From NCBI RefSeq assembly GCF_000203795.2, contig NW_006281101.1, forward strand, positions 1,079,279 through 1,143,278: a stretch of 64,000 bases of DNA. Direction: 5' to 3'. A model generated the notes under the pieces. It saw only the letters and a list, made by a program, of their open reading frames with translations, did not search any database and was not told the origin of the DNA. The position numbers and the translations under genes were made by a program. This DNA comes from Batrachochytrium dendrobatidis JAM81. Its lineage: Eukaryota > Chytridiomycota > Chytridiomycetes > Rhizophydiales. This document shows positions 1 to 64,000 of this stretch, one piece after another. Positions within the stretch are counted from its first letter, which is position 1. Each line of letters opens with the position of its first letter.

Positions 1-9
1 TTTGTTTAG

Positions 10-486
10 ATTCGATTCCAACAACATATTTATGATCAATTGGTACTGCTAGCAAATTCAACATTCCATATTCTTGGAAAACAGATTACTTGGGACAATT
101 CCCTTGTAAATCTATACGAGGTGGATAGCAATTGAAATCCAAGTTAAAGTTGAACAAACAGCCTTTTTAACCTATTTTACCTGCGTTTTATGCAGTTTAT
201 GCTAGAAATCAATCAAGCGGATATTCGATCGCAGCATATTGAAAAACTGAATAGCTTGGTACATGAGGCTACACTCGTAACAACTACTCCTCGACATTCC
301 ATGCTTTCAGCTTTATGGTAATGCAGTGCATTGACAAAATTGGGGTTTCGAGTTTTCAAATTCCAACTTTATTAACATATTGATTGGTATGCTAGTTATG
401 ATATGCTGATTGACATTGCGTGTAAAGTTTCAGACAATTCAGACCAATTAAGAAGTCAGATGGGTCTCCCGTTAGCTGTACGTTGA
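10..486 (+). CDS. 3' end of an unrecognised multi-exon gene (partial)
   Basis: Three phase-consistent exons can be joined: 10-120, 196-317 and 396-486, each bounded by AG acceptors and GT donors (gtggat at 121, gtaatg at 318). The joined frame has no stop until TGA at 484-486. The start lies left of the window. The readable part is about 107 residues, mostly helical-looking, including FQQHIYDQLVLLAN, IEKLNSLVHEATL and a C-terminus ending QMGLPLAVR. I do not recognise the family; heptad-like spacing of hydrophobic residues would suit a coiled-coil or complex subunit, but that is only an impression. The next gene begins about 60 bp downstream on the same strand. Confidence 0.55.
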
Positions 487-547
487 GATTGCTATATCTA
501 TTTACTGTGATAAGATTGTTTGGTTGGCTTTGAATTGACGTGCTTTC

Positions 548-1428
548 ATGGCGACACATTTACAGCGTTCAGCTGCCAAATTTACAGTTACAGATGAAGT
601 AGTGGACGATATTTCTGACAGACAAGCCGAAGGTGGGACTGAGTTTGCCTAAAAGTATGTAATTTAATTAGCAATTGAATGTAAGCACTGACTGGCCTTT
701 TTTATTAGTATCCAAGCCCACAAATTTTGTTGCAGATGCAGCGAAAAAAACAGGTGTATCTGGACCACCTGTGGCTGCTCCTGTCGCGACTGATTCAAAA
801 CGAGCTCCGCCGATCGCGGTATGTTGTGGTTTGTGTTGTCTAGATTCAGTCGAGTGTTGTGGAAAAAAGTATGTCAAACCATGAAATCTAATCACTGCTA
901 TAGACGCCTGCTCCAGCCAAGGATGCTAAGAAAGGATTGGTGACTGCAGCTCCTGTCAAACCAGTAGAACCGCCGAAAAAAAATGGCCTCATTGTGAAAA
1001 AACTAAGCGAAGTCCAGGCTGGTGAGATGATTATTAGTTTTGGCTGTTATTCCAGCCAGAATGCTGATTTCCAATCTGTAAAATATAGTTTCTGATATAG
1101 AAGAGACTGTGCACCAAACCATCATTCCCAAGGCTGTTACAAAAAAGGTACGCTTGCTGCAAGTCCTATTAGTTTAATGTACATTTTGAGTAATTGTGTC
1201 AAAATAGAGAGCTGGATCACATCCTTCTTGGAAAGTCGAAAGAAGGCTAAAAGAAGATGCCTACATTGCAGAATTTCGCTCAGTGGTGAGTTTCCTACCG
1301 AGTTTATTTGAATGGTCGACTTTTGTCTAATTACTGGTGTCGAAATATACTAGATTCGATCAGTGGTATTGGACTCGATAGATCGACTTTGTGGACTGTT
1401 TGATGAAGTGACTGCATCAGGCTTATAG
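548..1428 (+). CDS. Unrecognised six-exon gene, about 170 residues
   Basis: Exons 548-632, 709-818, 904-1021, 1101-1147, 1208-1285 and 1354-1428 join in phase from ATG (MATHLQRSAAKFTVTD...) to TAG. The middle is low-complexity and rich in Ala, Pro and Lys. The C-terminal third looks folded: RAGSHPSWKVERRLKEDAY, then IRSVVLDSIDRLCGLFDE. The first donor (gtggga at 633) is weak. A better donor (gtatgt at about 655) would leave an in-frame stop, so exon 1 is the least certain part. No known domain is recognised; the charged, disordered N-terminus followed by a short helical tail would fit many adaptor or flagellar proteins, and I do not choose among them. Confidence 0.5.
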
Positions 1429-1673
1429 TACTGACTGAATTTGAAAGTTTGTTTAAAAGACAATAACGCATCTTTGCAAGTATTGCCTAATGGATGCTTG
1501 AGATGTGATTCAGCTGTAATAAACTGAATGGTTGCGCCAATTCACTATTTATCCACTTTGGGCTGTAAATGATTGGACTGGACCCAACGGCTTTGAATAT
1601 TTTACTCGTGATTGAGTGTTGCCCAACATTTGATTTCTTGACATCCTCGGAATATAAAGAAGCCCATTTGGGA

Positions 1674-2548
1674 ATGAACATTCAAGCACATTATGCTCTA
1701 AGAAGACTATCAACACTACAGCTCCGTCCATTGTTAACTACATCAAAGCGATGCGGATTGTTAGCCTCATCAACTATCCTTTTGCATGTGCATTCAAAGC
1801 CATTCTCTACTCAACTACGATTTTTTTCAAATACCCATACTTGTAATGAATTGCAAGTCAGTGCGAGTGTTCGGCAAGCTTCTACCAGACCCACCTTTGC
1901 CCGCAAGGCAGTACTTGCTCTAGTAAGCAAATATTGTATATTTCTAGTGTTTATTACGGTTTGAAGTATCCTTGGCACAGTGTACTACTGCTGGTCTCAT
2001 GACTGGATAATTGAAATGGCAATGACCAACTAACCTTTATCTAATTTGAATTCCATCAACAGACTCCAGCTGCGGTAAATAGACTGAGGCTCCTCACACT
2101 TGACTTGAATGGTCCAAAATTGCTCAAGGTATCGATTGGACTAAACTGTATTCGTATGATAAGCATGGCTACCGATTCATCCAATACATTTAAGCTTGGA
2201 TTGCATCTATCGAATTGGAATGTTTATCTTTGTTGTGCGTGCTGTATTGAAAGTGTAGCTAATCTGCTGCTTTTGCCATTGACCATTTGTATATCTGGTT
2301 TTCAGGTAGGCACAAAGAAAAAGGGATGCTCAGGACAAACCTACACGCTCGAATATGTCACTGAAAAATCCAAGTTTGACGAAGTTGTTGTGCAAGATGG
2401 CGTCCAGGTTTTGATCGACTCCAAAGCACTTTTTTCACTGATAGGATCTGAGATGGACTATGTAGAGGACAAGCTATCTGCTCAATTTGTTTTCAATAAT
2501 CCAAACGTCAAGGAAATGTGTGGATGTGGCCAAAGCTTTATGACCTGA
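1674..2548 (+). CDS. ISA1: Mitochondrial iron-sulfur cluster assembly factor ISA1/ISCA1 (A-type carrier)
   Basis: Exons 1674-1922, 2063-2128 and 2306-2548 join to a 185-residue protein. The last 80 residues are an HesB/IscA domain with the three conserved cysteines in place: KKGCSGQTYTLEY, then NPNVKEMCGCGQSFMT at the C-terminus. Human ISCA1 ends in almost the same way. The first about 80 residues (MNIQAHYALRRLSTLQLRP...) are rich in Arg and Ser and poor in acidic residues, as expected of a mitochondrial presequence. The family works with ISA2 and IBA57 in the matrix to build [4Fe-4S] clusters for aconitase-type and radical-SAM proteins. An in-frame ATG at 1569 is not preferred, because the one at 1674 gives a cleaner targeting sequence. 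Confidence 0.9.
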
Positions 2549-3446
2549 CCGGTTTCGCATAGTGATACACGCCAGTTTTCAAAAGGCAATCGACAATACC
2601 AATAACCAATGAAATCATTATTGTTTTACAGCCATATCTATGCAGAATGTATCACTTTTGTATTTATATTGCAGTGATTATTTCAAAATATGCAATGGTT
2701 AATAATCGTTGTGTTTTCCTGCCAGAGATTGATTACTTTAATAGACATTCTCAATTTTTGTGTTTAGAATTGCTTGACTGGGCCATTTTCAGCAGGATTA
2801 ATGAGAAATATAGAACAGTGTAGTGAGACTCATGCTTTGGTGAATGGCTAATAGACCGTGTTGACTCGGTGAACATTTAGCTTTATCAAGAAGTTCATCA
2901 AACAATATTGTCTAATAAATTGATATCCACTGTTCCATGAGATTGACTATATCATGCACTTTGACACCTTTATCTGTTTCATCTGCATGGATACAGCGTG
3001 ATATATGGTTTTTAATTTAAACATGAAAGATTTTGATTAAAGATTATGCCATCTAGAGTAATGTGTAGATATTTTCAATAGACTGTCAACAGTGTTATCA
3101 AGCCTAGCACAGTTGATAAGTTTGGCAGACAATACAATCGCGCATTATAGTAGCATTTCATTAGAATGGCAATGAGGGCCGATACTTGGTTTGAATAGTC
3201 GGTTTATTGTAGCAAGACACTCAAAGTCAATCGCTCTTTCTCAGCGATTCAACTGGTTCGATTCATTATTGCCAACTCGACCAATTCCAAATCTATAAAA
3301 TGTGTTGCTTTCTATTCAACCATTCCATTTGTCGCGGACAATGCTCACATGATCCTAAAAGACCTTCTAAATCATCGAGTCGATCGAGTAAAAAATTCTT
3401 TTTTCAATTCTTGACATCCAATTCATCAGCATTTAGTTTATCAGTC
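2549..3446. other. Intergenic spacer, no gene seen
   Basis: About 900 AT-rich bases between ISA1 and PDX1. I found no long frame, no RNA gene and no clear copy of the inverted-repeat element. The last 150 bases presumably hold the PDX1 promoter and leader; the open frame that runs through them from 3300 is an N-terminal extension without similarity to the family. Confidence 0.5.
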
Positions 3447-4928
3447 ATGTCTTTTCAAACACCTTCGAATCTTGTCAAGGAGTCCACATCCGCCAAGACT
3501 TCTACCGATGCCTCTACCACATTTATTCTCAAGGCTGGTCTTGCACAGAACCTCAAGGTATATGAGAATTGAGCTTATGAATGCAGTATATGCTATGCAT
3601 GTGGTTTACTTTTTAGTTTGAATCTCCTTGGTATTATATGGCATGTCGTTCAAAGAATACTGCTACGATTTACTAACTATTTTAGCTCTGTATTACTACT
3701 ACTGTGAACTTTATTCGATATCTTTTATGGCTGCGCTTCTACTTTTATCTTACCACCCATCAATGTTGCGATGCTCTCTAATTCCATACTGAACTGGGCT
3801 GTATTTTTACACTGATCGGATACGATGAATTTTGATGGAATTGTTATTTTAATTCCTTGTGTGGCCCAATATGCATGTTGGGGTTTTTGGACTTGGTGCT
3901 ACCATGAATAACTAGGGAGGAGTGATTATGGATGTGATCAATGCTGAACAGGCACGTATTGCTGAAGAGGCTGGTGCATGTGCCGTCATGGCTTTAGAGC
4001 GAGTTCCTGCTGATATTCGTAAAGATGGCGGTGTTGCCCGTATGTCCGATCCCGACATGATCAAAAAGATTATGGCAGCAGTCACCATTCCAGTTATGGC
4101 CAAGGTTCGTATCGGACATTTTGTCGAAGCTCAGATCCTTGAGCACATTGGTATCGACTACATTGATGAGTCGGAGGTGCTCACTCCTGCTGACGAGTCC
4201 AACCACATTGACAAGAACAAGTTCAAGGTTCCATATGTATGTGGATGCAAGAATTTGGGAGAGGCTTTGCGTCGTATCAACGAAGGTGCAGCCATGATCC
4301 GCACCAAAGGTGAGGCAGGCACTGGAAATGTTGTGGAAGCAGTCCGTCATGCACGAACTCTGTTTGGTGAGATTCGACGTGCTCAGGCCATGACTGATGA
4401 AGAGGTAAGCATTAGACTCGTGGTTATATTTATTGTATTGTTGCTAATTTACCGGTTTTAAATGATCGCTGTGCGCTAGCTGTATACATATGCCAAAGAT
4501 ATTCAAGCTCCATACCATCTTCTCAAAGAAACTGCCCGTCTTGGTCGTCTTCCTGTTGTCAACTTTGCTGCTGGTATGTTTATATCTATTGATATGATAG
4601 TCTTTTGAATTTCGTTGTCGAACCAGTCTGCCAGTGTCATTTGGAATCTAACAGTTTTTGCAATGACTCGATATTTTTAGGTGGTGTGGCTACACCTGCA
4701 GATGCAGCACTCATGATGCAGCTTGGTGTTGATGGTGTATTTGTTGGATCTGGCATTTTCAAGTCTGGCGATCCAGCCAAGCGTGCACGAGCAATTGTGC
4801 AGGCAGTCACACACTATAATGACCCATCTGTCATTGCCAGTGTTTCTGAGAACTTGGGAGAAGCTATGGTTGGTATCAACTGTGACACACTTCCAGCTGA
4901 CCAAAAGTTTGCTGCTCGTGGCTGGTAA
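3447..4928 (+). CDS. PDX1: Pyridoxal 5'-phosphate synthase, PdxS/Snz-type lyase subunit
   Basis: Exons 3447-3557, 3916-4404, 4480-4573 and 4681-4928 join to 313 residues, close to the usual 290-300. The enzyme makes the vitamin B6 cofactor PLP from ribose 5-phosphate, glyceraldehyde 3-phosphate and ammonia supplied by the PdxT/Sno glutaminase, which is not in this window. The two active-site lysines are visible in [13 protein letters not shown] and [10 protein letters not shown], and the conserved Asp in GGVIMDV. The C-terminal barrel motifs [16 protein letters not shown] and [11 protein letters not shown] are intact. The ATG at 3447 (MSFQTPSN...) fits the family; the upstream in-frame ATG at 3300 would add an unrelated Ser-rich stretch. 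Confidence 0.95.
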
Positions 4929-5939
4929 TCATCTATATTGGTTTATTTTTATGTTGTAGGCTTTCTTGTGCTTCATCTTTGATTTTCTGTGCAATGAAAG
5001 TTTTATCAGCAAGATCATAAACTTTACAGTCGTCTTCATATAAATGGAACCTTGTATTTAACTTGCATTGACTCTATTTTGGAATAGATAATGGTTAAAT
5101 ATTCGTTTCACCTGTTAAAAGTTGATTATTGAATAAATGGTATCAACTCTTTAATAGACAATGGCCATCATATAATACAGCCAAACTACAGTTTTGAATT
5201 GAGACTGTCCTCATTGTATAATCTCAAAAACTGAGTTTATTTTGATGTGGTTAATCAAACTTGTGTGTTTTAAAAACCGATACGTTGTGTTCTGGTTCAA
5301 GAAAACAGTGATTGTATGCTTCAGGAATGCAATACACATGCCAATCATTCAATGTTTGGATCAGGAAAGAATCGGAGATTGACTGAAACTGTAGTGTGAA
5401 CATTTCATTTTTTATACAAGATAAGCATGGAGAGAGACCAGTGAATCAAAATTTATAAAACAATATTGTCCAGTAAGATTGGCACCAATCAAACATGACT
5501 ATTTATTTGCATCTCAATATATTTAGTGTTCCATTTATGTGAATATGGCTGAAATTTAGAATGTCAGGTGTAAATATTGTTTATAGTAAAGCGTACAAAG
5601 TAATTGCAAGTTCGCGTTTGTTGAAACCCGGAATAATGGCAAATAAACGGTAAAGCACATGCGAACTTTTCGAATTGGCAACAAATAAGGATCGTAAATG
5701 GCCAATAGAATTAACTGAAAGAATCAACGAAAGTTTCTAGTGTTTTATAGTTTCAATAGGGCATCTGTAATCATACCAGATCAGGCTTGTAGTAATCCGT
5801 CAGTGAAGGAATTGGGTTTACAAGTCATACAAACAGGTTCTGATTGGGTGGAAACTACGTGGCTGATAATTCAAATTGCATTAGATAACCGCCATTGAAC
5901 CAAACTGCTTTACCCATTGGTAGAAACCATCTACTATAC
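4929..5939. other. Intergenic spacer with a remnant of the inverted-repeat element
   Basis: About 1 kb without a gene. Near 5525-5552 the bases match the right end of the inverted-repeat family described elsewhere in this window (gtgttccatttatgtgaata, then tggctg). A matching left end was not found, so this is treated as a decayed copy. The rest is AT-rich and featureless to my reading. Confidence 0.4.
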
Positions 5940-8900
5940 ATGCCTGCTTCATTGCTCTTTCCTGTTGTCAAGGTTTCCCCACTCTTTGTTGATACTGCCT
6001 ATGTTACTCGCCATGACAAGTATTCCGATTCGTCGTTATCTACTCAGGTCTACTATACTGTTCAAGTGTGTCCATCTATTCATGACATCAATGCCAGTGT
6101 CGAGAATCATCCATTAAGCCATCTCCAGTTGCCTGTTGCACCCACCACTCTATACAAAATACAGCGTCGTTTTGAGGACTTTGTCGGTTTCCACGGCTTA
6201 CTCGCAAACCATTTGAGCAAGATGTCGTCATATGGAGCATCTATTGCCAAGTCCTTGCCACAACTGCCCCGCCGTCGTATCTTTGTATCTGCATCTGTAT
6301 GTAATGACAGAGTGGTGCTACTGGACCAGTACGTCAAACACATTTTTATGCTTCCCTCTATCGCTACATCTTCACCAGTTGTCTTGCAGTTCTTTGGAAT
6401 GTGGCAGATGGACATGAATCCTCGCCAATATTCAGAGGAAGCCAATGCCATGGTAACCAAAAAAGCATCTGCCATTCATTCGAAGCTGCCGCCCTTGAGG
6501 AAATATATTACTGCTCGAAATAGCAGTTATTCTCTACCAAACACTGCATCAGATGCCTTGAATGGTGCTCATAATAATGCTACGGCATTCCCATCAGACA
6601 CTGCTCGTAATGCATTTAAGCTCCCCGCGTCCAATCTTAGTCTTCAAGCCACTCCAGTCGTAGATATCTATAACTCCGACTCTTTTGCCCGTGCACATTC
6701 TGATTACTATCCGACTGGAAAGAGCCATCTAACTGCATTTGAAAATTACCAGCTTGCTTCCCCCCTGGTTACTGATCAAATGGACGATTTTTTGGACGAG
6801 GACTGGCTTGAGCCAATTATGCAAAGACGTATGTCGCAGCTTACTTTAGTTAAAAGTGTAACTGACCTTTCATCTCAAGCACCGCACACTACCCACCAGG
6901 ATAGTGTCCAGTCTGTTCGTCTGTCCGAGAGCTATGCCGAATCTGAAATTGATGATGTGCTTGACTCCTACTCACTTTCTCAATCCCAGATTGCTAGTTT
7001 AGCCGTATCTGCCAAATCTGGGCTAAATTCTATGCAATACGGTGAATCTAAACCTAATCTGAAACTATCAGAAAAACTGACTCAGCAATCATCTACTGGC
7101 TCTTCACACGAGTCCTATAAAGATTTTGTGACTAATTTGGCTCGCAACTTGGGTATTGACACACGCAACTCTATTCTAGATTCCAATAATTCTGTAAATG
7201 ATCAAACAATATTAAATACTTCAATCGAAAAGAGGCCAGAGTTTTCAATACTGGCTGGAGAACAGACTAGGTCGCCATATGTCAGCGGCACGTCCACGGC
7301 AGTAGATCCCAACCAACCATCCCTATATCTTTTGATGACTAACTCTGTTAGTAAGTCTGCACCAAAACCCTCTTTATCTGATGGTCGAAATGGCTTATTT
7401 AGGACTGCAAGCCCAAGTATTCCTTCGCGTGGAAATTCCAAATTCTGGAGGGAAGAGTCGACTCCAATCGGACAGTTCAACTCCTTGCCAAACTCTGCAC
7501 CAGTCAATCTGCAAAGTCTTCCCTATGAACCCATTGTTGAGCGTAGGCGCATTCCTGATACTGAGTACGCTACAGTAGCTTCTCGAGATAACTTGCCTAC
7601 ATTAAAAGGACGATCCAAGTCGCACGATCATAATGGCTATTTACTTCCAGCTTCCAATTTTACCTACAACAATGTTGCACCACATCGTTCTCAGGAACAA
7701 TTACGCACACGACCAAGTCTTTCAGACGTCATGTCGCCTATTCCACGCTCTACAGAAAATATAGAGTCTCTGAAAAGTACACTGAATCTTCTTCGTGATC
7801 GGAAACCTACGTCTGAGGACAGTGCATCAATGTCCTATACCAAAGACAATTCACAGTCTTTTTCATTCCAGCACTCTGCTCAAGAGCAGCTTGGAACCGC
7901 TCCAATATATTCTGAACCAGCCGCGTCTCGATCTGATAAGATTGTGTCTACATTGATTCGTAATCTCTCTTTCAAGCGCACTAATATACTGGCAGAGAAT
8001 GCACTTGTTTCTGAGCCAGACTCTATAAATACTCAAAGAAACACTGCTCCATGGAATCGGGTTCCTGGTGCTGCTTTACCTGTTGCATCCAACACGTCTT
8101 TTGCACTGCCATCTTCAGTGGTTTCTGCTCAAGAACCACGGCAAGTTCGAGCGGGAACACTTCCAAGAAAGTCGTCTTTGCGTCGTATTATTTCTCGACA
8201 AAATGTTGCTAATCAATCCACTCAGTCTGCTGAAGGTGTAGTTCCAGTTAATGTTGCGTCCAGCAGTCTCATCACTACTTTGGTTCGTAACTTGTCTAAA
8301 AAAAAGAATAAGCGGTTTTCTTTTAACAACAGTGATAGCACTGCTATTCCCAATAGCTCTGCATCTGGTGACATTGCTGCTACGTCAACCTCTACTACCC
8401 AGGAAACTGATCCGTCTATTGCTCCTTGGAACAGACTACAAACACCACCTCCTACAATTGGTGGAACTCTTTTGCGTGGCCTGTCGATTAATCGTCGTAA
8501 CAAATCTGCCAATGACATCAAAACTTCTTATACTGCTACTGCTCCAAAAGAAGAGCCTGTACCTATTTCGTTTTCTAATTCATTTGAGACGATTAATGCT
8601 GAGATTAATGCGCGGCGTACCGAGGCAAATCTGGATACGAGTGATTCTTTAGGCGTCCGTTCCAAATATCAGGATGTTAGCCTTGCAGAAACCAAAGGTA
8701 AAACTATCAAATCCAAGGTCAGCTTTGGAAACGGACTAGCATCTTCCAATGCAGATTATGATGACATTTACCTGCCAGCAGATTATAACGTTTCGGCCAT
8801 TGCCAGAACTGCCCGAGCCATTATGGACTCTGAAAAAGGTGCTCTGTTTAAAAACAGACAAATTGTTCCTATTGCTTTTGAAACACAACTTCTTCAAACG

Positions 8901-9362
8901 AACATGCGGTATCGCACAGACATAATGCAGGACGCTCGTCGGAAGCCGAGTCTAAAAAGTACCAAGATAAATTCACCCAAACTTTTCCGAAGCCATACTT
9001 TATCAGCAGGTTCACCAGAAACCGAAGCGCAGCATCATTTTATTTCCATTCGAGCTATTTCAGATGCCTCGGTAGTCGTTTCTATCAAAATTTCACGAAC
9101 GGTAGATTTTGCTGCTGTGCTGGACAAACTAGCAATGCGATTTGCTACTCACGAAAATAGCTTGGCAAGATGGAAACGGTTTCCTGGACATTTTGGAAAG
9201 CAGATTGTAGCTATAAAGAGCATTACATACAAAGATGTTGATGCGCACTTGATTAATATCAAGGATGAGGAAGATTGGGTTGTGTGTTTGGATGAATCTA
9301 TTCAAAAAGAAAAACTAACGCTTCTTGTCCAGATCGAAAGCATATACGATACAGAACAGTAG
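5940..9362 (+). CDS. PX and PB1 domain protein, Bem1-like without SH3 domains
   Basis: A single 3,423-base exon encodes 1,140 residues. The frame stays open to a TTG at 5895, but the first ATG is 5940 and a stop lies just upstream of 5895, so 5940 is chosen. Residues about 35-155 form a PX (phosphoinositide-binding) domain: YKIQRRFEDFVGFHGLL with the basic pair, then LPQLPRRR and LLDQYVKHIF. The last about 105 residues look like a PB1 domain, starting HFISIRAISDASVVVSIK and carrying an acidic IKDEEDWVV stretch. Between them lie about 850 Ser/Thr/Asn-rich, probably disordered residues with repeated short basic motifs such as STLIRNLSFKR and TTLVRNLSKKK. The same PX-PB1 order occurs at the C-terminus of the yeast polarity scaffold Bem1, which also has two SH3 domains; none is seen here. 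A role in membrane-linked signalling is inference. Confidence 0.8.
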   Translation: MPASLLFPVVKVSPLFVDTAYVTRHDKYSDSSLSTQVYYTVQVCPSIHDINASVENHPLSHLQLPVAPTTLYKIQRRFEDFVGFHGLLANHLSKMSSYGASIAKSLPQLPRRRIFVSASVCNDRVVLLDQYVKHIFMLPSIATSSPVVLQFFGMWQMDMNPRQYSEEANAMVTKKASAIHSKLPPLRKYITARNSSYSLPNTASDALNGAHNNATAFPSDTARNAFKLPASNLSLQATPVVDIYNSDSFARAHSDYYPTGKSHLTAFENYQLASPLVTDQMDDFLDEDWLEPIMQRRMSQLTLVKSVTDLSSQAPHTTHQDSVQSVRLSESYAESEIDDVLDSYSLSQSQIASLAVSAKSGLNSMQYGESKPNLKLSEKLTQQSSTGSSHESYKDFVTNLARNLGIDTRNSILDSNNSVNDQTILNTSIEKRPEFSILAGEQTRSPYVSGTSTAVDPNQPSLYLLMTNSVSKSAPKPSLSDGRNGLFRTASPSIPSRGNSKFWREESTPIGQFNSLPNSAPVNLQSLPYEPIVERRRIPDTEYATVASRDNLPTLKGRSKSHDHNGYLLPASNFTYNNVAPHRSQEQLRTRPSLSDVMSPIPRSTENIESLKSTLNLLRDRKPTSEDSASMSYTKDNSQSFSFQHSAQEQLGTAPIYSEPAASRSDKIVSTLIRNLSFKRTNILAENALVSEPDSINTQRNTAPWNRVPGAALPVASNTSFALPSSVVSAQEPRQVRAGTLPRKSSLRRIISRQNVANQSTQSAEGVVPVNVASSSLITTLVRNLSKKKNKRFSFNNSDSTAIPNSSASGDIAATSTSTTQETDPSIAPWNRLQTPPPTIGGTLLRGLSINRRNKSANDIKTSYTATAPKEEPVPISFSNSFETINAEINARRTEANLDTSDSLGVRSKYQDVSLAETKGKTIKSKVSFGNGLASSNADYDDIYLPADYNVSAIARTARAIMDSEKGALFKNRQIVPIAFETQLLQTNMRYRTDIMQDARRKPSLKSTKINSPKLFRSHTLSAGSPETEAQHHFISIRAISDASVVVSIKISRTVDFAAVLDKLAMRFATHENSLARWKRFPGHFGKQIVAIKSITYKDVDAHLINIKDEEDWVVCLDESIQKEKLTLLVQIESIYDTEQ

Positions 9363-9507
9363 ATCTTTTTCAAATTTTTACTTGTTTACATATTATAATA
9401 AATGACCATCTAAATTGAACATTGCAGTATAGGATTGTTTTTTAAGCTCATGTATATCAGTTTTTTAGACAGATTCAAAATCCGCATGTTTATTGTTGAT
9501 GATTGAA

Positions 9508-10574
9508 TCAAAGAAGTGCAAGGAGAACAGCAGCAACAGCACTCAAACCAAGAACAGTATAGCCAGAGTTGTAAACACCCTTTAGGTTAAGAAGCGTTGC
9601 AGTATCCCAGATCTATCAGCAACACTCGGTACGATTAGTGAACAGTAAAATAAAAAGGCTAAAAGTGCAATGGCATATTTATTGAATGCAAACTTACCAA
9701 ATGACGCAGACCGTTGAACAGATGGAATGAGATGGGAGCAGCAAGGGTAAATTTTCCTAGGAAAAGAGCAGCGGCAGGAAGCGAATGAATGAAACTGGCA
9801 ATCGCAACCGACGAAATGGGTAAAAATACATAGGCCAATGCAACGCCGTAAAAACCTTTAAACATGGCAGGGTTTAGCATTGCTTTCATCTCAATTATAG
9901 AAAATCGTTGATCTATACAAATGGGTATGGCTTCTTACCAACTGCAAGAGCACCAGACGTGGCACGAAACGCAGCAGAAAGATACCAGGTAAGCTGTGGT
10001 TGGTATATAGTCAGATGAGGAGAAATAGGACGATGCAGACGCTCAGATTTGGCAAATGGCTCAATGTCAAGCGTAGGTTTAGAAGCATCAGCTCCGAGCA
10101 TCTCAAGTCTCTTGGACATGGCAGCTTCAGTTCCAGCACTTCCAGATGAGGACTGACGAAGCTGTGCAAGTCTAATTGTTGGAACATTCAGTCAGTGATA
10201 GAATTCATGACATGGACTAATGTATTGCTACAAGAGTTGACCACGCCTTGCTTTCAAAGACTGCTTGCAATGGTACTTACTGAACAGATCTTAGGAAAGC
10301 ACTAGGAGTGCAGCGATAAACAGCAGCATTGATTAGACAGGCTAATTGTCAGTAAAAGTGCATTGCAGTAATATCGGTTAGTTTGAATTCTGATTGACGC
10401 ATTGACAATAGCAAGCAGACGGACTACAGGCTGGTTTATATTCAAAAGATGCTGAATAACACAAAGATATGGCTATATAATTCAATGACTGTGAGACAGA
10501 GCACACTACTCACAGCTGATGGCCAGTCTAGTGGCGGATGGCTGCAGGGCAGAGATTGCTCGGCTTGCAAACAT
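9508..10574 (-). CDS. SDH3: Succinate dehydrogenase cytochrome b560 subunit (SDHC)
   Basis: Five exons on the minus strand, 10574-10514, 10341-10281, 10171-9939, 9882-9698 and 9612-9508, join in phase to 214 residues. This is a membrane anchor of respiratory complex II, which binds haem b and ubiquinone in the inner mitochondrial membrane. The family signature is clear: RPISPHLTIYQPQLTWYLSA for the first helix and FHLFNGLRHLIWD with the haem-ligand His. The C-terminal helix is GYTVLGLSAVAAVLLALL. The N-terminus MFASRAISALQPSATRLA is a typical presequence. The phase forces the exon 4 acceptor to lie within the AAAG at 9884, slightly inside the open frame. It is divergent from the ABC transporter gene, with about 280 bp between the start codons. 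Confidence 0.92.
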
Positions 10575-10851
10575 TTTCTGGTAAACTGTCGAGTCAAGTG
10601 TCGAGAAATTCATCACGACAACTAAAATACCCTCAGGTTTTGATCCCATTGGCCAAACTCTTGTCAGCTTACCCAAAAGGCTTGTGTTGATTCATATACA
10701 ATATACACGAATGTGAAGACCTGTGAATAAGATATGCACTGGATTGTTCATTCCAAAGACTTGATCAAACAGTTTATCTGTCCTGAGGACACTGTAGAAC
10801 TAATTTGGATTTGAATGATTTTCAGATTGAATCTTACTTTTGCAGTCCAAG

Positions 10852-13800
10852 ATGTTGGACAGAGTAACTGCAATGGGTAGCAGAAGACTAGTTGGATTGA
10901 TTGAAAATTCTATTTCTAATAATTCCATGACTGGCATGAAAGTGTCTGCTCGACTTGAATGCAAGCTTGCAAACCGACCACATCATAATCAGCAATCTCG
11001 ACTGCATTCATCTGCATGGCTAATGCATTGTCTAAAACCACTCTCGCCAATATCAACTCAATCGCAGCAACACTATACTTTGAATCTGTTGAATCCTGTA
11101 CTAGACAACTCATTTCCTATCAAGACAGTATCTCTTTTTGATCCAGCATTCATATCATATCCACCTGCTCGCTCAGTTTCTATAACCAAGCAATCCAATA
11201 CATTCCCCATACTGGCATCAATGCGTATCTGTAATATATCCAGAATGCATTTGTCGAATAGAGCTATACGCCTAGTATCATCTACACCAAGTTTTTCTTC
11301 ATCTGCAACTGTTTCTATTCCCTATCCAACCATCGATCTACCTCATCCACCTCAAAAACCACTCCATAAAAAGAATGATTCAAAAACTGTACAGACCAGT
11401 CTTACTGCAGGCTCAAAACTAGACGCCAGTAATCAAAATGCGGTTACTATAAGTTCAAATACCTTGTCAGATTCAGTCAACTCTGAGCATGAAGATTCCA
11501 ATCCAAGTAACCCTAAACTTTCTCTTCAGCTACGTCGTATTGCACAACTTGCTAGACCTGAAATGTGGATTCTTATTGGCGCTTTGGCGTTGCTATTCAT
11601 TTCATCGGCAGTTTCTATGGTATGTTGGAGTCATGGGTAATCCAAGATTTTCTCGACTAACCCTGACATCCACTTTTTATGTGCTCGACTTGTTCATATA
11701 GTCTGTTCCATTGAGTATGGGTACGATTATAGATATGGTCATGGTTGAATTAGGTGCTCGTGTTGACTCGAGTACTGTTCTTCAAGTATCGCCACGTTTA
11801 AGCGATATCATCAAGCAGCATCTATCTCTTACAACGCTCTTTGGAGTTCTTGCTTGTATTTTTGTGGGTAAGACTATGTTGATTGCACTCTATTTTGGTA
11901 GATCCATTGCAGCAACGTCAATGTTGACTAAACCATTACATTGGCTAGTTGGAGGTGCAGCAAATATGGGACGTGTAATTTTGATGCGAACAGCTGCAGA
12001 AAGGTACATGGCTTTCATTCTACTTTGAATACTCCAACTCTTGAAAAAGCACTGACATGAAGCAATTGCAATCCGTTTTTTATCACTGTTTTAGAATCAT
12101 TGCAAGAATGAGAAATAATTTATTTTCAAATATCATTCGACAAGATGTGGCTTTCCACGATGCAAATCGTAGTGGAGAACTCATCAGTCGGCTATCTGCC
12201 GACACTGTGATTGTTGGGAAAACTCTCACCAATTACATGTCCGATGGGTTGCGTAGTCTGGTTACTGCTTCTGCTGGTGTTACAGCCATGCTATTTGTAA
12301 ATGTCAATCTCACCGTAAGTCCAATACTATTGGTAGAACTAACTTTCAATACATTGTTAGTCATCGATTTCAAATCCATCAATATTTCCATGTCTAACTC
12401 GAGTTTTTTTAAAATCAGATTACAATGATGATGATTGTGCCGCCTGTTGCTCTTGGTGCTGTATTTTACGGTCGATTTGTTCGAAAGCTTTCTCGTCAGA
12501 CCACTGATTCCACTGCCGAGATTACAAAGTTTGCGGAAGAAAAGATTAGCAATCTAAGAACAGTCCGTGCATTTTCGCAAGAAACAAGAGAGATTTCATT
12601 GTAAGTGTTTATTCTACTTTATCAGCATGGTTCTATTTTACTGATTTTCTGTAATAAAGGTATACCGAAAAGGTTCAAAATGTATACAAGCTTGGAATCA
12701 AAGAAGCCCTTGCATCTGGAATCTTTTTTGGCGGTGTAAGTAATTTGCTGTTTATCGTAGTATTGCGTTTTTCAGTCTTTAATATGGACTAATCCTTTTC
12801 ATAATAGGCGGGTCTTTCGGGAAATTTGGTTATGTTGGCCATTCTCTATTATGGTGGAAGTATGGTTCAAAGTGGCGAAATCAGTGTTGGCGAGTTGGCG
12901 ACTTTCTTTCTATATACTGTGTATGTTGGATCTTCTGTAATGGGGTTGACATCGTGGTATTCTGATATCAACAAGGGAATTGGTGCCAGCACTCGTTTAT
13001 TTAATCTGTTGGAAAGCAGATCAACAATTGAAGCCACGGGTATGTATCCAGTATTGTGTTACATGCAAATAAGACCTATAGTATTTAATCAGCCAACTCT
13101 TGTATTTATAATTTAGATGGCAAAAAAATATATAATCTGTCTGGCAAGATCGACATTAATGATGTGCATTTTGCGTATCCGACTCGCCAAGATGTAAAGA
13201 TTTTTGACGGTCTTACGCTTTCTGTTAGTTCAAGTGAAAACATTGCTATTGTTGGTCATTCTGGTAGTGGCAAAAGTACCATCACTCAGCTTTTAATGAG
13301 GTTTTACGATCCTTCTGTCGGATCAGTGAAAATCGATGGAGTAGATGTCCGCAGTCTTGACCCTCATTGGATGAGAGAAAAACTTATTGCGCTTGTTCCG
13401 CAGGAGCCGGTTTTGTTTGCTACCACTATCAAAGAAAACATTCGATATGGAAACCAGGACGCGACAGATGAAGAAGTGATTGATGCAGCCAAGCAAGCTA
13501 ATGCCCACGACTTTATTTTAGCGTTTCCTGATGGCTACGAAACATTTGTTGGTGAACGAGGTCATGCAATATCGGGTGGACAAAAGCAGCGGATAGCAAT
13601 TGCAAGAGCATTGCTCAAGGATCCGCTGATTTTGGTTCTTGATGAAGCCACGTCGGCTTTGGATGCTGCATCAGAATTTCAAGTCCAAGAAGCTATTGAT
13701 CGACTCATTTTAGGAAGAACTGTGATTACTATTGCTCATCGGCTGTCTACTATTCAAAAGGCAGATCGCATTATTATGATTGACAACGGTCGTGTCAGTG

Positions 13801-13928
13801 AAGTAGGGACTTTTGACAAGCTAATGGGCATCAAGGATGGTGCATTTTACAGACTGGTATCTAAACAACTTTCTGAGCTACCATCGAGCGACTCTATTGA
13901 AGATTTGACTAGTTCAAAAAAGATATAA
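10852..13928 (+). CDS. MDL1: Mitochondrial ABC half-transporter, Mdl1/ABCB10 type
   Basis: Seven exons (10852-11619, 11702-12003, 12095-12314, 12419-12600, 12660-12735, 12808-13039, 13117-13928) join to 863 residues. The first ATG is 10852; the frame extends to a TTG at 10840. An about 240-residue Ser-rich, basic N-terminus suggests a mitochondrial presequence. The transmembrane domain follows, with MWILIGALALLFISSAVSM and the helix ending in FFLYTVYVGSSVMGL. The nucleotide-binding domain has Walker A GHSGSGKST (residue about 640), Q-loop VPQEPVLF, signature ISGGQKQR, Walker B LILVLDEATSALD and the switch His in IAHRLST. Family members export peptides or haem-related substrates from the matrix as homodimers; the substrate here cannot be told from sequence. 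Confidence 0.92.
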
Positions 13929-13994
13929 ACATTAATCAGTGGCAGAATGCCATGAATTTTGTATTTTTTGCTAATTGTTATTTACAATCATGTT

Positions 13995-14307
13995 CAGTAA
14001 AGTGGAGCACTAGATAAGGATGCCAAGGCGTATAATAAACAGCCAATCATGAAATGGCAAATGACAAATTTACTAGTCAACACTACGCCCTTTAAACTGA
14101 CAAAGCTATAACTCATGGACTACATGGTTTTTCAACCGTTCAACAAATAGCAATATCACGAGGTATAAAGTTACAAAAGCCTGAAATGTCTATTAAAATA
14201 ATCAATCTCTGATAGAAAAAGTGCAACACTTATTTAACCATTGCGTATTTTGAAGCAATCACTGCAAGATAAATACAAAAGTGTTTCATTTTACGTGAAT
14301 ACGGCTT
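13995..14307. mobile_element. Inverted-repeat element (MITE-like), decayed copy
   Basis: The right end (gtgtttcattttacgtgaat, then acggct at 14281-14306) matches the family terminal repeat. The left part shares internal bases with other copies (aacactagataaggatgcc, tataataaacagcc would be the equivalents near 14005-14045). It lies tail-to-tail between the ABC transporter and the Trf4 gene. Confidence 0.55.
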
Positions 14308-14402
14308 AGACCAGTGCTGCTGTATAACGTTGGCAACCTGCACCAAGCAATGCTTTCTTTTAAAATGTATCAACTATTTAAAAAATGAGTATAGAATTTA
14401 GA

Positions 14403-17246
14403 TTAGTTTTTTTGCTCCCGTCTAGAATTACCGCCGCGAAATCCGCGCTGTGATTGACCCCTACGGGATCTACCATTCATATGACTGGACGAATGAGATT
14501 GATTTCCTCGTCGACTGGAAAACGAATTGTTTCCTTGACTTCCATAATTTCCCCTGCCACGGTGTGCACTGTTTCCAGACGGACTGCGATTGTTTTTACC
14601 ATGGCCAGTCCATCTGCCTTTACTAGATAGTGTCCGTCCTATTTGACCACGGTCACTATCATCCGATTCTTCCTCATCGGTATACTTGATATCACCCCAC
14701 GACAACTCTTCACTGCTTTCGTCAGCATCCAAATCTATCGATCGACTTTTAGAGAGCTCAGTGGCCACACCTTTTTTCATGTAAGACTGCCTTGTAGAAT
14801 TTGTATTACTTTGATACTGGGTTCGCTTTCCACGCAAGGGCAAAACGTTTCGACTTCGTTTTGATGGATGTTCTTTTGAATCTACTTCTTCATCGTCATT
14901 AGAAGAAACTGCTACGTAAACAATTTCTGGGTCATCCTCTTCGTTCTTTCCACCACGTTTGCGTTTTAATGAAATGGCTAGATCCGATGTGATTTTGTTT
15001 TCCTCGTTCAATAATTCCCACATTTCAAAATCAAGTTCGTGCAAGTCTTCAAATCGCTTTTGAACAAATTCTCGATGCTCTAGAACAGAGCGGGATATAG
15101 TGAGGATACTACCAAGCATAGTGACCATTTCTCGACCAGTTCCTGTTGACACATTGTGTTTATCAAGCGCTTCAAATCGAACGTGACTTGGAGAGTTGAA
15201 GTTAGGACGAGGTAATTGATTTTGGTGTTCATTCGGATTTTGAGACCCTGCTTGATTATTTTTAAATCGTTGTTCATAGCCTGCACCAATCATGGCCTGT
15301 AAAACGTTAAATGCGCGTGAAAACTCGCGCCGAATGGACATGAAGTTGTATGAGCCACGACCAACATCATTGGCTGTAGATTTTGATTGTTGTTGGCAAA
15401 TCAATGAGCCAAAAGACATGGAAAGACATTAGTCAAAACAGTACAAGTTTTAGTCTATTATACAAGCTAAAACCATGAAATTTTACTCACAGCAATCTTG
15501 TGGGTCCAATAAAGTCAAAATACTTTGCCGTGGGCCTCTAGATGGCAAGTTATCATTTGATTTGGAAGCATACCATGTGCTTTCTAGCGAAAGACCAATG
15601 CTGACATGTTCGAAATCCATATGCTTCCCATACAACTCAAAAAACTCGAGCAATAGAATACCCAAATTGTGTCGCGCTCTGATTTCACCTGATTGGAGTT
15701 TGGGGTGCATCTATGGAAAGCAATCAAGTTCACGGTAAGCAATCGTACCAAAGTAAAGATTGCTGATTAAAAATAAAAGTATTTACCATGAGAAACGAAG
15801 ACACCATGATTAGCAATCCGTAGCTACCAAGCCCACCGCCAAACACTTCGTTGAGATGTCGTTGTACCAAAAACTGCTTTAAAATCATCATCAGTGGCAG
15901 TATTCCCTCTCCATAGTATGGATCATTGATGAAGCGTTTGACTATATTGGCACTCTTGATCCCATTCACCATATTGAATGAAATATCTAGTGAAAAGTGT
16001 GTCAATTTGTCTACACCTTTGATGATTGGAACCTAGTTTAAAACAATAATACATGTTATGACTGGTATCTCAACTTTATAGCAATTTCAGATTTTGGCAA
16101 GTTGATTGAAAATGATCTACCTTTGTTTTTTCAATAACCTCCATTCTACTCAATGTATCTGCCTTTTCAAATGCCTTTGCTAGTTGCCGCAAGCACTTTG
16201 GAAGAACACACGAGTCGCCAACAACAACAATATCTACATCGCTGCGTTTTAAAAGCAGGATACAACAGGTTCAACATAAATACTGTAATGTTAGTTTAAA
16301 GCACATTTAATCCAAATAAACTATGAATCAAGTCAAATATTACCTTGAAGGAAGATATAACTTGGTTTGGAAACTTCCAAATACATGAACCTCAGCATCG
16401 GCCCAGATTTGCTTTACAATCTTTCGTACACGAGCAATGGTAAGTTTTCGTAGAGAATGCTCTGCTTCAGTTGGCCTGACATAGTCCACATAATCATCAA
16501 TTTCCTGGTTCAGCCTAAACAATGAATTAAAAATGAAATATTCATAGTGATCAGAACGCATATCCAAACAAACAGCACGAATGGAAGTTGAGTATCTTGG
16601 TCTGATATTCACCACAAAACCAGTACAACAGTCACGCTAGAGCTAAACAGGTGAAACTAAAGTAGAATGACCCAATCTGCACTGGACATCAATACTGACA
16701 TGATCAAAAATCTTACATTGTGAGTGTATCGTTAGAATAAGGACGTCTGTCTGGAACCCATGGCGGGACTGGCACTGGCGTCAATGGATCGACACTCATA
16801 AACTGTCTTGTCGAATTACCCGGCCCACGACCACTGTCGTTTACAGACGCTCCAACACCACTTACTCGTCGATGATCTTGTCCAGGAGTGTTTCGGTTTT
16901 CACGACCAGTATTTTGGTCTGGAGCAGCAGTACTCAGAATCTCATCAGCAGCATTTAATCCAGTTGAAATATCTGCTTCTTCGTCAAACGTAAACGAAAT
17001 AAAATCATCTTCGTTGAATGCAGATACAGATGACTTTGATGGTGTATTAAGTTTGGCTTTTAGTTCTCGTAAATGAGTGGTGATGTTGGTGCCAGTAGGA
17101 ATATATTCATCACCCGCAATATCCTGAATGGCAGCAACAGCAGATGAATGCCGAGTTTCTGGAGTGATATGCTGCAAATCCTCGCTGATTTCCATACTCT
17201 CCCCATCACCACTCGGTCCAGTATCCTCGATTCCTTCGAGGTGCAT
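14403..17246 (-). CDS. Non-canonical poly(A) polymerase, Trf4/Cid14/PAPD5 type
   Basis: Six exons, 17246-16717, 16514-16344, 16241-16121, 16032-15787, 15710-15491 and 15373-14403, join to 752 residues. The nucleotidyltransferase core shows FGSFQTKLYLPSSDVDIVVV, giving the GS motif and the first two catalytic Asp residues, and HFSLDISFN with the third. The PAP-associated domain follows (YGLLIMVSSFLM, HNLGILLLEFFELYG), with the family hallmark SNDVGRGSYNF split across the last intron. The N-terminus is acidic and disordered; the C-terminal about 200 residues are Ser- and Arg/Gly-rich (RGRGNYG, RRGQSQRGFRGG), typical of RNA binding. These enzymes add short tails to aberrant nuclear RNAs for exosome decay as part of TRAMP. 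The last exon has open frame upstream, but only the acceptor at 15374 keeps phase. Confidence 0.92.
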
Positions 17247-17567
17247 TTGGCTGCTTTGGTTCCAGTTTTATTCTGAAAAAAGTTGTCCTTAAACCCAAAA
17301 AGAATCACGTGTGCAGTCCAATTACAACCGAAGCTTCCAAGTAAAAGTTTATTGAAACAATCATGAGGGCTTGAAAATGGTAAATGCATTGAAAAATAAT
17401 CAAGAAATATAGAATCACAAGAGTTTGGCTAGAAAGACAGGTCAATGAAAAATTATTGATCAAGACAAGCTCAAGAGCCTGCTTTGAATGCCTCTAGATT
17501 GCTATGCCATTATCTCCTAAACAGTGAGTCCAGAATATGGTAGATTGCGACCATCACGAAATACTTG
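17247..17567. other. Spacer between the Trf4 and DOCK genes
   Basis: About 320 bases. It must contain the promoter of the Trf4-type gene and the terminator of the DOCK gene, which are in the same orientation. I see no further gene. Confidence 0.4.
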
Positions 17568-20500
17568 TTATTGGGAATGTAGATTCTCTGTAGTGGATGG
17601 TCCATTTCCATTCAATGCAGTTATTCCTCCAAGCGATGCGCCAGCAGGTAGCGTGTAGTTGCTTGCGCTAATTGCCACAAGTGCATCGGGTGATCCAAAC
17701 GAAGGGCGTCGGTTATGAGCAGCATGTGTAGTTGAAATATTAGTCGAAGATGCAGAGTGGTATAGCGTAGACTGCTTAAGGTTTGTCTGCAACGTGCTCT
17801 GTTTTTTTATTCCACGATAACCGAGTTTGGAAGGCGGTCCTGTAGTTCCAGAGGAGACTGGCGATGCAATGTCATTGGTATCACCAAATGCAGTTCCAGC
17901 AGAATTCAGTTGTCCACCCAAGGCCAGATTACGAAGCATAGATTGGCGATCGGCTGTGTTTCGTGTCAGAATAGGTCCCAGTTTTCCTGCTGGATATGGA
18001 CTAGTGGTGGAAGTGCGTCCTCGGCGAATGGATTGAGTTGCACTATATTGTGAGGTCGAAACGGAAAGACGTGGAGCAGCACTCAGTCCCAATTCTGCAA
18101 TTTCAGCTGCATAGTTTTTGTTGAACACTATTGCAGTACACAGTACAATTATGTTATTGATCTACATCATTTGATATCAAGCCAACCCAATTACAGTCAC
18201 AATATCAACACAATAAAAACATACTCTTTAAAATCTCGTCATGCAATGGACGCATTTGTAATGGAACAACCTGGTCATGAACTGCCAGACATCTGTAAAT
18301 AACCTCCACGTGCTCCAAAATTGCAGCATTGAGAATTTCACGATGCTTGCTCGAGTTATACGAAGCACCAAGAAAAGGCTGAGTAAGGAATGCGGCCTTG
18401 TACATGGGAATTCCACCATTAACTGGTGCATCCACTGCACCATTCAAAGCCATTGTAAATGGATTTACGTTGTTTAGACTCGAGGCGGATGCATTGGCAC
18501 TAGAGGACGCAGGTGGACCACCCTCAGAAATTTGGCCTTCAGGAATAGCACCATTTACCGATCCATTGAATCCAGTAGTAGTCCACGGGGTAGCCAAAGA
18601 AGACGTATGTGATCCACGAGATAGATTCGACACGATCGAATTTGAAGAAACTCTTGCCATTGCTTTGGCAGTACTACGACGAGCAGAATCTGATAGAATC
18701 AGTTCACTGTCAGAACGAAACTGTTTTTCGAATCCCAAAAGCTGCTTCGTCTTGGATCGCACAGTTGCAATTGCATTCTCAACAGGACTAATTTCAAATG
18801 TCATGACTTGGCATACACGAGAGCGATAGTTCATTGAAGGGAACGTGTCCTCTGACAGTAGAATTGTCTTTTCTGTCCATAGTTCAAGAAACTCTTGTGC
18901 AGGATGATTTTCAGGATCAGAACCATCTTTACGCCGGATAGGTCTAGAAAATGCAAAAATGGAGACCTCATTATGCTCGTAATAAGATCGAAGTTGAGGC
19001 GGTATGCAGCTTTGACGCAACAAAGTTTCCTTGGCTTCAGGATCATCTCCAAAAAGTTCCTGTTCAAATAGCCAGAGAGGTAAGCCTCCTGCAGTATCTC
19101 CCGCAGTGGTTGGATCATATTCCACCTTTTCTTCAGCAAGCATAGAGGCTACACTCCGTGCCTCTAAATCCCATCCAATAGTGCCAAACATTCCCGAGCA
19201 CTCTTGAGAAAATACACCACCATAACTTCTATCCGAAGCAGTAGCCCACTCTCGAATATCAGCAACAGGAGAAACAGCAGTGATTTGCAAGTATCGACCA
19301 TCGCTGTCCTTGATGTCGTCATCTACAGGACCATTTTTGGAAATGATCTTGGAGTCGGGATACTCTGTTTGGATGCGTTCACAAAATGCAGACAGCTTTT
19401 CCCACTGCTCCCCTCGATAAACGTACTGTTTGCCAGAAACTCGGCGGGGAAATCCGCGACCGTAAAAACTGACTCTATAGTACATTGGATAGTATCGCTC
19501 CTCAGAAATCATCTTGTCGTACATGTTGGCTTGAAATCGTAGTATACTAGACAAGTGAGTGTAATCCCACACACGGTATCGATATTCGTCGGCAAGACAG
19601 CTACATAGTTCCACGGCACGCTCAAGTGCCTGACCTTGTTCAAGCAGCTTGATGGTTTGCATTAAAATTTGCTCCTTGCGTTCAAATTCGGTCTGCCAGC
19701 TGGTAAATCCATATTCTGGCATAGGCTCAACAGCAACATCCTCAAACCAATTGAGCAAGTCAGCATGATGCTTTAGAGTTAGCGCTGCCTCGACCCAATG
19801 TCCCTCACTCATATGAATCTCAAATAAACTATGCAGATACTTGATAAACAAGGACTTGCGTCGAGCATTCTTTAAAAATCGCAATACTCGAATTGTGCTT
19901 GTAATACGTTCATCTAGCTCGTTCAAGGGTAATTGTCTGTGAACCGAAATGATTTTTACAAACTTGCTAATGGCTCGGAGAAAGGTGCGAGATAAATGAA
20001 CAAATGTAGGATGATCCTCATGAGCTAGCCGTGATTCAAGAGCGGTAATAAAAAACAAATCGACCTGCTGTGATGGCAACTTCTGCTGCGGGGAATACGG
20101 TTTCCTTGATTCTTCGTCAGGAGTGGTGGTTTCAGAAAACAGATTGCTTCGAGAAATATTGTTTACTATGCCGGTAGCACGCATATCTCCAATATCGCCA
20201 TTTTCAATAGCAGTATGGACATAATCAAAGCAATCACCTTCAATACGCTTAAAGTTTTCTTCCGCCATAAACTCTGCCTTGAGAATTCCATACAAGACAT
20301 CTACAGTGGCATTGCGCATGACAGAATGGTCGTGCAAAGTTAGTTCAATGAGTGATCCAATAAACCCGCTAGGCATAGCTTGAAGACGCTGTTCAGTACA
20401 AAGTAGTTTACTGCACGAGTCCCAGGAATCTACAAGCAACATGGCAGCATCTCGCCGAATATCTCCATCCAGTTTCTGAACAATTCTTGCACGTTGCGGA

Positions 20501-23500
20501 CCCGCTTTGGCCAGATTCAGCATTGGCACACCAATCAAATCAATTAAAACCTGGAAAAATTCGCCCCAACCTAATTCAAGTATAGACGTCAGATTGAATG
20601 ATTCAGCATGCAAGGCCTGTTGTTGCAGTGATTCTGAAAGCTCTGACTTTTCAAATGTTTTCGTGTCGTTGTGATCTGAAGTACTATTGAAATCTACACC
20701 ATCGCCATCTGTCAACTGATCTGCGCCAGTCAGTGTAATCTCACTAGCTCCAGGTTGACGACCGCTTCCAAAACTCAAACTGTTTTTATGATAAGCATGG
20801 AGCATAATAAATGTAGATTTGATAATGTCTAAAAACTTGAGTGTGGTTTTGACCACTGTGATATGAAAAGTCAGCCAACTAGTGTTGAACACATCGGGTT
20901 GTAAAAAGACCTGGAATGCCTGTATCATAATGACCAACAGCTGAGCAGTAGAAACTACTCCGAGTGTTGTTGTACGATCCTTTAAAATATTCTGGATTTC
21001 GGAGCTAGAAAATATGCTCATCATAGAGACGATGATCGCGCCAAGATCCTGCAACTCCTTGCGCTGTTGACAAATCGCATTTGCTGACAGTCCCTGGCCT
21101 AAATTAAAAATGACAAACTTTAGTCAACATCTCAATATGTTACAGCAGTGACAAGTCTTACCTTTGGATGGACTTGTAGCTAAACCTACAGCATCCTCAT
21201 TATTGCAAACTTTCTTTACTTGGTTATGTAGCGCAAGAAACAATGAACAAATGGCAAAGAAAATGTTGCCCCATGTTGTTTTTCCAATATCCTTTTTTAC
21301 CATTTGCCCCAAACACTCTTCAGTATTGTCTTCTTGATCAACGGATTCGCTTTGGCGAGTTTTGATCATGTTTACACGTGGTTGGATATGATGAAGAATC
21401 TCTTCAAGTAGTCCAGTAATTTGAACCACTACTTTGGAGTCCAGTACATCTGAATTAAATGTCATATCGATCGTGGAATACGATTGGTTAGAGCTGACGC
21501 GACCATCACTTCCATGAGAAAGAATAGAAGATGAATTCAGATTTTTATGCAGTGTTTCAGTGGTAGAGAGTGTCATTGAATCCAGTAAAATTTCTATAGT
21601 AATCTTTCGAAGACAGCCAAGGTAAGCAGAGAACTCGGGAAGGGTCATCAGTGTTCGTAGCAGCACTAGGCGTCCAGACTTGAGTTTTGGTTTGCTCACA
21701 TTAATCGATGTCAAAAATGAAACAATCAACTTTTCAGTTTGTGTAGAATCAAATACTCGAGATGACATGATAAGAAAATTGGGAAAGTGCTGCAAAGCAA
21801 GCACTTGAGCAGCCAATGCATGATCAGGCTCGTCAAGGGATACTAGATATTGAATACCCTCGTGTAATGCAAGAACACGCTCTACACAGGTAGTCGGTTC
21901 ATATCGATTAAATGGAACTCCATTAATGTGAATGGGGTTAATAGAAGTAACCGGCATAGACGAAGACTCCTGCAAAACCAAGGCGGATGCAGCATAAATA
22001 ATGACTGCTGTTACATTATGCATCACCTTGATCGTAGCACGTAGTAGTTTTCCAAGCTGTATGTCTGCACCAGATCGTAAAAGCTGTTCCAGCTGCTCGC
22101 TAATAACAACCCACGCAGGAGTTCCTTCAACATGAGATTGAACAAACGCTTCAAAAGACTCGATGTTGTTTACAAATCGCTTATCTGCAGCAACAGTCAG
22201 TACAAACACAAGTTTTTGAAAAACATGCCGTTGAATGGCACTTGCATTTCCAGAGGGAAAGTACGTGAGTTTGGGATCCATGGTGGCAACCCACAATCCC
22301 ATCAGCTCCTTGAAGATAGCAGGCATAAACTTGTATACTTCCATGTCATCAACATGAGCAAAAGCGGCAAGCACTGGAGTGATGTTTCCATTAGTTACTG
22401 TGACATGCTGTCGCCAGTTTAGCAGATTAAGAAGCGCAGGATCCTGAGTCATGACAGTAGAAAAGAGAGAGGTTCGAACTGTTAGCGTATCTTTGAGAGT
22501 TGGCAATTTTGAAATGGCATCTGCTGCCTCTGCAATAGATTTTGTTGGAGAAAGCAACATATGAGCAGGCACAAAAAGATTTGGTCCAGCTTGAAAATTA
22601 AGGTAGATTGATGGAGCAGCCGTGAAGCGATCAAACTTGTACAGTGTTAGTTGATGAACTGAATCTGTAATTACAGCATACTGGCTTTTAATAAGCGGTA
22701 TGAATGCAAATGCAAATTTATCGCCAATGATCTCGGCCGTAGAAGGTGCACAAACACGAAATGTCAAGAATAAATGAGCTTTTCTAAAAGTCGATGGTAC
22801 CAAATCAATGCGGATGGTTTCGCTCCACTTGGGAGTTATGCTGTTGGCAAAAACAATGGAATCAAAATAATCCACTGCTTCTTCACCAGCACCCGCTAGA
22901 AACGCACCGCGAACACATTCACCATTGGCCAAGCGAGCTCGGACTGATACTTGTATTCCTCGACCACTAGAGAGACGCACACTGGGAAACGAACCTTCTT
23001 CAAGAGTTAGAAAAATTGTGTTTCGTTTGGCAACTATTGGAATAGTATTCTTGGAGTCACTTGACAAGGCACGAGAACGATCTCCTAAAAGCTTGAATGA
23101 ACGATCCATGCGGGATACTTGAGGAATAGCCCATGAAATTGCTCCAAAGTACCCGAGACGGCATGAAGGAACGATATCAGTCAGAATGCCAGATCTACAA
23201 GCATAGATAGGCGAATCATTACTAAATGTAGCAATTGAAACAGTAATACTTTGAGCAAAAGAAGGAGCGCTGAGCAAATCGGGTTGGCTAAGCAAATCAT
23301 CCAAATGTACACTATCAGAGTCTGTATAAGTTGGAATTACAATCTTCATATGGCATTCCTTGGTATGCACGGTATCGTTGGACAAGTGCTCAAATGCCTT
23401 GGAGATTGGCACAGCCGCAGCACCAAACTGACGTCGAATGTATCGATGGCCAGAAAGGTTTTCAGGATTCAGTGGATTAGCATCTTTGGACCCTTTCAAG

Positions 23501-25242
23501 AAACTAGCGTTAATAGCTGATGAGCTAAACTTTCCACGGACGGTATTGGCAACAGCCGCTCCTGACTTCATTGCTTTGTCAAACACAGATTGATTATTTG
23601 AGATACTTGCCACGCGAACATGAACCATACGACATACTAGCATTAGTTTGTGGCTAATGTCTTTTCCACTGACATCTGTAAAAAGCGTTGCAAGCTTTTC
23701 AGAGTTACTAAAGTCGAGTGAGCTACGCTCCTCGGATGGCTGGCCATTTGAATTGAGACGAATGGAATATTCTTCTGATAAAATCTGCCTATTGGTGGCA
23801 TCGTATATAAAAAAATGAAGCTCGATCATTTCACCAATCTGACAATAGGATGCTACACAAGATTTAAACTCCATGTACATGTGAAATCGTGATATAGAAT
23901 AAGGATCATCCTTTACTTGTGGTCCATTGCTAGATTTTGTCAACCAGTGCGAAACCGCTTTAGAATCACCATTATCAGCAGCATCAGGCACGGCAGATAT
24001 GGAAAGACTTGTAGAGCTAGATATTGTTAATTCATTATCATGGCCAGTGCTACTCTCACCATTTGGTTGCTTATCACCATCTGCAGATTTAGAATTGAGC
24101 AAATCGTTGCTAAAACAAGTGTATAAATCGATTACAGATAGACACTGGTCAGATAGGAGCTGACCAGTGGTTGCATCATACAAAACAGTATCCAAATTAA
24201 GCAGCTTGTTTCCAGTGTTGATTTGAGCTATGATTTTTCGACGACAGCTGATGGTTTCTGCAACAGAGAGAGTACGCGATCGCAGTGTTTGGCGAGCATG
24301 AGCAACAGTTCTGAAAATGGATGATACGATAGGATACATGTCGTACTTTTCATCCATCAAAAGCCCATTGATATGTATGCACCATTCGCGAAGAGTGGAA
24401 GCAACTCCGTCCAAAAATGGATCGTCAAGTCCATCTATCGAGTCATGTGGAGGAATCAGTAGCGGTGGATGATGTCGAGAAACAGTTTTAGTACCAGCTG
24501 CTGGATTAGGGATGGCAGGCAATGAGACACCACGGTGACCATGCAAAACTACTGCAGTGTCAATGGTAAGATCATTGTGTGCTTTGGAGGCTATATCGAT
24601 TGAGCTGCTCGATGCATTATGGTTGCTATCGCCAAGCGCAGCATCAGAAGCTTGGTTACTTTCTTGAGTGTGCACATTCTCTGTACCGTGATTGGATGAT
24701 GGATTCGCTGTTTGAGCACTCTGTGGAGTAGAAGTAGCAATTGAAGCGGAAAGGTCCGTCAAGGATGCAGCACTAGCTGCCTTGTTTGAACCTACCAGCG
24801 TGACAAAGGCGATCGGCACAATGCACGGGCGAACGCCCACAAACGTGCTAGAATTTGTAGTGGATTGGACGGTATTGTTCTGTTCTGCATCGGTACTGAC
24901 AGACAATGATCCCAAACTCGAATTAGAAACGATGGGTTTTGATGCAGGATATAATAGACCTCGATACCAGGCAGAGTTGACCTCGAGCAATTGGATATGA
25001 TCACCCACTTCTAGTCGATGTAAATACGGCTGCGCACTTGGAACGGCCAAATATTCTGGAGGAGGAATGAAAAGTGAGCGAACCACTGCAAATGTTGGCG
25101 GTTGAATCGGAAGTGGATGCCAAGCCTGCTGTTGTGTTTGGCTCTGCTCTTGTTGCGATTGTTTAGGTTGTTGAGCTCGGGGAGTTCCTGGCTGCAGTGT
25201 AAGCAACGATTGCTCCAGCAGTCGCTTGAAGAGCTCGGGCAT
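17568..25242 (-). CDS. DCK1: DOCK-family guanine nucleotide exchange factor (DOCK180/Dck1-like)
   Basis: Three exons, 25242-21162, 21098-18225 and 18127-17568, join in phase to 2,504 residues. An SH3-like N-terminus (VGDHIQLLEVNSAWYRG) is followed by a helical region. A C2-like DHR-1 domain lies at about 735-890 (RNTIFLTLEEGSFPSVRL, ITPKWSETIRIDLVPSTFRK), and the catalytic DHR-2 domain at about 1780-2300 (MYYRVSFYGRGFPRRVSGKQ, KTILLSEDTFPSMNYRSRV, ILKSMFLLC-side helix cut by the last intron). The SH3 + DHR-1 + DHR-2 order is that of the DOCK-A group, which binds ELMO and activates Rac; in yeast Dck1-Lmo1 acts on Rho5. Exon 3 encodes a Ser/Thr-rich tail. Compared with animal DOCK1 (about 1,865) it is long, mainly through Ser-rich insertions near residues 140-260. 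Confidence 0.9.
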
Positions 25243-25492
25243 CAGTCAATGATGAGTACTAGTATATAGATTACCAAATTACACCAACTAAATCTAGGCT
25301 GCACAGATACAAGAACTACAGATAGCTTTCAGAAACAAAGGGATCAAGAGTACTTTTACACTAAAATGGTCAGATCCTCGGCTGATCGTAGGTAGAAAGT
25401 CTTGGCAAGTTTGCTAAAGGATATTCAAATAGCAAATTAAGCAGATTTAACCCAAAATACTTTGTCAGATTTGGAAATGCCCGACAGTAACG

Positions 25493-25529
25493 ACGGTGCA
25501 AAGGGACTGCGTTGATCCCTTCGCACCGT
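25493..25529. other. Near-perfect 14-bp inverted repeat (hairpin)
   Basis: ACGGTGCAAAGGGA at 25493-25506 pairs with TCCCTTCGCACCGT at 25516-25529 across a 9-base loop, with one mismatch in 14. It is more GC-rich than its surroundings and lies about 250 bases upstream of the DOCK start codon. It could be an RNA hairpin, a binding site for a dimeric protein, or a relic. Confidence 0.6.
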
Positions 25530-25600
25530 TCTATACCCTCCAGCCTCACTTTATTAACGGTTGGGATATGAAGGGCTATGACTGCGGATACAACTAATTA

Positions 25601-25814
25601 CAGTCGAAAACAAAGGGACAAAAACAAAATATTTGTTTATATTGAACAGCCCAGTTTTGCATACTTGAAGCCATTTGATAGCATCAGACAAGCTGCTGTT
25701 GCAACCTTTTGGAACGTTTTTGGTTTGTAGCAATGCACAATTGTTTCCGGATAGCGTAGACTCTTGTGTAGGTTGGCATTCTTATTTAGTGCTTTATTTT
25801 ACATGAATACGGGG
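25601..25814. mobile_element. Inverted-repeat element, second internal type, decayed
   Basis: It starts TA-CAGTCG at 25599-25606 and ends near 25814 with ttattttacatgaatacgg, both resembling the family terminal repeat. The inside differs from the 540-bp type and carries ccttttggaacgtttttggt at about 25705, shared with copies near 30490, 43130 and 46390. Confidence 0.5.
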
Positions 25815-25829
25815 TGATCGAACATTCAG

Positions 25830-26415
25830 CAAATGCAGCGTCAATTCCGCTCTCCTAACACGAAGCAATGTTAATGATCCAGCTTTGACCTGGTTCGTGA
25901 CTAGGCGTTCAAAATATCTTCATCTTGAACATTTAATCCATTAATAGCCCAATTATTCCACAATGGCAACCGCAGAGGTGAGAATCAGACATTTCTGCAT
26001 GATAGAAAATATTCTAGATAATGTCTGCCCCTTGTGGCAGTTTGAACTTGCTTGTTGTATGCCATTGCATTCTACTTGTACACCACGGATTCTCCCATCA
26101 ATCCAAGCTGCCTGGATGTTGCATATCTTGGCAGCATCTGCTGCGTAACAAAACCACACCCTGGTTCATATTACTGTTTTGTCGAACATGAATTATCTAA
26201 TATGTCGATTTTATCTACATTTACTAGGACCTATTCAAGGGTACGATATATATCAATGCTGCTCCATTATTTCCTTGCATTTTGTCTTCATTTTCCACCA
26301 TGTAATGCACTTTGACTGGCCATGGAGCATATTCCGTGTTTTGATGCCATGCATCTTTTGGCTAGTGGATAGACAACGAAAAACATCCTGCGAAAAGCCA
26401 TTCAATCAACAAGTA
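25830..26415. other. Spacer upstream of the ankyrin gene; possible unplaced exons
   Basis: Open frames cross this stretch (for example one containing LYAIAFYLYTTDSPINPSC from about 26052), and an ATG at 25963 is followed by a good donor (gtgaga). I could not connect them in phase without meeting stops. They may be 5' exons of a separate small membrane protein gene or chance. Confidence 0.3.
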
Positions 26416-27196
26416 ATGGGTGGACTCGATAGCTTCATTTTGCATCTTCAACATTCGAGAGCCTTAATCTTGGACTATAATGACCATCGTCATGTTTACT
26501 TGATACATGTATGCTAACCTGACTCTTTAATAAATCATTCCAACGCCACACTTTAACAGCAATCAAGGCATCTGACTCTGACAAGGTTAGAGATATGCTG
26601 TTGAAAGAAAAGTCGCTCTCGTCCGAAAAGTATCGTGATCCGTCTGCACGCTTTGAAGCCGATGTCGAACTTGATGCATACAAATTTCTTGGTGCGTATC
26701 TAGGCTCACTCACTCCCCTCCAGTTTGCTATTTTACTTGGCCACGACTCAATTGCACGCGATATCATTGAACGGTCATTCAAGGATGATCTGGATGATAC
26801 ATTTGGTGTAAGTGTAGAATATGGACAAAGTGCTCGAGTAGATTTAAACTTGATATCAACTATTGACATTTTTGATTATGCAATCTTGACCGGATATGAC
26901 AAATACAGGGTGGAAATACTGCACTACATCTCGGTAAATTAGTCTAAATCTTGAGGGATCTGTATACTGGCACAATATGACAGTGTTGTGACTTTGAAGC
27001 CTATACCAGTTGGGTGTGTACATGCATATTTACTAACCTTGCATACTTGTAAACTACGTCAGCAACGTTTCTCGGAGCCAAGGAAATAGTAAAGCTTTTA
27101 TTGGAGCGGGGAGCTAATCGCACTATCAAAAACTCAAAGGGATTTGCTCCCGTAGATGTACTGGACGACGCTGACATGAGAAAACTGTTTGAATGA
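26416..27196 (+). CDS. Small ankyrin-repeat protein
   Basis: Exons 26416-26508, 26568-26807, 26909-26933 and 27063-27196 join to 163 residues, starting MGGLDSFILHLQHSR. The third exon is only 25 bases. It supplies GGNTALHL and fuses with the last exon to give a consensus ankyrin repeat, GNTALHLATFLGAKEIVK, followed by LLLERGANRTIKNSKGFAP. A less regular repeat precedes it (TPLQFAILLGHDSIARDII). The protein ends DDADMRKLFE. Ankyrin repeats bind other proteins; no catalytic domain is present and the partner is unknown. Phase agreement of the micro-exon with both neighbours is strong support; the start and the exon 2 acceptor (26568 rather than 26560) are less certain. Confidence 0.7.
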
Positions 27197-27799
27197 ATCT
27201 GCATTATGTCCTATTCTTTAATTAACAGGGAGCCCAACAAATCCCATTTATCCTTGAATTTTAAACAGGATTAAACTTTTTTACAAAAAGCCATTCGAGT
27301 AACTCAGTCTATATGCTTGACTTTGTAAGCCATCTCGAGTATTGGGCTTTGTGTTGATACAATATAAGATAAACTCTGAAATGACGACGCACATATCTGA
27401 TACCTGAACAAACACATGATTGAACTTGCAAAATATCTTCAGCGCAGTCAGCAACTGTTCGGGATGTTTACATTCCATATCTATTGGGGTAATTTATTGC
27501 GCTAGCCAAGTAACAAACCTAAAGAATGCTTGAATCCATTAATACAAAATATTTCTGTTGCTAATTGCTCATCTGGATAAATCAAGAAACGTGGCAGCTT
27601 GGGGTCAAAGAATACAATAATTGTAGATAAAAATTGAGCAGGGCCAGGACAAGTCAATGCATGGGTTTTAAAGCAGTAATGAAATGGTGTATAAAAGCAA
27701 TGAAACCTTTATGGATCTCAAGTAACGGTATTATAATAAAGGTAAACAGCACAAGGATGGCAAAAAGGAGTCGATATTGAATATAAACAAAAATCTTGT
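27197..27799. other. Spacer between the ankyrin and bZIP genes
   Basis: The two genes converge here. A 65-codon open frame on the minus strand (27478-27281) has no recognisable domain and no supporting exon, so I do not call it. I see no repeat or RNA. Confidence 0.4.
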
Positions 27800-29205
27800 C
27801 TAGTGATGCTGAAAATCAGGGGCAGACATTGGGTTAGGTTTTGATGCATTCCCGTCAGAGTTGGAAGCTGTCTCTGCTTGAGCGGTGGCATGGTCTATTG
27901 CATTTTGCATAAGCTGGCGAATCTGTTCAGTTAAAGCAGCATTATGGCTCAGTAGGTCTGCTTCTCGTGCGTGAAAAGTTTTCTCAAGAACAGTGACCTT
28001 GATACGTAACTCTGCATTGGCCTTTTCCAATACTGCTATTTCCGCCTCGAGAGTACTCATGCGATCGGCTTTCCTTTCTCGACATCGACGCGCAGCTTCT
28101 AATAAATGTAATTAAAAAATGATTAAAAATTTGACAGCACTTTACTGGTGGATTTGAATATGCAAGTAATGATTAATGGAATATCATTCAGACCGCATTC
28201 ATCCTTTTGTTCTGAACCAATACAATAAATCCAAAGCAAAGTATTGTAGGATTGAGTCATTCAGTCTGACGTGAATTGGACGTGAATCCCACTCATTCAA
28301 TCTACAAACACTAGAAGATACATTCTAGTCTGACATAAAAACCACTGCTCAAGACAGGTAGATAACACCAGGATATTTGAGCGTATACAGTAAATAATGT
28401 AACCAAGTCAAATCTCACCAGCATTCATTCTGCGCTTATGAGCCAATCTATCTTCGGCTTTAGTCAGTGTAGCTTTGACAGTATTGGGTGATGTACCATT
28501 CGAGTCATAAGCAGATGGTATTACAGATGACAAAGGGCGTTTCAGCTGCTCAGATTGCTGATACGATGGCTGCGTGCGCTCTTGGTGCTGTTTCAAGTCG
28601 TGCAGGTCTACAAATGAGTCTTGAATCTGCTGTTGCTTTGGTCGTTGATGAGAAGAGTGCTGGTATGGATGATAACCATGAGATGAGGGATTAAAATTTA
28701 ATGGCTGAGAAGGCATTGGTTGTGCAATGCTATGCGATTCAAATGACAGTGCGTGTTGGTCTTTCAAGTTCTTCAAGTCCTGCATACCACTATTACCATT
28801 TCCAGCATACAAATGCAAAAGTGACTGCTGTGAGGTGTTTTGTTCCGAGGCGTGTTGAACATGCAGAACGTGTCCATCTGTATCACAATCCAGCTTTGGT
28901 TCACTACGTGATGATACACACAACGACAATGGTGGAGAATATGGACGGTCATATGAGTGATGGTGGGATGGAGCGGGGCGTGTAGATTGATTATGGTATT
29001 GATGTTGCTGCTGAAAAGGATATCCCTGATGCTGATTCATGACCTGTGTGCAATTCTGAAGCTGTCCATAAAGAGCCTGATGTGATTGTTGCGATGTCGA
29101 ATGCTGGAATGGTGGATAAGTCGGTGACCGGGGCTTGGATGGATTTTGAGCCTGCAGCTCCTGTACAAATGCAGCGAGCGACTGCTCTTTTTTCTGAGTA
29201 GCCAT
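27800..29205 (-). CDS. bZIP transcription factor, Gcn4/ATF4-like basic region
   Basis: Exons 29205-28419 and 28098-27800 join to 361 residues. The first ATG is at 29205; the frame also contains a TTG two codons earlier. Exon 1 encodes a Gln-, His- and Ser-rich activation-type region and ends HKRRMNA. Exon 2 continues EAARRCRERKADRMSTLEAE, so the DNA-contacting basic region (N-x-x-A-A-x-x-C/S-R) is assembled across the intron. The leucine zipper follows (LEAEIAVLEKANAELRIKV, then a second register LEKTFHAREADLLSHNAAL). Cys replaces Ser in the NxxAAxx(C/S)R motif, a common variant. A short ORF upstream in the leader (see 29414-29461) may regulate its translation. Assignment to amino-acid control is inference. 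Confidence 0.85.
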
Positions 29206-29413
29206 GTCCAAGTTGACCCAATAGAGTAAAAACGGACCGGCTATGAAAGACTAATGATGGTGCTGTGGAAACCCAGCAAAAAGGTTGGCCTTGAGTTTTT
29301 TATTGACAAGATCAGTAATCGGATAAAATAAAAATGGACTTAATTAAAGAACTAAAAATATGGTAAGAGCCAGGACGTAGCGGAGCTAGTGGTGAATCTA
29401 GAGCTGCTTGAGT

Positions 29414-29461
29414 TCAAATAACAAAAATGATGGAAAATGAGTAATGAGTAATCATGAGCAT
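29414..29461 (-). promoter_or_regulatory. Upstream ORF of 15 codons in the bZIP leader
   Basis: On the minus strand the only ATGs within 250 bases upstream of the bZIP start are ATG-CTC-ATG at 29461-29453, opening a 15-codon frame that stops with TGA at 29416-29414. This lies 208 bases before the main ATG. Gcn4, ATF4 and cpc-1 are known to be controlled by upstream ORFs. The transcription start is unknown, so its presence in the mRNA is an assumption. Confidence 0.4.
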
Positions 29462-31026
29462 TCTATTTTCAAGACCCGACAGAAAAAGGGTGCACTTGAT
29501 GAGCTTGTAACATACACTAAAATTGTAGACTGAGGGAAAGGTGAATTCAAAAGCAGCGCTATATTCAAGCCCTCACACAAAGGCCGCACTTTAACCAATA
29601 TAAACTGGAATTTCATTCAAAAGCAGTCAAGCGATGACCCTATCTCGAGTAAAAAAGACAACTCATTATGACATTTTTTTGTGCTTCGGCAGTAGTAAGT
29701 AAACAGTTGGAAATGTTGCCGAAACAAATGCTTGGCGATAATAGGACGAGCGATAAATGCTTGGTTATTTCTCGGCTACACTGATGGCTGTTCATTCTTG
29801 ATGCTTTACATGGTTGTCCACTCGACTGTTTGCAGAGCAGACTATCTGCTACAGCTGCAGTACTATTGCTTCAAGAGCATGTAGCTAGCTATAATATGCT
29901 CAATGTTTAAACCCCAACTAGATGCTGCCGCGGCATCACTTCAATGGATGTGTGCCTCTTGACTCTAGGGCATAGCTGATAGTTTCTCCATTGATATGCA
30001 TTTGATTGGATAAAGCAATCTGGCAAGGGAATAACAACTACTTCAATTCCCTTCAGCCAAAACCATACGCCAGGTAATAGTACAAAATACCGAGCGGATA
30101 TAAACTACAGCTCATACAGCATTGCGGCTAATATATCACTCGACAGAAAAAAAAAATTCAAAACCTGGTATGCAATGCTGTATCTGTGGTGACCAACTTC
30201 AACCCATACAACATTCAAAAATCTAGTCGCTGGAATTGGAAATACGCATCTGGTGATTGTTTGCATGATTTGCAGCGCTTTATTGATCAGCCTCAAGCTT
30301 TATAAATATTGTTGTCATGATGATGTTTGACGCAATTTGAATCATTATGCAAGCACACTGATTCTTGATAAAAATATCCCTCAGTATACTATCATGTTCA
30401 TGAAAAACATGATGTCATTTAGCCGTGCAAACAGTTGTGTGATTGGTTGGGAAATGAGTCAGAACTACTCAACATCATCAAACAAGCAGCTGTTACAGCC
30501 TTTTGGAAACAAGAGCTTTCGGTTTGTAAAATTGCACGATTGGTTTAGACTAGCATAGAGTGTATATATGGAATGCTGAAGATCTTGTCGGAACAAGTCC
30601 AACATCAAGCTTAGTAAACAGCCGTTGCTGGATCAAATGAGTGGCATTGTCCTGTATCAAATCGAAGAAAACAGCGAGTTGAACAAACTGATCGTGCTGA
30701 CAAATCAGATTATCGCCGCGATACAGGAGAAATAAGCGAAAATGTCAACTCCTTCAAATCATCAAGCAATCTACCAATACTTGCAAAACAACATCACCAA
30801 AAGTGATGATTGCTGACAATTTCTCACCCATATCCATTCTCATTCCCTCTGGTGCTAGCTGTGATTGGAGTATCATTGACAAGATATGAATCAGCTCTCA
30901 TACTACGAATCGTGATAAATCTAGTATCATGAAACTTGCTTCCTTCAATATGATGTTTTCACATGATAGAGTAGTCTATAAATAACAATACAAACATAGA
31001 ATTTTTGATACATAATGACACTTGAT
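29462..31026. other. Long intergenic region with repeat sequence
   Basis: About 1.5 kb without a convincing gene. At about 30475-30570 lies a copy of the second repeat type (ccttttggaaacaagagctt, then cggtttgtaaaattgcacga). A further match near 30700-30740 (cagattatcgccgcgataca) is shared with 46560-46600. The 73-codon frame at 30337 lies inside this repeat and is not called. Confidence 0.5.
30430..30745. repeat. Dispersed repeat, second type
   Basis: It shares two separated blocks with 46376-46600, and the first block with 43116-43210 and 25682-25770. Boundaries are uncertain and terminal inverted repeats were not identified for this copy. Confidence 0.5.
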
Positions 31027-33113
31027 TTATTTTTTGGATCGGCCAGAGTGGAAGTGACCCAATCCAAGTCTAGACAACAGACGTTGTGTCAATGACGGAT
31101 CTTCTTCAGTAGTCGATGGTGCAGTCTCCGCTCTTTCAACTGACACGATCTTTTCATTTGACCCCAGTGCAGTTTCTGTGACTGGCGAACCAATATCCAC
31201 AGTTTTTTCAGCATATGAAAATGAATCAACCGCAGGCAGTTCTTGACGAGGTAATTCGGCAGGAGCTACTACACCTTCCTTGGGAACAACCTTGAACGTG
31301 TCTGTAACTGTAAACCCATGCTTACCAATAGTGTCAAGGTATTTAGGACTTGGGTTCCTGTTTTTTTTACGAACCTCGTCCACCTCCGATTGATATCTAT
31401 GTTGCCGTTCAAAAAACTCTAGTCTGGGAATCAGATGGGCATTTCGAATATCAGCTGCGCGAGATTTTGGATACGATTGCAAACTCTGACGCATTTTTAT
31501 CAACTGCTTATAAATGCCGACTTCCTTGAGCGTTAGCTTATGTTTTTCTCTGCCACTCATCTCTGTGCGCTCCGTGAGTTTAAACACACTCATCTCCTTG
31601 CCGGTAACTGGGTCAACTAGTTTGATAGTGTCGCGTCTGTATTTGGCTCCCTCAACCTTATGCAGCTGCTGAAGAACCTTGTCACCAAACACTTTGGCGG
31701 ATCCATACACAAGATCGTTAGGGTTATTCACTAGCTCTATAATGGCTTTTGGTGCACGATCACTGCCAGGTGAATTGTAACCATTGCGAACAATGCGCAT
31801 ATAGCCGCCATGAATGTTACGATATCGCTCAGTAAGCACCTGCATCAATTTTGGAACAACAATTTCTTGTGACTGATTTATGAACAGACCGGTAACGCAA
31901 AATTGGCCAGATTGACATGTCCGTATCACCGCGAAGCAGCAGATTCACCAATCAATTGTTTTCAAAAATATTAATATTCAAACAGTCAAATACGATTAAT
32001 AACTGAAAATACGCAGGCTAAACATAGATATTTACAACTTTGATGGTCGATACAGTTACAGTCGTATTCACGCAAAATGAAACACAAGAGTATCATGGAA
32101 TGATGATTTTCATCAAATTTACTGGCCATTGTTTCTGAATTTCTTGGCAAAATTCACTGGTCTTCCTCATGCTTATTTTTATATAAGCAGTTGAACGAGT
32201 GCTCACATTACAGTTCTAGTAAATCCCACTCTTCTTTGGTGCAAACCAACATTGAGTGATTAGCGTAGAAACAACAGTTGCATTCTCGAGATATTCTCTT
32301 GAATTAGAGAGCAAACGTATGTATGAGATTAAGACACAAAAGTTTATGAAAAGCTGTATTGACAGCAATCAAACCCAGTATCTGAATTACAATGAATCTA
32401 ATGGTCGTAGATTGTATGGCTATGTCAAATGAGGATCATCTCGGCTCAAAACTATAACGAGTATCGTATGATGGATGCTGTGTTTTGAAGAAATGGTGCA
32501 ATCAATTTCTAGTAGAAAAGCTTATTGGGTATTCAACCATTGCATGTTTCAGTGGTAGATAAATACAAGTGATCCATTTTTACGTGAATATGACTGTAGT
32601 AGCATAAACACTCGACTCAACAACAACCATAGAGTGATCTGCGCAAAAATCTATGTTGATAGCAACTTACCCGAAGAGAGTCTCTAGCAAACTGCCAGTC
32701 CTCGCTGGTTCCTCTTTTTGCTCTGTTGATCAACTTTACAATTAAAACAGACCAGCCGGCAATTTGATCAGATCATGACAACATGCATCAAGAAACAGCG
32801 ATGAATACGTTAGTATCATTATCCACATTAGCCAGCACTACATTCCCACTCTCTCGAATACAACGCTTTCGTATATTCAATAGTTTTATCTTGGTTGCCT
32901 CCATATACTCCAATCCCGTCTGGCTTGGCTTTATAAAGAAAAGAAAAATCACTCAACTGCCTCGAGTTCGTGCTTGACAAATGTAGCCTTTGCAACAGTG
33001 GTAGTGATCCGTTCATGATGAATGAGCTCAGTCATCATGTTACGCAACAAGTCCTTACGATGCTCTGGAGTGCGTCCAAGCTTCTTCTTCCAAAACCGAA
33101 CACCATGCTTCAT
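31027..33113 (-). CDS. Mitochondrial large-subunit ribosomal protein bL17 (Mrpl8 type)
   Basis: Exons 33113-32958, 32733-32671 and 31872-31027 join to 354 residues. The N-terminal exon gives the L17 start [20 protein letters not shown] and [10 protein letters not shown]. The 21-codon middle exon gives [20 protein letters not shown], and the third begins [10 protein letters not shown] and continues [20 protein letters not shown]. Lengths between conserved blocks match bacterial L17 exactly around the first intron. The about 220-residue C-terminal extension is usual for fungal mitochondrial versions. The long open frame from 31929 starts at a GTG preceded by a stop; it is intron read-through, not the real N-terminus. 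The second intron (31873-32670, 798 bp) is unusually long because it holds a transposable element. Confidence 0.88.
32059..32596. mobile_element. Full-length inverted-repeat element (MITE-like) inside the bL17 intron
   Basis: The left end CAGTCGTATTCACGCAAAAT and right end (inverted) CAGTCATATTCACGTAAAAA are nearly identical inverted repeats. TA flanks the element on both sides (32057-32058 and 32597-32598), the target duplication of Tc1/mariner-type elements. At 538 bp it has no coding capacity. The internal bases match the copy at 63077-63621 along most of their length. Confidence 0.8.
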
Positions 33114-33385
33114 AATTCACGATTTAGCAGCAGGTTTTGGTTTGATGTTCAAGTTCAAAGTCGGTAGAATTGCGCTAATGACAAATTTTTGTCAGCACCC
33201 ATAATTCCACTTTCATTCTATATCTAATCTTCATTGACAGTCCATGCTGTGTCTAGTATAGTCATTGAACATCACAATCAGTCAGGACAGACTCTTGTAA
33301 AACAGTCAAAACGGATCTAACAATGTACAAATAGGCGTAGACTAGAACTAGTTTATTCATAGTTCAGCAGTTGGTACAACTCCAA

Positions 33386-35606
33386 TCATGCTGGAAACTG
33401 AGGAGTTGATAAACCATCCAAATACACTGCAGGTCCATTCGACTTGATATCAACAAAATTAGCAAGCTCTAAAGGAAAAAGCTGCTTGTGTTGTGATACA
33501 GAATCGAGAACTTGTTGCACAGAAATCGAAGATCCACGACCAACAACCTGAGTCGAATCTGTCGATAAATGATCTTCTTCTCCTAGCTGTAAAAGCTGAT
33601 GTATTTCCTGACGTGAGATCCACGGTACAGACCGGATGTCTGCATCTTTGACAGAGTTACAGTCATGCCGCTTGCAATTTGATTTATAATGAAATCCTTC
33701 CAATTCACCACCTGTATCAAGCAATGATTCAGATGTAGACTGAAACTCAGACGAGGAGTGACCTGCAAACGACTGCGTATCTGTAAAAGCTTGTGTATGA
33801 TTATGCAATAACCCTAAAATTGCTGGGAAAATAACCTTGGAGATACCACTGCCCCATAAAAACTGAAGATGCTCGTATTCTATTTTATACCAGTTATTAA
33901 TAACACATGGCTGTGAGAAATACAATTGATTCAAAGTGATACCTTCAATTTTAAGAATATACGAGGGCATTGGAGTATTTTTTAAAATATAGTCCATGTC
34001 CGGAAGCGTGTCCTTTCCTCCATATATGATGGCGATAGGAGTCTGGATCTGCGACGTGGGAAATCGTGGTATATGATAACCCTCGACACCATTGGGCATC
34101 ATTGGTGGAAGATCATCATACATCTGAAATCTCCCAGTTTTCATAATCTGAAACCAGTGCACAACAATTTTGACAGACGAATAAGAATAGAGATGTCTAT
34201 ACACAATATGCTTTGCATCCATATAATTTGCCTTCCAACCAAACAAAAAGCGACAGGCCATATCGATGATTGAGGAAAATGTTTCTGGAGAGAGAATGCT
34301 TTGCCAAAGCAATGCAGATGAGAGTAGCACTCTGTGTCCAAATAGCAGGTAAATAAACTCTGGAGATACGTGAACAAGCGAATCAATTGTTTTGTTTTCT
34401 AGTCCTAAATAGGTTTACATTGTAAAAACAGTCAGGGCCATACATTTAGTTTCTACTTACCTTATAGTGACAATAAAAACCATGCATTGACAGCCATGCT
34501 GCTTTTATCAAAAATCAATTCTTGAAGCGTAATCCTTACCGTGCGGTTTTGTGGCAGGAGCAAGAGCAATGAATAGATTAATTTGGCTATTTAGCTTTGT
34601 ACTAAGTGACAATGCAGCAAATCCCTGCGCCGTGCCCTGAGAGAATCCAATATATGTAAGTGATGATACGCCAGTAACCTGGAGAATATACTCAATCGAG
34701 TCAGGTAAATCGCAAAGAGCTAGCTGATCCATAGAAAAATCCCAAAACCTTTCTCCGTTTGGTTTAAAACTGGTATGCTTGCAGGAATATTTGTTGCCGC
34801 GTGTATTTCCCAGCCATACATCGTACCCAGCCTCTGCAAGTGTGATAGCCAGCGAGGAGGTTGGATCTGGAGAGCATACCCATACTTCGGAACACATTAG
34901 AAATCCGTGCCATAACAGAACAACGGGTTTTGTAGGAAAGTGTGATACATTGGCCAAGCCACGCTCTTCTGGTTGACTGGCATCTGTAGTGCTCCAACTA
35001 GTAGCGGTAGTACTGTTTGCAGCAGTACCGTTAGCGCTCTTTGATTCTGATAAAGGCCGATCGCCAGACATTTGAGCTGATCTAGGAATGTTATTTGCAC
35101 GAGATCCAGGGATACGATGCAAGTTCAAAATATAACCATCCTTGGTAGTAACATAATGAGACTGAAATGGCAGTTTCCTATGCATTCAATGATAGTATTC
35201 AAATTTATATAAGCTATATGCATCATGATAAGCCATGTTTAATATTCCAGCAATTGAAACCAACAAGGCATGACATTTTTCAAGACAAAAAACTCCAGTT
35301 CAATTAAACTCTTGTTCAGATTAAGTTGATGCTATACCAGTGGGTTACTAACGCCTCTGTAGTGTCCAATGTCATGAATTGACGCTCTGCATGAATATCA
35401 GTTTCTGGCCGGTCAATTAAAACATCCTCAGCCGCATGTCGAGTAAGCTTGCATCGTATGTATTCTGCCAGCCAGTGCAAGGGAAGGACAGAAAAGATGA
35501 AACGCAAAATATGCTCAATGACCAGGATAGAAAAGGCAAAAAACAAACGCAAGTAATCGACTATACTCATGCGTCCGAGCACAGGAATATAAAACATTCG
35601 TCCCAT
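33386..35606 (-). CDS. Lipase of the acid lipase/Tgl1 steryl ester hydrolase family
   Basis: Exons 35606-35338, 35177-34540, 34398-33943 and 33879-33386 join to 618 residues. The N-terminus has a hydrophobic hairpin (YLRLFFAFSILVIEHILRFI), as in yeast Tgl1/Yeh enzymes that sit on lipid droplets or membranes. The alpha/beta-hydrolase core follows: FQSHYVTTKDGYILNLHRIP, oxyanion region LLWHGFLMCSEVW, nucleophile elbow YIGFSQGTAQG, acid residue in IYGGKDTLPD and catalytic His in YEHLQFLWGSG. The His motif is completed only after splicing the last intron. Likely reaction: hydrolysis of steryl esters or triacylglycerols. It is divergent from the P-type ATPase gene, with about 225 bp between starts. 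The C-terminal 120 residues are polar and not conserved. Confidence 0.9.
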
Positions 35607-35832
35607 TGTAGTTATAGTTGGTAATTACTGCAATCAAGCATTACAAGATAACAAGCACACCCTCAGGAGTGGCTTTGTTATCTCGTTCAACCGCACCAAC
35701 ATTTTAGCCAGTTGAACAAGCAATTCTAGCTTATTTCTCCGAACTGCGTACACTCGAGTTTATTGCCGCATATTCATCTTATAATCACGCATTGACTCGT
35801 TTTTAGTGGTTTCATCGTATCTGCATTTGGAA

Positions 35833-38800
35833 ATGAACACAGAAAACAATGGCGACGCTACCGATAAACTCACTGCCAATGACGACCATTCTGTGCAAGA
35901 TATGGATGGTGTAAATGAGCCTAACGTTGACTATTCAGACCAGAGTTTGTTAATTGAATCCAACTTAGATAAGCCACGACGCCCAGTAGCAACTGGTATA
36001 GATGCACTTTTTTCGCGAGTTGAATGTGACAACAATCAAGACTATTCACAGAAACAAAATGAAGCCAATGCTGCTGCCTTGCGCACTCAACAATCACGCC
36101 TGACTGCCGATAGCATTGCTGCTGGTGCAAGTGCTGGTATCGAGGAAAAGGGTCGGCTTGCACCTTCGCTGTTTGAAAAGAAAAAGAGCGCTAATGCAAA
36201 CAACACTGTTCATAATACTTCTTCACGCAAACGTAGATTTGATGCCTTCAATAAACACGCCAAAGGCAAATTACTAGGAAAAAGTGACAATGCGAGTGAT
36301 GAAGATGGTGCATCCGCCTCCATTAGTAACGACAATCTTGCATCTTTAACAAATCATACTAACCAAGGCGATACTGTGGTACACATTGACGCTCCACCTG
36401 ATCCTGAAACCCAAATGCTAAATGACCGTTTTGCTCTGCTGGATCTGACAAAAATGGTACTGTTTGATTTCTGTTACTTTTTAAAACTGTGCCAAAAGCT
36501 AATGATTTGAAAATACTGCTTTGCGTGCTATTATTCAGAACGACCATTTGCTGAGTTTTGAACAGTTGCTGAGTAAATACAAAACAAAGGCAAATGCAAA
36601 AAATCCCCGTGCATCAGAAGGGCTAACCAATGAAGACGCAGCACTACGAATCAACGATCTAGGTGCCAATAAGTCTACTTCACCAAAACGAGTCCCACTG
36701 CACGTCAAATTTATGGAGTGCTTGACCAGTTTATTCAACATTCTACTATTCTTTTCTGGTGCTGTTTATCTTGTTTTATATGCTATCAATCCAACAAATA
36801 ATTTTGAAAGTGTATGTGTAAACGACTGGCATCTGCATGCAAGACCATTATAGCAATTTTGTGTATAGATTGGAAAATTTGCTGATATTGGGCTTGATGT
36901 TTGAAATTATATGGTGCGTTTATAACACTAGGTTTGGATCGGCTGCACGCTCATTGCAGTAGCATTCATTTATGCCGGAATCGAGTTTTATGAATTACAA
37001 AAAATCTCTGCTATTTTGGAATCTTTCAAGGTATGTCGCAACCTCTTTTAGAGTGATACGGCATTATTTTAGCTTTACTTTTAATATATTGACATCAGAT
37101 AGAATACTCATCATTAACTCGTGTTGATTTGGATCTCAGCTCATGATCCCTGCTCAAACATGTGTTATTCGATCCAGCAAAAGAATCATGATTGAATCAA
37201 CACTTCTTGTACCAGGCGACATCATTATTCTACAAAGTGGTGATAAAGTACCTGCTGATGCAATTCTATTTTATTCTACCGATATGCAAGTTGATATATC
37301 AAGTCTCACGGGAGAAAGTGAGCCACTTTCCCGTACTCCCAAGCTTGAAGGATGTCCTGAAGGCACAGATCCACTCGATGCTCCTCAAATTTTATTTAGT
37401 ACAGATCTAATCGTATCTGGTATGTAAAACTACTGAAAATCATATTTTGGCTCTGATACTGCTTTATGCACCAATTTGATGCAATTTTCTGAAATATTCT
37501 CTGCTGTAGAAAAGTATAATATTAAATTCGTGTTTTAACCAACAACTGTGTCTGTAGGCGAAGGATATGCGCTTGTTGTTCAGACTGGAAAACACTCCAT
37601 TATTGGAAAAATTAGTAGACTTACACAGCTTGATAAACCAAGAAAATCGCCGCTATCCATTGAAATTAGGCGATTTTGTAAAACCATTTCAATCCTTGCT
37701 GGAATTACTGCAGTACTCTTTTTTTTCGTAGCACTCCTTCGTGGCAGAAATTTCACTTATGCTGCGACATTCAGTATTGGTATCCTGTTGGCATGGGTTC
37801 CACAAGGACTTCCACTTACCGTTACAATGGTTCTTGCAATTTCTGGAAGACGGATGGCTGATCAAAAGGTTCTTGTCAAAGACCTGCACGGAGTAGAGAC
37901 ACTGGGTGGGATTACCATGCTGGCAACTGACAAAACTGGCACGCTCACAAAGAATGAAATGACTGTGATGGATATGTGGACAAATGGGACGCTTTTTTAT
38001 GCTGGTCCCGGCGGTGCAAAAAATGCACCTAAAGGAAGTCGTGTCATGCGTCTTGATGAAAGTGGTGTAGCTCAGATTCTTCATGTATGCGTGACCTGCA
38101 GTCGGTATGTTCCATGTTGATCACTCATACTTTCTACATGTCACTTTAGTTCAGAGTGTGTGCTCATATAGTTTTCAACCACTTTATTGACGAACATCGC
38201 ATATATAGAGCACGGTTTGAAAACCAAGAGGGAAAAGTTGCAGATCGAACCATTATTGGCGACGCAACAGAAACCGGTCTTCTTCGATTTGCTGGTGAAA
38301 AGCTTGCTAATATTGACAAGGTAGGAGAATGCACACGAAAATCAAGGCTTAGTATTCATAAAACTGTATGTTGGATATTTAAATAAACTAACTAGAATTA
38401 AAAAATGCTACACAACGTATTATAGTTGCCAGAAATATATCCCAAAATGCTCGAGATCCCATTCACATCAGAAACCAAAACATACATTTCAATTCATCGA
38501 AAATCGCATTCACATGGTGGGTTGACACTACATATGAAAGGAGCACCAGAGCTAGTATGGGAAGCGTGCACGACAATTTGGGCAGACGGAAAGGCACAGA
38601 AAATTGACGAAGTTTGGCGTCTTAAATATGCTGCAGCAATGGAGACTTTGACTCGAAAAGGAAGTAGAGTATTGGGAATTGCCATGTTGCAATTGCATGG
38701 AGACAAGTATCCAGATAACTGGAAATTCAGTGTCGAGAAAAAAAACTATCCTACGGTAAGCCTATTTACTCCCAAATATTGCTTTTGCGAATGGAAACTG

Positions 38801-40939
38801 AATGCATGGTTGCTGATTTGGCGTTTTGGCGTTTTAATAGACGGAGCTCACTTTTCTTGGTTTAATTGGTATGGAGGATCCACCAAAAGATGGTGTGGCC
38901 GAAGCAATTGCTACCATGCGAACTGCTGGGATAAAAGTAGTCATGATTACTGGTGATAATCCAAAAACAGCCGAGGTACATATCCAAAATACATCATGGC
39001 TACCGTGCCAGTTTTTATTTTGATACGTCCTACTAATTTAGTCTATTTCTCAATATCACTAGGCAATTTCTCGTAAAATCAATCTTGTTACCATGTCTAC
39101 ACTCCAAAAAATTAATGGACCTGAAAATTTACCAATTAAAAGTCCGTCAGGCAAAGAAGCCATTATTGTGTCTGGCCGAATGATTCGACATCTAGGTGAC
39201 GATGATTGGTTAAATATCATGAGCTATGATGAAATCATTTTTGCACGGACTCTTCCATCGGATAAGTTGGATATAGTTAAACGTGCGCAATCCATTGGTC
39301 ACATTGTAGCAGTGACAGGAGATGGCGTCAATGATAGTGCTGCTTTGAAAAAGGCAGACCTTGGAATTGCCATGAACAAAACAGGCTGCGACATTAGCAA
39401 AGAAAGTGCCAAAATGATTCTTTTGGATGATAATTTTGCAAGCACCGTGCGTGGTATTCAAGAAGGTCGCCTCATCTTCATTAATCTAAAAAAAGCCATT
39501 CGATACTCTCTTACACACATTTTGCCGGAAGTGATTCCTTATCTTTTATACGTAGTTGTTCCAATTCCGCTGGCTTTGACACCTCCACAGATTCTTGCCG
39601 TGGATCTTGGGTTTGAACTTATGATGACCATGTCTTTTGCGTGGGAGCCGGCGGAAGATATATCTCAGCTTATGTCAATGCCGCCACGATGTCCTGTAAC
39701 CACACAATCGGCCTTTGCAATGCACAATATTATGAAGCGTCGTCAAGATATATATACGTCTAGTAGTTTTAACATCAATTCATCAGTCAGCAAAAGTAAC
39801 CTTTATCAATCCAGTATTAATATGGTTAGTATGGATCAGCAGATTAAAAAGAAAAAAACAAATCGCATTGGTGACACGGAAGAAACTGAGCAATACAATG
39901 ATGCGATGGATTCAACCATGCTACTCAACGAAATTGGCGTTATGGGAGATGCAGATCCAAACCTCGAGATGCAAATCAAAGTATTAAATAAGCGTCTCAA
40001 AAACCGATATGGAAAATATCTACAAGAAACAAAAAGCATTTTCACAAGTATCGAGTACTGGAGAGCTCAATACGAGGACTGGCGCGAATTGACTGCGGCT
40101 CGCAAGCACAATGATCGACTTGTTGATAGCGAAGTGCTCATGTACTCGTATTTAGAGGCTGGACTGATTGAGTTTGCCGGTGCATTAACAACTTACTTTG
40201 CTGTGTTTTGGTTTTCGTTTGGTGTAAGCTCGGCCGATGCACGTCAAGGTCAGATTTACGGAAATCGTCAATGGAAACCTCACAGTCCATCACTAATTCT
40301 TGAAAGTGGAGTAGAATTTGTAAGTACCAATCATTTTAATACAGAATTTAGCACATGCAACTAATTCAGTCTGTATTTTACTGTACTTGGCTAAATTGTA
40401 TATAATCGTCACTGATGCGTGCTTAGTTTGGACCAGAGCAATTCGAGGCACTCAAGCAAGTGCAAAGTGTTTATTACTTGTCGATATTTATCATTCAAAT
40501 CTGGAATTTGTTTGCATGCAAATCACGTTACACACTTCCTTTCCGCAGAAATGTGTTTTCGTAAGTGTTTAAATGTACCAAGGTATTCTATCATCTCCAA
40601 TAATATATAATAATATTGGTCTATTTGGTTTTTATTATTAGAAACAAAAACACATGGTTTTCAATTTTAGCTGGTACTTTTTTTGCAGGGATTATTGTTT
40701 ATACTCCAATTACCAACGGTTAGTGATTACTACATTAAGCATGATGCCTTTAAAACGCCCAACTTGTATTATTAACCATATAATCTAATGTTTGATGAAC
40801 CTGTATTTAATATTTAGCTTTGTTTTTAACGTCCATGTATTTGGATCCAATATTTTTGCTTATCCCAATGTCATTTGGAGCATTCTTATATTTTTACGCA
40901 ACATTAAAGCTTATTTTAACTAAATATGGTAAGCTGTAA
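35833..40939 (+). CDS. P-type cation ATPase, Na,K-ATPase-like (type IIC)
   Basis: Twelve exons (35833-36456, 36539-36811, 36932-37030, 37140-37419, 37558-38104, 38155-38320, 38426-38755, 38841-38975, 39063-40319, 40427-40560, 40642-40718, 40818-40939) join to 1,347 residues. The pump motifs are intact: SLTGESEP (actuator), TDKTGTLTKNEMT with the phosphorylated Asp, HMKGAPE (nucleotide domain), MITGDNPKT and TGDGVNDSAALKKADLGIAM. Transmembrane helices and the segment LLDDNFASTVRGIQEGRLIF match Na,K/H,K-ATPase alpha subunits best. Differences: about 200 extra disordered N-terminal residues, helix M4 reading WVPQGLPLTV instead of PEGL, M6 reading DLGFELM, and a roughly 140-residue insertion between M6 and M7. 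The last frame ends KYGKL-stop; alternative splicing at 40929 to a terminal exon at 41049-41101 is also open. A beta subunit is not seen here. Confidence 0.88.
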
Positions 40940-41048
40940 ATCAATCTACATTTTACAATTTTAACACATACGATAATAATGTTGATGTCTAACCATACTT
41001 GTGCGACTAACATAAATGTTTAGTTTATTTTTCAAACATATTCTCTAG

Positions 41049-41101
41049 ATTCCATAAAATTCCAACTCTTCCGCAAAACTAAAGTGGCAATTCTCGCTTA
41101 G
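41049..41101 (+). other. Possible alternative last exon of the P-type ATPase
   Basis: A donor at 40929 (gtaagc) and an acceptor ending 41048 (ttctctag) would replace the short KYGKL ending with a basic tail, DSIKFQLFRKTKVAILA, before TAG. Animal Na,K-ATPases also end in a short basic/aromatic tail. Sequence alone does not decide which is used. Confidence 0.35.
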
Positions 41102-41326
41102 GTCATGCAAATATATCAATTTAAACCCACCAATTATTTAGTTTGATTATATAGAGCTTAAACTTGTCTATTTATACAACTGATTGCATATACTTTTTTG
41201 AAAAAACTACTGATATGTTTTTGGTAGATCTAAAAGGCTGATTGCCTTGTATACTGCTACTTTATGCATAATATATCAAATAATTCATTCAATATACATT
41301 TTGAATAGATCGAGTAAAAACAAAGT

Positions 41327-42957
41327 TTAGCAAAACAACTTCATGTAGCAATTTCCACAATACGGCTTTCCATTACGCTGCTTATATCCTTGACCGTCAA
41401 GATTAGTCTGACAAAATCCACACGTAAAATGCATAGGATGGTACTTTCGATCTCCAATCACCACACATCTCCCAATAATAGGCTTGGTACAAACATTACA
41501 GATATTCGATCCTTTTTGATAGTAATGAAACTCACAGAATGGTTTGCCACCATAATCGTAAAATCCTTCCGCACCAAGTACAATGTTGCACGATTCTTCC
41601 TAAACAAGATTAATTTAGACAAAACTGTGATTAGATGGTATTCATATTGGTATGGTCAACATTTAATATTGTCGCGAGTTGAATTCTAAAACTTACAGAA
41701 CATACGAAGCAATGTGTGTGCCATTGTCTTGTCAGTGCACTGATGATTTCACCAAGAATAGGCTCTTGGCATAATGCACATTTTTTGGCAAACAACATTA
41801 TAAAATCATCTTCGCAATATGCTTTGCCTTCATATTCCTGAAATGTATCATCTGCTTCAAAGTTTTTGCCGCAATGAGAACAAAAGAAATGTGCACGGTG
41901 AAACGTCTGGTTTAATGCCTCGATGATTCTGTTCTATCAGTTAAAATACGTTTATATCATTTGAATTATTTCTTTCGAGATAAAATATTGGTTTACATAA
42001 TAGAGTGTCATGATAGACGATTGCTTTTTAATGATTCAAGCAAAAATCCAATAACATCAAATGAGGAAATAAATCACTTACATCTTGAATGGGCTCTTTG
42101 CAATATGCACACTGAGGGCTAAATTTTTCATGATAGTGTTGTTTGCAAAACAGCTCATTGTCTCTTTCAAAGCATACAACCCCACGAAGATTTCGGCGGC
42201 AACTGGTCTCTGAGCATATAAAATGTTCAGCATGATAGTATTTTCCTTGAAGCATGACTCCTCCACGAATGATTGCAGATCCACAAGCAGAGCAAACCCT
42301 TTCTACTTTGTGTATATTTGAAGTAAGAAGTGGTGATCTGATTTCGGTATTTAGCGATACGTTGCTGGTTAGTAGCCCTGTAGACAATGTCGAATAAGAT
42401 GTTTCAGGCTGCGGGGTGTCTAGAAGAGATGAAGATAGAGTTCTTGAAGGACGAAACGAAGAAACGCGTTCAGATAATGGTGATTCTTTCAGTGAAGATG
42501 TAGAGTTGGTGGATGGAAACCTGCTGTGTTGTAGTACCGATGCAGTCATAGAAGTTGGCCGTCGTCCGTCATCATGATTTCGGATATGACTGTTAGAATC
42601 AGGCTCAGTTACAGGAACTATATTTGTATCTCCTACTTTTTGGCGCATCATTGCATGGGGTTGACGCCGTCCACCACTACTTACTCGACCTTGTTCAGTT
42701 TGAGAATTAACGCGGTCGGCACATTGGAGTTCATCACGTCCTGGAGGAAGTCGACTGTTGGTTTTATCTGAAAGATGAGCCCCAACTACAGAGGTTTTTG
42801 GTGACGCAGCATAATTGGGGTTGTCAAGGGGTGTTACACTTGTGCCCTGCAGATCAAGCAATAGTTTGTCTATTTATAGGTTAGGGCACTAGCATTTTCT
42901 GTAAGCAATCTTACTGGATTGCTTCCTGACCAAACTACACCTACCAAGTTCGTCCAT
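41327..42957 (-). CDS. PXL1: Paxillin-like focal-adhesion adaptor: one LD motif and four LIM domains
   Basis: Exons 42957-42945 (13 bases), 42869-42082, 41933-41697 and 41599-41327 join to 436 residues. The micro-exon and exon 2 together give MDELDKLLLDLQ at the very N-terminus, a textbook LD motif at the position of paxillin LD1. About 180 disordered Ser-rich residues follow. Four LIM zinc-binding domains then run to the stop, beginning CSACGSAIIRGGVML, CAYCKEPIQD, CALCQEPILG and CNVCTKPIIG; each has the expected Cys/His ladder. The last ends CGNCYMKLFC. Paxillins scaffold actin-linked adhesion and polarity signalling. The open frame suggests a start at a TTG (42861), but the spliced start with the LD motif is far more convincing. 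Confidence 0.88.
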
Positions 42958-43034
42958 TACAGATGTTAATGCTATCTGCTGAGATGGCTAAATTGGTCTC
43001 GAGATGTGGAAAAAGTTGGTTTGTTACGCTGGTG

Positions 43035-43374
43035 ATAAAGGGATAGGGATGGAGAATAAAACATTTATTTACATTTCAGCAATTCAATTTTGTCATATCT
43101 TGAAAACGCTCGGACAACATCAAGCAGACTATTGCGGCATTTTGGAAACAAGAGTTTTTTGGTTTGTAAAATTGTACGATTGTTTTAGGCTAATGTACAG
43201 ACTATAGCAGAAACGTCAGAGTCGTGTCAGAAGATTGACACCAAAATGAGCAAACAGCTGTCATCAGACCAAATGAAAACGCAAAAAGGATTTGATTGTT
43301 GTTTATTTCAAAGTAAATAGAGAAAGTCATTCGAGGATAATACAGAAGTGTTTCATTTTGCGTAAATGCAACTG
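43035..43374. mobile_element. Inverted-repeat element, second internal type
   Basis: The right end at 43347-43374 (gtgtttcattttgcgtaaat, then gcaactg) matches the family terminal repeat. The interior carries gcattttggaaacaagagtt and ttggtttgtaaaattgtacg, the second-type core. The left end resembles the start of the copy at 25601. The 67-codon frame at 43004-43207 lies within this repeat. Confidence 0.5.
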
Positions 43375-43471
43375 TAAATCAAGCATTTCTTGCTGTCTGT
43401 GTCAAACTCATAGGGGCAGACGCATGGCTTTTGTCAACCTGACAAGTAACAAATTCGGGCACAGCTTGATG

Positions 43472-43666
43472 TTATTTGACGGATGCAGCATTGGATGACT
43501 TTACAGAATCGATTAGTTGCTTAAGATGGTCGTCTGGGGATCGCTGAATCCATCTGGCAACATTCGGGCCAATGTTTGGAGTAGGGGGCTGGGCAGTTCT
43601 GTGAAGATGATGCCGAGGACGATTGATACCTGAAATAAACGATTTTGAAAAGCCCACACGAACCAT
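43472..43666 (-). CDS. Possible small basic protein, 64 residues
   Basis: An intact ATG-to-stop frame reads MVRVGFSKSFISGINRPRHH and ends with a hydrophilic helix, RSPDDHLKQLIDSVKSS. The N-terminus is basic and free of acidic residues, as in some small mitochondrial proteins. A TTTCAG|GT sequence inside it could be an acceptor, so it might instead be the last exon of a longer gene. I do not recognise the family, and chance cannot be excluded at this length. Confidence 0.35.
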   Translation of the reverse strand: MVRVGFSKSFISGINRPRHHLHRTAQPPTPNIGPNVARWIQRSPDDHLKQLIDSVKSSNAASVK

Positions 43667-43805
43667 ATGTTTATTTGAAGGATAGTAAAGAAAAGAATGG
43701 GAAAACTAGCGAGATGAAAAGTTTATTTTAATCAACGCGATTGTAGACTATTCAATCTTCAAATTAATGGTAAATATTTAAGCTGGAGAATAGTATCAAT
43801 AAAAG

Positions 43806-45149
43806 TTACGGTGGAGTCCAGATAAGTGAATGCCCAGCACCAGCACCGACAACACAGTTTTCATCTAAAGTAGATATGCCATTTAAAACAGTAGGAACAA
43901 GAATATCAAGTGTATTGCCAATTCCACAATTCCCATGCTCATTCCAGCCCCATGATATACACTGCATTCTCGCTGGATTCTCATTAGATTTTTCGGCCGT
44001 ATGATGGTCAAAGGCAATCGCAATAATATGCTCTGAACCTGCTGCTATAGCACACTGAACCAATCCAGTTTTAGAATGCTTTGTCTTGATAATCAACGGC
44101 TGATATAGTCCTTTGGAATCTAGACGAACAATCATTTGTGGATACCAGTAAAGCAGACATGGAGTGGTTGAACAAAACAGGTTTAGATCCATAGCATTTA
44201 CTTGGTTTGGCATCGATGATGGGTTTTTGGAGACTGCCAATTGGCCATGATCGTTGCGACCCCATATAAAAACATGGCCAGACTCGCAAACAACTCCACT
44301 AGTAGACCATCCAGCAAATACTGCAATGAATTGCTCTTGGGGTATGGTAGTTTGGATGGTAATAGGGACATGGATAAAGGGATCTGGGTTGCCTTGAGTG
44401 TGTGGGACAGATATAGGCGATGCAGCCAACTGGCCATGCTTGTTTTGTCCAAAGGTATAGATGGCTAACTCAGCATTTAAACCAGAGACCAGAGCAATGG
44501 AATGATTTTGTCCGCAAGCTACATCCAGTACTCTTGCCGAGTTTTGAAGTTTGAGTAATCGAGGCTGAACAATGAGATGCTTTTTAGACGCTAGAGAGTC
44601 CGAATCGATTAAATTCAACAGCTGTCCGTATCTGTTGGAGCCACATCCCCATAAGGACCCATCATGGCCAAGAAAAAGTGTATGTCGCAACCCACATGCA
44701 GTTTTCTTGATAGATGGTAGTTGGGGATGGATGGCAGAGAGGTTGATGAATCCGTTGCATGTATCAGTTTGTTTTACAGATAAAGAAAGCCCCGCTTGAC
44801 CATATAGATTGCATCCAGCAACCCAAACAGCACCACGAAGCGATACAGCAAAGGAGACTTGCCAACCACATGCAATATAGACGATTGGGTCGTTGTGAGC
44901 AGTGTGGATATGAACAGGTATAAAAGTAGCGATGGTAGATATACTTGTATCTGATATTCCAAGTTGTCCATGTGCATTATCACCACAAACAAAAACTTGG
45001 CCTAACGAGTCCAACAGAATAGAATGGTTTGCACCACCAGCTAGTTGCTGGCAACTGCCTGGATGTGATGTCAAAGTAGGTGTTGATGCATCATTTAGTG
45101 ATCCAGTTCCTAGCTGTCCAGCAGCATTGGATCCAGCGGTATAAAGCAT
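43806..45149 (-). CDS. RCC1-repeat (beta-propeller) protein, Ats1-like
   Basis: One uninterrupted frame of 447 residues from ATG at 45149. RCC1-type repeats run the full length, with the hallmark G-x-N-x-x-G-Q-L-G: GSNAAGQLGTGS, GDNAHGQLGIS, GCNLYGQAGLS, GSNRYGQLLN, GQNKHGQLAAS, GRNDHGQLAVS and GWNEHGNCGIGN. These form a seven-bladed propeller, with no other domain. Such proteins act as exchange factors, tubulin- or ribosome-linked adaptors (yeast Ats1) or ubiquitin-ligase parts; the sequence does not settle which. It is divergent from the first CAP gene. Confidence 0.85.
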   Translation of the reverse strand: MLYTAGSNAAGQLGTGSLNDASTPTLTSHPGSCQQLAGGANHSILLDSLGQVFVCGDNAHGQLGISDTSISTIATFIPVHIHTAHNDPIVYIACGWQVSFAVSLRGAVWVAGCNLYGQAGLSLSVKQTDTCNGFINLSAIHPQLPSIKKTACGLRHTLFLGHDGSLWGCGSNRYGQLLNLIDSDSLASKKHLIVQPRLLKLQNSARVLDVACGQNHSIALVSGLNAELAIYTFGQNKHGQLAASPISVPHTQGNPDPFIHVPITIQTTIPQEQFIAVFAGWSTSGVVCESGHVFIWGRNDHGQLAVSKNPSSMPNQVNAMDLNLFCSTTPCLLYWYPQMIVRLDSKGLYQPLIIKTKHSKTGLVQCAIAAGSEHIIAIAFDHHTAEKSNENPARMQCISWGWNEHGNCGIGNTLDILVPTVLNGISTLDENCVVGAGAGHSLIWTPP

Positions 45150-45463
45150 CCAATTAAGTTTGGCAGTGTAGGGATTGGTATGTAGTTGCGTGATGGTTCC
45201 AGTCTGGCATCAGTGAATCTTGTAATAGGCACTGCAGAGCAAAATAGCATTCCGAGTGCCTGTTGGTGTCAATCCAATATTTTCAGCCACCACCCAAACT
45301 GATGGCTTGCGCGTGGCAAATGACGCTTGACCCGCCGTCGAGTCTACCCGTACATTACCCTACTTGATGCTCTTAGTTTTCTTACCCATATTATTGTTTC
45401 TAAAGCGATTGCAAGTAGTGTCTACTTTTAAATCAGTTTCGTTGGCAGTTCGTTAATAGGATC
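45150..45463. other. Shared promoter region of the RCC1-repeat gene and CAP1
   Basis: 314 bases between two divergent start codons. No repeat element or further gene is seen. Confidence 0.45.
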
Positions 45464-46208
45464 ATGGTTGCAGTGTTGTTTATATTCCAATATATTGTGT
45501 TGGCTGTGTTTATCTCGACTACTCCTCAAGTATTGGCTCAAGAAAGTTCTGATACCGTATCGTCAGCACACCAGCATGTCCAACCTAATCTCAACAGTGT
45601 TGCTATGGATATACTTTTTCAGAAGCGAGACAATGATCCCTCGCAGCGAAATGGATGCAGGAGAGCGTTTCAGCCATCGCCGTCGTCTGCTGCATCCAAT
45701 ACTCCTTCCAGAACCAACTCTCCTTCTCCACCTGCTCCAAAACCACCACCTTCTAACGCAGCAGACTTTTCTCGGCGATGTCTCGATCGCATGAACTATT
45801 ATCGACGTTTGCACAAACGTCCCGACCTAATTATGACTGACACGCTCATCGCCAGTGCTCAAGACTGGGCTAGTAATTGTGAATGGAGACACAACTTTGG
45901 TGGTCAAAATCTCTATTCTGGCAAAGATCCCAGTTGTATTGGTGCCGTGGATATGTGGTATGATGAGATCAAGCTGCTGAGAACCAATCCCGTCTACGTT
46001 TCAAGCGTCTTCACATTTGCCGGCCATTTTACTCAAATAGTATCCCCCAATTCTATCTACGCTGGCTGTGCAGTTGGATGCAAGACTGTTTGCAACTTTT
46101 CGTAAGTTCATCAATTCTGAACCATGTATTGAATTTATTTACTAACACCATTGCTTTCGTATCAATAGTCCTCCTGGAAATATAGTTGGATCATGGATGT
46201 CATACTAA
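45464..46208 (+). CDS. CAP1: secreted CAP/SCP (PR-1-like) protein, divergent member
   Basis: Exons 45464-46101 and 46169-46208 join to 225 residues. It has a signal peptide (MVAVLFIFQYIVLAVFI...) and a Lys-Arg site (FQKRDNDPS) before a Pro/Ser-rich stalk. The CAP domain contains CLDRMNYYRRLHKRPDL, the first active-site-like His in CEWRHNFGGQNLYSG and the second in GHFTQIVSPNS. The spliced end SPPGNIVGSW is the conserved C-terminal CAP motif. It is the only member of the cluster with an intron and the most diverged: the GEN(L) motif is GQN and the conserved WP after TQ(L/I) is lost. It is probably extracellular; CAP proteins of fungi bind sterols or lipids. Confidence 0.82.
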
Positions 46209-46375
46209 TTCATGTATATCCTAGTTGACCTCATCTATATATCTTGACTCGGCACGATTATCTTGTTCACTTTTAATTTGCAACATATCAATGCTCTTTT
46301 AATAGTTGTAATGGGAATGAAGAAATAAAATAAAATGAGATTGTCAACCCACACTCATATTTTGGAAACACTGAC

Positions 46376-46600
46376 ATTGAGCAGACTATGGCAGTATTTT
46401 AGAAACAAGAGCCTTTGGTTTGTAAAACTGCACAACTGTTTATGTTAATATACAGACTATAGATGCAACACCAACGTTTTGGTTGCAACAAGATCAAACG
46501 TGCGACGTTGTGTATTGAATCGAGTAAACTGCGATCGTTCGGCAAACTGACCGTGTTGACAATCAGATTATCGCCACGGTACAAGAAACACAAGCGGTAT
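46376..46600. repeat. Dispersed repeat, second type
   Basis: It contains gcagtattttagaaacaaga and tttggtttgtaaaactgcac near 46391-46430, and cagattatcgccacggtaca near 46561, shared with 30430-30745 and partly with 43116-43210. No clear ends were found. Confidence 0.5.
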
Positions 46601-46799
46601 ATACTCCTGCCATTCAGATCAACATACAATCCACCAACATTTGCACAGCATCACCAAGATAGTACACTTTGGGACTAAGCAAACCAATCCAGGTGAGTTG
46701 ACAGTATTTCCATTTGTGTGTCCATAAATTCCACATTCCCAACACCTGTTCAATCTTTGACTGTCCTTTTCTACAACCAAACAGTCAAAGTACGCCTGG

Positions 46800-47170
46800 T
46801 TAATCGTCATAGAAACAACAGTTTATTCGAGATGTGCAATCTGGTTTTCGAACTAGATGCAAATGCATACAAGGTTTCAAGATACACATAGGTTTGTACA
46901 GAATATTACTGATAGCAATTGGACTCAATATTTGGACTATAATGGACAAGTTGGTTTTCAGACTTGGTGGCTGCATAACATATGGCTATAACAAACAGGC
47001 AGGGAACGATAGTATTGAATTAAAACCATGGTCTGATGATGTGTTTAAAATGTACAAGTCAATTTTTAATAGGAAAGCATAACGAATATTCAACCAATGT
47101 CTATTCCAAAGCAAAATGGACAGTCGCTGAAAATGAATACAAGTGTTTCATTTCACATGAATGTAGATTG
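46800..47170. mobile_element. Decayed inverted-repeat element (first type)
   Basis: The right end near 47141-47168 reads agtgtttcatttcacatgaa, and internal bases (cgtcatagaaacaacagttt at 46808; ctattccaaagcaaaatgga at 47101) match copies at 32059 and 63077. The left end is missing. Confidence 0.5.
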
Positions 47171-47927
47171 ATGCATGTTTATTGACAATCATTTCACTGG
47201 CTACAACATAAAGCATTCTCACGTGGATACGCTGTTCCTCCTTCTAGTCAAATAGGAAGGGTTTGGGAATGAGGACATGTGGAATTTACTTGCCATGCTG
47301 TTCGCGACTAGCGACCTCCAACATACTGTTTACGTGTCCCATCAATATCGCGGGTAGCGTACCCTAAGTCTACAACTTCAACTCGAGTGCACAAGACTTG
47401 TATCTCAAAGTAGGCCTATGGTGCAGTAAGCAGTGTTTTTTTGGCCTTCCAAGTACTTTATTTTCAAGCCAGCATATGAACATATGTTGAGTGAATAAAC
47501 AAAATTCAGTAGCAAGTTTAAACCAAGGGTATTAGGCCAACAAGTATTGTTTTTTGCCTAATGGTTTTCTCGCAACCCTGTTCAAATGAATAATTTAATG
47601 CCCCATTAGTTTCATGTTTTCACTGCATGATTAAATTAGTCCCGAGTTCAGACTTGGTGTGCTTTACGCCTATAATTACAGGCTCAAGTTATGGTGGCTG
47701 CTGTCAACTTAGAATACAAGCTGCACTGCCGCCTCGTAAAGTTATTGAACCCGCAGTTTTACCGTTTTTCATAAAGAGACGCTATAAAGACTTGGGGCTC
47801 CAAAGTTCTTGTTAAGATTTGCGACATTTATCCCTCATACATAGATTCCGCAATTGTTGTATAATAGTTGTGAACTACTCCGTATATACACTTACTTGTA
47901 CACCCCATTGAGTCAGTGTCTACCAAT
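47171..47927. other. Spacer upstream of CAP2
   Basis: About 750 bases without a gene. A TATA-like ctataaag at 47782 lies about 145 bases before the CAP2 start. Short frames in the last 100 bases are read-through of the CAP2 gene in other frames. Confidence 0.35.
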
Positions 47928-48902
47928 ATGCATTTCCCATCTGCCATTATCGGCACTCTTTCTTTCATGTCTGTGGTCGCTGCTACCACTATGCACAACT
48001 CGGCCACTGAGCCGATCGAGATGGTTGGTCAAGGCAAGCTTCAGCAGTCTAAAGTCAAGCGATCTCACATTGAAGGTGGTAAACATATCAATCATAGGAA
48101 GAATTCTCACAAGAGGCGCCGTAAGATTCATAGACTGAACAAGCGCAACGGTGCTCATCGCTCCTGTACCAAGACAGCTACTACCGCCACTATTGGAGCA
48201 TCAATTAATAATTTTGATCGAAGCGAGGTGACACCAACTACTCTCAAAAAGAAGTCCACCACAACTCCCAAGAGCCCTACTCCAGCTTCCAAGAAGCCTG
48301 TCCCAACTTTCAAGAGTTCGGTTTCGGCTCACAAAAAGTCTGCTCCAACTCCCAAAAGTCCCGCACCAGCTCCTAGAAAGCAGCCATCTCCAGTTCCCAA
48401 GAGACCCACACCAACCCCCAAGCCAGCTCCTCCCCCAGGCCCAAAACCCCGTAAAGGAGGAAACACCGGTATTGGTGCTGTCGAAAAAAGCTGTCTTGAC
48501 GCCCACAATTACTACCGTGCCATGGTTGGTGTCCCTCCATTGAGTTGGTCTACCACTCTCCAAAACATTGCTCAGCGTTATGCTCAAGAACTCATGGGAA
48601 ACCCTCTTAAACACTCCAGTTTGCGTACCTATGGTGAGAATCTCGATCGCATGACTGGTGCAACACTTACTTGTGAGCATGCTATGGAGACATTCTTTAA
48701 CGAGTACCAACACTACTCTGGCGAGCGTATCTTTGTCAACGCCCAGTTTGAAAAGTATGGTCATTACACTCAGCTCATCTGGCCCAGCACTAACTCTGTA
48801 GGTTGTGGCATGGCAAACGATGGTCATGAATGGAATTTTGTCTGTGAGTACTATCCCCCCGGAAACTATGTTGGTCAAACTGCTCCAACTTACCGTCCTT
48901 AA
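47928..48902 (+). CDS. CAP2: secreted CAP/SCP protein with Pro/Lys-rich stalk
   Basis: One exon, 324 residues from ATG at 47928; the frame reaches back to a GTG at 47916 that is not needed. It has a signal peptide (MHFPSAIIGTLSFMSVVAAT), then Lys-Arg sites (SKVKRSHIEG, RLNKRNGAHR). A stalk of about 80 residues is built from degenerate TPKSPTPA / PVPKRPTPTP units, a pattern typical of O-glycosylated cell-wall spacers. The CAP domain occupies the last about 140 residues: CLDAHNYYRAMVGVPPLSWS, LKHSSLRTYGENLDR, GHYTQLIWPSTNSVGCGMA and CEYYPPGNYVG. All four CAP signature motifs are present. Confidence 0.9.
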   Translation: MHFPSAIIGTLSFMSVVAATTMHNSATEPIEMVGQGKLQQSKVKRSHIEGGKHINHRKNSHKRRRKIHRLNKRNGAHRSCTKTATTATIGASINNFDRSEVTPTTLKKKSTTTPKSPTPASKKPVPTFKSSVSAHKKSAPTPKSPAPAPRKQPSPVPKRPTPTPKPAPPPGPKPRKGGNTGIGAVEKSCLDAHNYYRAMVGVPPLSWSTTLQNIAQRYAQELMGNPLKHSSLRTYGENLDRMTGATLTCEHAMETFFNEYQHYSGERIFVNAQFEKYGHYTQLIWPSTNSVGCGMANDGHEWNFVCEYYPPGNYVGQTAPTYRP

Positions 48903-49097
48903 ACTTGGCGGTTTCTGCGACTTGGGATTCCATTGTTTGATAGCGCAATGCCTTTTAACTTTGAACTCTTCTAAACCATTACCACTTTCCATCTGATGCC
49001 ATTTGTTTTTTATTTCTTGGGAAATACAAACCTGTTACAATATCTTATATATTATATCATTGCTGGTCGTTGAACTATTATCGATAGCTGGCTTTTA

Positions 49098-49415
49098 CAG
49101 CCGTATTCACAGAATAGAACATTAAATATAAGGGTATCAAAGCCTATAATAGACGATTAGTATCATCAAATGATGCTTCATACCAAATTCACTGGTTAAT
49201 ATCGTGGCGTCTAAACCAATGGCTAGATTACAATGGATGAATTCAATGATCATACAATATACGGCTACACCAAACGAAGACAATTTCAATTTAAACTATA
49301 GTCTAATACTATGTGCTTATTCAAGAATTGTGAATGCCCAATAGAAAGCGCAACAGACATCTAATCATTGCCTATTCCAAGATAAACAAGTGTTCCATTT
49401 GCATGAATATGGCTG
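49098..49415. mobile_element. Inverted-repeat element (MITE-like), 318 bp
   Basis: The left end CAGCCGTATTCACAGAATAG and the right end, whose inverted form begins CAGCCATATTCATGCAAATG, are flanked by TA on both sides. It is an internally deleted relative of the 540-bp copies, located between CAP2 and CAP3. Confidence 0.75.
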
Positions 49416-49592
49416 TAAATGCGAGATGGTTAGTCCAGTGTGCCTCCCTTGACTGTTATGATAAACTATGCATTTCTAGTTCATTGCTGTTCATTCGCTA
49501 TTGCGTTATTATACCACTCGATTGCTAAACTCACCTAGCCTGTCGAGCATATCAATACTTGTCCGCTACCCGTACCTATCGCTGCATATAAC

Positions 49593-50327
49593 ATGGGATT
49601 ATTTTCCAGCCGAAAAAAGACAGACTCTTCTGTCAGCTCCTTGGCAACATCTGGAAGAATGGTAACAACAACCACAACAACCAAGACAACAACGATCATT
49701 AATGGCAAGCCAGTCACTACTACTGTTGTCAAAGTAGAGCAAAAGCAACTTCCTTTGTCACTACAAACTCCGTCAGCGACTCTTTTACCAAAGCCATCAT
49801 CTACAACCACAACCACTACTACATATTACAAATCGGTTGCATCTAAACCGCTTTCAGTTGAAAAGCCTCCCTCTACAGACATTCCTCCACATGAATTTGC
49901 AGAAGAGTGTATGTTTCGGCACAATCATTATAGAGCACTTGCTGGTCTTCCCCCACTCAAATGGTCCGACACTCTCGCTGCTGCATCCCAAACTTGGGCC
50001 AACCATCTTGCCTCGACCAATAGGTTTGAGCATTCGCATGGCAAGGTTGGGAAATATGGCGAAAATCTATACTGGACAACAAATAACAAAGCCATTTGTC
50101 GTGACGCTATGGAAGCCTTTTACGCCGAAAAAAAGCTGTATCATGGCGAGCCCATCAGCAACAACAACTGTCATGCCATTGGCCATTACACTCAACTCAT
50201 GTGGCCTACGACGACACATGTTGGTTGCGCTATTGCCACGGACAAGTCAAAGCAAAAACATACAATAGTGTTTGAATACTGGCCTCAAGGCAATATTCTT
50301 GGCCAGTGTGCACCACATAGTTTTTAA
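49593..50327 (+). CDS. CAP3: CAP protein without signal peptide, possible N-myristoylation
   Basis: One exon, 244 residues. The N-terminus is MGLFSSRKKTDSS: Gly at 2, Ser at 6 and then basic residues, the pattern of N-myristoylated proteins, with no hydrophobic signal sequence. A Thr-rich stretch follows (TTTTTTKTTTIINGKPVTTT). The CAP domain is well conserved: CMFRHNHYRALAGLPPLKWS, FEHSHGKVGKYGENLYW, GHYTQLMWPTTTHVGCAIA and FEYWPQGNILGQC. In the last motif Phe replaces the Cys found in the secreted neighbours (CEY), losing a disulfide partner. Together this suggests a cytosolic, membrane-attached protein similar in layout to animal GAPR-1/GLIPR2. Upstream exons with a signal sequence were not found. 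Confidence 0.85.
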   Translation: MGLFSSRKKTDSSVSSLATSGRMVTTTTTTKTTTIINGKPVTTTVVKVEQKQLPLSLQTPSATLLPKPSSTTTTTTTYYKSVASKPLSVEKPPSTDIPPHEFAEECMFRHNHYRALAGLPPLKWSDTLAAASQTWANHLASTNRFEHSHGKVGKYGENLYWTTNNKAICRDAMEAFYAEKKLYHGEPISNNNCHAIGHYTQLMWPTTTHVGCAIATDKSKQKHTIVFEYWPQGNILGQCAPHSF

Positions 50328-50460
50328 TACTCACGCATGGTCAAAGGTAGCACGAGATGTAAGCTTAAGTAGGCTGGCACATCTTCTTTTCCAGTCTTGT
50401 TTCTATATCTTTAAACATGGAATATCATTTGAATTATACTTGTCCTACATGCTTCATTTA

Positions 50461-50820
50461 CAGCCGTATTCATGTAAAATTGAACACTCGTAAGGATACC
50501 AAAGTATATAATAAAGTCGGTTTCATGAAACAGCAACTTCCATCAAATTTATTGGACAATTGTGTTATATAAGCCAATGTCTGGTTTGCAATGGATGAAC
50601 TTGATGAATTTGATGATCGTACAATGTACGGCTATGCCAAAAGTGGAAAAAGAGACAATCTCAATTCAAAATTATAGTCTGTGTGCACCGTATGATGGGC
50701 ATTGTGCTTGTTGAATTGAGATTGTATTGAAGCCGATTTCTAATAGAAAGACCTACCGAATGTTTGGCCACTGTCTATTCTGGGGCAAAATGGTGTTCTA
50801 TTTTACATGAACACAGTTGC
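50461..50820. mobile_element. Inverted-repeat element (MITE-like), about 360 bp
   Basis: It starts TA-CAGCCGTATTCATGTAAAA at 50459-50480. The right end is decayed (ttctattttacatgaacaca near 50797). Internal bases match the copies at 32059, 53890 and 63077. It lies between CAP3 and CAP4. Confidence 0.65.
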
Positions 50821-51449
50821 AATAGGGTATTGATGATCATTTATGCAAACACCAAAAGGCTCCAGTACTTTATGGACCCATCATAGTAATTTGCAACGGC
50901 CCTGACAGTTTGCATGATTGAACAGATTAGACCAATCGGTAAGTTACCGAGGCATGGTGGCAGTGTAATGGTTAGAAGGATCCTGATGCATTGTCATGCA
51001 GATGGTTTGCAATAGACATCATGCTCTTATCTAAATAGTTGACAGTCAAATAGTTTGGACATTTGTAGACTCATTCCAGCCCACATGAAACTAGAGCTGG
51101 TATAACTGCATACACAAAAATATAGCAAAAACAATATTTGTTAAACCTAAATAAAGTGGCTTTAGATTGATGACATGCTTGAAGCAATCAGAATTCTAAT
51201 CATTGCTCGTGGCCATTCCACTATCTTGTCAGTGGTGGTGATGGTCAGTCTTTTGTAATCTTGCCGCTCAGCAACGCCCCCACTGCTATTTTGGCCAATT
51301 CGTTCTAAACGGCTAGTTTTTGGCATGTGGCACTTGAAGTTTAAAACAATTCTAGACTAGTGGCACACGGGTTCATGTTGATTCACACATCGCTGCTACA
51401 CCCGTTTAGACTATTTGACAAACAACAATGCAGCCACATCAATATTCGT
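50821..51449. other. Spacer upstream of CAP4
   Basis: About 630 AT-rich bases; no gene, RNA or clear repeat seen. Confidence 0.4.
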
Positions 51450-51458
51450 TATATAAAA
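51450..51458 (+). promoter_or_regulatory. TATA box of CAP4
   Basis: tatataaaa lies 112 bases before the CAP4 start codon, at a distance and strength matching the boxes before CAP5 and CAP6. Confidence 0.5.
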
Positions 51459-51569
51459 CATGTCTTGGTCTGTCCTTTTCAACCAGAGCCCCTTTGTAAA
51501 GCAGCACTTTAAATCCGTTACATAGCCTATCCTATACATCCAAATTTTGCATTGTATAATTACTAAAAG

Positions 51570-52394
51570 ATGGTTTCACTTACTACATGCATAACTATGC
51601 TGATACTTTCTACACTGTCGTGTGTCACCTCTAAACCTATAGCTGCAGGATCATCTATGGAAATTGCAGGGGCAGACGGCTCTACTGGTATCAGCCATAG
51701 TCTTTACAAGAGAAAAATAAGAAGATGCAAGCGCAGAAAATCAGATCCACCTGCAGCTAAAAATAAAATCAAGAGTGGTGTGAAATCCCAGCCTACTCCA
51801 AAATCTGCTCCTCAACCTGCTCCTCAACCTCCTACTCCAAAATCTGCTCCAAAATCCGTTCCTCAGCCTGCTCCAAAATCTGTTCCAAAACCTGCTCCTC
51901 AGCCTGCTCCTCAACCTGCTCCTCAGCCTACCCAATCTATTCCTCAAGGTACACCTCGCAAAAGCGGAAATACTGGTTTGAATGAGTTTCAGCAAGATTG
52001 CTTGAATACGCACAATCGATTCCGTGCCATTGTTGGCGTCAATCCACTTAGCTGGTCTATAGCTGCAGAACAAGCTGCTCAAACTTGGGCCAGTCATCTT
52101 GCATCTACAGGTCTTTTTCAGCACTCAAAGGGAGCTGTTGGTAAATTTGGTGAGAATCTGTTTTGGTCTAGTCGCGGCGTATATCCTTGCAGTCTAGCCA
52201 TTCAAGCGTTTTTTGACGAGCGTAAAGACTACAATGGTGAACCAATTGGGCAAGGAAATTTTGAATCCTATGGTCATTACACCCAACTGGTTTGGCCCGA
52301 CACCACCCAACTTGGATGTGCTCTTGCCGGAGGAAACACTGTCTGTGAATATTTTCCTCCTGGAAACATTACAGGCAAGCGTGCTCCACGATAG
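51570..52394 (+). CDS. CAP4: secreted CAP/SCP protein with Pro-Gln/Pro-Ala repeat stalk
   Basis: One exon, 274 residues. It has a signal peptide (MVSLTTCITMLILSTLSCVTS), a strongly basic patch with Lys-Arg sites (LYKRKIRRCKRRK), and a stalk made of PAPQPAPKSVPKPAPQP-type units. The CAP domain reads CLNTHNRFRAIVGVNPLSWS, FQHSKGAVGKFGENLFW, GHYTQLVWPDTTQLGCALA and CEYFPPGNITGKRAPR. From the CAP domain to beyond the stop codon it is nearly identical at base level to CAP5, so the two are recent duplicates; their stalks differ. Confidence 0.92.
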   Translation: MVSLTTCITMLILSTLSCVTSKPIAAGSSMEIAGADGSTGISHSLYKRKIRRCKRRKSDPPAAKNKIKSGVKSQPTPKSAPQPAPQPPTPKSAPKSVPQPAPKSVPKPAPQPAPQPAPQPTQSIPQGTPRKSGNTGLNEFQQDCLNTHNRFRAIVGVNPLSWSIAAEQAAQTWASHLASTGLFQHSKGAVGKFGENLFWSSRGVYPCSLAIQAFFDERKDYNGEPIGQGNFESYGHYTQLVWPDTTQLGCALAGGNTVCEYFPPGNITGKRAPR

Positions 52395-52982
52395 TCTTAT
52401 TTTTGTGCATACTGATTTTTACAGCTATTGAATAGAAATATTGAAAAATATTTGTGGTTTCTAGTATCATCTCATTGAATTATCAATAAAAAAGATAATG
52501 ACTGAACTGTGAGGTAGATAGTCTTTTGGGTGGTGGCTGGGATTCGGTTTAATAAAGTCTAATGCTTGTGGCTTCGTGACGTGCTGATAATGACCCATCA
52601 ATGGCTTGGCCAGTGATTTATGTTCGTGAACTTTAAATATTCATCTAAAAGGTTTCCCACATAATGACTGAATGCCATTGGCTTTGAAAAACGGACCTAG
52701 TTACTCACCTGGTTATGGCACGTGTTTCAAGAGTCGAAAAAGAGCATGTATTGGTCATAGCGGCATACGACGTCAGAGCGATTAATGTTGAGCATATGAC
52801 TTTGCTGAGTAATCAACATGGTAGTATATTATCAGCCAGTAAAGTCTAATTTAGACTCATGGTTTTCCAAACTGATGTAAAAACGCGATGATGGTTTAAA
52901 CTCCGCTGATATATGCGTAGCATAATAGTATTATGCATCATTATTGGCTGAGATGTAATTGAATCATTGCCAATTGGCATAG
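52395..52982. other. Spacer between CAP4 and CAP5
   Basis: About 590 bases with no gene and, unlike the other spacers of the array, no recognisable inverted-repeat element. The first about 40 bases match the sequence after CAP5. Confidence 0.45.
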
Positions 52983-52990
52983 TATAAAAA
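52983..52990 (+). promoter_or_regulatory. TATA box of CAP5
   Basis: tataaaaa, 58 bases upstream of the CAP5 start codon, implies a short leader. Confidence 0.5.
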
Positions 52991-53047
52991 GAATAGCTGC
53001 CAGTATATAGTTTAGGTATATCCATCATCTAAACACTTGTATCTACA

Positions 53048-53749
53048 ATGGTCAATTTCGTTATTGCTGCTTTTCTTTTAGTAGTTTCCTCATCTTGCAC
53101 AGCTGCTACAGCTGGTGCAACTGGTACATCAGTTGAGCCATGCGATTCTAAAAACTCGAATCACCCTCGAGAAACCCGCAAACGTACTACCAGGAGAAAG
53201 CGTAGATCGAGAAGCACTACAACCACCGTCAAGCCATCTGTTACACGCAGGCCTACCACCAATCCACTGCCACAACCTGCTCCAACATCTGTCCAACCAC
53301 CTGCTCCTCAGCCAACAACAGGTGGTGGTAATTTGGGAGAATTCCAACAAGATTGCTTGAATACACACAATCGATTCCGTGCCATTGTTGGCGTCAATCC
53401 ACTTAGTTGGTCTGCAGCAGCAGAACAAGCTGCTCGAACGTGGGCCAATCATCTTGCATCTACAGGTCTTTTTGAACATTCAAAGGGAGCTGTTGGTAAA
53501 TTTGGTGAGAATTTGTATTGGTCTAGTCGTGGCGTATATCCTTGCAGTCAAGCCATTCAAGTGTTTTTTGACGAGCGTAAAAACTACAATGGTGAACCAA
53601 TTGGGCAAGGAAACTTTAGCAAATATGGCCATTACACCCAACTGGTTTGGCCTACCACCACCCAGCTTGGATGCGCTCTTGCCGGAGGAAACACTGTCTG
53701 TGAATACTCTCCTCCTGGAAACATTACAGGCCAGCGTGCTCCACGATAG
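53048..53749 (+). CDS. CAP5: secreted CAP/SCP protein, short stalk
   Basis: One exon, 233 residues. It has a signal peptide (MVNFVIAAFLLVVSSSCTAA), then a basic patch (RKRTTRRKRRSRS) and a short Thr/Pro stalk of about 40 residues. The CAP domain (CLNTHNRFRAIVGVNPLSWS, FEHSKGAVGKFGENLYW, GHYTQLVWPTTTQLGCALA, CEYSPPGNITGQRAPR) differs from CAP4 at only a handful of positions, and near-identity continues into the 3' flank. The stalk is unrelated in length and unit to that of CAP4. Confidence 0.92.
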   Translation: MVNFVIAAFLLVVSSSCTAATAGATGTSVEPCDSKNSNHPRETRKRTTRRKRRSRSTTTTVKPSVTRRPTTNPLPQPAPTSVQPPAPQPTTGGGNLGEFQQDCLNTHNRFRAIVGVNPLSWSAAAEQAARTWANHLASTGLFEHSKGAVGKFGENLYWSSRGVYPCSQAIQVFFDERKNYNGEPIGQGNFSKYGHYTQLVWPTTTQLGCALAGGNTVCEYSPPGNITGQRAPR

Positions 53750-53889
53750 TCTTATTTTTATGCATACTGATTTTTATACTCGATAAATTAAATAAACAAT
53801 CTCAAGAATGCAATTATACATGCCAATCACCAGGATATCAGTAAACTAATGAGTTTATACACCAGTCTTGTCCAGCAAATGTGGGTTGA

Positions 53890-54242
53890 ATCGGCACCTA
53901 TCATTTCATGAGATTGAGTGTTCTCTTGAACTAGAACGCAAGCGTATGAGATCAAGATACAGCAATAATGAGTTTGACAGCATCAAAGCAGCTGAACCCA
54001 ATATCTGGATTGCAATGAATAAATCTGGTGATCACACAATGTATGGCTATGCCAAAAGTGGATCATCTCAGTTCAAAACTAATCTAATTGTATGCGTCGT
54101 ATGATGGACGCTGTGTTTTTTTGAATTGAGTGTCCATTCAAGTCAATTTGCAGTAGAACAACAACGACTATGCAATCATTGTATATCCAAAGCATTGACT
54201 GCAAGATGAATACAAGCCCCATTTTACGTGAATACAACAGTG
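53890..54242. mobile_element. Inverted-repeat element, left end lost
   Basis: The right end is at 54224-54242 (ccccattttacgtgaataca). Internal blocks (gtgttctcttgaactagaac at 53919; atctggattgcaatgaataa at 54003) match the full-length copies. It lies between CAP5 and CAP6. The 78-codon frame at 53868 is within it. Confidence 0.6.
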
Positions 54243-54550
54243 AATAGATCCATTTCAAAGTGGTCCCAAAATGCCGAGTCAATTTGGGACACTGCTTGCT
54301 ACCCGATTCGATTTGCACGCTTATAGTTGTGGCCCTTTTTTGTTTTAATTACTGATAGGGCGTAAAGCTTTATTATATTAAGGGAGGATGCGGTGTATTG
54401 ATATACAATATCGACACAACCTCGAGCAATTCACTATAAATGTATTATATCTTTAATACAAGCATCGCCAAGATTTTACAGCACTGCCACCTCCCTGATG
54501 CTGATTAATAGCCCTATATTTTATTGCTATTGGCAAGCCGAGTGCCAGAA

Positions 54551-54558
54551 TATATAAG
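54551..54558 (+). promoter_or_regulatory. TATA box of CAP6
   Basis: tatataag, about 52 bases before the CAP6 start codon. Confidence 0.5.
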
Positions 54559-54609
54559 CCAGGTGCCCCATTTTCTGCATGCCACCTAGATATCACTTTT
54601 GCATATACG

Positions 54610-55653
54610 ATGGTCAAAATAGTATTTGTTTCTATGGCAGTTGCGTGTGCCACCACATTTGTATTTGCCACTCCTCGCAGTTTGGGCCCAAAGTCTGGCA
54701 GTGCACATCAGTCAGCTATCGGCAAGCGTCGCGGTATCTCTGTTCAACGACCCAGCAATAGGGGTCTTGTTCACAAACGTAATGACAGTTCCATTAAGAA
54801 AGTTGCTAAACCGCTCTCCAAGCCAGTGGGAGCTGTCAAATCATCTCCCAAAAGACAGGTTCAAAAGAAGCCATCTCCCAAAAGACAGGTTCAAAAGAAA
54901 CTATCTCCCAAAAGACAGGTTCAAAAGAAACTATCTCCCAAAAGACAGGCTCAAAAGAAGCTATCTCCCAAAAGACAGGTTCAAAAGAAACTATCTCCCA
55001 AAAGACAGGCTCAAAAGAAACTATCTCCCAAAAGACAGGTTCAAAAGAAGCTATCTCCCAAAAGACAGGTTCAAAAGAAGCTATCTCCCAAAAGACAGGT
55101 TCAAAAGAAGCTATCTCCCAAAAGACAGGTTCGAAAGAGTCCATCTCCTAGGAGAAGACAGGTTCGAAAGAGTCCATCTCCTAGGAGAAGACGTATTCAA
55201 AGAGTTTCTTCAAATCTACACACGACTGGAAACAGTGGTATGAGCGGGTTTGAAGCTGATTGCTTGAATACACACAATCAATTACGCGCTGTTGTTGGTG
55301 CTCCGTCATTAAGCTGGTCTCGTTCTGCTGCAAACGCTGCTCAAACTTGGGCCAATCATCTTGCATCTACAGGTCTTTTCCAGCACTCAGGGGGAGCTGT
55401 GGGTGGATTTGGCGAGAGTCTTTATCGGTCTAGTCATGGACAATCTTGCGGTGTGGCCGTCAGGGCATTCTTTAGCGAGCGTGTATATTATCACGGTGGG
55501 CCAATCAGTCTACAAGACCTTAATAATTATGGCCACTACACCCAATTGGTGTGGGCTTCTACCAGACAGGTTGGGTGTGCTCAAGCTGGCGGTAATATCG
55601 TCTGCGAATACTTTCCTCCTGGCAACACTATTGGCCAATATACTTTCCGTTAA
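54610..55653 (+). CDS. CAP6: secreted CAP/SCP protein with tandem Lys-Arg repeat region
   Basis: One exon, 347 residues. It has a signal peptide (MVKIVFVSMAVACATTFVFA) and Lys-Arg sites (IGKRRGIS, VHKRNDS). Ten near-identical 10-residue units of SPKRQVQKKL type follow, then two longer units of SPRRRQVRKSP type. The CAP domain is CLNTHNQLRAVVGAPSLSWS, FQHSGGAVGGFGESLYR, GHYTQLVWASTRQVGCAQA and CEYFPPGNTIGQ. Here GEN is changed to GES and the Trp after Tyr to Arg. The repeat would give a very basic stalk, or a series of peptides if each Lys-Arg is cut by a Kex2-type protease. Confidence 0.9.
   Translation: MVKIVFVSMAVACATTFVFATPRSLGPKSGSAHQSAIGKRRGISVQRPSNRGLVHKRNDSSIKKVAKPLSKPVGAVKSSPKRQVQKKPSPKRQVQKKLSPKRQVQKKLSPKRQAQKKLSPKRQVQKKLSPKRQAQKKLSPKRQVQKKLSPKRQVQKKLSPKRQVQKKLSPKRQVRKSPSPRRRQVRKSPSPRRRRIQRVSSNLHTTGNSGMSGFEADCLNTHNQLRAVVGAPSLSWSRSAANAAQTWANHLASTGLFQHSGGAVGGFGESLYRSSHGQSCGVAVRAFFSERVYYHGGPISLQDLNNYGHYTQLVWASTRQVGCAQAGGNIVCEYFPPGNTIGQYTFR
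54841..55200 (+). repeat. Tandem 30-bp repeat within CAP6 (10 units) followed by two 33-bp units
   Basis: Units of ctatctcccaaaagacaggt tcaaaagaag spacing run from 54841 to 55140 in exact 30-base steps, with only Val/Ala and Lys-codon changes. Two units of ccatctcctaggagaagaca type follow to about 55190. Near-identity at synonymous sites points to recent expansion, so copy number is likely variable. Confidence 0.9.
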
Positions 55654-55689
55654 CTTTTAATCACTATTTTTTTTATTTGCATATAATTG

Positions 55690-55890
55690 CAGCGTATTCG
55701 TGTAAAATGAAACACTAAATAAAAATATTAGCCCATAGTAAACAGCCAGTCTTCAAATTTATTGAACAAGCTTGTGTTATGAACTCTTTAGTTTGCTGGT
55801 CTCCTAGTAGTTGAACATGGAAACAACCGTTGTATTCCTGGAATTGTTCTCTTGAATTAGGTGTAAACGTATCTAAAGTTTAGAATACAA
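55690..55890. mobile_element. Inverted-repeat element, left part only
   Basis: It starts CAGCGTATTCGTGTAAAATG and continues with the internal blocks of the full-length copies (gaaacaaccgttgtattcct; ttgttctcttgaattaggtg), then breaks off before the right end. It lies after CAP6. Confidence 0.6.
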
Positions 55891-55932
55891 AGTTGAGTTT
55901 ATAAAGTTGATGTAGAGCAGGCTCTCCTCGGC

Positions 55933-57743
55933 CTACAGTGGTCTAGAGCATTTCTTTGTATTCAAAAACAAGATACTTTTGGTGTCTGTCATTTCTGACA
56001 AGATCATATCCAAAACACTATTATATTTCAAAACCTGTTTGCCAAGTCGATCTAGTTTTTTCTGTGTTGCTGATCGAGGCAACGCAACACACTTGAGTTT
56101 GTCACAGAGGTAGTGGATCCAAAAAATATTTGTTTTGGAGCACCGCTGTTTCCAATTCTTTTCAACTGCCTCTCGCATTAATCTATAAATATCAAATTGA
56201 AGATCTCCATCTAAATCATTGTCAGCATACTTGCCATTTTAACTTTAGACATTGAAAATCTAAATATATACCTTTTTCCTTTGGCCCAGGGCCAGTGAAA
56301 TACTCTGGATCTCGCTCAAGATCCATAAACATCAATTCGCTGCCTATTCAGTATGAAACTCAATGGGATAAATCAATCAGGAGTGAACTAGATATTTGCT
56401 GATAAAATATCAAATAGGCTTACCATATTCAAGCCTTGATAATGCAAAATCTATGATTGTAATCTTGATTCCTGCTGTAGGAACAGAGATTGTACGGTTG
56501 ATCGAGGGTGTTGATAGGGAATACTCGATTGAATTTAGCAAGGTTGTGTTAATAAGAATGTTCCCCCAATGTAGATCTCGATGCTCAAATTGCATCTGTT
56601 GCTCTGCTTGAGCTAATGTAAGCAAAACTTGAAGTAAAACGCTTTTTACATGTGCAGCTGTTTTGACAAGTGCTGTATGTTCTAAATCTATGCCTTCGTG
56701 CTTGAGCATCATGATAACATAGAGCTGCTTATCAGCATACTCGTTAGGCGACATGTTTTCTGAACCTTTTTGACTGTCAAAATCCTGCCAGAGATCTAAA
56801 AGCTGCTTGGAATATGGCCCAGTACATACGCTAACTTGCACCATATCCACAAAGTTGAGATGCGAGCATAGAGTTTGATTTGTCCGTTGTGTTTTAGAGA
56901 TAGTTTGAGTAATGTGAATCTCGTGAGCCACTGCATCCAAGGACAACTGATCGCCATAGTCTGTCTGACCAACAGGTATCACCTTTACTGCTACCAATTC
57001 CTTTTCATTTGATTTGCTCATCCTCCACATTGAATACACGTCTGAATATGTAGCTTCGCCAATCTTTTCAATCAATTCACCTCTAGCCAAACATGTTAGA
57101 GCATTGTTATACATTGGTACGATTATGGTCATCCAAATAAACATTCAACTCACCCAAAAACAAAATGGGTCATTGGAATAGGACATTCTAGATTGCATAG
57201 ATTGAGTAGATGATTTAATGATGAATTGGATGCGCTGTTGAGCTCGAGATCGTCATTGGTTTGCGGCTTGATATCTAGTTTGTCTGGTGCTAGATCCAAC
57301 TTTTGAAAAATTTCTTGAAGGGGATCCATTATTGTTTTAGATTGAGCTGTAGCTACAGGATCCGAGTGCAACTGGTCAAGCAGGCGTTTATTGGTCCGTA
57401 GAGAATGGTCGGATATGGACTCTGATTGACACGTTTGAGCAGATGCATTGCTCGAACAAGTAGAGGATGCAGCATCTGTTTTTGAAATATCCTCAGTTTT
57501 TGATGTTTTGACTGTAGTCGATGGCAGATGGGAGTTGGGTATGAGTTGCCGAGGCAAGCTGTTGGACTGAGTTTGCGATGGATGATCCAATGCCACGCAT
57601 GGTGTTGCCATGCGAGCAGGATGATGTGTTTCTTGTTGAAGCTCATCCCATAGTTCCAGTTGTCTTCTTGCTTGGGTATTATTTGCTCTTCTCAAGGTAT
57701 TGCTCTTTCCAAAAGTAGTGGTTCTATTTTTACCACCAAGCAT
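55933..57743 (-). CDS. Haspin-type protein kinase
   Basis: Exons 57743-57154, 57082-56424, 56343-56272 and 56210-55933 join to 532 residues. After about 195 disordered residues the atypical kinase fold begins at FGGELIEKIGEATYSDVYS. It has the ATP-binding Lys in LVAVKVIPVG, the catalytic loop FEHRDLHWGNILI and the haspin-specific ITIIDFALSRLEYG, where DFA replaces the DFG of ordinary kinases (haspins have DYT). The C-terminal helices QFDIYRLMREAVEKNW and NIFWIHYLCDKL are family hallmarks and are found only after splicing. Haspin phosphorylates histone H3 on Thr3 at centromeres, recruiting the chromosomal passenger complex. Confidence 0.92.
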
Positions 57744-58072
57744 TCTGGAGTATATGTCCGAAAGAAACCCAAAAACAACTGATTTTTATTGAAAGGCCGA
57801 GTATTTCCGAGTGCACAGAGCAGTGAGAATCATTGCAATTGTATTCGCATAAACTGGACCATTTTTGTAATCACTTTGTAACCAACAAGTTCAAACACAA
57901 TGCTATTCAGACATCATGTCATGGGACTGGCTATTTATTATGTACTTGGACACCTACTTGGTGTTCCGTTTTACACGAGTACGGCCTGGTAGCAAACCTC
58001 CAGCAGCATATCACCAAGTCGTTGAATGAATAAAGGGGTGAGAATGTCAAAAAGTATAAAATGAATATATCG
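57744..58072. other. Spacer with a short decayed inverted-repeat element
   Basis: Between about 57835 (caattgtattcgcataaact) and 57988 (gtgttccgttttacacgagt, then acggcctgg) both terminal repeats of the element family are recognisable around an about 100-base middle. No gene is seen. Confidence 0.5.
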
Positions 58073-58612
58073 TTAAATAATCGGATGTGTGATGGCTTCC
58101 GAGACTGCACCAATAGCAAATCCAAGTCGGTATGCTCCATCACCACTACGATCTTTTTGTTGTTGAGTGTAGGTTTCGTCATCTTCTTGTAAGCCACATT
58201 TTATACATTTTCGAACCTTCATATGTAGACAACATAGGATTCCAATTCTACACATGTATAGGTGAAAGCAATCGGTTTAATTTAAAGCTCAAAGCAGCTA
58301 CAGAATTGGAATACCAGTTTCACAACTACCACTTACGGAAATAGTAAAATGGCCCAGCACCATGCTATAGGAGGATAGTACGACTCACCCAGTTGATGAT
58401 TGCATCCTCGGTTAGCTTCTGTATACTATGTTTATACCCATAGTATGGTAGTGTAGGTCATGCATGCAAAAGCATTAGAAAAATGTAGGCATGTAATATA
58501 TGGGTAGCACAACAATCAAATTGCTATAATGGAAATGACTTACATCATAGGGAGAATATGGAGGAGGCTGCACATCAATAACAGTCTCTGGTGGTAGTTG
58601 TTGGTTTGGCAT
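58073..58612 (-). CDS. Small cysteine-rich membrane protein, BRI3 (brain protein I3)-like
   Basis: Four short exons, 58612-58544, 58425-58389, 58364-58337 and 58247-58073, join to 102 residues; phases agree at all three introns. The protein opens with a Pro-rich, Tyr-containing stretch (VIDVQPPPYSPYD, which includes a PPPY motif of the kind bound by WW-domain ubiquitin ligases). It continues with a membrane segment AWCWAILLFPIGILCCLHMK and a zinc-knuckle-like KVRKCIKCGL. Animal BRI3 has the same order (PPxY, FP-G-I-CC, RRCPNCG). A hydrophilic tail of about 45 residues follows here. BRI3/LITAF-like proteins sit on endosomes or lysosomes. No single exon is long enough to be noticed alone. Confidence 0.72.
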
Positions 58613-59362
58613 GGTTGTTGAAGGTTATGTGGTTTTATGCAAGAATGGGCGTATAATAATTTACAATTTATGTGACACAATAAGCTTCGAGTTTCCAAAT
58701 AGTGTAGGAATCCATTAGATATTCACATCAAATGATAGTCGTATGCATTCGTGCTACAGAATAGTCTAAAAGTGGTAGTGTGAACCATTTCATCTTTGGC
58801 CATGCCCAAAATAACTGATAGTAGCTCATCTTTGCATTGAATCGACCAACCATGATAAATAAAAGATGAGTAGAGCGAAAAATCAGAATAACCTATCAAA
58901 TGAATAGCCAAGGTATATCCATATTTATTCAAACAATAGTGCAGTGTATACAATTCACTGATTACATCCAGTCACATACATGACTTTAGATAGTATTTGT
59001 ATATTTCGAGGCAGTCCCTGTTAACTTGACATACTAATATAATGTATTGATTTGACAAACATACCATACAATAATAATTGGCCCAATATGATATGCAAAT
59101 AAAAACTAAATCATTGTCAAATAGTTGATTTGTGTAAATATGACCAACTTGAAATTTCGATTGGTGAATAAACCATGATTTAGTACTAGATATTCGTGTT
59201 TTTAAAGCATGTTAAACTTGTCAACTGCACTATATATTAAAGTGGTTGTGGGTTTATCAGCAGTGCCTGCATCCAACTATCTGGATATAAAGATCATGCA
59301 TGAATAAAATTTTAGTGAATGATATTTGAAACGCTAGAAATTACCAACCATTTGGAATATTA
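58613..59362. other. Spacer left of the 59363 element
   Basis: About 750 bases; a 76-codon minus-strand frame (58953-58723) has no recognisable domain. No RNA gene or repeat identified. Confidence 0.4.
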
Positions 59363-59614
59363 CAGCCATATTCACGTCAAATAAGACACTTGTGTATTTA
59401 TCTTGAAATGGCTGGTTTAAAGGAAATGAATGTTGAATGTTGAAAAAATGTGGAATGTAAATATTTGCTCAGCATTTTTGTACAGGAATGAGCACAAGAC
59501 AGTAAACCTGGTTAGGGAGTCTAAAGGGATCAGTCAGATTGACACCAATCAAATACTACACTGTCCGTTTATTAGACACCCTTATCCAGTGTCTCATTTA
59601 CACGAATATGGCTG
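59363..59614. mobile_element. Inverted-repeat element (MITE-like), 252 bp
   Basis: The left end CAGCCATATTCACGTCAAAT and the right end (inverted: CAGCCATATTCGTGTAAATG) are flanked by TA at 59361-59362 and 59615-59616. This is the shortest copy with both ends intact. Confidence 0.75.
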
Positions 59615-59981
59615 TAAAATAAAGCATGGGGCAGTACTGTAGTTCTAGCAACATTCACATATACTTGCGATTGGTTAGTAATATTTTAGTAAACCATGTG
59701 CGAAACCCAGAAAAATCCGATGAGTGTGCTTGTTAAACAATAACCATAACGCAACTTTGGTGGGTTAAATAATTGAAAGTTGTATTTATTTGAAAAAGAC
59801 TAAAAGCCTAAATTGCATCTTGTAAAAAGTAATCCTAAAACCTCGGCAAAATGCAACAACTTGTACCTTATAAGTAATGACGTAGCGACAAGGCAAAGTT
59901 TTTAGTAGATTAAAGATAAAAAATCTTAATCAATACGTTTAAAGAAAACATGGCAGTTTTGACAGCGACTGTTTATGCTGC

Positions 59982-62900
59982 TCAAGTCCATAATGACGAG
60001 TCAAACGATGAAAATTCGACAATTTCATCAATCGGTTGTCCACCAGCAACGAATGAAATTTTAATTCGAAGACGAATGGGAGTCTAAAATATTGCAATCA
60101 AATGGCACAAAGGTTCAAATCAGTCTCAATGCCAATCTTCAATCGCATCCACCACTATTCACTAAATGACGCACCTTTGTTGGGTTTTCTAGATGAACAT
60201 TTTGCATGGCAGTCTGACCAGGTTCGACCTGAGTACTAGATGGAGGCTGCATTACCAGACGCAAACTCTAGAGTTGAGGAATAAATTGTGTTAGTCAAAC
60301 TCTTCATTTGAATAGATCGAATCCAAAGCAAACTATTTCAAAGCTAATAAATAAAAAACTCGTACTTTTGGAACTGCTACTTGAAAAGAGATATTTGAAA
60401 TAGTATCAGATATACTAGTGTTTACAAAATGTGCTATAATATTGGTAGATACGGCAGATTCCTTGGTAGGTGTAAAAGTAATCTTCAAACCGTGCTTCTC
60501 ATAGCACGAGTACACTCGTGACGCCAAAGATGTAGCAGGTACTGATACACTACTACTGCCAAACAAATTTTCCATATGGCTACTAGACATGGCAGCAGGT
60601 GTGACAGTGTTTCCTCCTAAAAGATCTTCTAAAAGATTTGTATGAGTGTTTTTTGTAGATAACGATCCCATGGTAGCTCCAGCCATTGGGTTGGTGGGTG
60701 TTGAGCCAAACCCAATTCCACCAAGCAAATCCATGATGTTTTCATTTTTGGAAACTTGGCCACCAGCAACGCCTCGACCAGCAGATGCATCGCCAAATAC
60801 TAGATCATAAACATCGTTCTTTACTGTAGCATTGTCACCTATGGCAAGACCGGACAGATCGTTCCCAAGAAGATCAGCAGTGTTGGAAGATGGAGTTGTA
60901 GGTGTAGATACACCAGGAGCAGTGCCAGTGCCTTTGAGTGCTTCTTCAGCAACGGCACTTTCTAAAACAGGCATATGCTCCAACAGAGCAAGTCGTGTAT
61001 CTTTGTCAAGTGCCAGAATCTGACTGTATTCGACTGATCGCTGTTGAATCTCAACATCAATATTAGTCCTGTACTTGTCAATCAAATTTTTGATGTTCCT
61101 GTTGATACCAGTGCAAGTTGTTAAATCGAAATATATTAAACATCTGGCACAATGAAATTCAAAACAATAAAGTCTAGACAGGTAGAATAAACTTACTCGA
61201 CAACCGCTTGATCATTAAAACGCACACACAGCTTTACAAGACATGTAATAGCATACTCCTTGACAAACCCGGTAGCATAAGGCCCACGAAGAATAAATGC
61301 AATCAGCTCAACAACTTCCCCTTCAGAGGGTGTAGCAAGAGACTCTTGTTTTTTCGAATCACCCAAACTTTCTGCATCTTCTTCAACACCAAAGCCAAGA
61401 GCACTAATAGAGGAGCTTACCAAGACATCTCCATACTCACCAATAGACCAAAAAGCGGCCTGGAGAAGACCTTCTTGAATATATGCCCCCTCTCCCTCGT
61501 TCTTGATGATATTGTATAGTTTACGAACAGCATACTGATGAACGGCTGTATCGCCAGTAGATACAAGTTTGACAAAGTGATTCACGACATTTTGATCTAC
61601 AAAGGCTCCTACAACACGAAGCACTCGAGTGACGGTGTCAATCTCCCATCGCTTGTTGGGGCGATGACGGCCTGCATAGTCACAAATGCGCGAGGCAACA
61701 GACGATTTGATGTCATTTTCAGTAACTTCAAGAAACGACAGTAGCTCGCGCATGAGAATTCGAATGTTGGTAGGATTAATGAGAAAAAATGATAGATCGA
61801 GAGCACGACGACGAATTGAAATATCGCCATCGCGAAGACACTCGAGAACAGTAGATCGGTGACGTTGTAATGCAGAGGAGTCTGTTGATCCAGAAGACTG
61901 AGATGTCTTGGTCAGAGTGGTTAGCGCAACATATCTGCAATAAAACAATGGATATTAACAAGTGTATTAGTATAAGTTATCAGAAATAGCAATAATACTT
62001 GAACGTATGATGCAGCTCAGCAAGCTGACATTCAAATCAGGAAGTATATGGATTGTGAAGCTATTAATTTAAATACATACTTGATATTGTTATCGCGATT
62101 TGAAAGAAAACGACCCAGAATATTGATTGCTAAAACACGCAACGAGTTGTCACTTTCAATATTCATAATCGTCAGCACAGTTTCATACAAAATAGAATTC
62201 CCGACATTCTTGGACGCTTCTGTAGTCGTGGCGACTTGAGCAAGAACATCATTCATTGTCTCACTGGCAGAAGCATTGCCAGCACCTAGAACCCGCATAA
62301 GACGAAGAATCTTGACCTGAAGGAAGGGATCAGAAATTCCACCCACGTCATGCTCAGGACTTGAACCAGTCATCACCAGCGACTTCATGTGTCGCACTAA
62401 AACGGGAACACTCTGTCACAGCAATCGCAAATGCATTGTCAACAAATAAGCCAATTGTACAATCCACACGACGTATGGTTCAGAATCAAATACTAAATAA
62501 TATAAAAACAAATTACCTCGCGAACAACTGGAGTAATACTTGGAGCAAGAACGCACATTTCAGTCAAAAGAGTGACGCCAGTAAGAAGTACACCATGACT
62601 CCGCTCACTCAAAAGAGCTTGCGTTCGTTCTAAAAAGTTTTCAATAAGATCTGGGACTTTGCGAATAATACGGAGAGCACAGAGAGCTGCCTTTTTGCGT
62701 AGATAAGAGTTGGTGCTGCCCAGCAGACGTTCAACTTCATTGGACAAATCCCGTGACATTTCCTGAGATGCGATATTGCCAAGAGTGCACAAGGCAAGAC
62801 CAACAATGAACATATTTGGATTGTTCATGTCGCTAGAGTTTTTATTGCAAACACCAGGATAAATGTAAGCCTAAAACAGTTATTTTAAACCAGAGTCTCA

Positions 62901-64000
62901 AAACATACTTTTTAAGGCAGTTGGTAACCAAAGTCAGCGTCTCTTGGTTTTCATCAAGCAGTAGCATAATACCCAAATATGCCAGACGTTTATCGGAAAA
63001 CCGGGGAGAAGCCACTAAAGAGATATCAAATCAGTCAAGAATAGTTAATAGATTGCGGGTTTCAACTTTAATATTACAGCCATATCCAGGTAAAATGAAA
63101 CACAAGAGTGTCAATTTACTGGACAGCATTGTGTTTTTTGAACTCTCTCCTTTATGCACATTTCTGTATAAAAACTAAACATTTGTTTACATAACAGCTC
63201 CAGTACATCCCACACCTATGCAATCGTCAAACCTCCTTGTATACAAATCAAACATTGGGTGATTATCATGGAAACAACAGTTGTGTTTCTGAAATTGTTC
63301 TTTTGAACTAGAACGCGAACGTATCTGAGATTAGAATACAGGAATTTGATGAGTCGAATCCAGTATCTGGATTGCAATGAATGAATCTGAGTTCAAACTT
63401 GGTGATCGTACAATGCATGATTATGCCAGAAAAGCAAAAAGTAATCATTACAGTTCAAAACCATAATATGATTGTGTATGCATCATACAATGAATGATGT
63501 CTATTGAATCAATCAATGTGTAATAGGAAAGCCCAACGAATATCCAACTACTGTCTATTCTGAAGCAAAAGAAGCAGTTATTGCAGAATGAATGGTATTC
63601 TACTTTACGTGAATACGGCTGTAAAACAAAGTTTAGGAATATACACAAACTTGTTCAAACCATATGCAAATAGATCTACTAGACATGACTGAGCGTAATG
63701 CCAATTAATGGTTCGAGTATGAGTGAAAACAGACATTTGTTTTTGAATGTAAGCAGACATGTGTGCTTATTCAGCGATAGTTGGATGAAGACAGACATTT
63801 ACTTTTGAATACAAGAAGCCGTCTGTGCTTATTCAGCCGATGGTTGAGTCAAGACAATAGTGTTTATCATACAACAGTAACTGGATGCACCAATTCATAA
63901 CTCGATGGCTACTGCATACATGTTCAAGTAAGATTTAGCACATACCCAACTTCAGACACTCAATCTGACCAAAGTGGGCAGGATACCCTAGCATATGAAT
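59982..64000 (-). CDS. APL4: AP-1 adaptor complex gamma subunit (5' end beyond the window)
   Basis: Exons 64000-63946 (partial), 63014-62909, 62832-62517, 62412-62081, 61934-61197, 61098-60366, 60267-60175 and 60083-59982 join in phase; about 825 residues are visible. The HEAT-repeat trunk is clear: [73 protein letters not shown] and [21 protein letters not shown] hinge with clathrin-binding-like DLLGG and LLEDLLGG motifs follows. The C-terminal gamma-ear is cut by the last two introns and ends SSFDSSLWT. The complex sorts cargo between the trans-Golgi and endosomes. The first visible intron (63015-63945) is 931 bp because it contains a transposable element and a tandem repeat; the N-terminal about 60-70 residues are off the window. 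Confidence 0.93.
63077..63621. mobile_element. Full-length inverted-repeat element inside the gamma-adaptin intron
   Basis: 545 bp, left end CAGCCATATCCAGGTAAAAT, right end (inverted) CAGCCGTATTCACGTAAAGT, flanked by TA on both sides. The interior matches the copy at 32059-32596 in order along its length. No coding capacity. Confidence 0.8.
63723..63847. repeat. Two tandem copies of a 62-bp unit
   Basis: The two units share acagacattt, tttttgaat/cttttgaat, gtgcttattcagc and end in gatagttg/gatggttg; the period is 62 bases. It lies in the same gamma-adaptin intron as the element to its left. Confidence 0.65.

What the first reader, a model, noticed from the sequence alone, without database searches (positions are those of the whole stretch)
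45464..55653. Tandem array of six CAP/SCP (PR-1-like) genes
Six CAP-domain genes lie head-to-tail on one strand in 10 kb with nothing else between them. All share a C-terminal CAP domain, but each has a different N-terminal spacer: Pro/Lys units in CAP2, Thr-rich in CAP3, Pro-Gln-Ala units in CAP4, Thr/Pro in CAP5, and SPKR repeats in CAP6. A conserved lipid-binding head on rapidly changing stalks suggests surface or secreted proteins under diversifying pressure, perhaps in host or substrate contact. Clusters of this size are unusual; most fungi have a few CAP genes.
Basis: partly seen in the sequence, partly recalled or inferred. Interest (0 to 1): 0.75.

Follow-up and report, generated by a model that had tools for sequence, protein, structure and literature searches.

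The report
Old CAP gene array, frog chytrid
A frog-killing chytrid fungus carries six neighbouring genes for one conserved small protein domain; five look secreted on varying low-complexity stalks and one looks intracellular, and the set looks like an old gene family rather than a recent burst driven by the host.

Summary
The window is from Batrachochytrium dendrobatidis (Bd). Six open CAP-family genes (PF00188) lie head-to-tail at 45464-55653, between an RCC1-like and a haspin-like gene; CAP1 has a likely 67-nt intron and ends at 46208. They are 6 of 8 CAP genes found in this genome.

(1) The array looks old: among CAP2-CAP6 heads dS is 0.22 for CAP4/CAP5 and 0.93 to saturation in the other nine pairs; CAP2 groups with two dispersed CAP genes; CAP3 has a B. 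salamandrivorans ortholog. (2) Heads show purifying selection (pairwise dN/dS 0.12-0.31). (3) CAP3 lacks a signal-like start, begins MGLFSSRKK, and its Thr-rich part is predicted, at modest confidence, as beta strands; its top structural match by E-value is GAPR-1. (4) The Pry1-type caveolin-binding motif is absent in 8 of 8. (5) Rapid stalk change is real in CAP6: 6, 10, 12 or 14 SPKR-type units in four Bd assemblies, with 0-1 differences in the 153-residue head part. Slippage suffices to explain it.

Most likely: wall-tethered CAP heads binding small lipophilic ligands, plus one intracellular paralog. Function is inferred.

The parts
45464..46101 (+). CAP1 exon 1 (CAP head from about 45761); the first tetrad Glu is Gln (GQN instead of GEN)
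   Evidence: PF00188 41.6 bits; tetrad HQEH
46102..46168 (+). CAP1 likely intron, GT-AG, 67 nt
   Evidence: reading across it gives CNFSPPGNIVGSWMSY, the usual CAP end; no transcript evidence
46169..46208 (+). CAP1 exon 2 with stop; protein of 225 aa
47928..48902 (+). CAP2, 324 aa: signal-like start, very basic Pro/Lys/Thr stalk, CAP head from about 48474
   Evidence: 76.1 bits; net charge +31 from residue 21 to the head; groups with dispersed C21 and C1
49593..50327 (+). CAP3, 244 aa: no signal-like start, MGLFSSRKK start, Thr-rich N part, CAP head from about 49890
   Evidence: 83.9 bits; B. salamandrivorans ortholog P0057 starting MGLF; top PDB structural match by E-value GAPR-1
49659..49748 (+). 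CAP3 residues 23-52, predicted pair of beta strands around an NGKP turn
   Evidence: AlphaFold2 strands 23-36 and 39-52, block pLDDT 58-73
51570..52394 (+). CAP4, 274 aa: signal-like start, Pro-Gln-Ala / Pro-Lys-Ser stalk, CAP head from 51981
   Evidence: 64.4 bits; head start
51789..51929 (+). tandem repeat in the CAP4 stalk (periods 12 and 36 nt)
   Evidence: TRF
53048..53749 (+). CAP5, 233 aa: signal-like start, Thr/Arg/Pro stalk, CAP head from 53336
   Evidence: 67.6 bits; head 375/414 bases identical to CAP4
54610..55653 (+). CAP6, 347 aa: signal-like start, SPKRQVQKKL-type repeat stalk, CAP head from 55243
   Evidence: 55.9 bits; net charge +63 from residue 21 to the head
54843..55171 (+). 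CAP6 coding repeat, 30 nt x 10.9, 94% matches; unit number differs between Bd assemblies
   Evidence: TRF; alleles P0002-P0005
49094..49304 (+). copy of a dispersed repeat between CAP2 and CAP3 (further copies within 50440-50700 and at 53995-54107)
   Evidence: 40 matches listed from 85 candidates (40 scored), on 12 contigs
43806..45209 (-). left flank: RCC1-like gene
   Evidence: PF25390 231.1 bits, PF00415 163.3 bits
56410..57144 (-). right flank: part of a haspin-like kinase gene
   Evidence: PF12330 101.5 bits

Best explanation
This is an old tandem family of CAP (PR-1-like) genes in B. dendrobatidis. SHOWN: six open genes; CAP family in 6 of 6 and CAP fold in the two modelled; metal-site tetrad kept in 5 of 6 in the array (7 of 8 in the genome); head dS 0.93 or more in nine of ten pairs of CAP2-CAP6; purifying average selection in heads; CAP6 repeat number differs between assemblies; CAP3 lacks a signal-like start. 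INFERRED: CAP1, 2, 4, 5 and 6 are secreted pre-proteins whose low-complexity, mostly basic stalk (with one cysteine in 4 of these 5) holds the CAP head in the cell wall or on anionic surfaces, while the head binds a small hydrophobic ligand (fatty acid, sterol or other lipophile, not by the Pry1 motif), serving to export, buffer or scavenge such compounds. CAP3 is an intracellular, possibly membrane-attached paralog comparable to GAPR-1. Stalks change by repeat slippage; the CAP4 and CAP5 heads are recent copies of each other, by gene conversion or by a duplication limited to the head.
For: PF00188 over cut-off in 6 of 6. Tetrad HEEH in 7 of 8, CAP1 HQEH. CAP3 model: head blocks pLDDT 86-98 before the last four residues; CAP1 model: head blocks 56-96, 9 of 12 above 80; the top PDB matches of both are CAP proteins. 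Hydrophobic start in the seven other Bd CAPs, not in CAP3; stalk pI 9.4-12.0; a cysteine between signal and head in 6 of those 7. A kexin-type P domain and an N-myristoyltransferase are encoded. Tree and dS. CAP4/5 similarity is far above shuffled sequence in the head; upstream region, signal part and 3' flank beyond +27 are at background, the stalk weakly above. Precedents: the N-terminal region of UmPR-1La is necessary and sufficient for wall localisation (PMC10505147, section 7 read); C. albicans Rbe1p is attached to the wall in a disulfide-dependent way (PMC6078311, passages).
Against: No transcript, protein, localisation or ligand data. Signal peptides were judged by hydropathy only. Stalk make-up is mixed (S+T 16-30%, P 10-21%, K+R 9-34% in the five), and CAP1's is hardly charged (net +2), so one tethering mechanism for all five is a guess. 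Dibasic sites are expected by chance in such basic stalks, and in CAP5 a cut there would remove its only stalk cysteine. CAP6 has no stalk cysteine. The Pry1 motif is missing in 8 of 8, so the class of ligand is open. By target TM a plant PR-1 (9lyt, 0.86-0.87) fits the CAP3 model as well as GAPR-1 (0.84-0.86), and GAPR-1 holds a motif-like loop (YNFQQPGF) that CAP3 lacks.
Confidence: 0.55

Rival explanations
1. One reading: surface or secreted effectors under host-driven diversifying selection, with stalks changed to escape or fit the host.
For: CAP6 repeat number differs between assemblies; fungal CAP/PR-1-like proteins are virulence factors in several pathogens (PMC10505147 abstract; PMC6078311 passages; PMC10189770 passages).
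Against: Heads under purifying average selection; the CAP3 lineage predates the Bd / B. salamandrivorans split, and relatives with basic, Pro-containing stalks occur in named Terramyces and Globomyces entries. Slippage alone explains repeat-number change.
Confidence: 0.2
2. Ordinary housekeeping wall or lipid proteins: an inherited tandem family with no special link to the host; low-complexity stalks drift and slip neutrally.
For: Diverged paralogs; purifying heads; relatives in Polyrhizophydium, Globomyces and Terramyces; no shared exact promoter word among the eight genes (a limited test).
Against: Six open linked copies kept over large divergence suggests some division of labour; stalk basicity recurs (pI 9.4-12.0 in seven of seven).
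Confidence: 0.2
3. Sterol-binding and exporting proteins of the Pry1 / C. albicans Rbe1p type.
For: Pry1 is the best sequence match in the PDB for CAP3 and CAP5, the two tested. A passage in PMC10505147 says that changes in the PRY1 motif affected cholesteryl acetate but not cholesterol binding, so lack of the motif does not rule out sterol binding.
Against: The aromatic-x-aromatic-x4-aromatic motif found in Pry1 (YDFSNPGF, control) is absent at that loop in 8 of 8 Bd CAPs; the one pattern hit, in CAP2, lies in the C-terminal strand.
Confidence: 0.15

Closest known systems
Moniliophthora perniciosa MpPR-1 family (11 genes; MpPR-1j, c and d in tandem over about 5 kb; PMC3447762 and PMC8120714, passages)
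   Same: CAP family of a fungal pathogen with an enlarged number and a tandem cluster
   Different: 3 clustered genes instead of 6; those three are most like each other, whereas here CAP2 is closer to two dispersed genes; a cacao pathogen of another phylum (the phylum is recalled)
Saccharomyces Pry1-3 (PMC4921858, PMC7340583, passages)
   Same: CAP head with low-complexity regions outside it; metal tetrad; best PDB sequence match of CAP3 and CAP5
   Different: Pry1 has the caveolin-binding motif, absent here; most Bd stalks are strongly basic
Ustilago maydis UmPR-1La (PMC10505147, abstract, section 7 and passages)
   Same: signal, N-terminal extension and CAP head ending in a PPGN peptide
   Different: Ser/Thr-rich extension; CNYD cleavage motif (CAP1-CAP6 have CNFS, CEYY, FEYW, CEYF, CEYS, CEYF); plant host
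Mammalian GAPR-1/GLIPR2 (PDB 1smb; PMC6900432, passages)
   Same: for CAP3: no signal-like start; GAPR-1 is the top match by E-value of the CAP3 model (target TM 0.84-0.86); [quoted passage not shown]
   Different: CAP3 carries about 100 N-terminal residues before the head, with predicted beta strands; GAPR-1 has a motif-like loop (YNFQQPGF) that CAP3 lacks; myristoylation is only a pattern match in Bd and fails in B. salamandrivorans
Candida albicans Rbe1p/Rbt4p (PMC6078311, passages)
   Same: secreted fungal CAPs of an animal pathogen; the disulfide-dependent wall attachment of Rbe1p suggests a use for the stalk cysteine
   Different: both bind cholesterol in vitro; no tandem array described in the passages read

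Membership tests
CAP superfamily (PF00188) | CAP domain over the curated cut-off | tested here: met
   6 of 6 in the array, 8 of 8 matches in the genome
CAP superfamily (PF00188) | alpha-beta-alpha CAP fold | tested here: met
   2 of 8 modelled (CAP1 without its last 12 residues, CAP3); top PDB matches are CAP proteins
CAP superfamily (PF00188) | cavity tetrad His-Glu-Glu-His | tested here: met
   7 of 8 HEEH; CAP1 is HQEH, so not met for CAP1
Sterol-binding Pry type | caveolin-binding motif, aromatics at positions 1, 3 and 8 | tested here: not met
   absent at the loop in 8 of 8; Pry1 control found; positions taken from PMC10505147 passages
Secreted fungal PR-1-like wall proteins | signal peptide | tested here: inconclusive
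   hydropathy only: 7 of 8 have a hydrophobic start, CAP3 does not; no signal-peptide predictor available
Secreted fungal PR-1-like wall proteins | N-terminal region tethers the protein to the wall | not testable with these tools
   precedent only
GAPR-1/GLIPR2 type (CAP3 only) | no signal peptide, intracellular | tested here: inconclusive
   no strongly hydrophobic start in Bd (0.61) or in the B. salamandrivorans ortholog (1.06); location not testable
GAPR-1/GLIPR2 type (CAP3 only) | N-myristoylation (recalled as a feature of GAPR-1; the term has 0 hits in PMC6900432) | tested here: inconclusive
   PROSITE-type pattern (recalled) met by MGLFSSR in Bd, not by MGLFARK in B. salamandrivorans; the enzyme is encoded
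GAPR-1/GLIPR2 type (CAP3 only) | common descent with GLIPR2 | not tested
   no GLIPR2 row in the tree

The most novel reading that the evidence does not exclude
One array encodes a two-sided lipid-handling set: an intracellular, membrane-attached CAP (CAP3) and five wall-held CAPs whose tethers are length-tuned. CAP6 repeat number would be an easily changed dial for how far, or how tightly, the head is held, differing between Bd lineages.
Probability: 0.1. Interest if true: 0.65.

Novelty: new member of a known kind. Interest (0 to 1): 0.42.

Why it matters
CAP proteins are virulence factors in several fungal pathogens, yet the paper searches made here found none describing them in Bd (open-licence library only; searches list only 20, 40 and 20 of their hits). 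The locus gives a compact test of head-versus-stalk evolution: diverged paralogs, a recent head copy (CAP4/CAP5) and a coding repeat that differs between assemblies, all within 10 kb and flanked by recognisable genes that allow synteny checks. The CAP6 repeat could also serve as an isolate marker.

Tried and rejected
Whole-unit tandem duplication, first suggested by similar stretches between the genes: not supported, because those stretches belong to repeats found on many contigs. My first notebook entry states it wrongly; it was corrected.

A shared promoter element: no exact word (7-mer in 5 or more, 8- or 9-mer in 4 or more, 10-mer in 3 or more) among 300-nt upstream stretches of the eight genes; degenerate motifs were not tested.

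CAP relics between the genes: none found (the only outside hit, E 0.18, is a low-complexity stalk match).

A second gene in the genome sharing the CAP3 N-terminal part: none convincing (the only other hit has E 0.93).

CAP1 as a pseudogene: not supported (open frame, canonical intron, CAP fold), but its tetrad is altered and its branch is very long (2.98), so its place in the tree is unknown.

Myristoylation as a conserved feature of CAP3: weakened, since the B. salamandrivorans ortholog fails the pattern.

Full report
WHAT IS THERE. The window lies on contig C15 (1,079,279-1,143,278) of a 23.49 Mb, 33-contig genome. It is Batrachochytrium dendrobatidis (Bd): near-identical CAP6 proteins (P0003-P0005) and the C21 protein (P0116) carry that name in the protein database. 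Six genes on the + strand match PF00188 over its cut-off, at 41.6-83.9 bits. Gene starts and ends are: CAP1 45464-46208 with a likely intron at 46102-46168, CAP2 47928-48902, CAP3 49593-50327, CAP4 51570-52394, CAP5 53048-53749, CAP6 54610-55653. Left of them is an RCC1-like gene, right of them a haspin-like kinase, both on the other strand. Two further CAP genes lie on contigs C21 and C1, called C21 and C1 below; that makes 8 matches, and a second query gave the same 8. These searches ignore introns, so 8 is a lower bound.

The spaces between the genes hold copies of repeats found on many contigs (40 matches on 12 contigs from 85 candidates, 40 scored; 42 matches, 40 of 228 candidates scored), so their similarity to each other is no sign of block duplication. 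CAP3 has no hydrophobic start (best 9-residue hydropathy 0.61, against 2.10-3.46 in the other seven Bd CAPs) and begins MGLFSSRKK. The B. salamandrivorans ortholog P0057 (59% identity over 99% of CAP3) also begins MGLF, which supports this start, although one database entry (P0006) starts 22 residues later.

AGE OF THE ARRAY. A tree of 21 CAP heads (8 from Bd, 13 chosen by hand from the 28 database proteins fetched, out of 146 rows, 145 distinct, listed) puts CAP4, 5 and 6 together (ultrafast bootstrap/SH-aLRT 92/80), CAP2 with C21 and C1 (94/95) and CAP3 with its B. salamandrivorans ortholog (97/99, the only one of these to pass the 95/80 mark). CAP1 has a very long branch (2.98) and no sure place. 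Ten of 18 inner branches are weak. The same call finds that C21 and C1 form one side of a weak branch (81/48), so the dispersed genes may well have left the array from a CAP2-like copy; the tree does not show that the array itself was assembled from scattered genes. By Nei-Gojobori counts on the heads of CAP2-CAP6 (10 pairs; CAP1, C21 and C1 not included), CAP4/CAP5 have dS 0.22, CAP4/6 and CAP5/6 0.96 and 0.93, and the other seven pairs 1.63 up to saturation. dN/dS is 0.12-0.31 in the nine pairs where it can be computed. Such averages show purifying selection overall, cannot exclude selection at single sites, and are unreliable for the deepest pairs because dS is near saturation. No clock was applied: 'old' rests on these dS values and on the CAP3 ortholog.

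HEADS AND STALKS. CAP4 and CAP5 heads are identical at 375 of 414 bases, and 26 of the first 27 bases after the stop agree. Their upstream 200 bases, signal parts and later 3' flanks score no better than shuffled sequence (13, 12 and 35 of 100 shuffles reach the observed score); the stalks score a little above (0 of 100 reach it, score 11.5 against a best shuffle of -13.5), and the head far above (672 against -13). So the similarity is essentially a head module, which fits gene conversion or a duplication limited to the 3' part. CAP6 carries 10.9 copies of a 30-nt unit. Four Bd assemblies (this one; locus prefixes QVD99, MT418 and O5D80) have 12, 6, 10 and 14 SPKR-type units (degenerate end units counted), repeat stretches of 116, 56, 96 and 136 residues, 0 differences in the 70-residue N part compared and 0-1 in the 153-residue head part. 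Whether the assemblies are different isolates, and whether repeat numbers suffer from assembly error, was not checked; the point differences between alleles argue that at least some are real. CAP4, C21 and C1 stalks are also tandem repeats at DNA level. Slippage in repeats is therefore the simplest source of stalk change.

ANATOMY AND LIKELY FUNCTION. The metal-site tetrad is HEEH in 7 of 8 and HQEH in CAP1. AlphaFold2 models keep a CAP core in CAP3 (head blocks pLDDT 86-98, the last four residues 73) and, less evenly, in CAP1 (head blocks 56-96; overall 66). CAP1, modelled without its last 12 residues, matches Pry1 best (target TM 0.61). CAP3 matches GAPR-1 best by E-value (target TM 0.84-0.86), then Pry1 (0.80-0.81), but a plant PR-1 further down has an equal TM (0.86-0.87), and by sequence alone Pry1 leads; the likeness to GAPR-1 is therefore not exclusive. 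The CAP3 Thr-rich part is predicted as strands at residues 23-36, 39-52 (with an NGKP turn between) and 69-76, at block pLDDT 58-73 for 23-52, a modest confidence; INGKP is conserved in P0057. The caveolin-binding motif, whose mutation abolished sterol binding and export by Pry1 according to PMC4921858 (passages), but affected cholesteryl acetate and not cholesterol binding according to PMC10505147 (passage), is absent at the corresponding loop in 8 of 8, while the Pry1 control is found. Stalks of the seven Bd CAPs with a signal-like start have pI 9.4-12.0 (net charge from +2 in CAP1 to +63 in CAP6) and, in 6 of 7, one cysteine; all seven have dibasic sites, which basic composition alone makes likely. 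Their make-up is mixed, S+T being as large a share as K+R or larger in CAP1, CAP2, CAP4 and CAP5. A kexin-type P domain and an N-myristoyltransferase are encoded. From these parts I infer secreted, wall-held heads with a hydrophobic ligand for five, and an intracellular role for CAP3. Precedents for tethering are UmPR-1La, by its N-terminal region, and Rbe1p, in a disulfide-dependent way.

KNOWN OR NEW. The closest precedent is the Moniliophthora MpPR-1 family, 11 genes with 3 in tandem over about 5 kb. S. cerevisiae has 3 CAP genes and C. albicans 5. The proteins here are members of a known family; the six-gene clustering, the missing Pry1 motif, the leaderless member inside the array and the polymorphic basic stalk are variations on it. 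Searches for papers on CAP proteins in Batrachochytrium or chytrids found none: no paper; twelve papers, unrelated by title; none with the organism's name or 'chytrid' among the 20, 40 and 20 listed of 397, 254 and 345. Term searches inside PMC9926174, PMC5364385, PMC3502224 and PMC11797018 gave 0 hits for 'cysteine-rich' and 'SCP'. PMC12204190 was not searched for CAP terms. The library holds open-licence papers only.

VERDICT. The array is real and modestly unusual; the story of diversification under host pressure is not shown, and average selection on the heads speaks against it there. The most useful new points are the divergence of the array members, the odd member CAP3, and the length variation of the CAP6 stalk.

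Noticed in passing
window 49094-49304, 50440-50700, 53995-54107; also beside the C21 CAP gene (C21:537168-537276): Pieces of 47-211 nt of one repeat are scattered through the genome at 67-96% identity (40 scored of 85 candidates). Two other dispersed stretches match window 46355-46709 and 47056-47162 (40 scored of 228 candidates).
   Followed up: partly
window 18205-25245 (-): Two adjoining long ORFs together carry the domains of a DOCK-type exchange factor (DOCK_N, C2, TPR and DHR-2 lobes).
   Followed up: no
window 54505-55653: The CAP6 repeat keeps several frames open (ORFs of over 100 aa in three + frames and one - frame), an effect of its 30-nt unit that could mislead gene finders.
   Followed up: no
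P0016 (B. salamandrivorans, BASA62_000110): Its listed protein has a CAP end followed by a C-terminal repeat stalk, the reverse order of the Bd genes; the N-terminus of the gene model looks incomplete.
   Followed up: no
P0116 (JEL423 BDEG_22319) against L005 1450-2442 (-): The deposited JEL423 protein lacks 17 residues at the start of the CAP head that are open in this genome (302 against 319 aa), possibly a mis-called intron.
   Followed up: no
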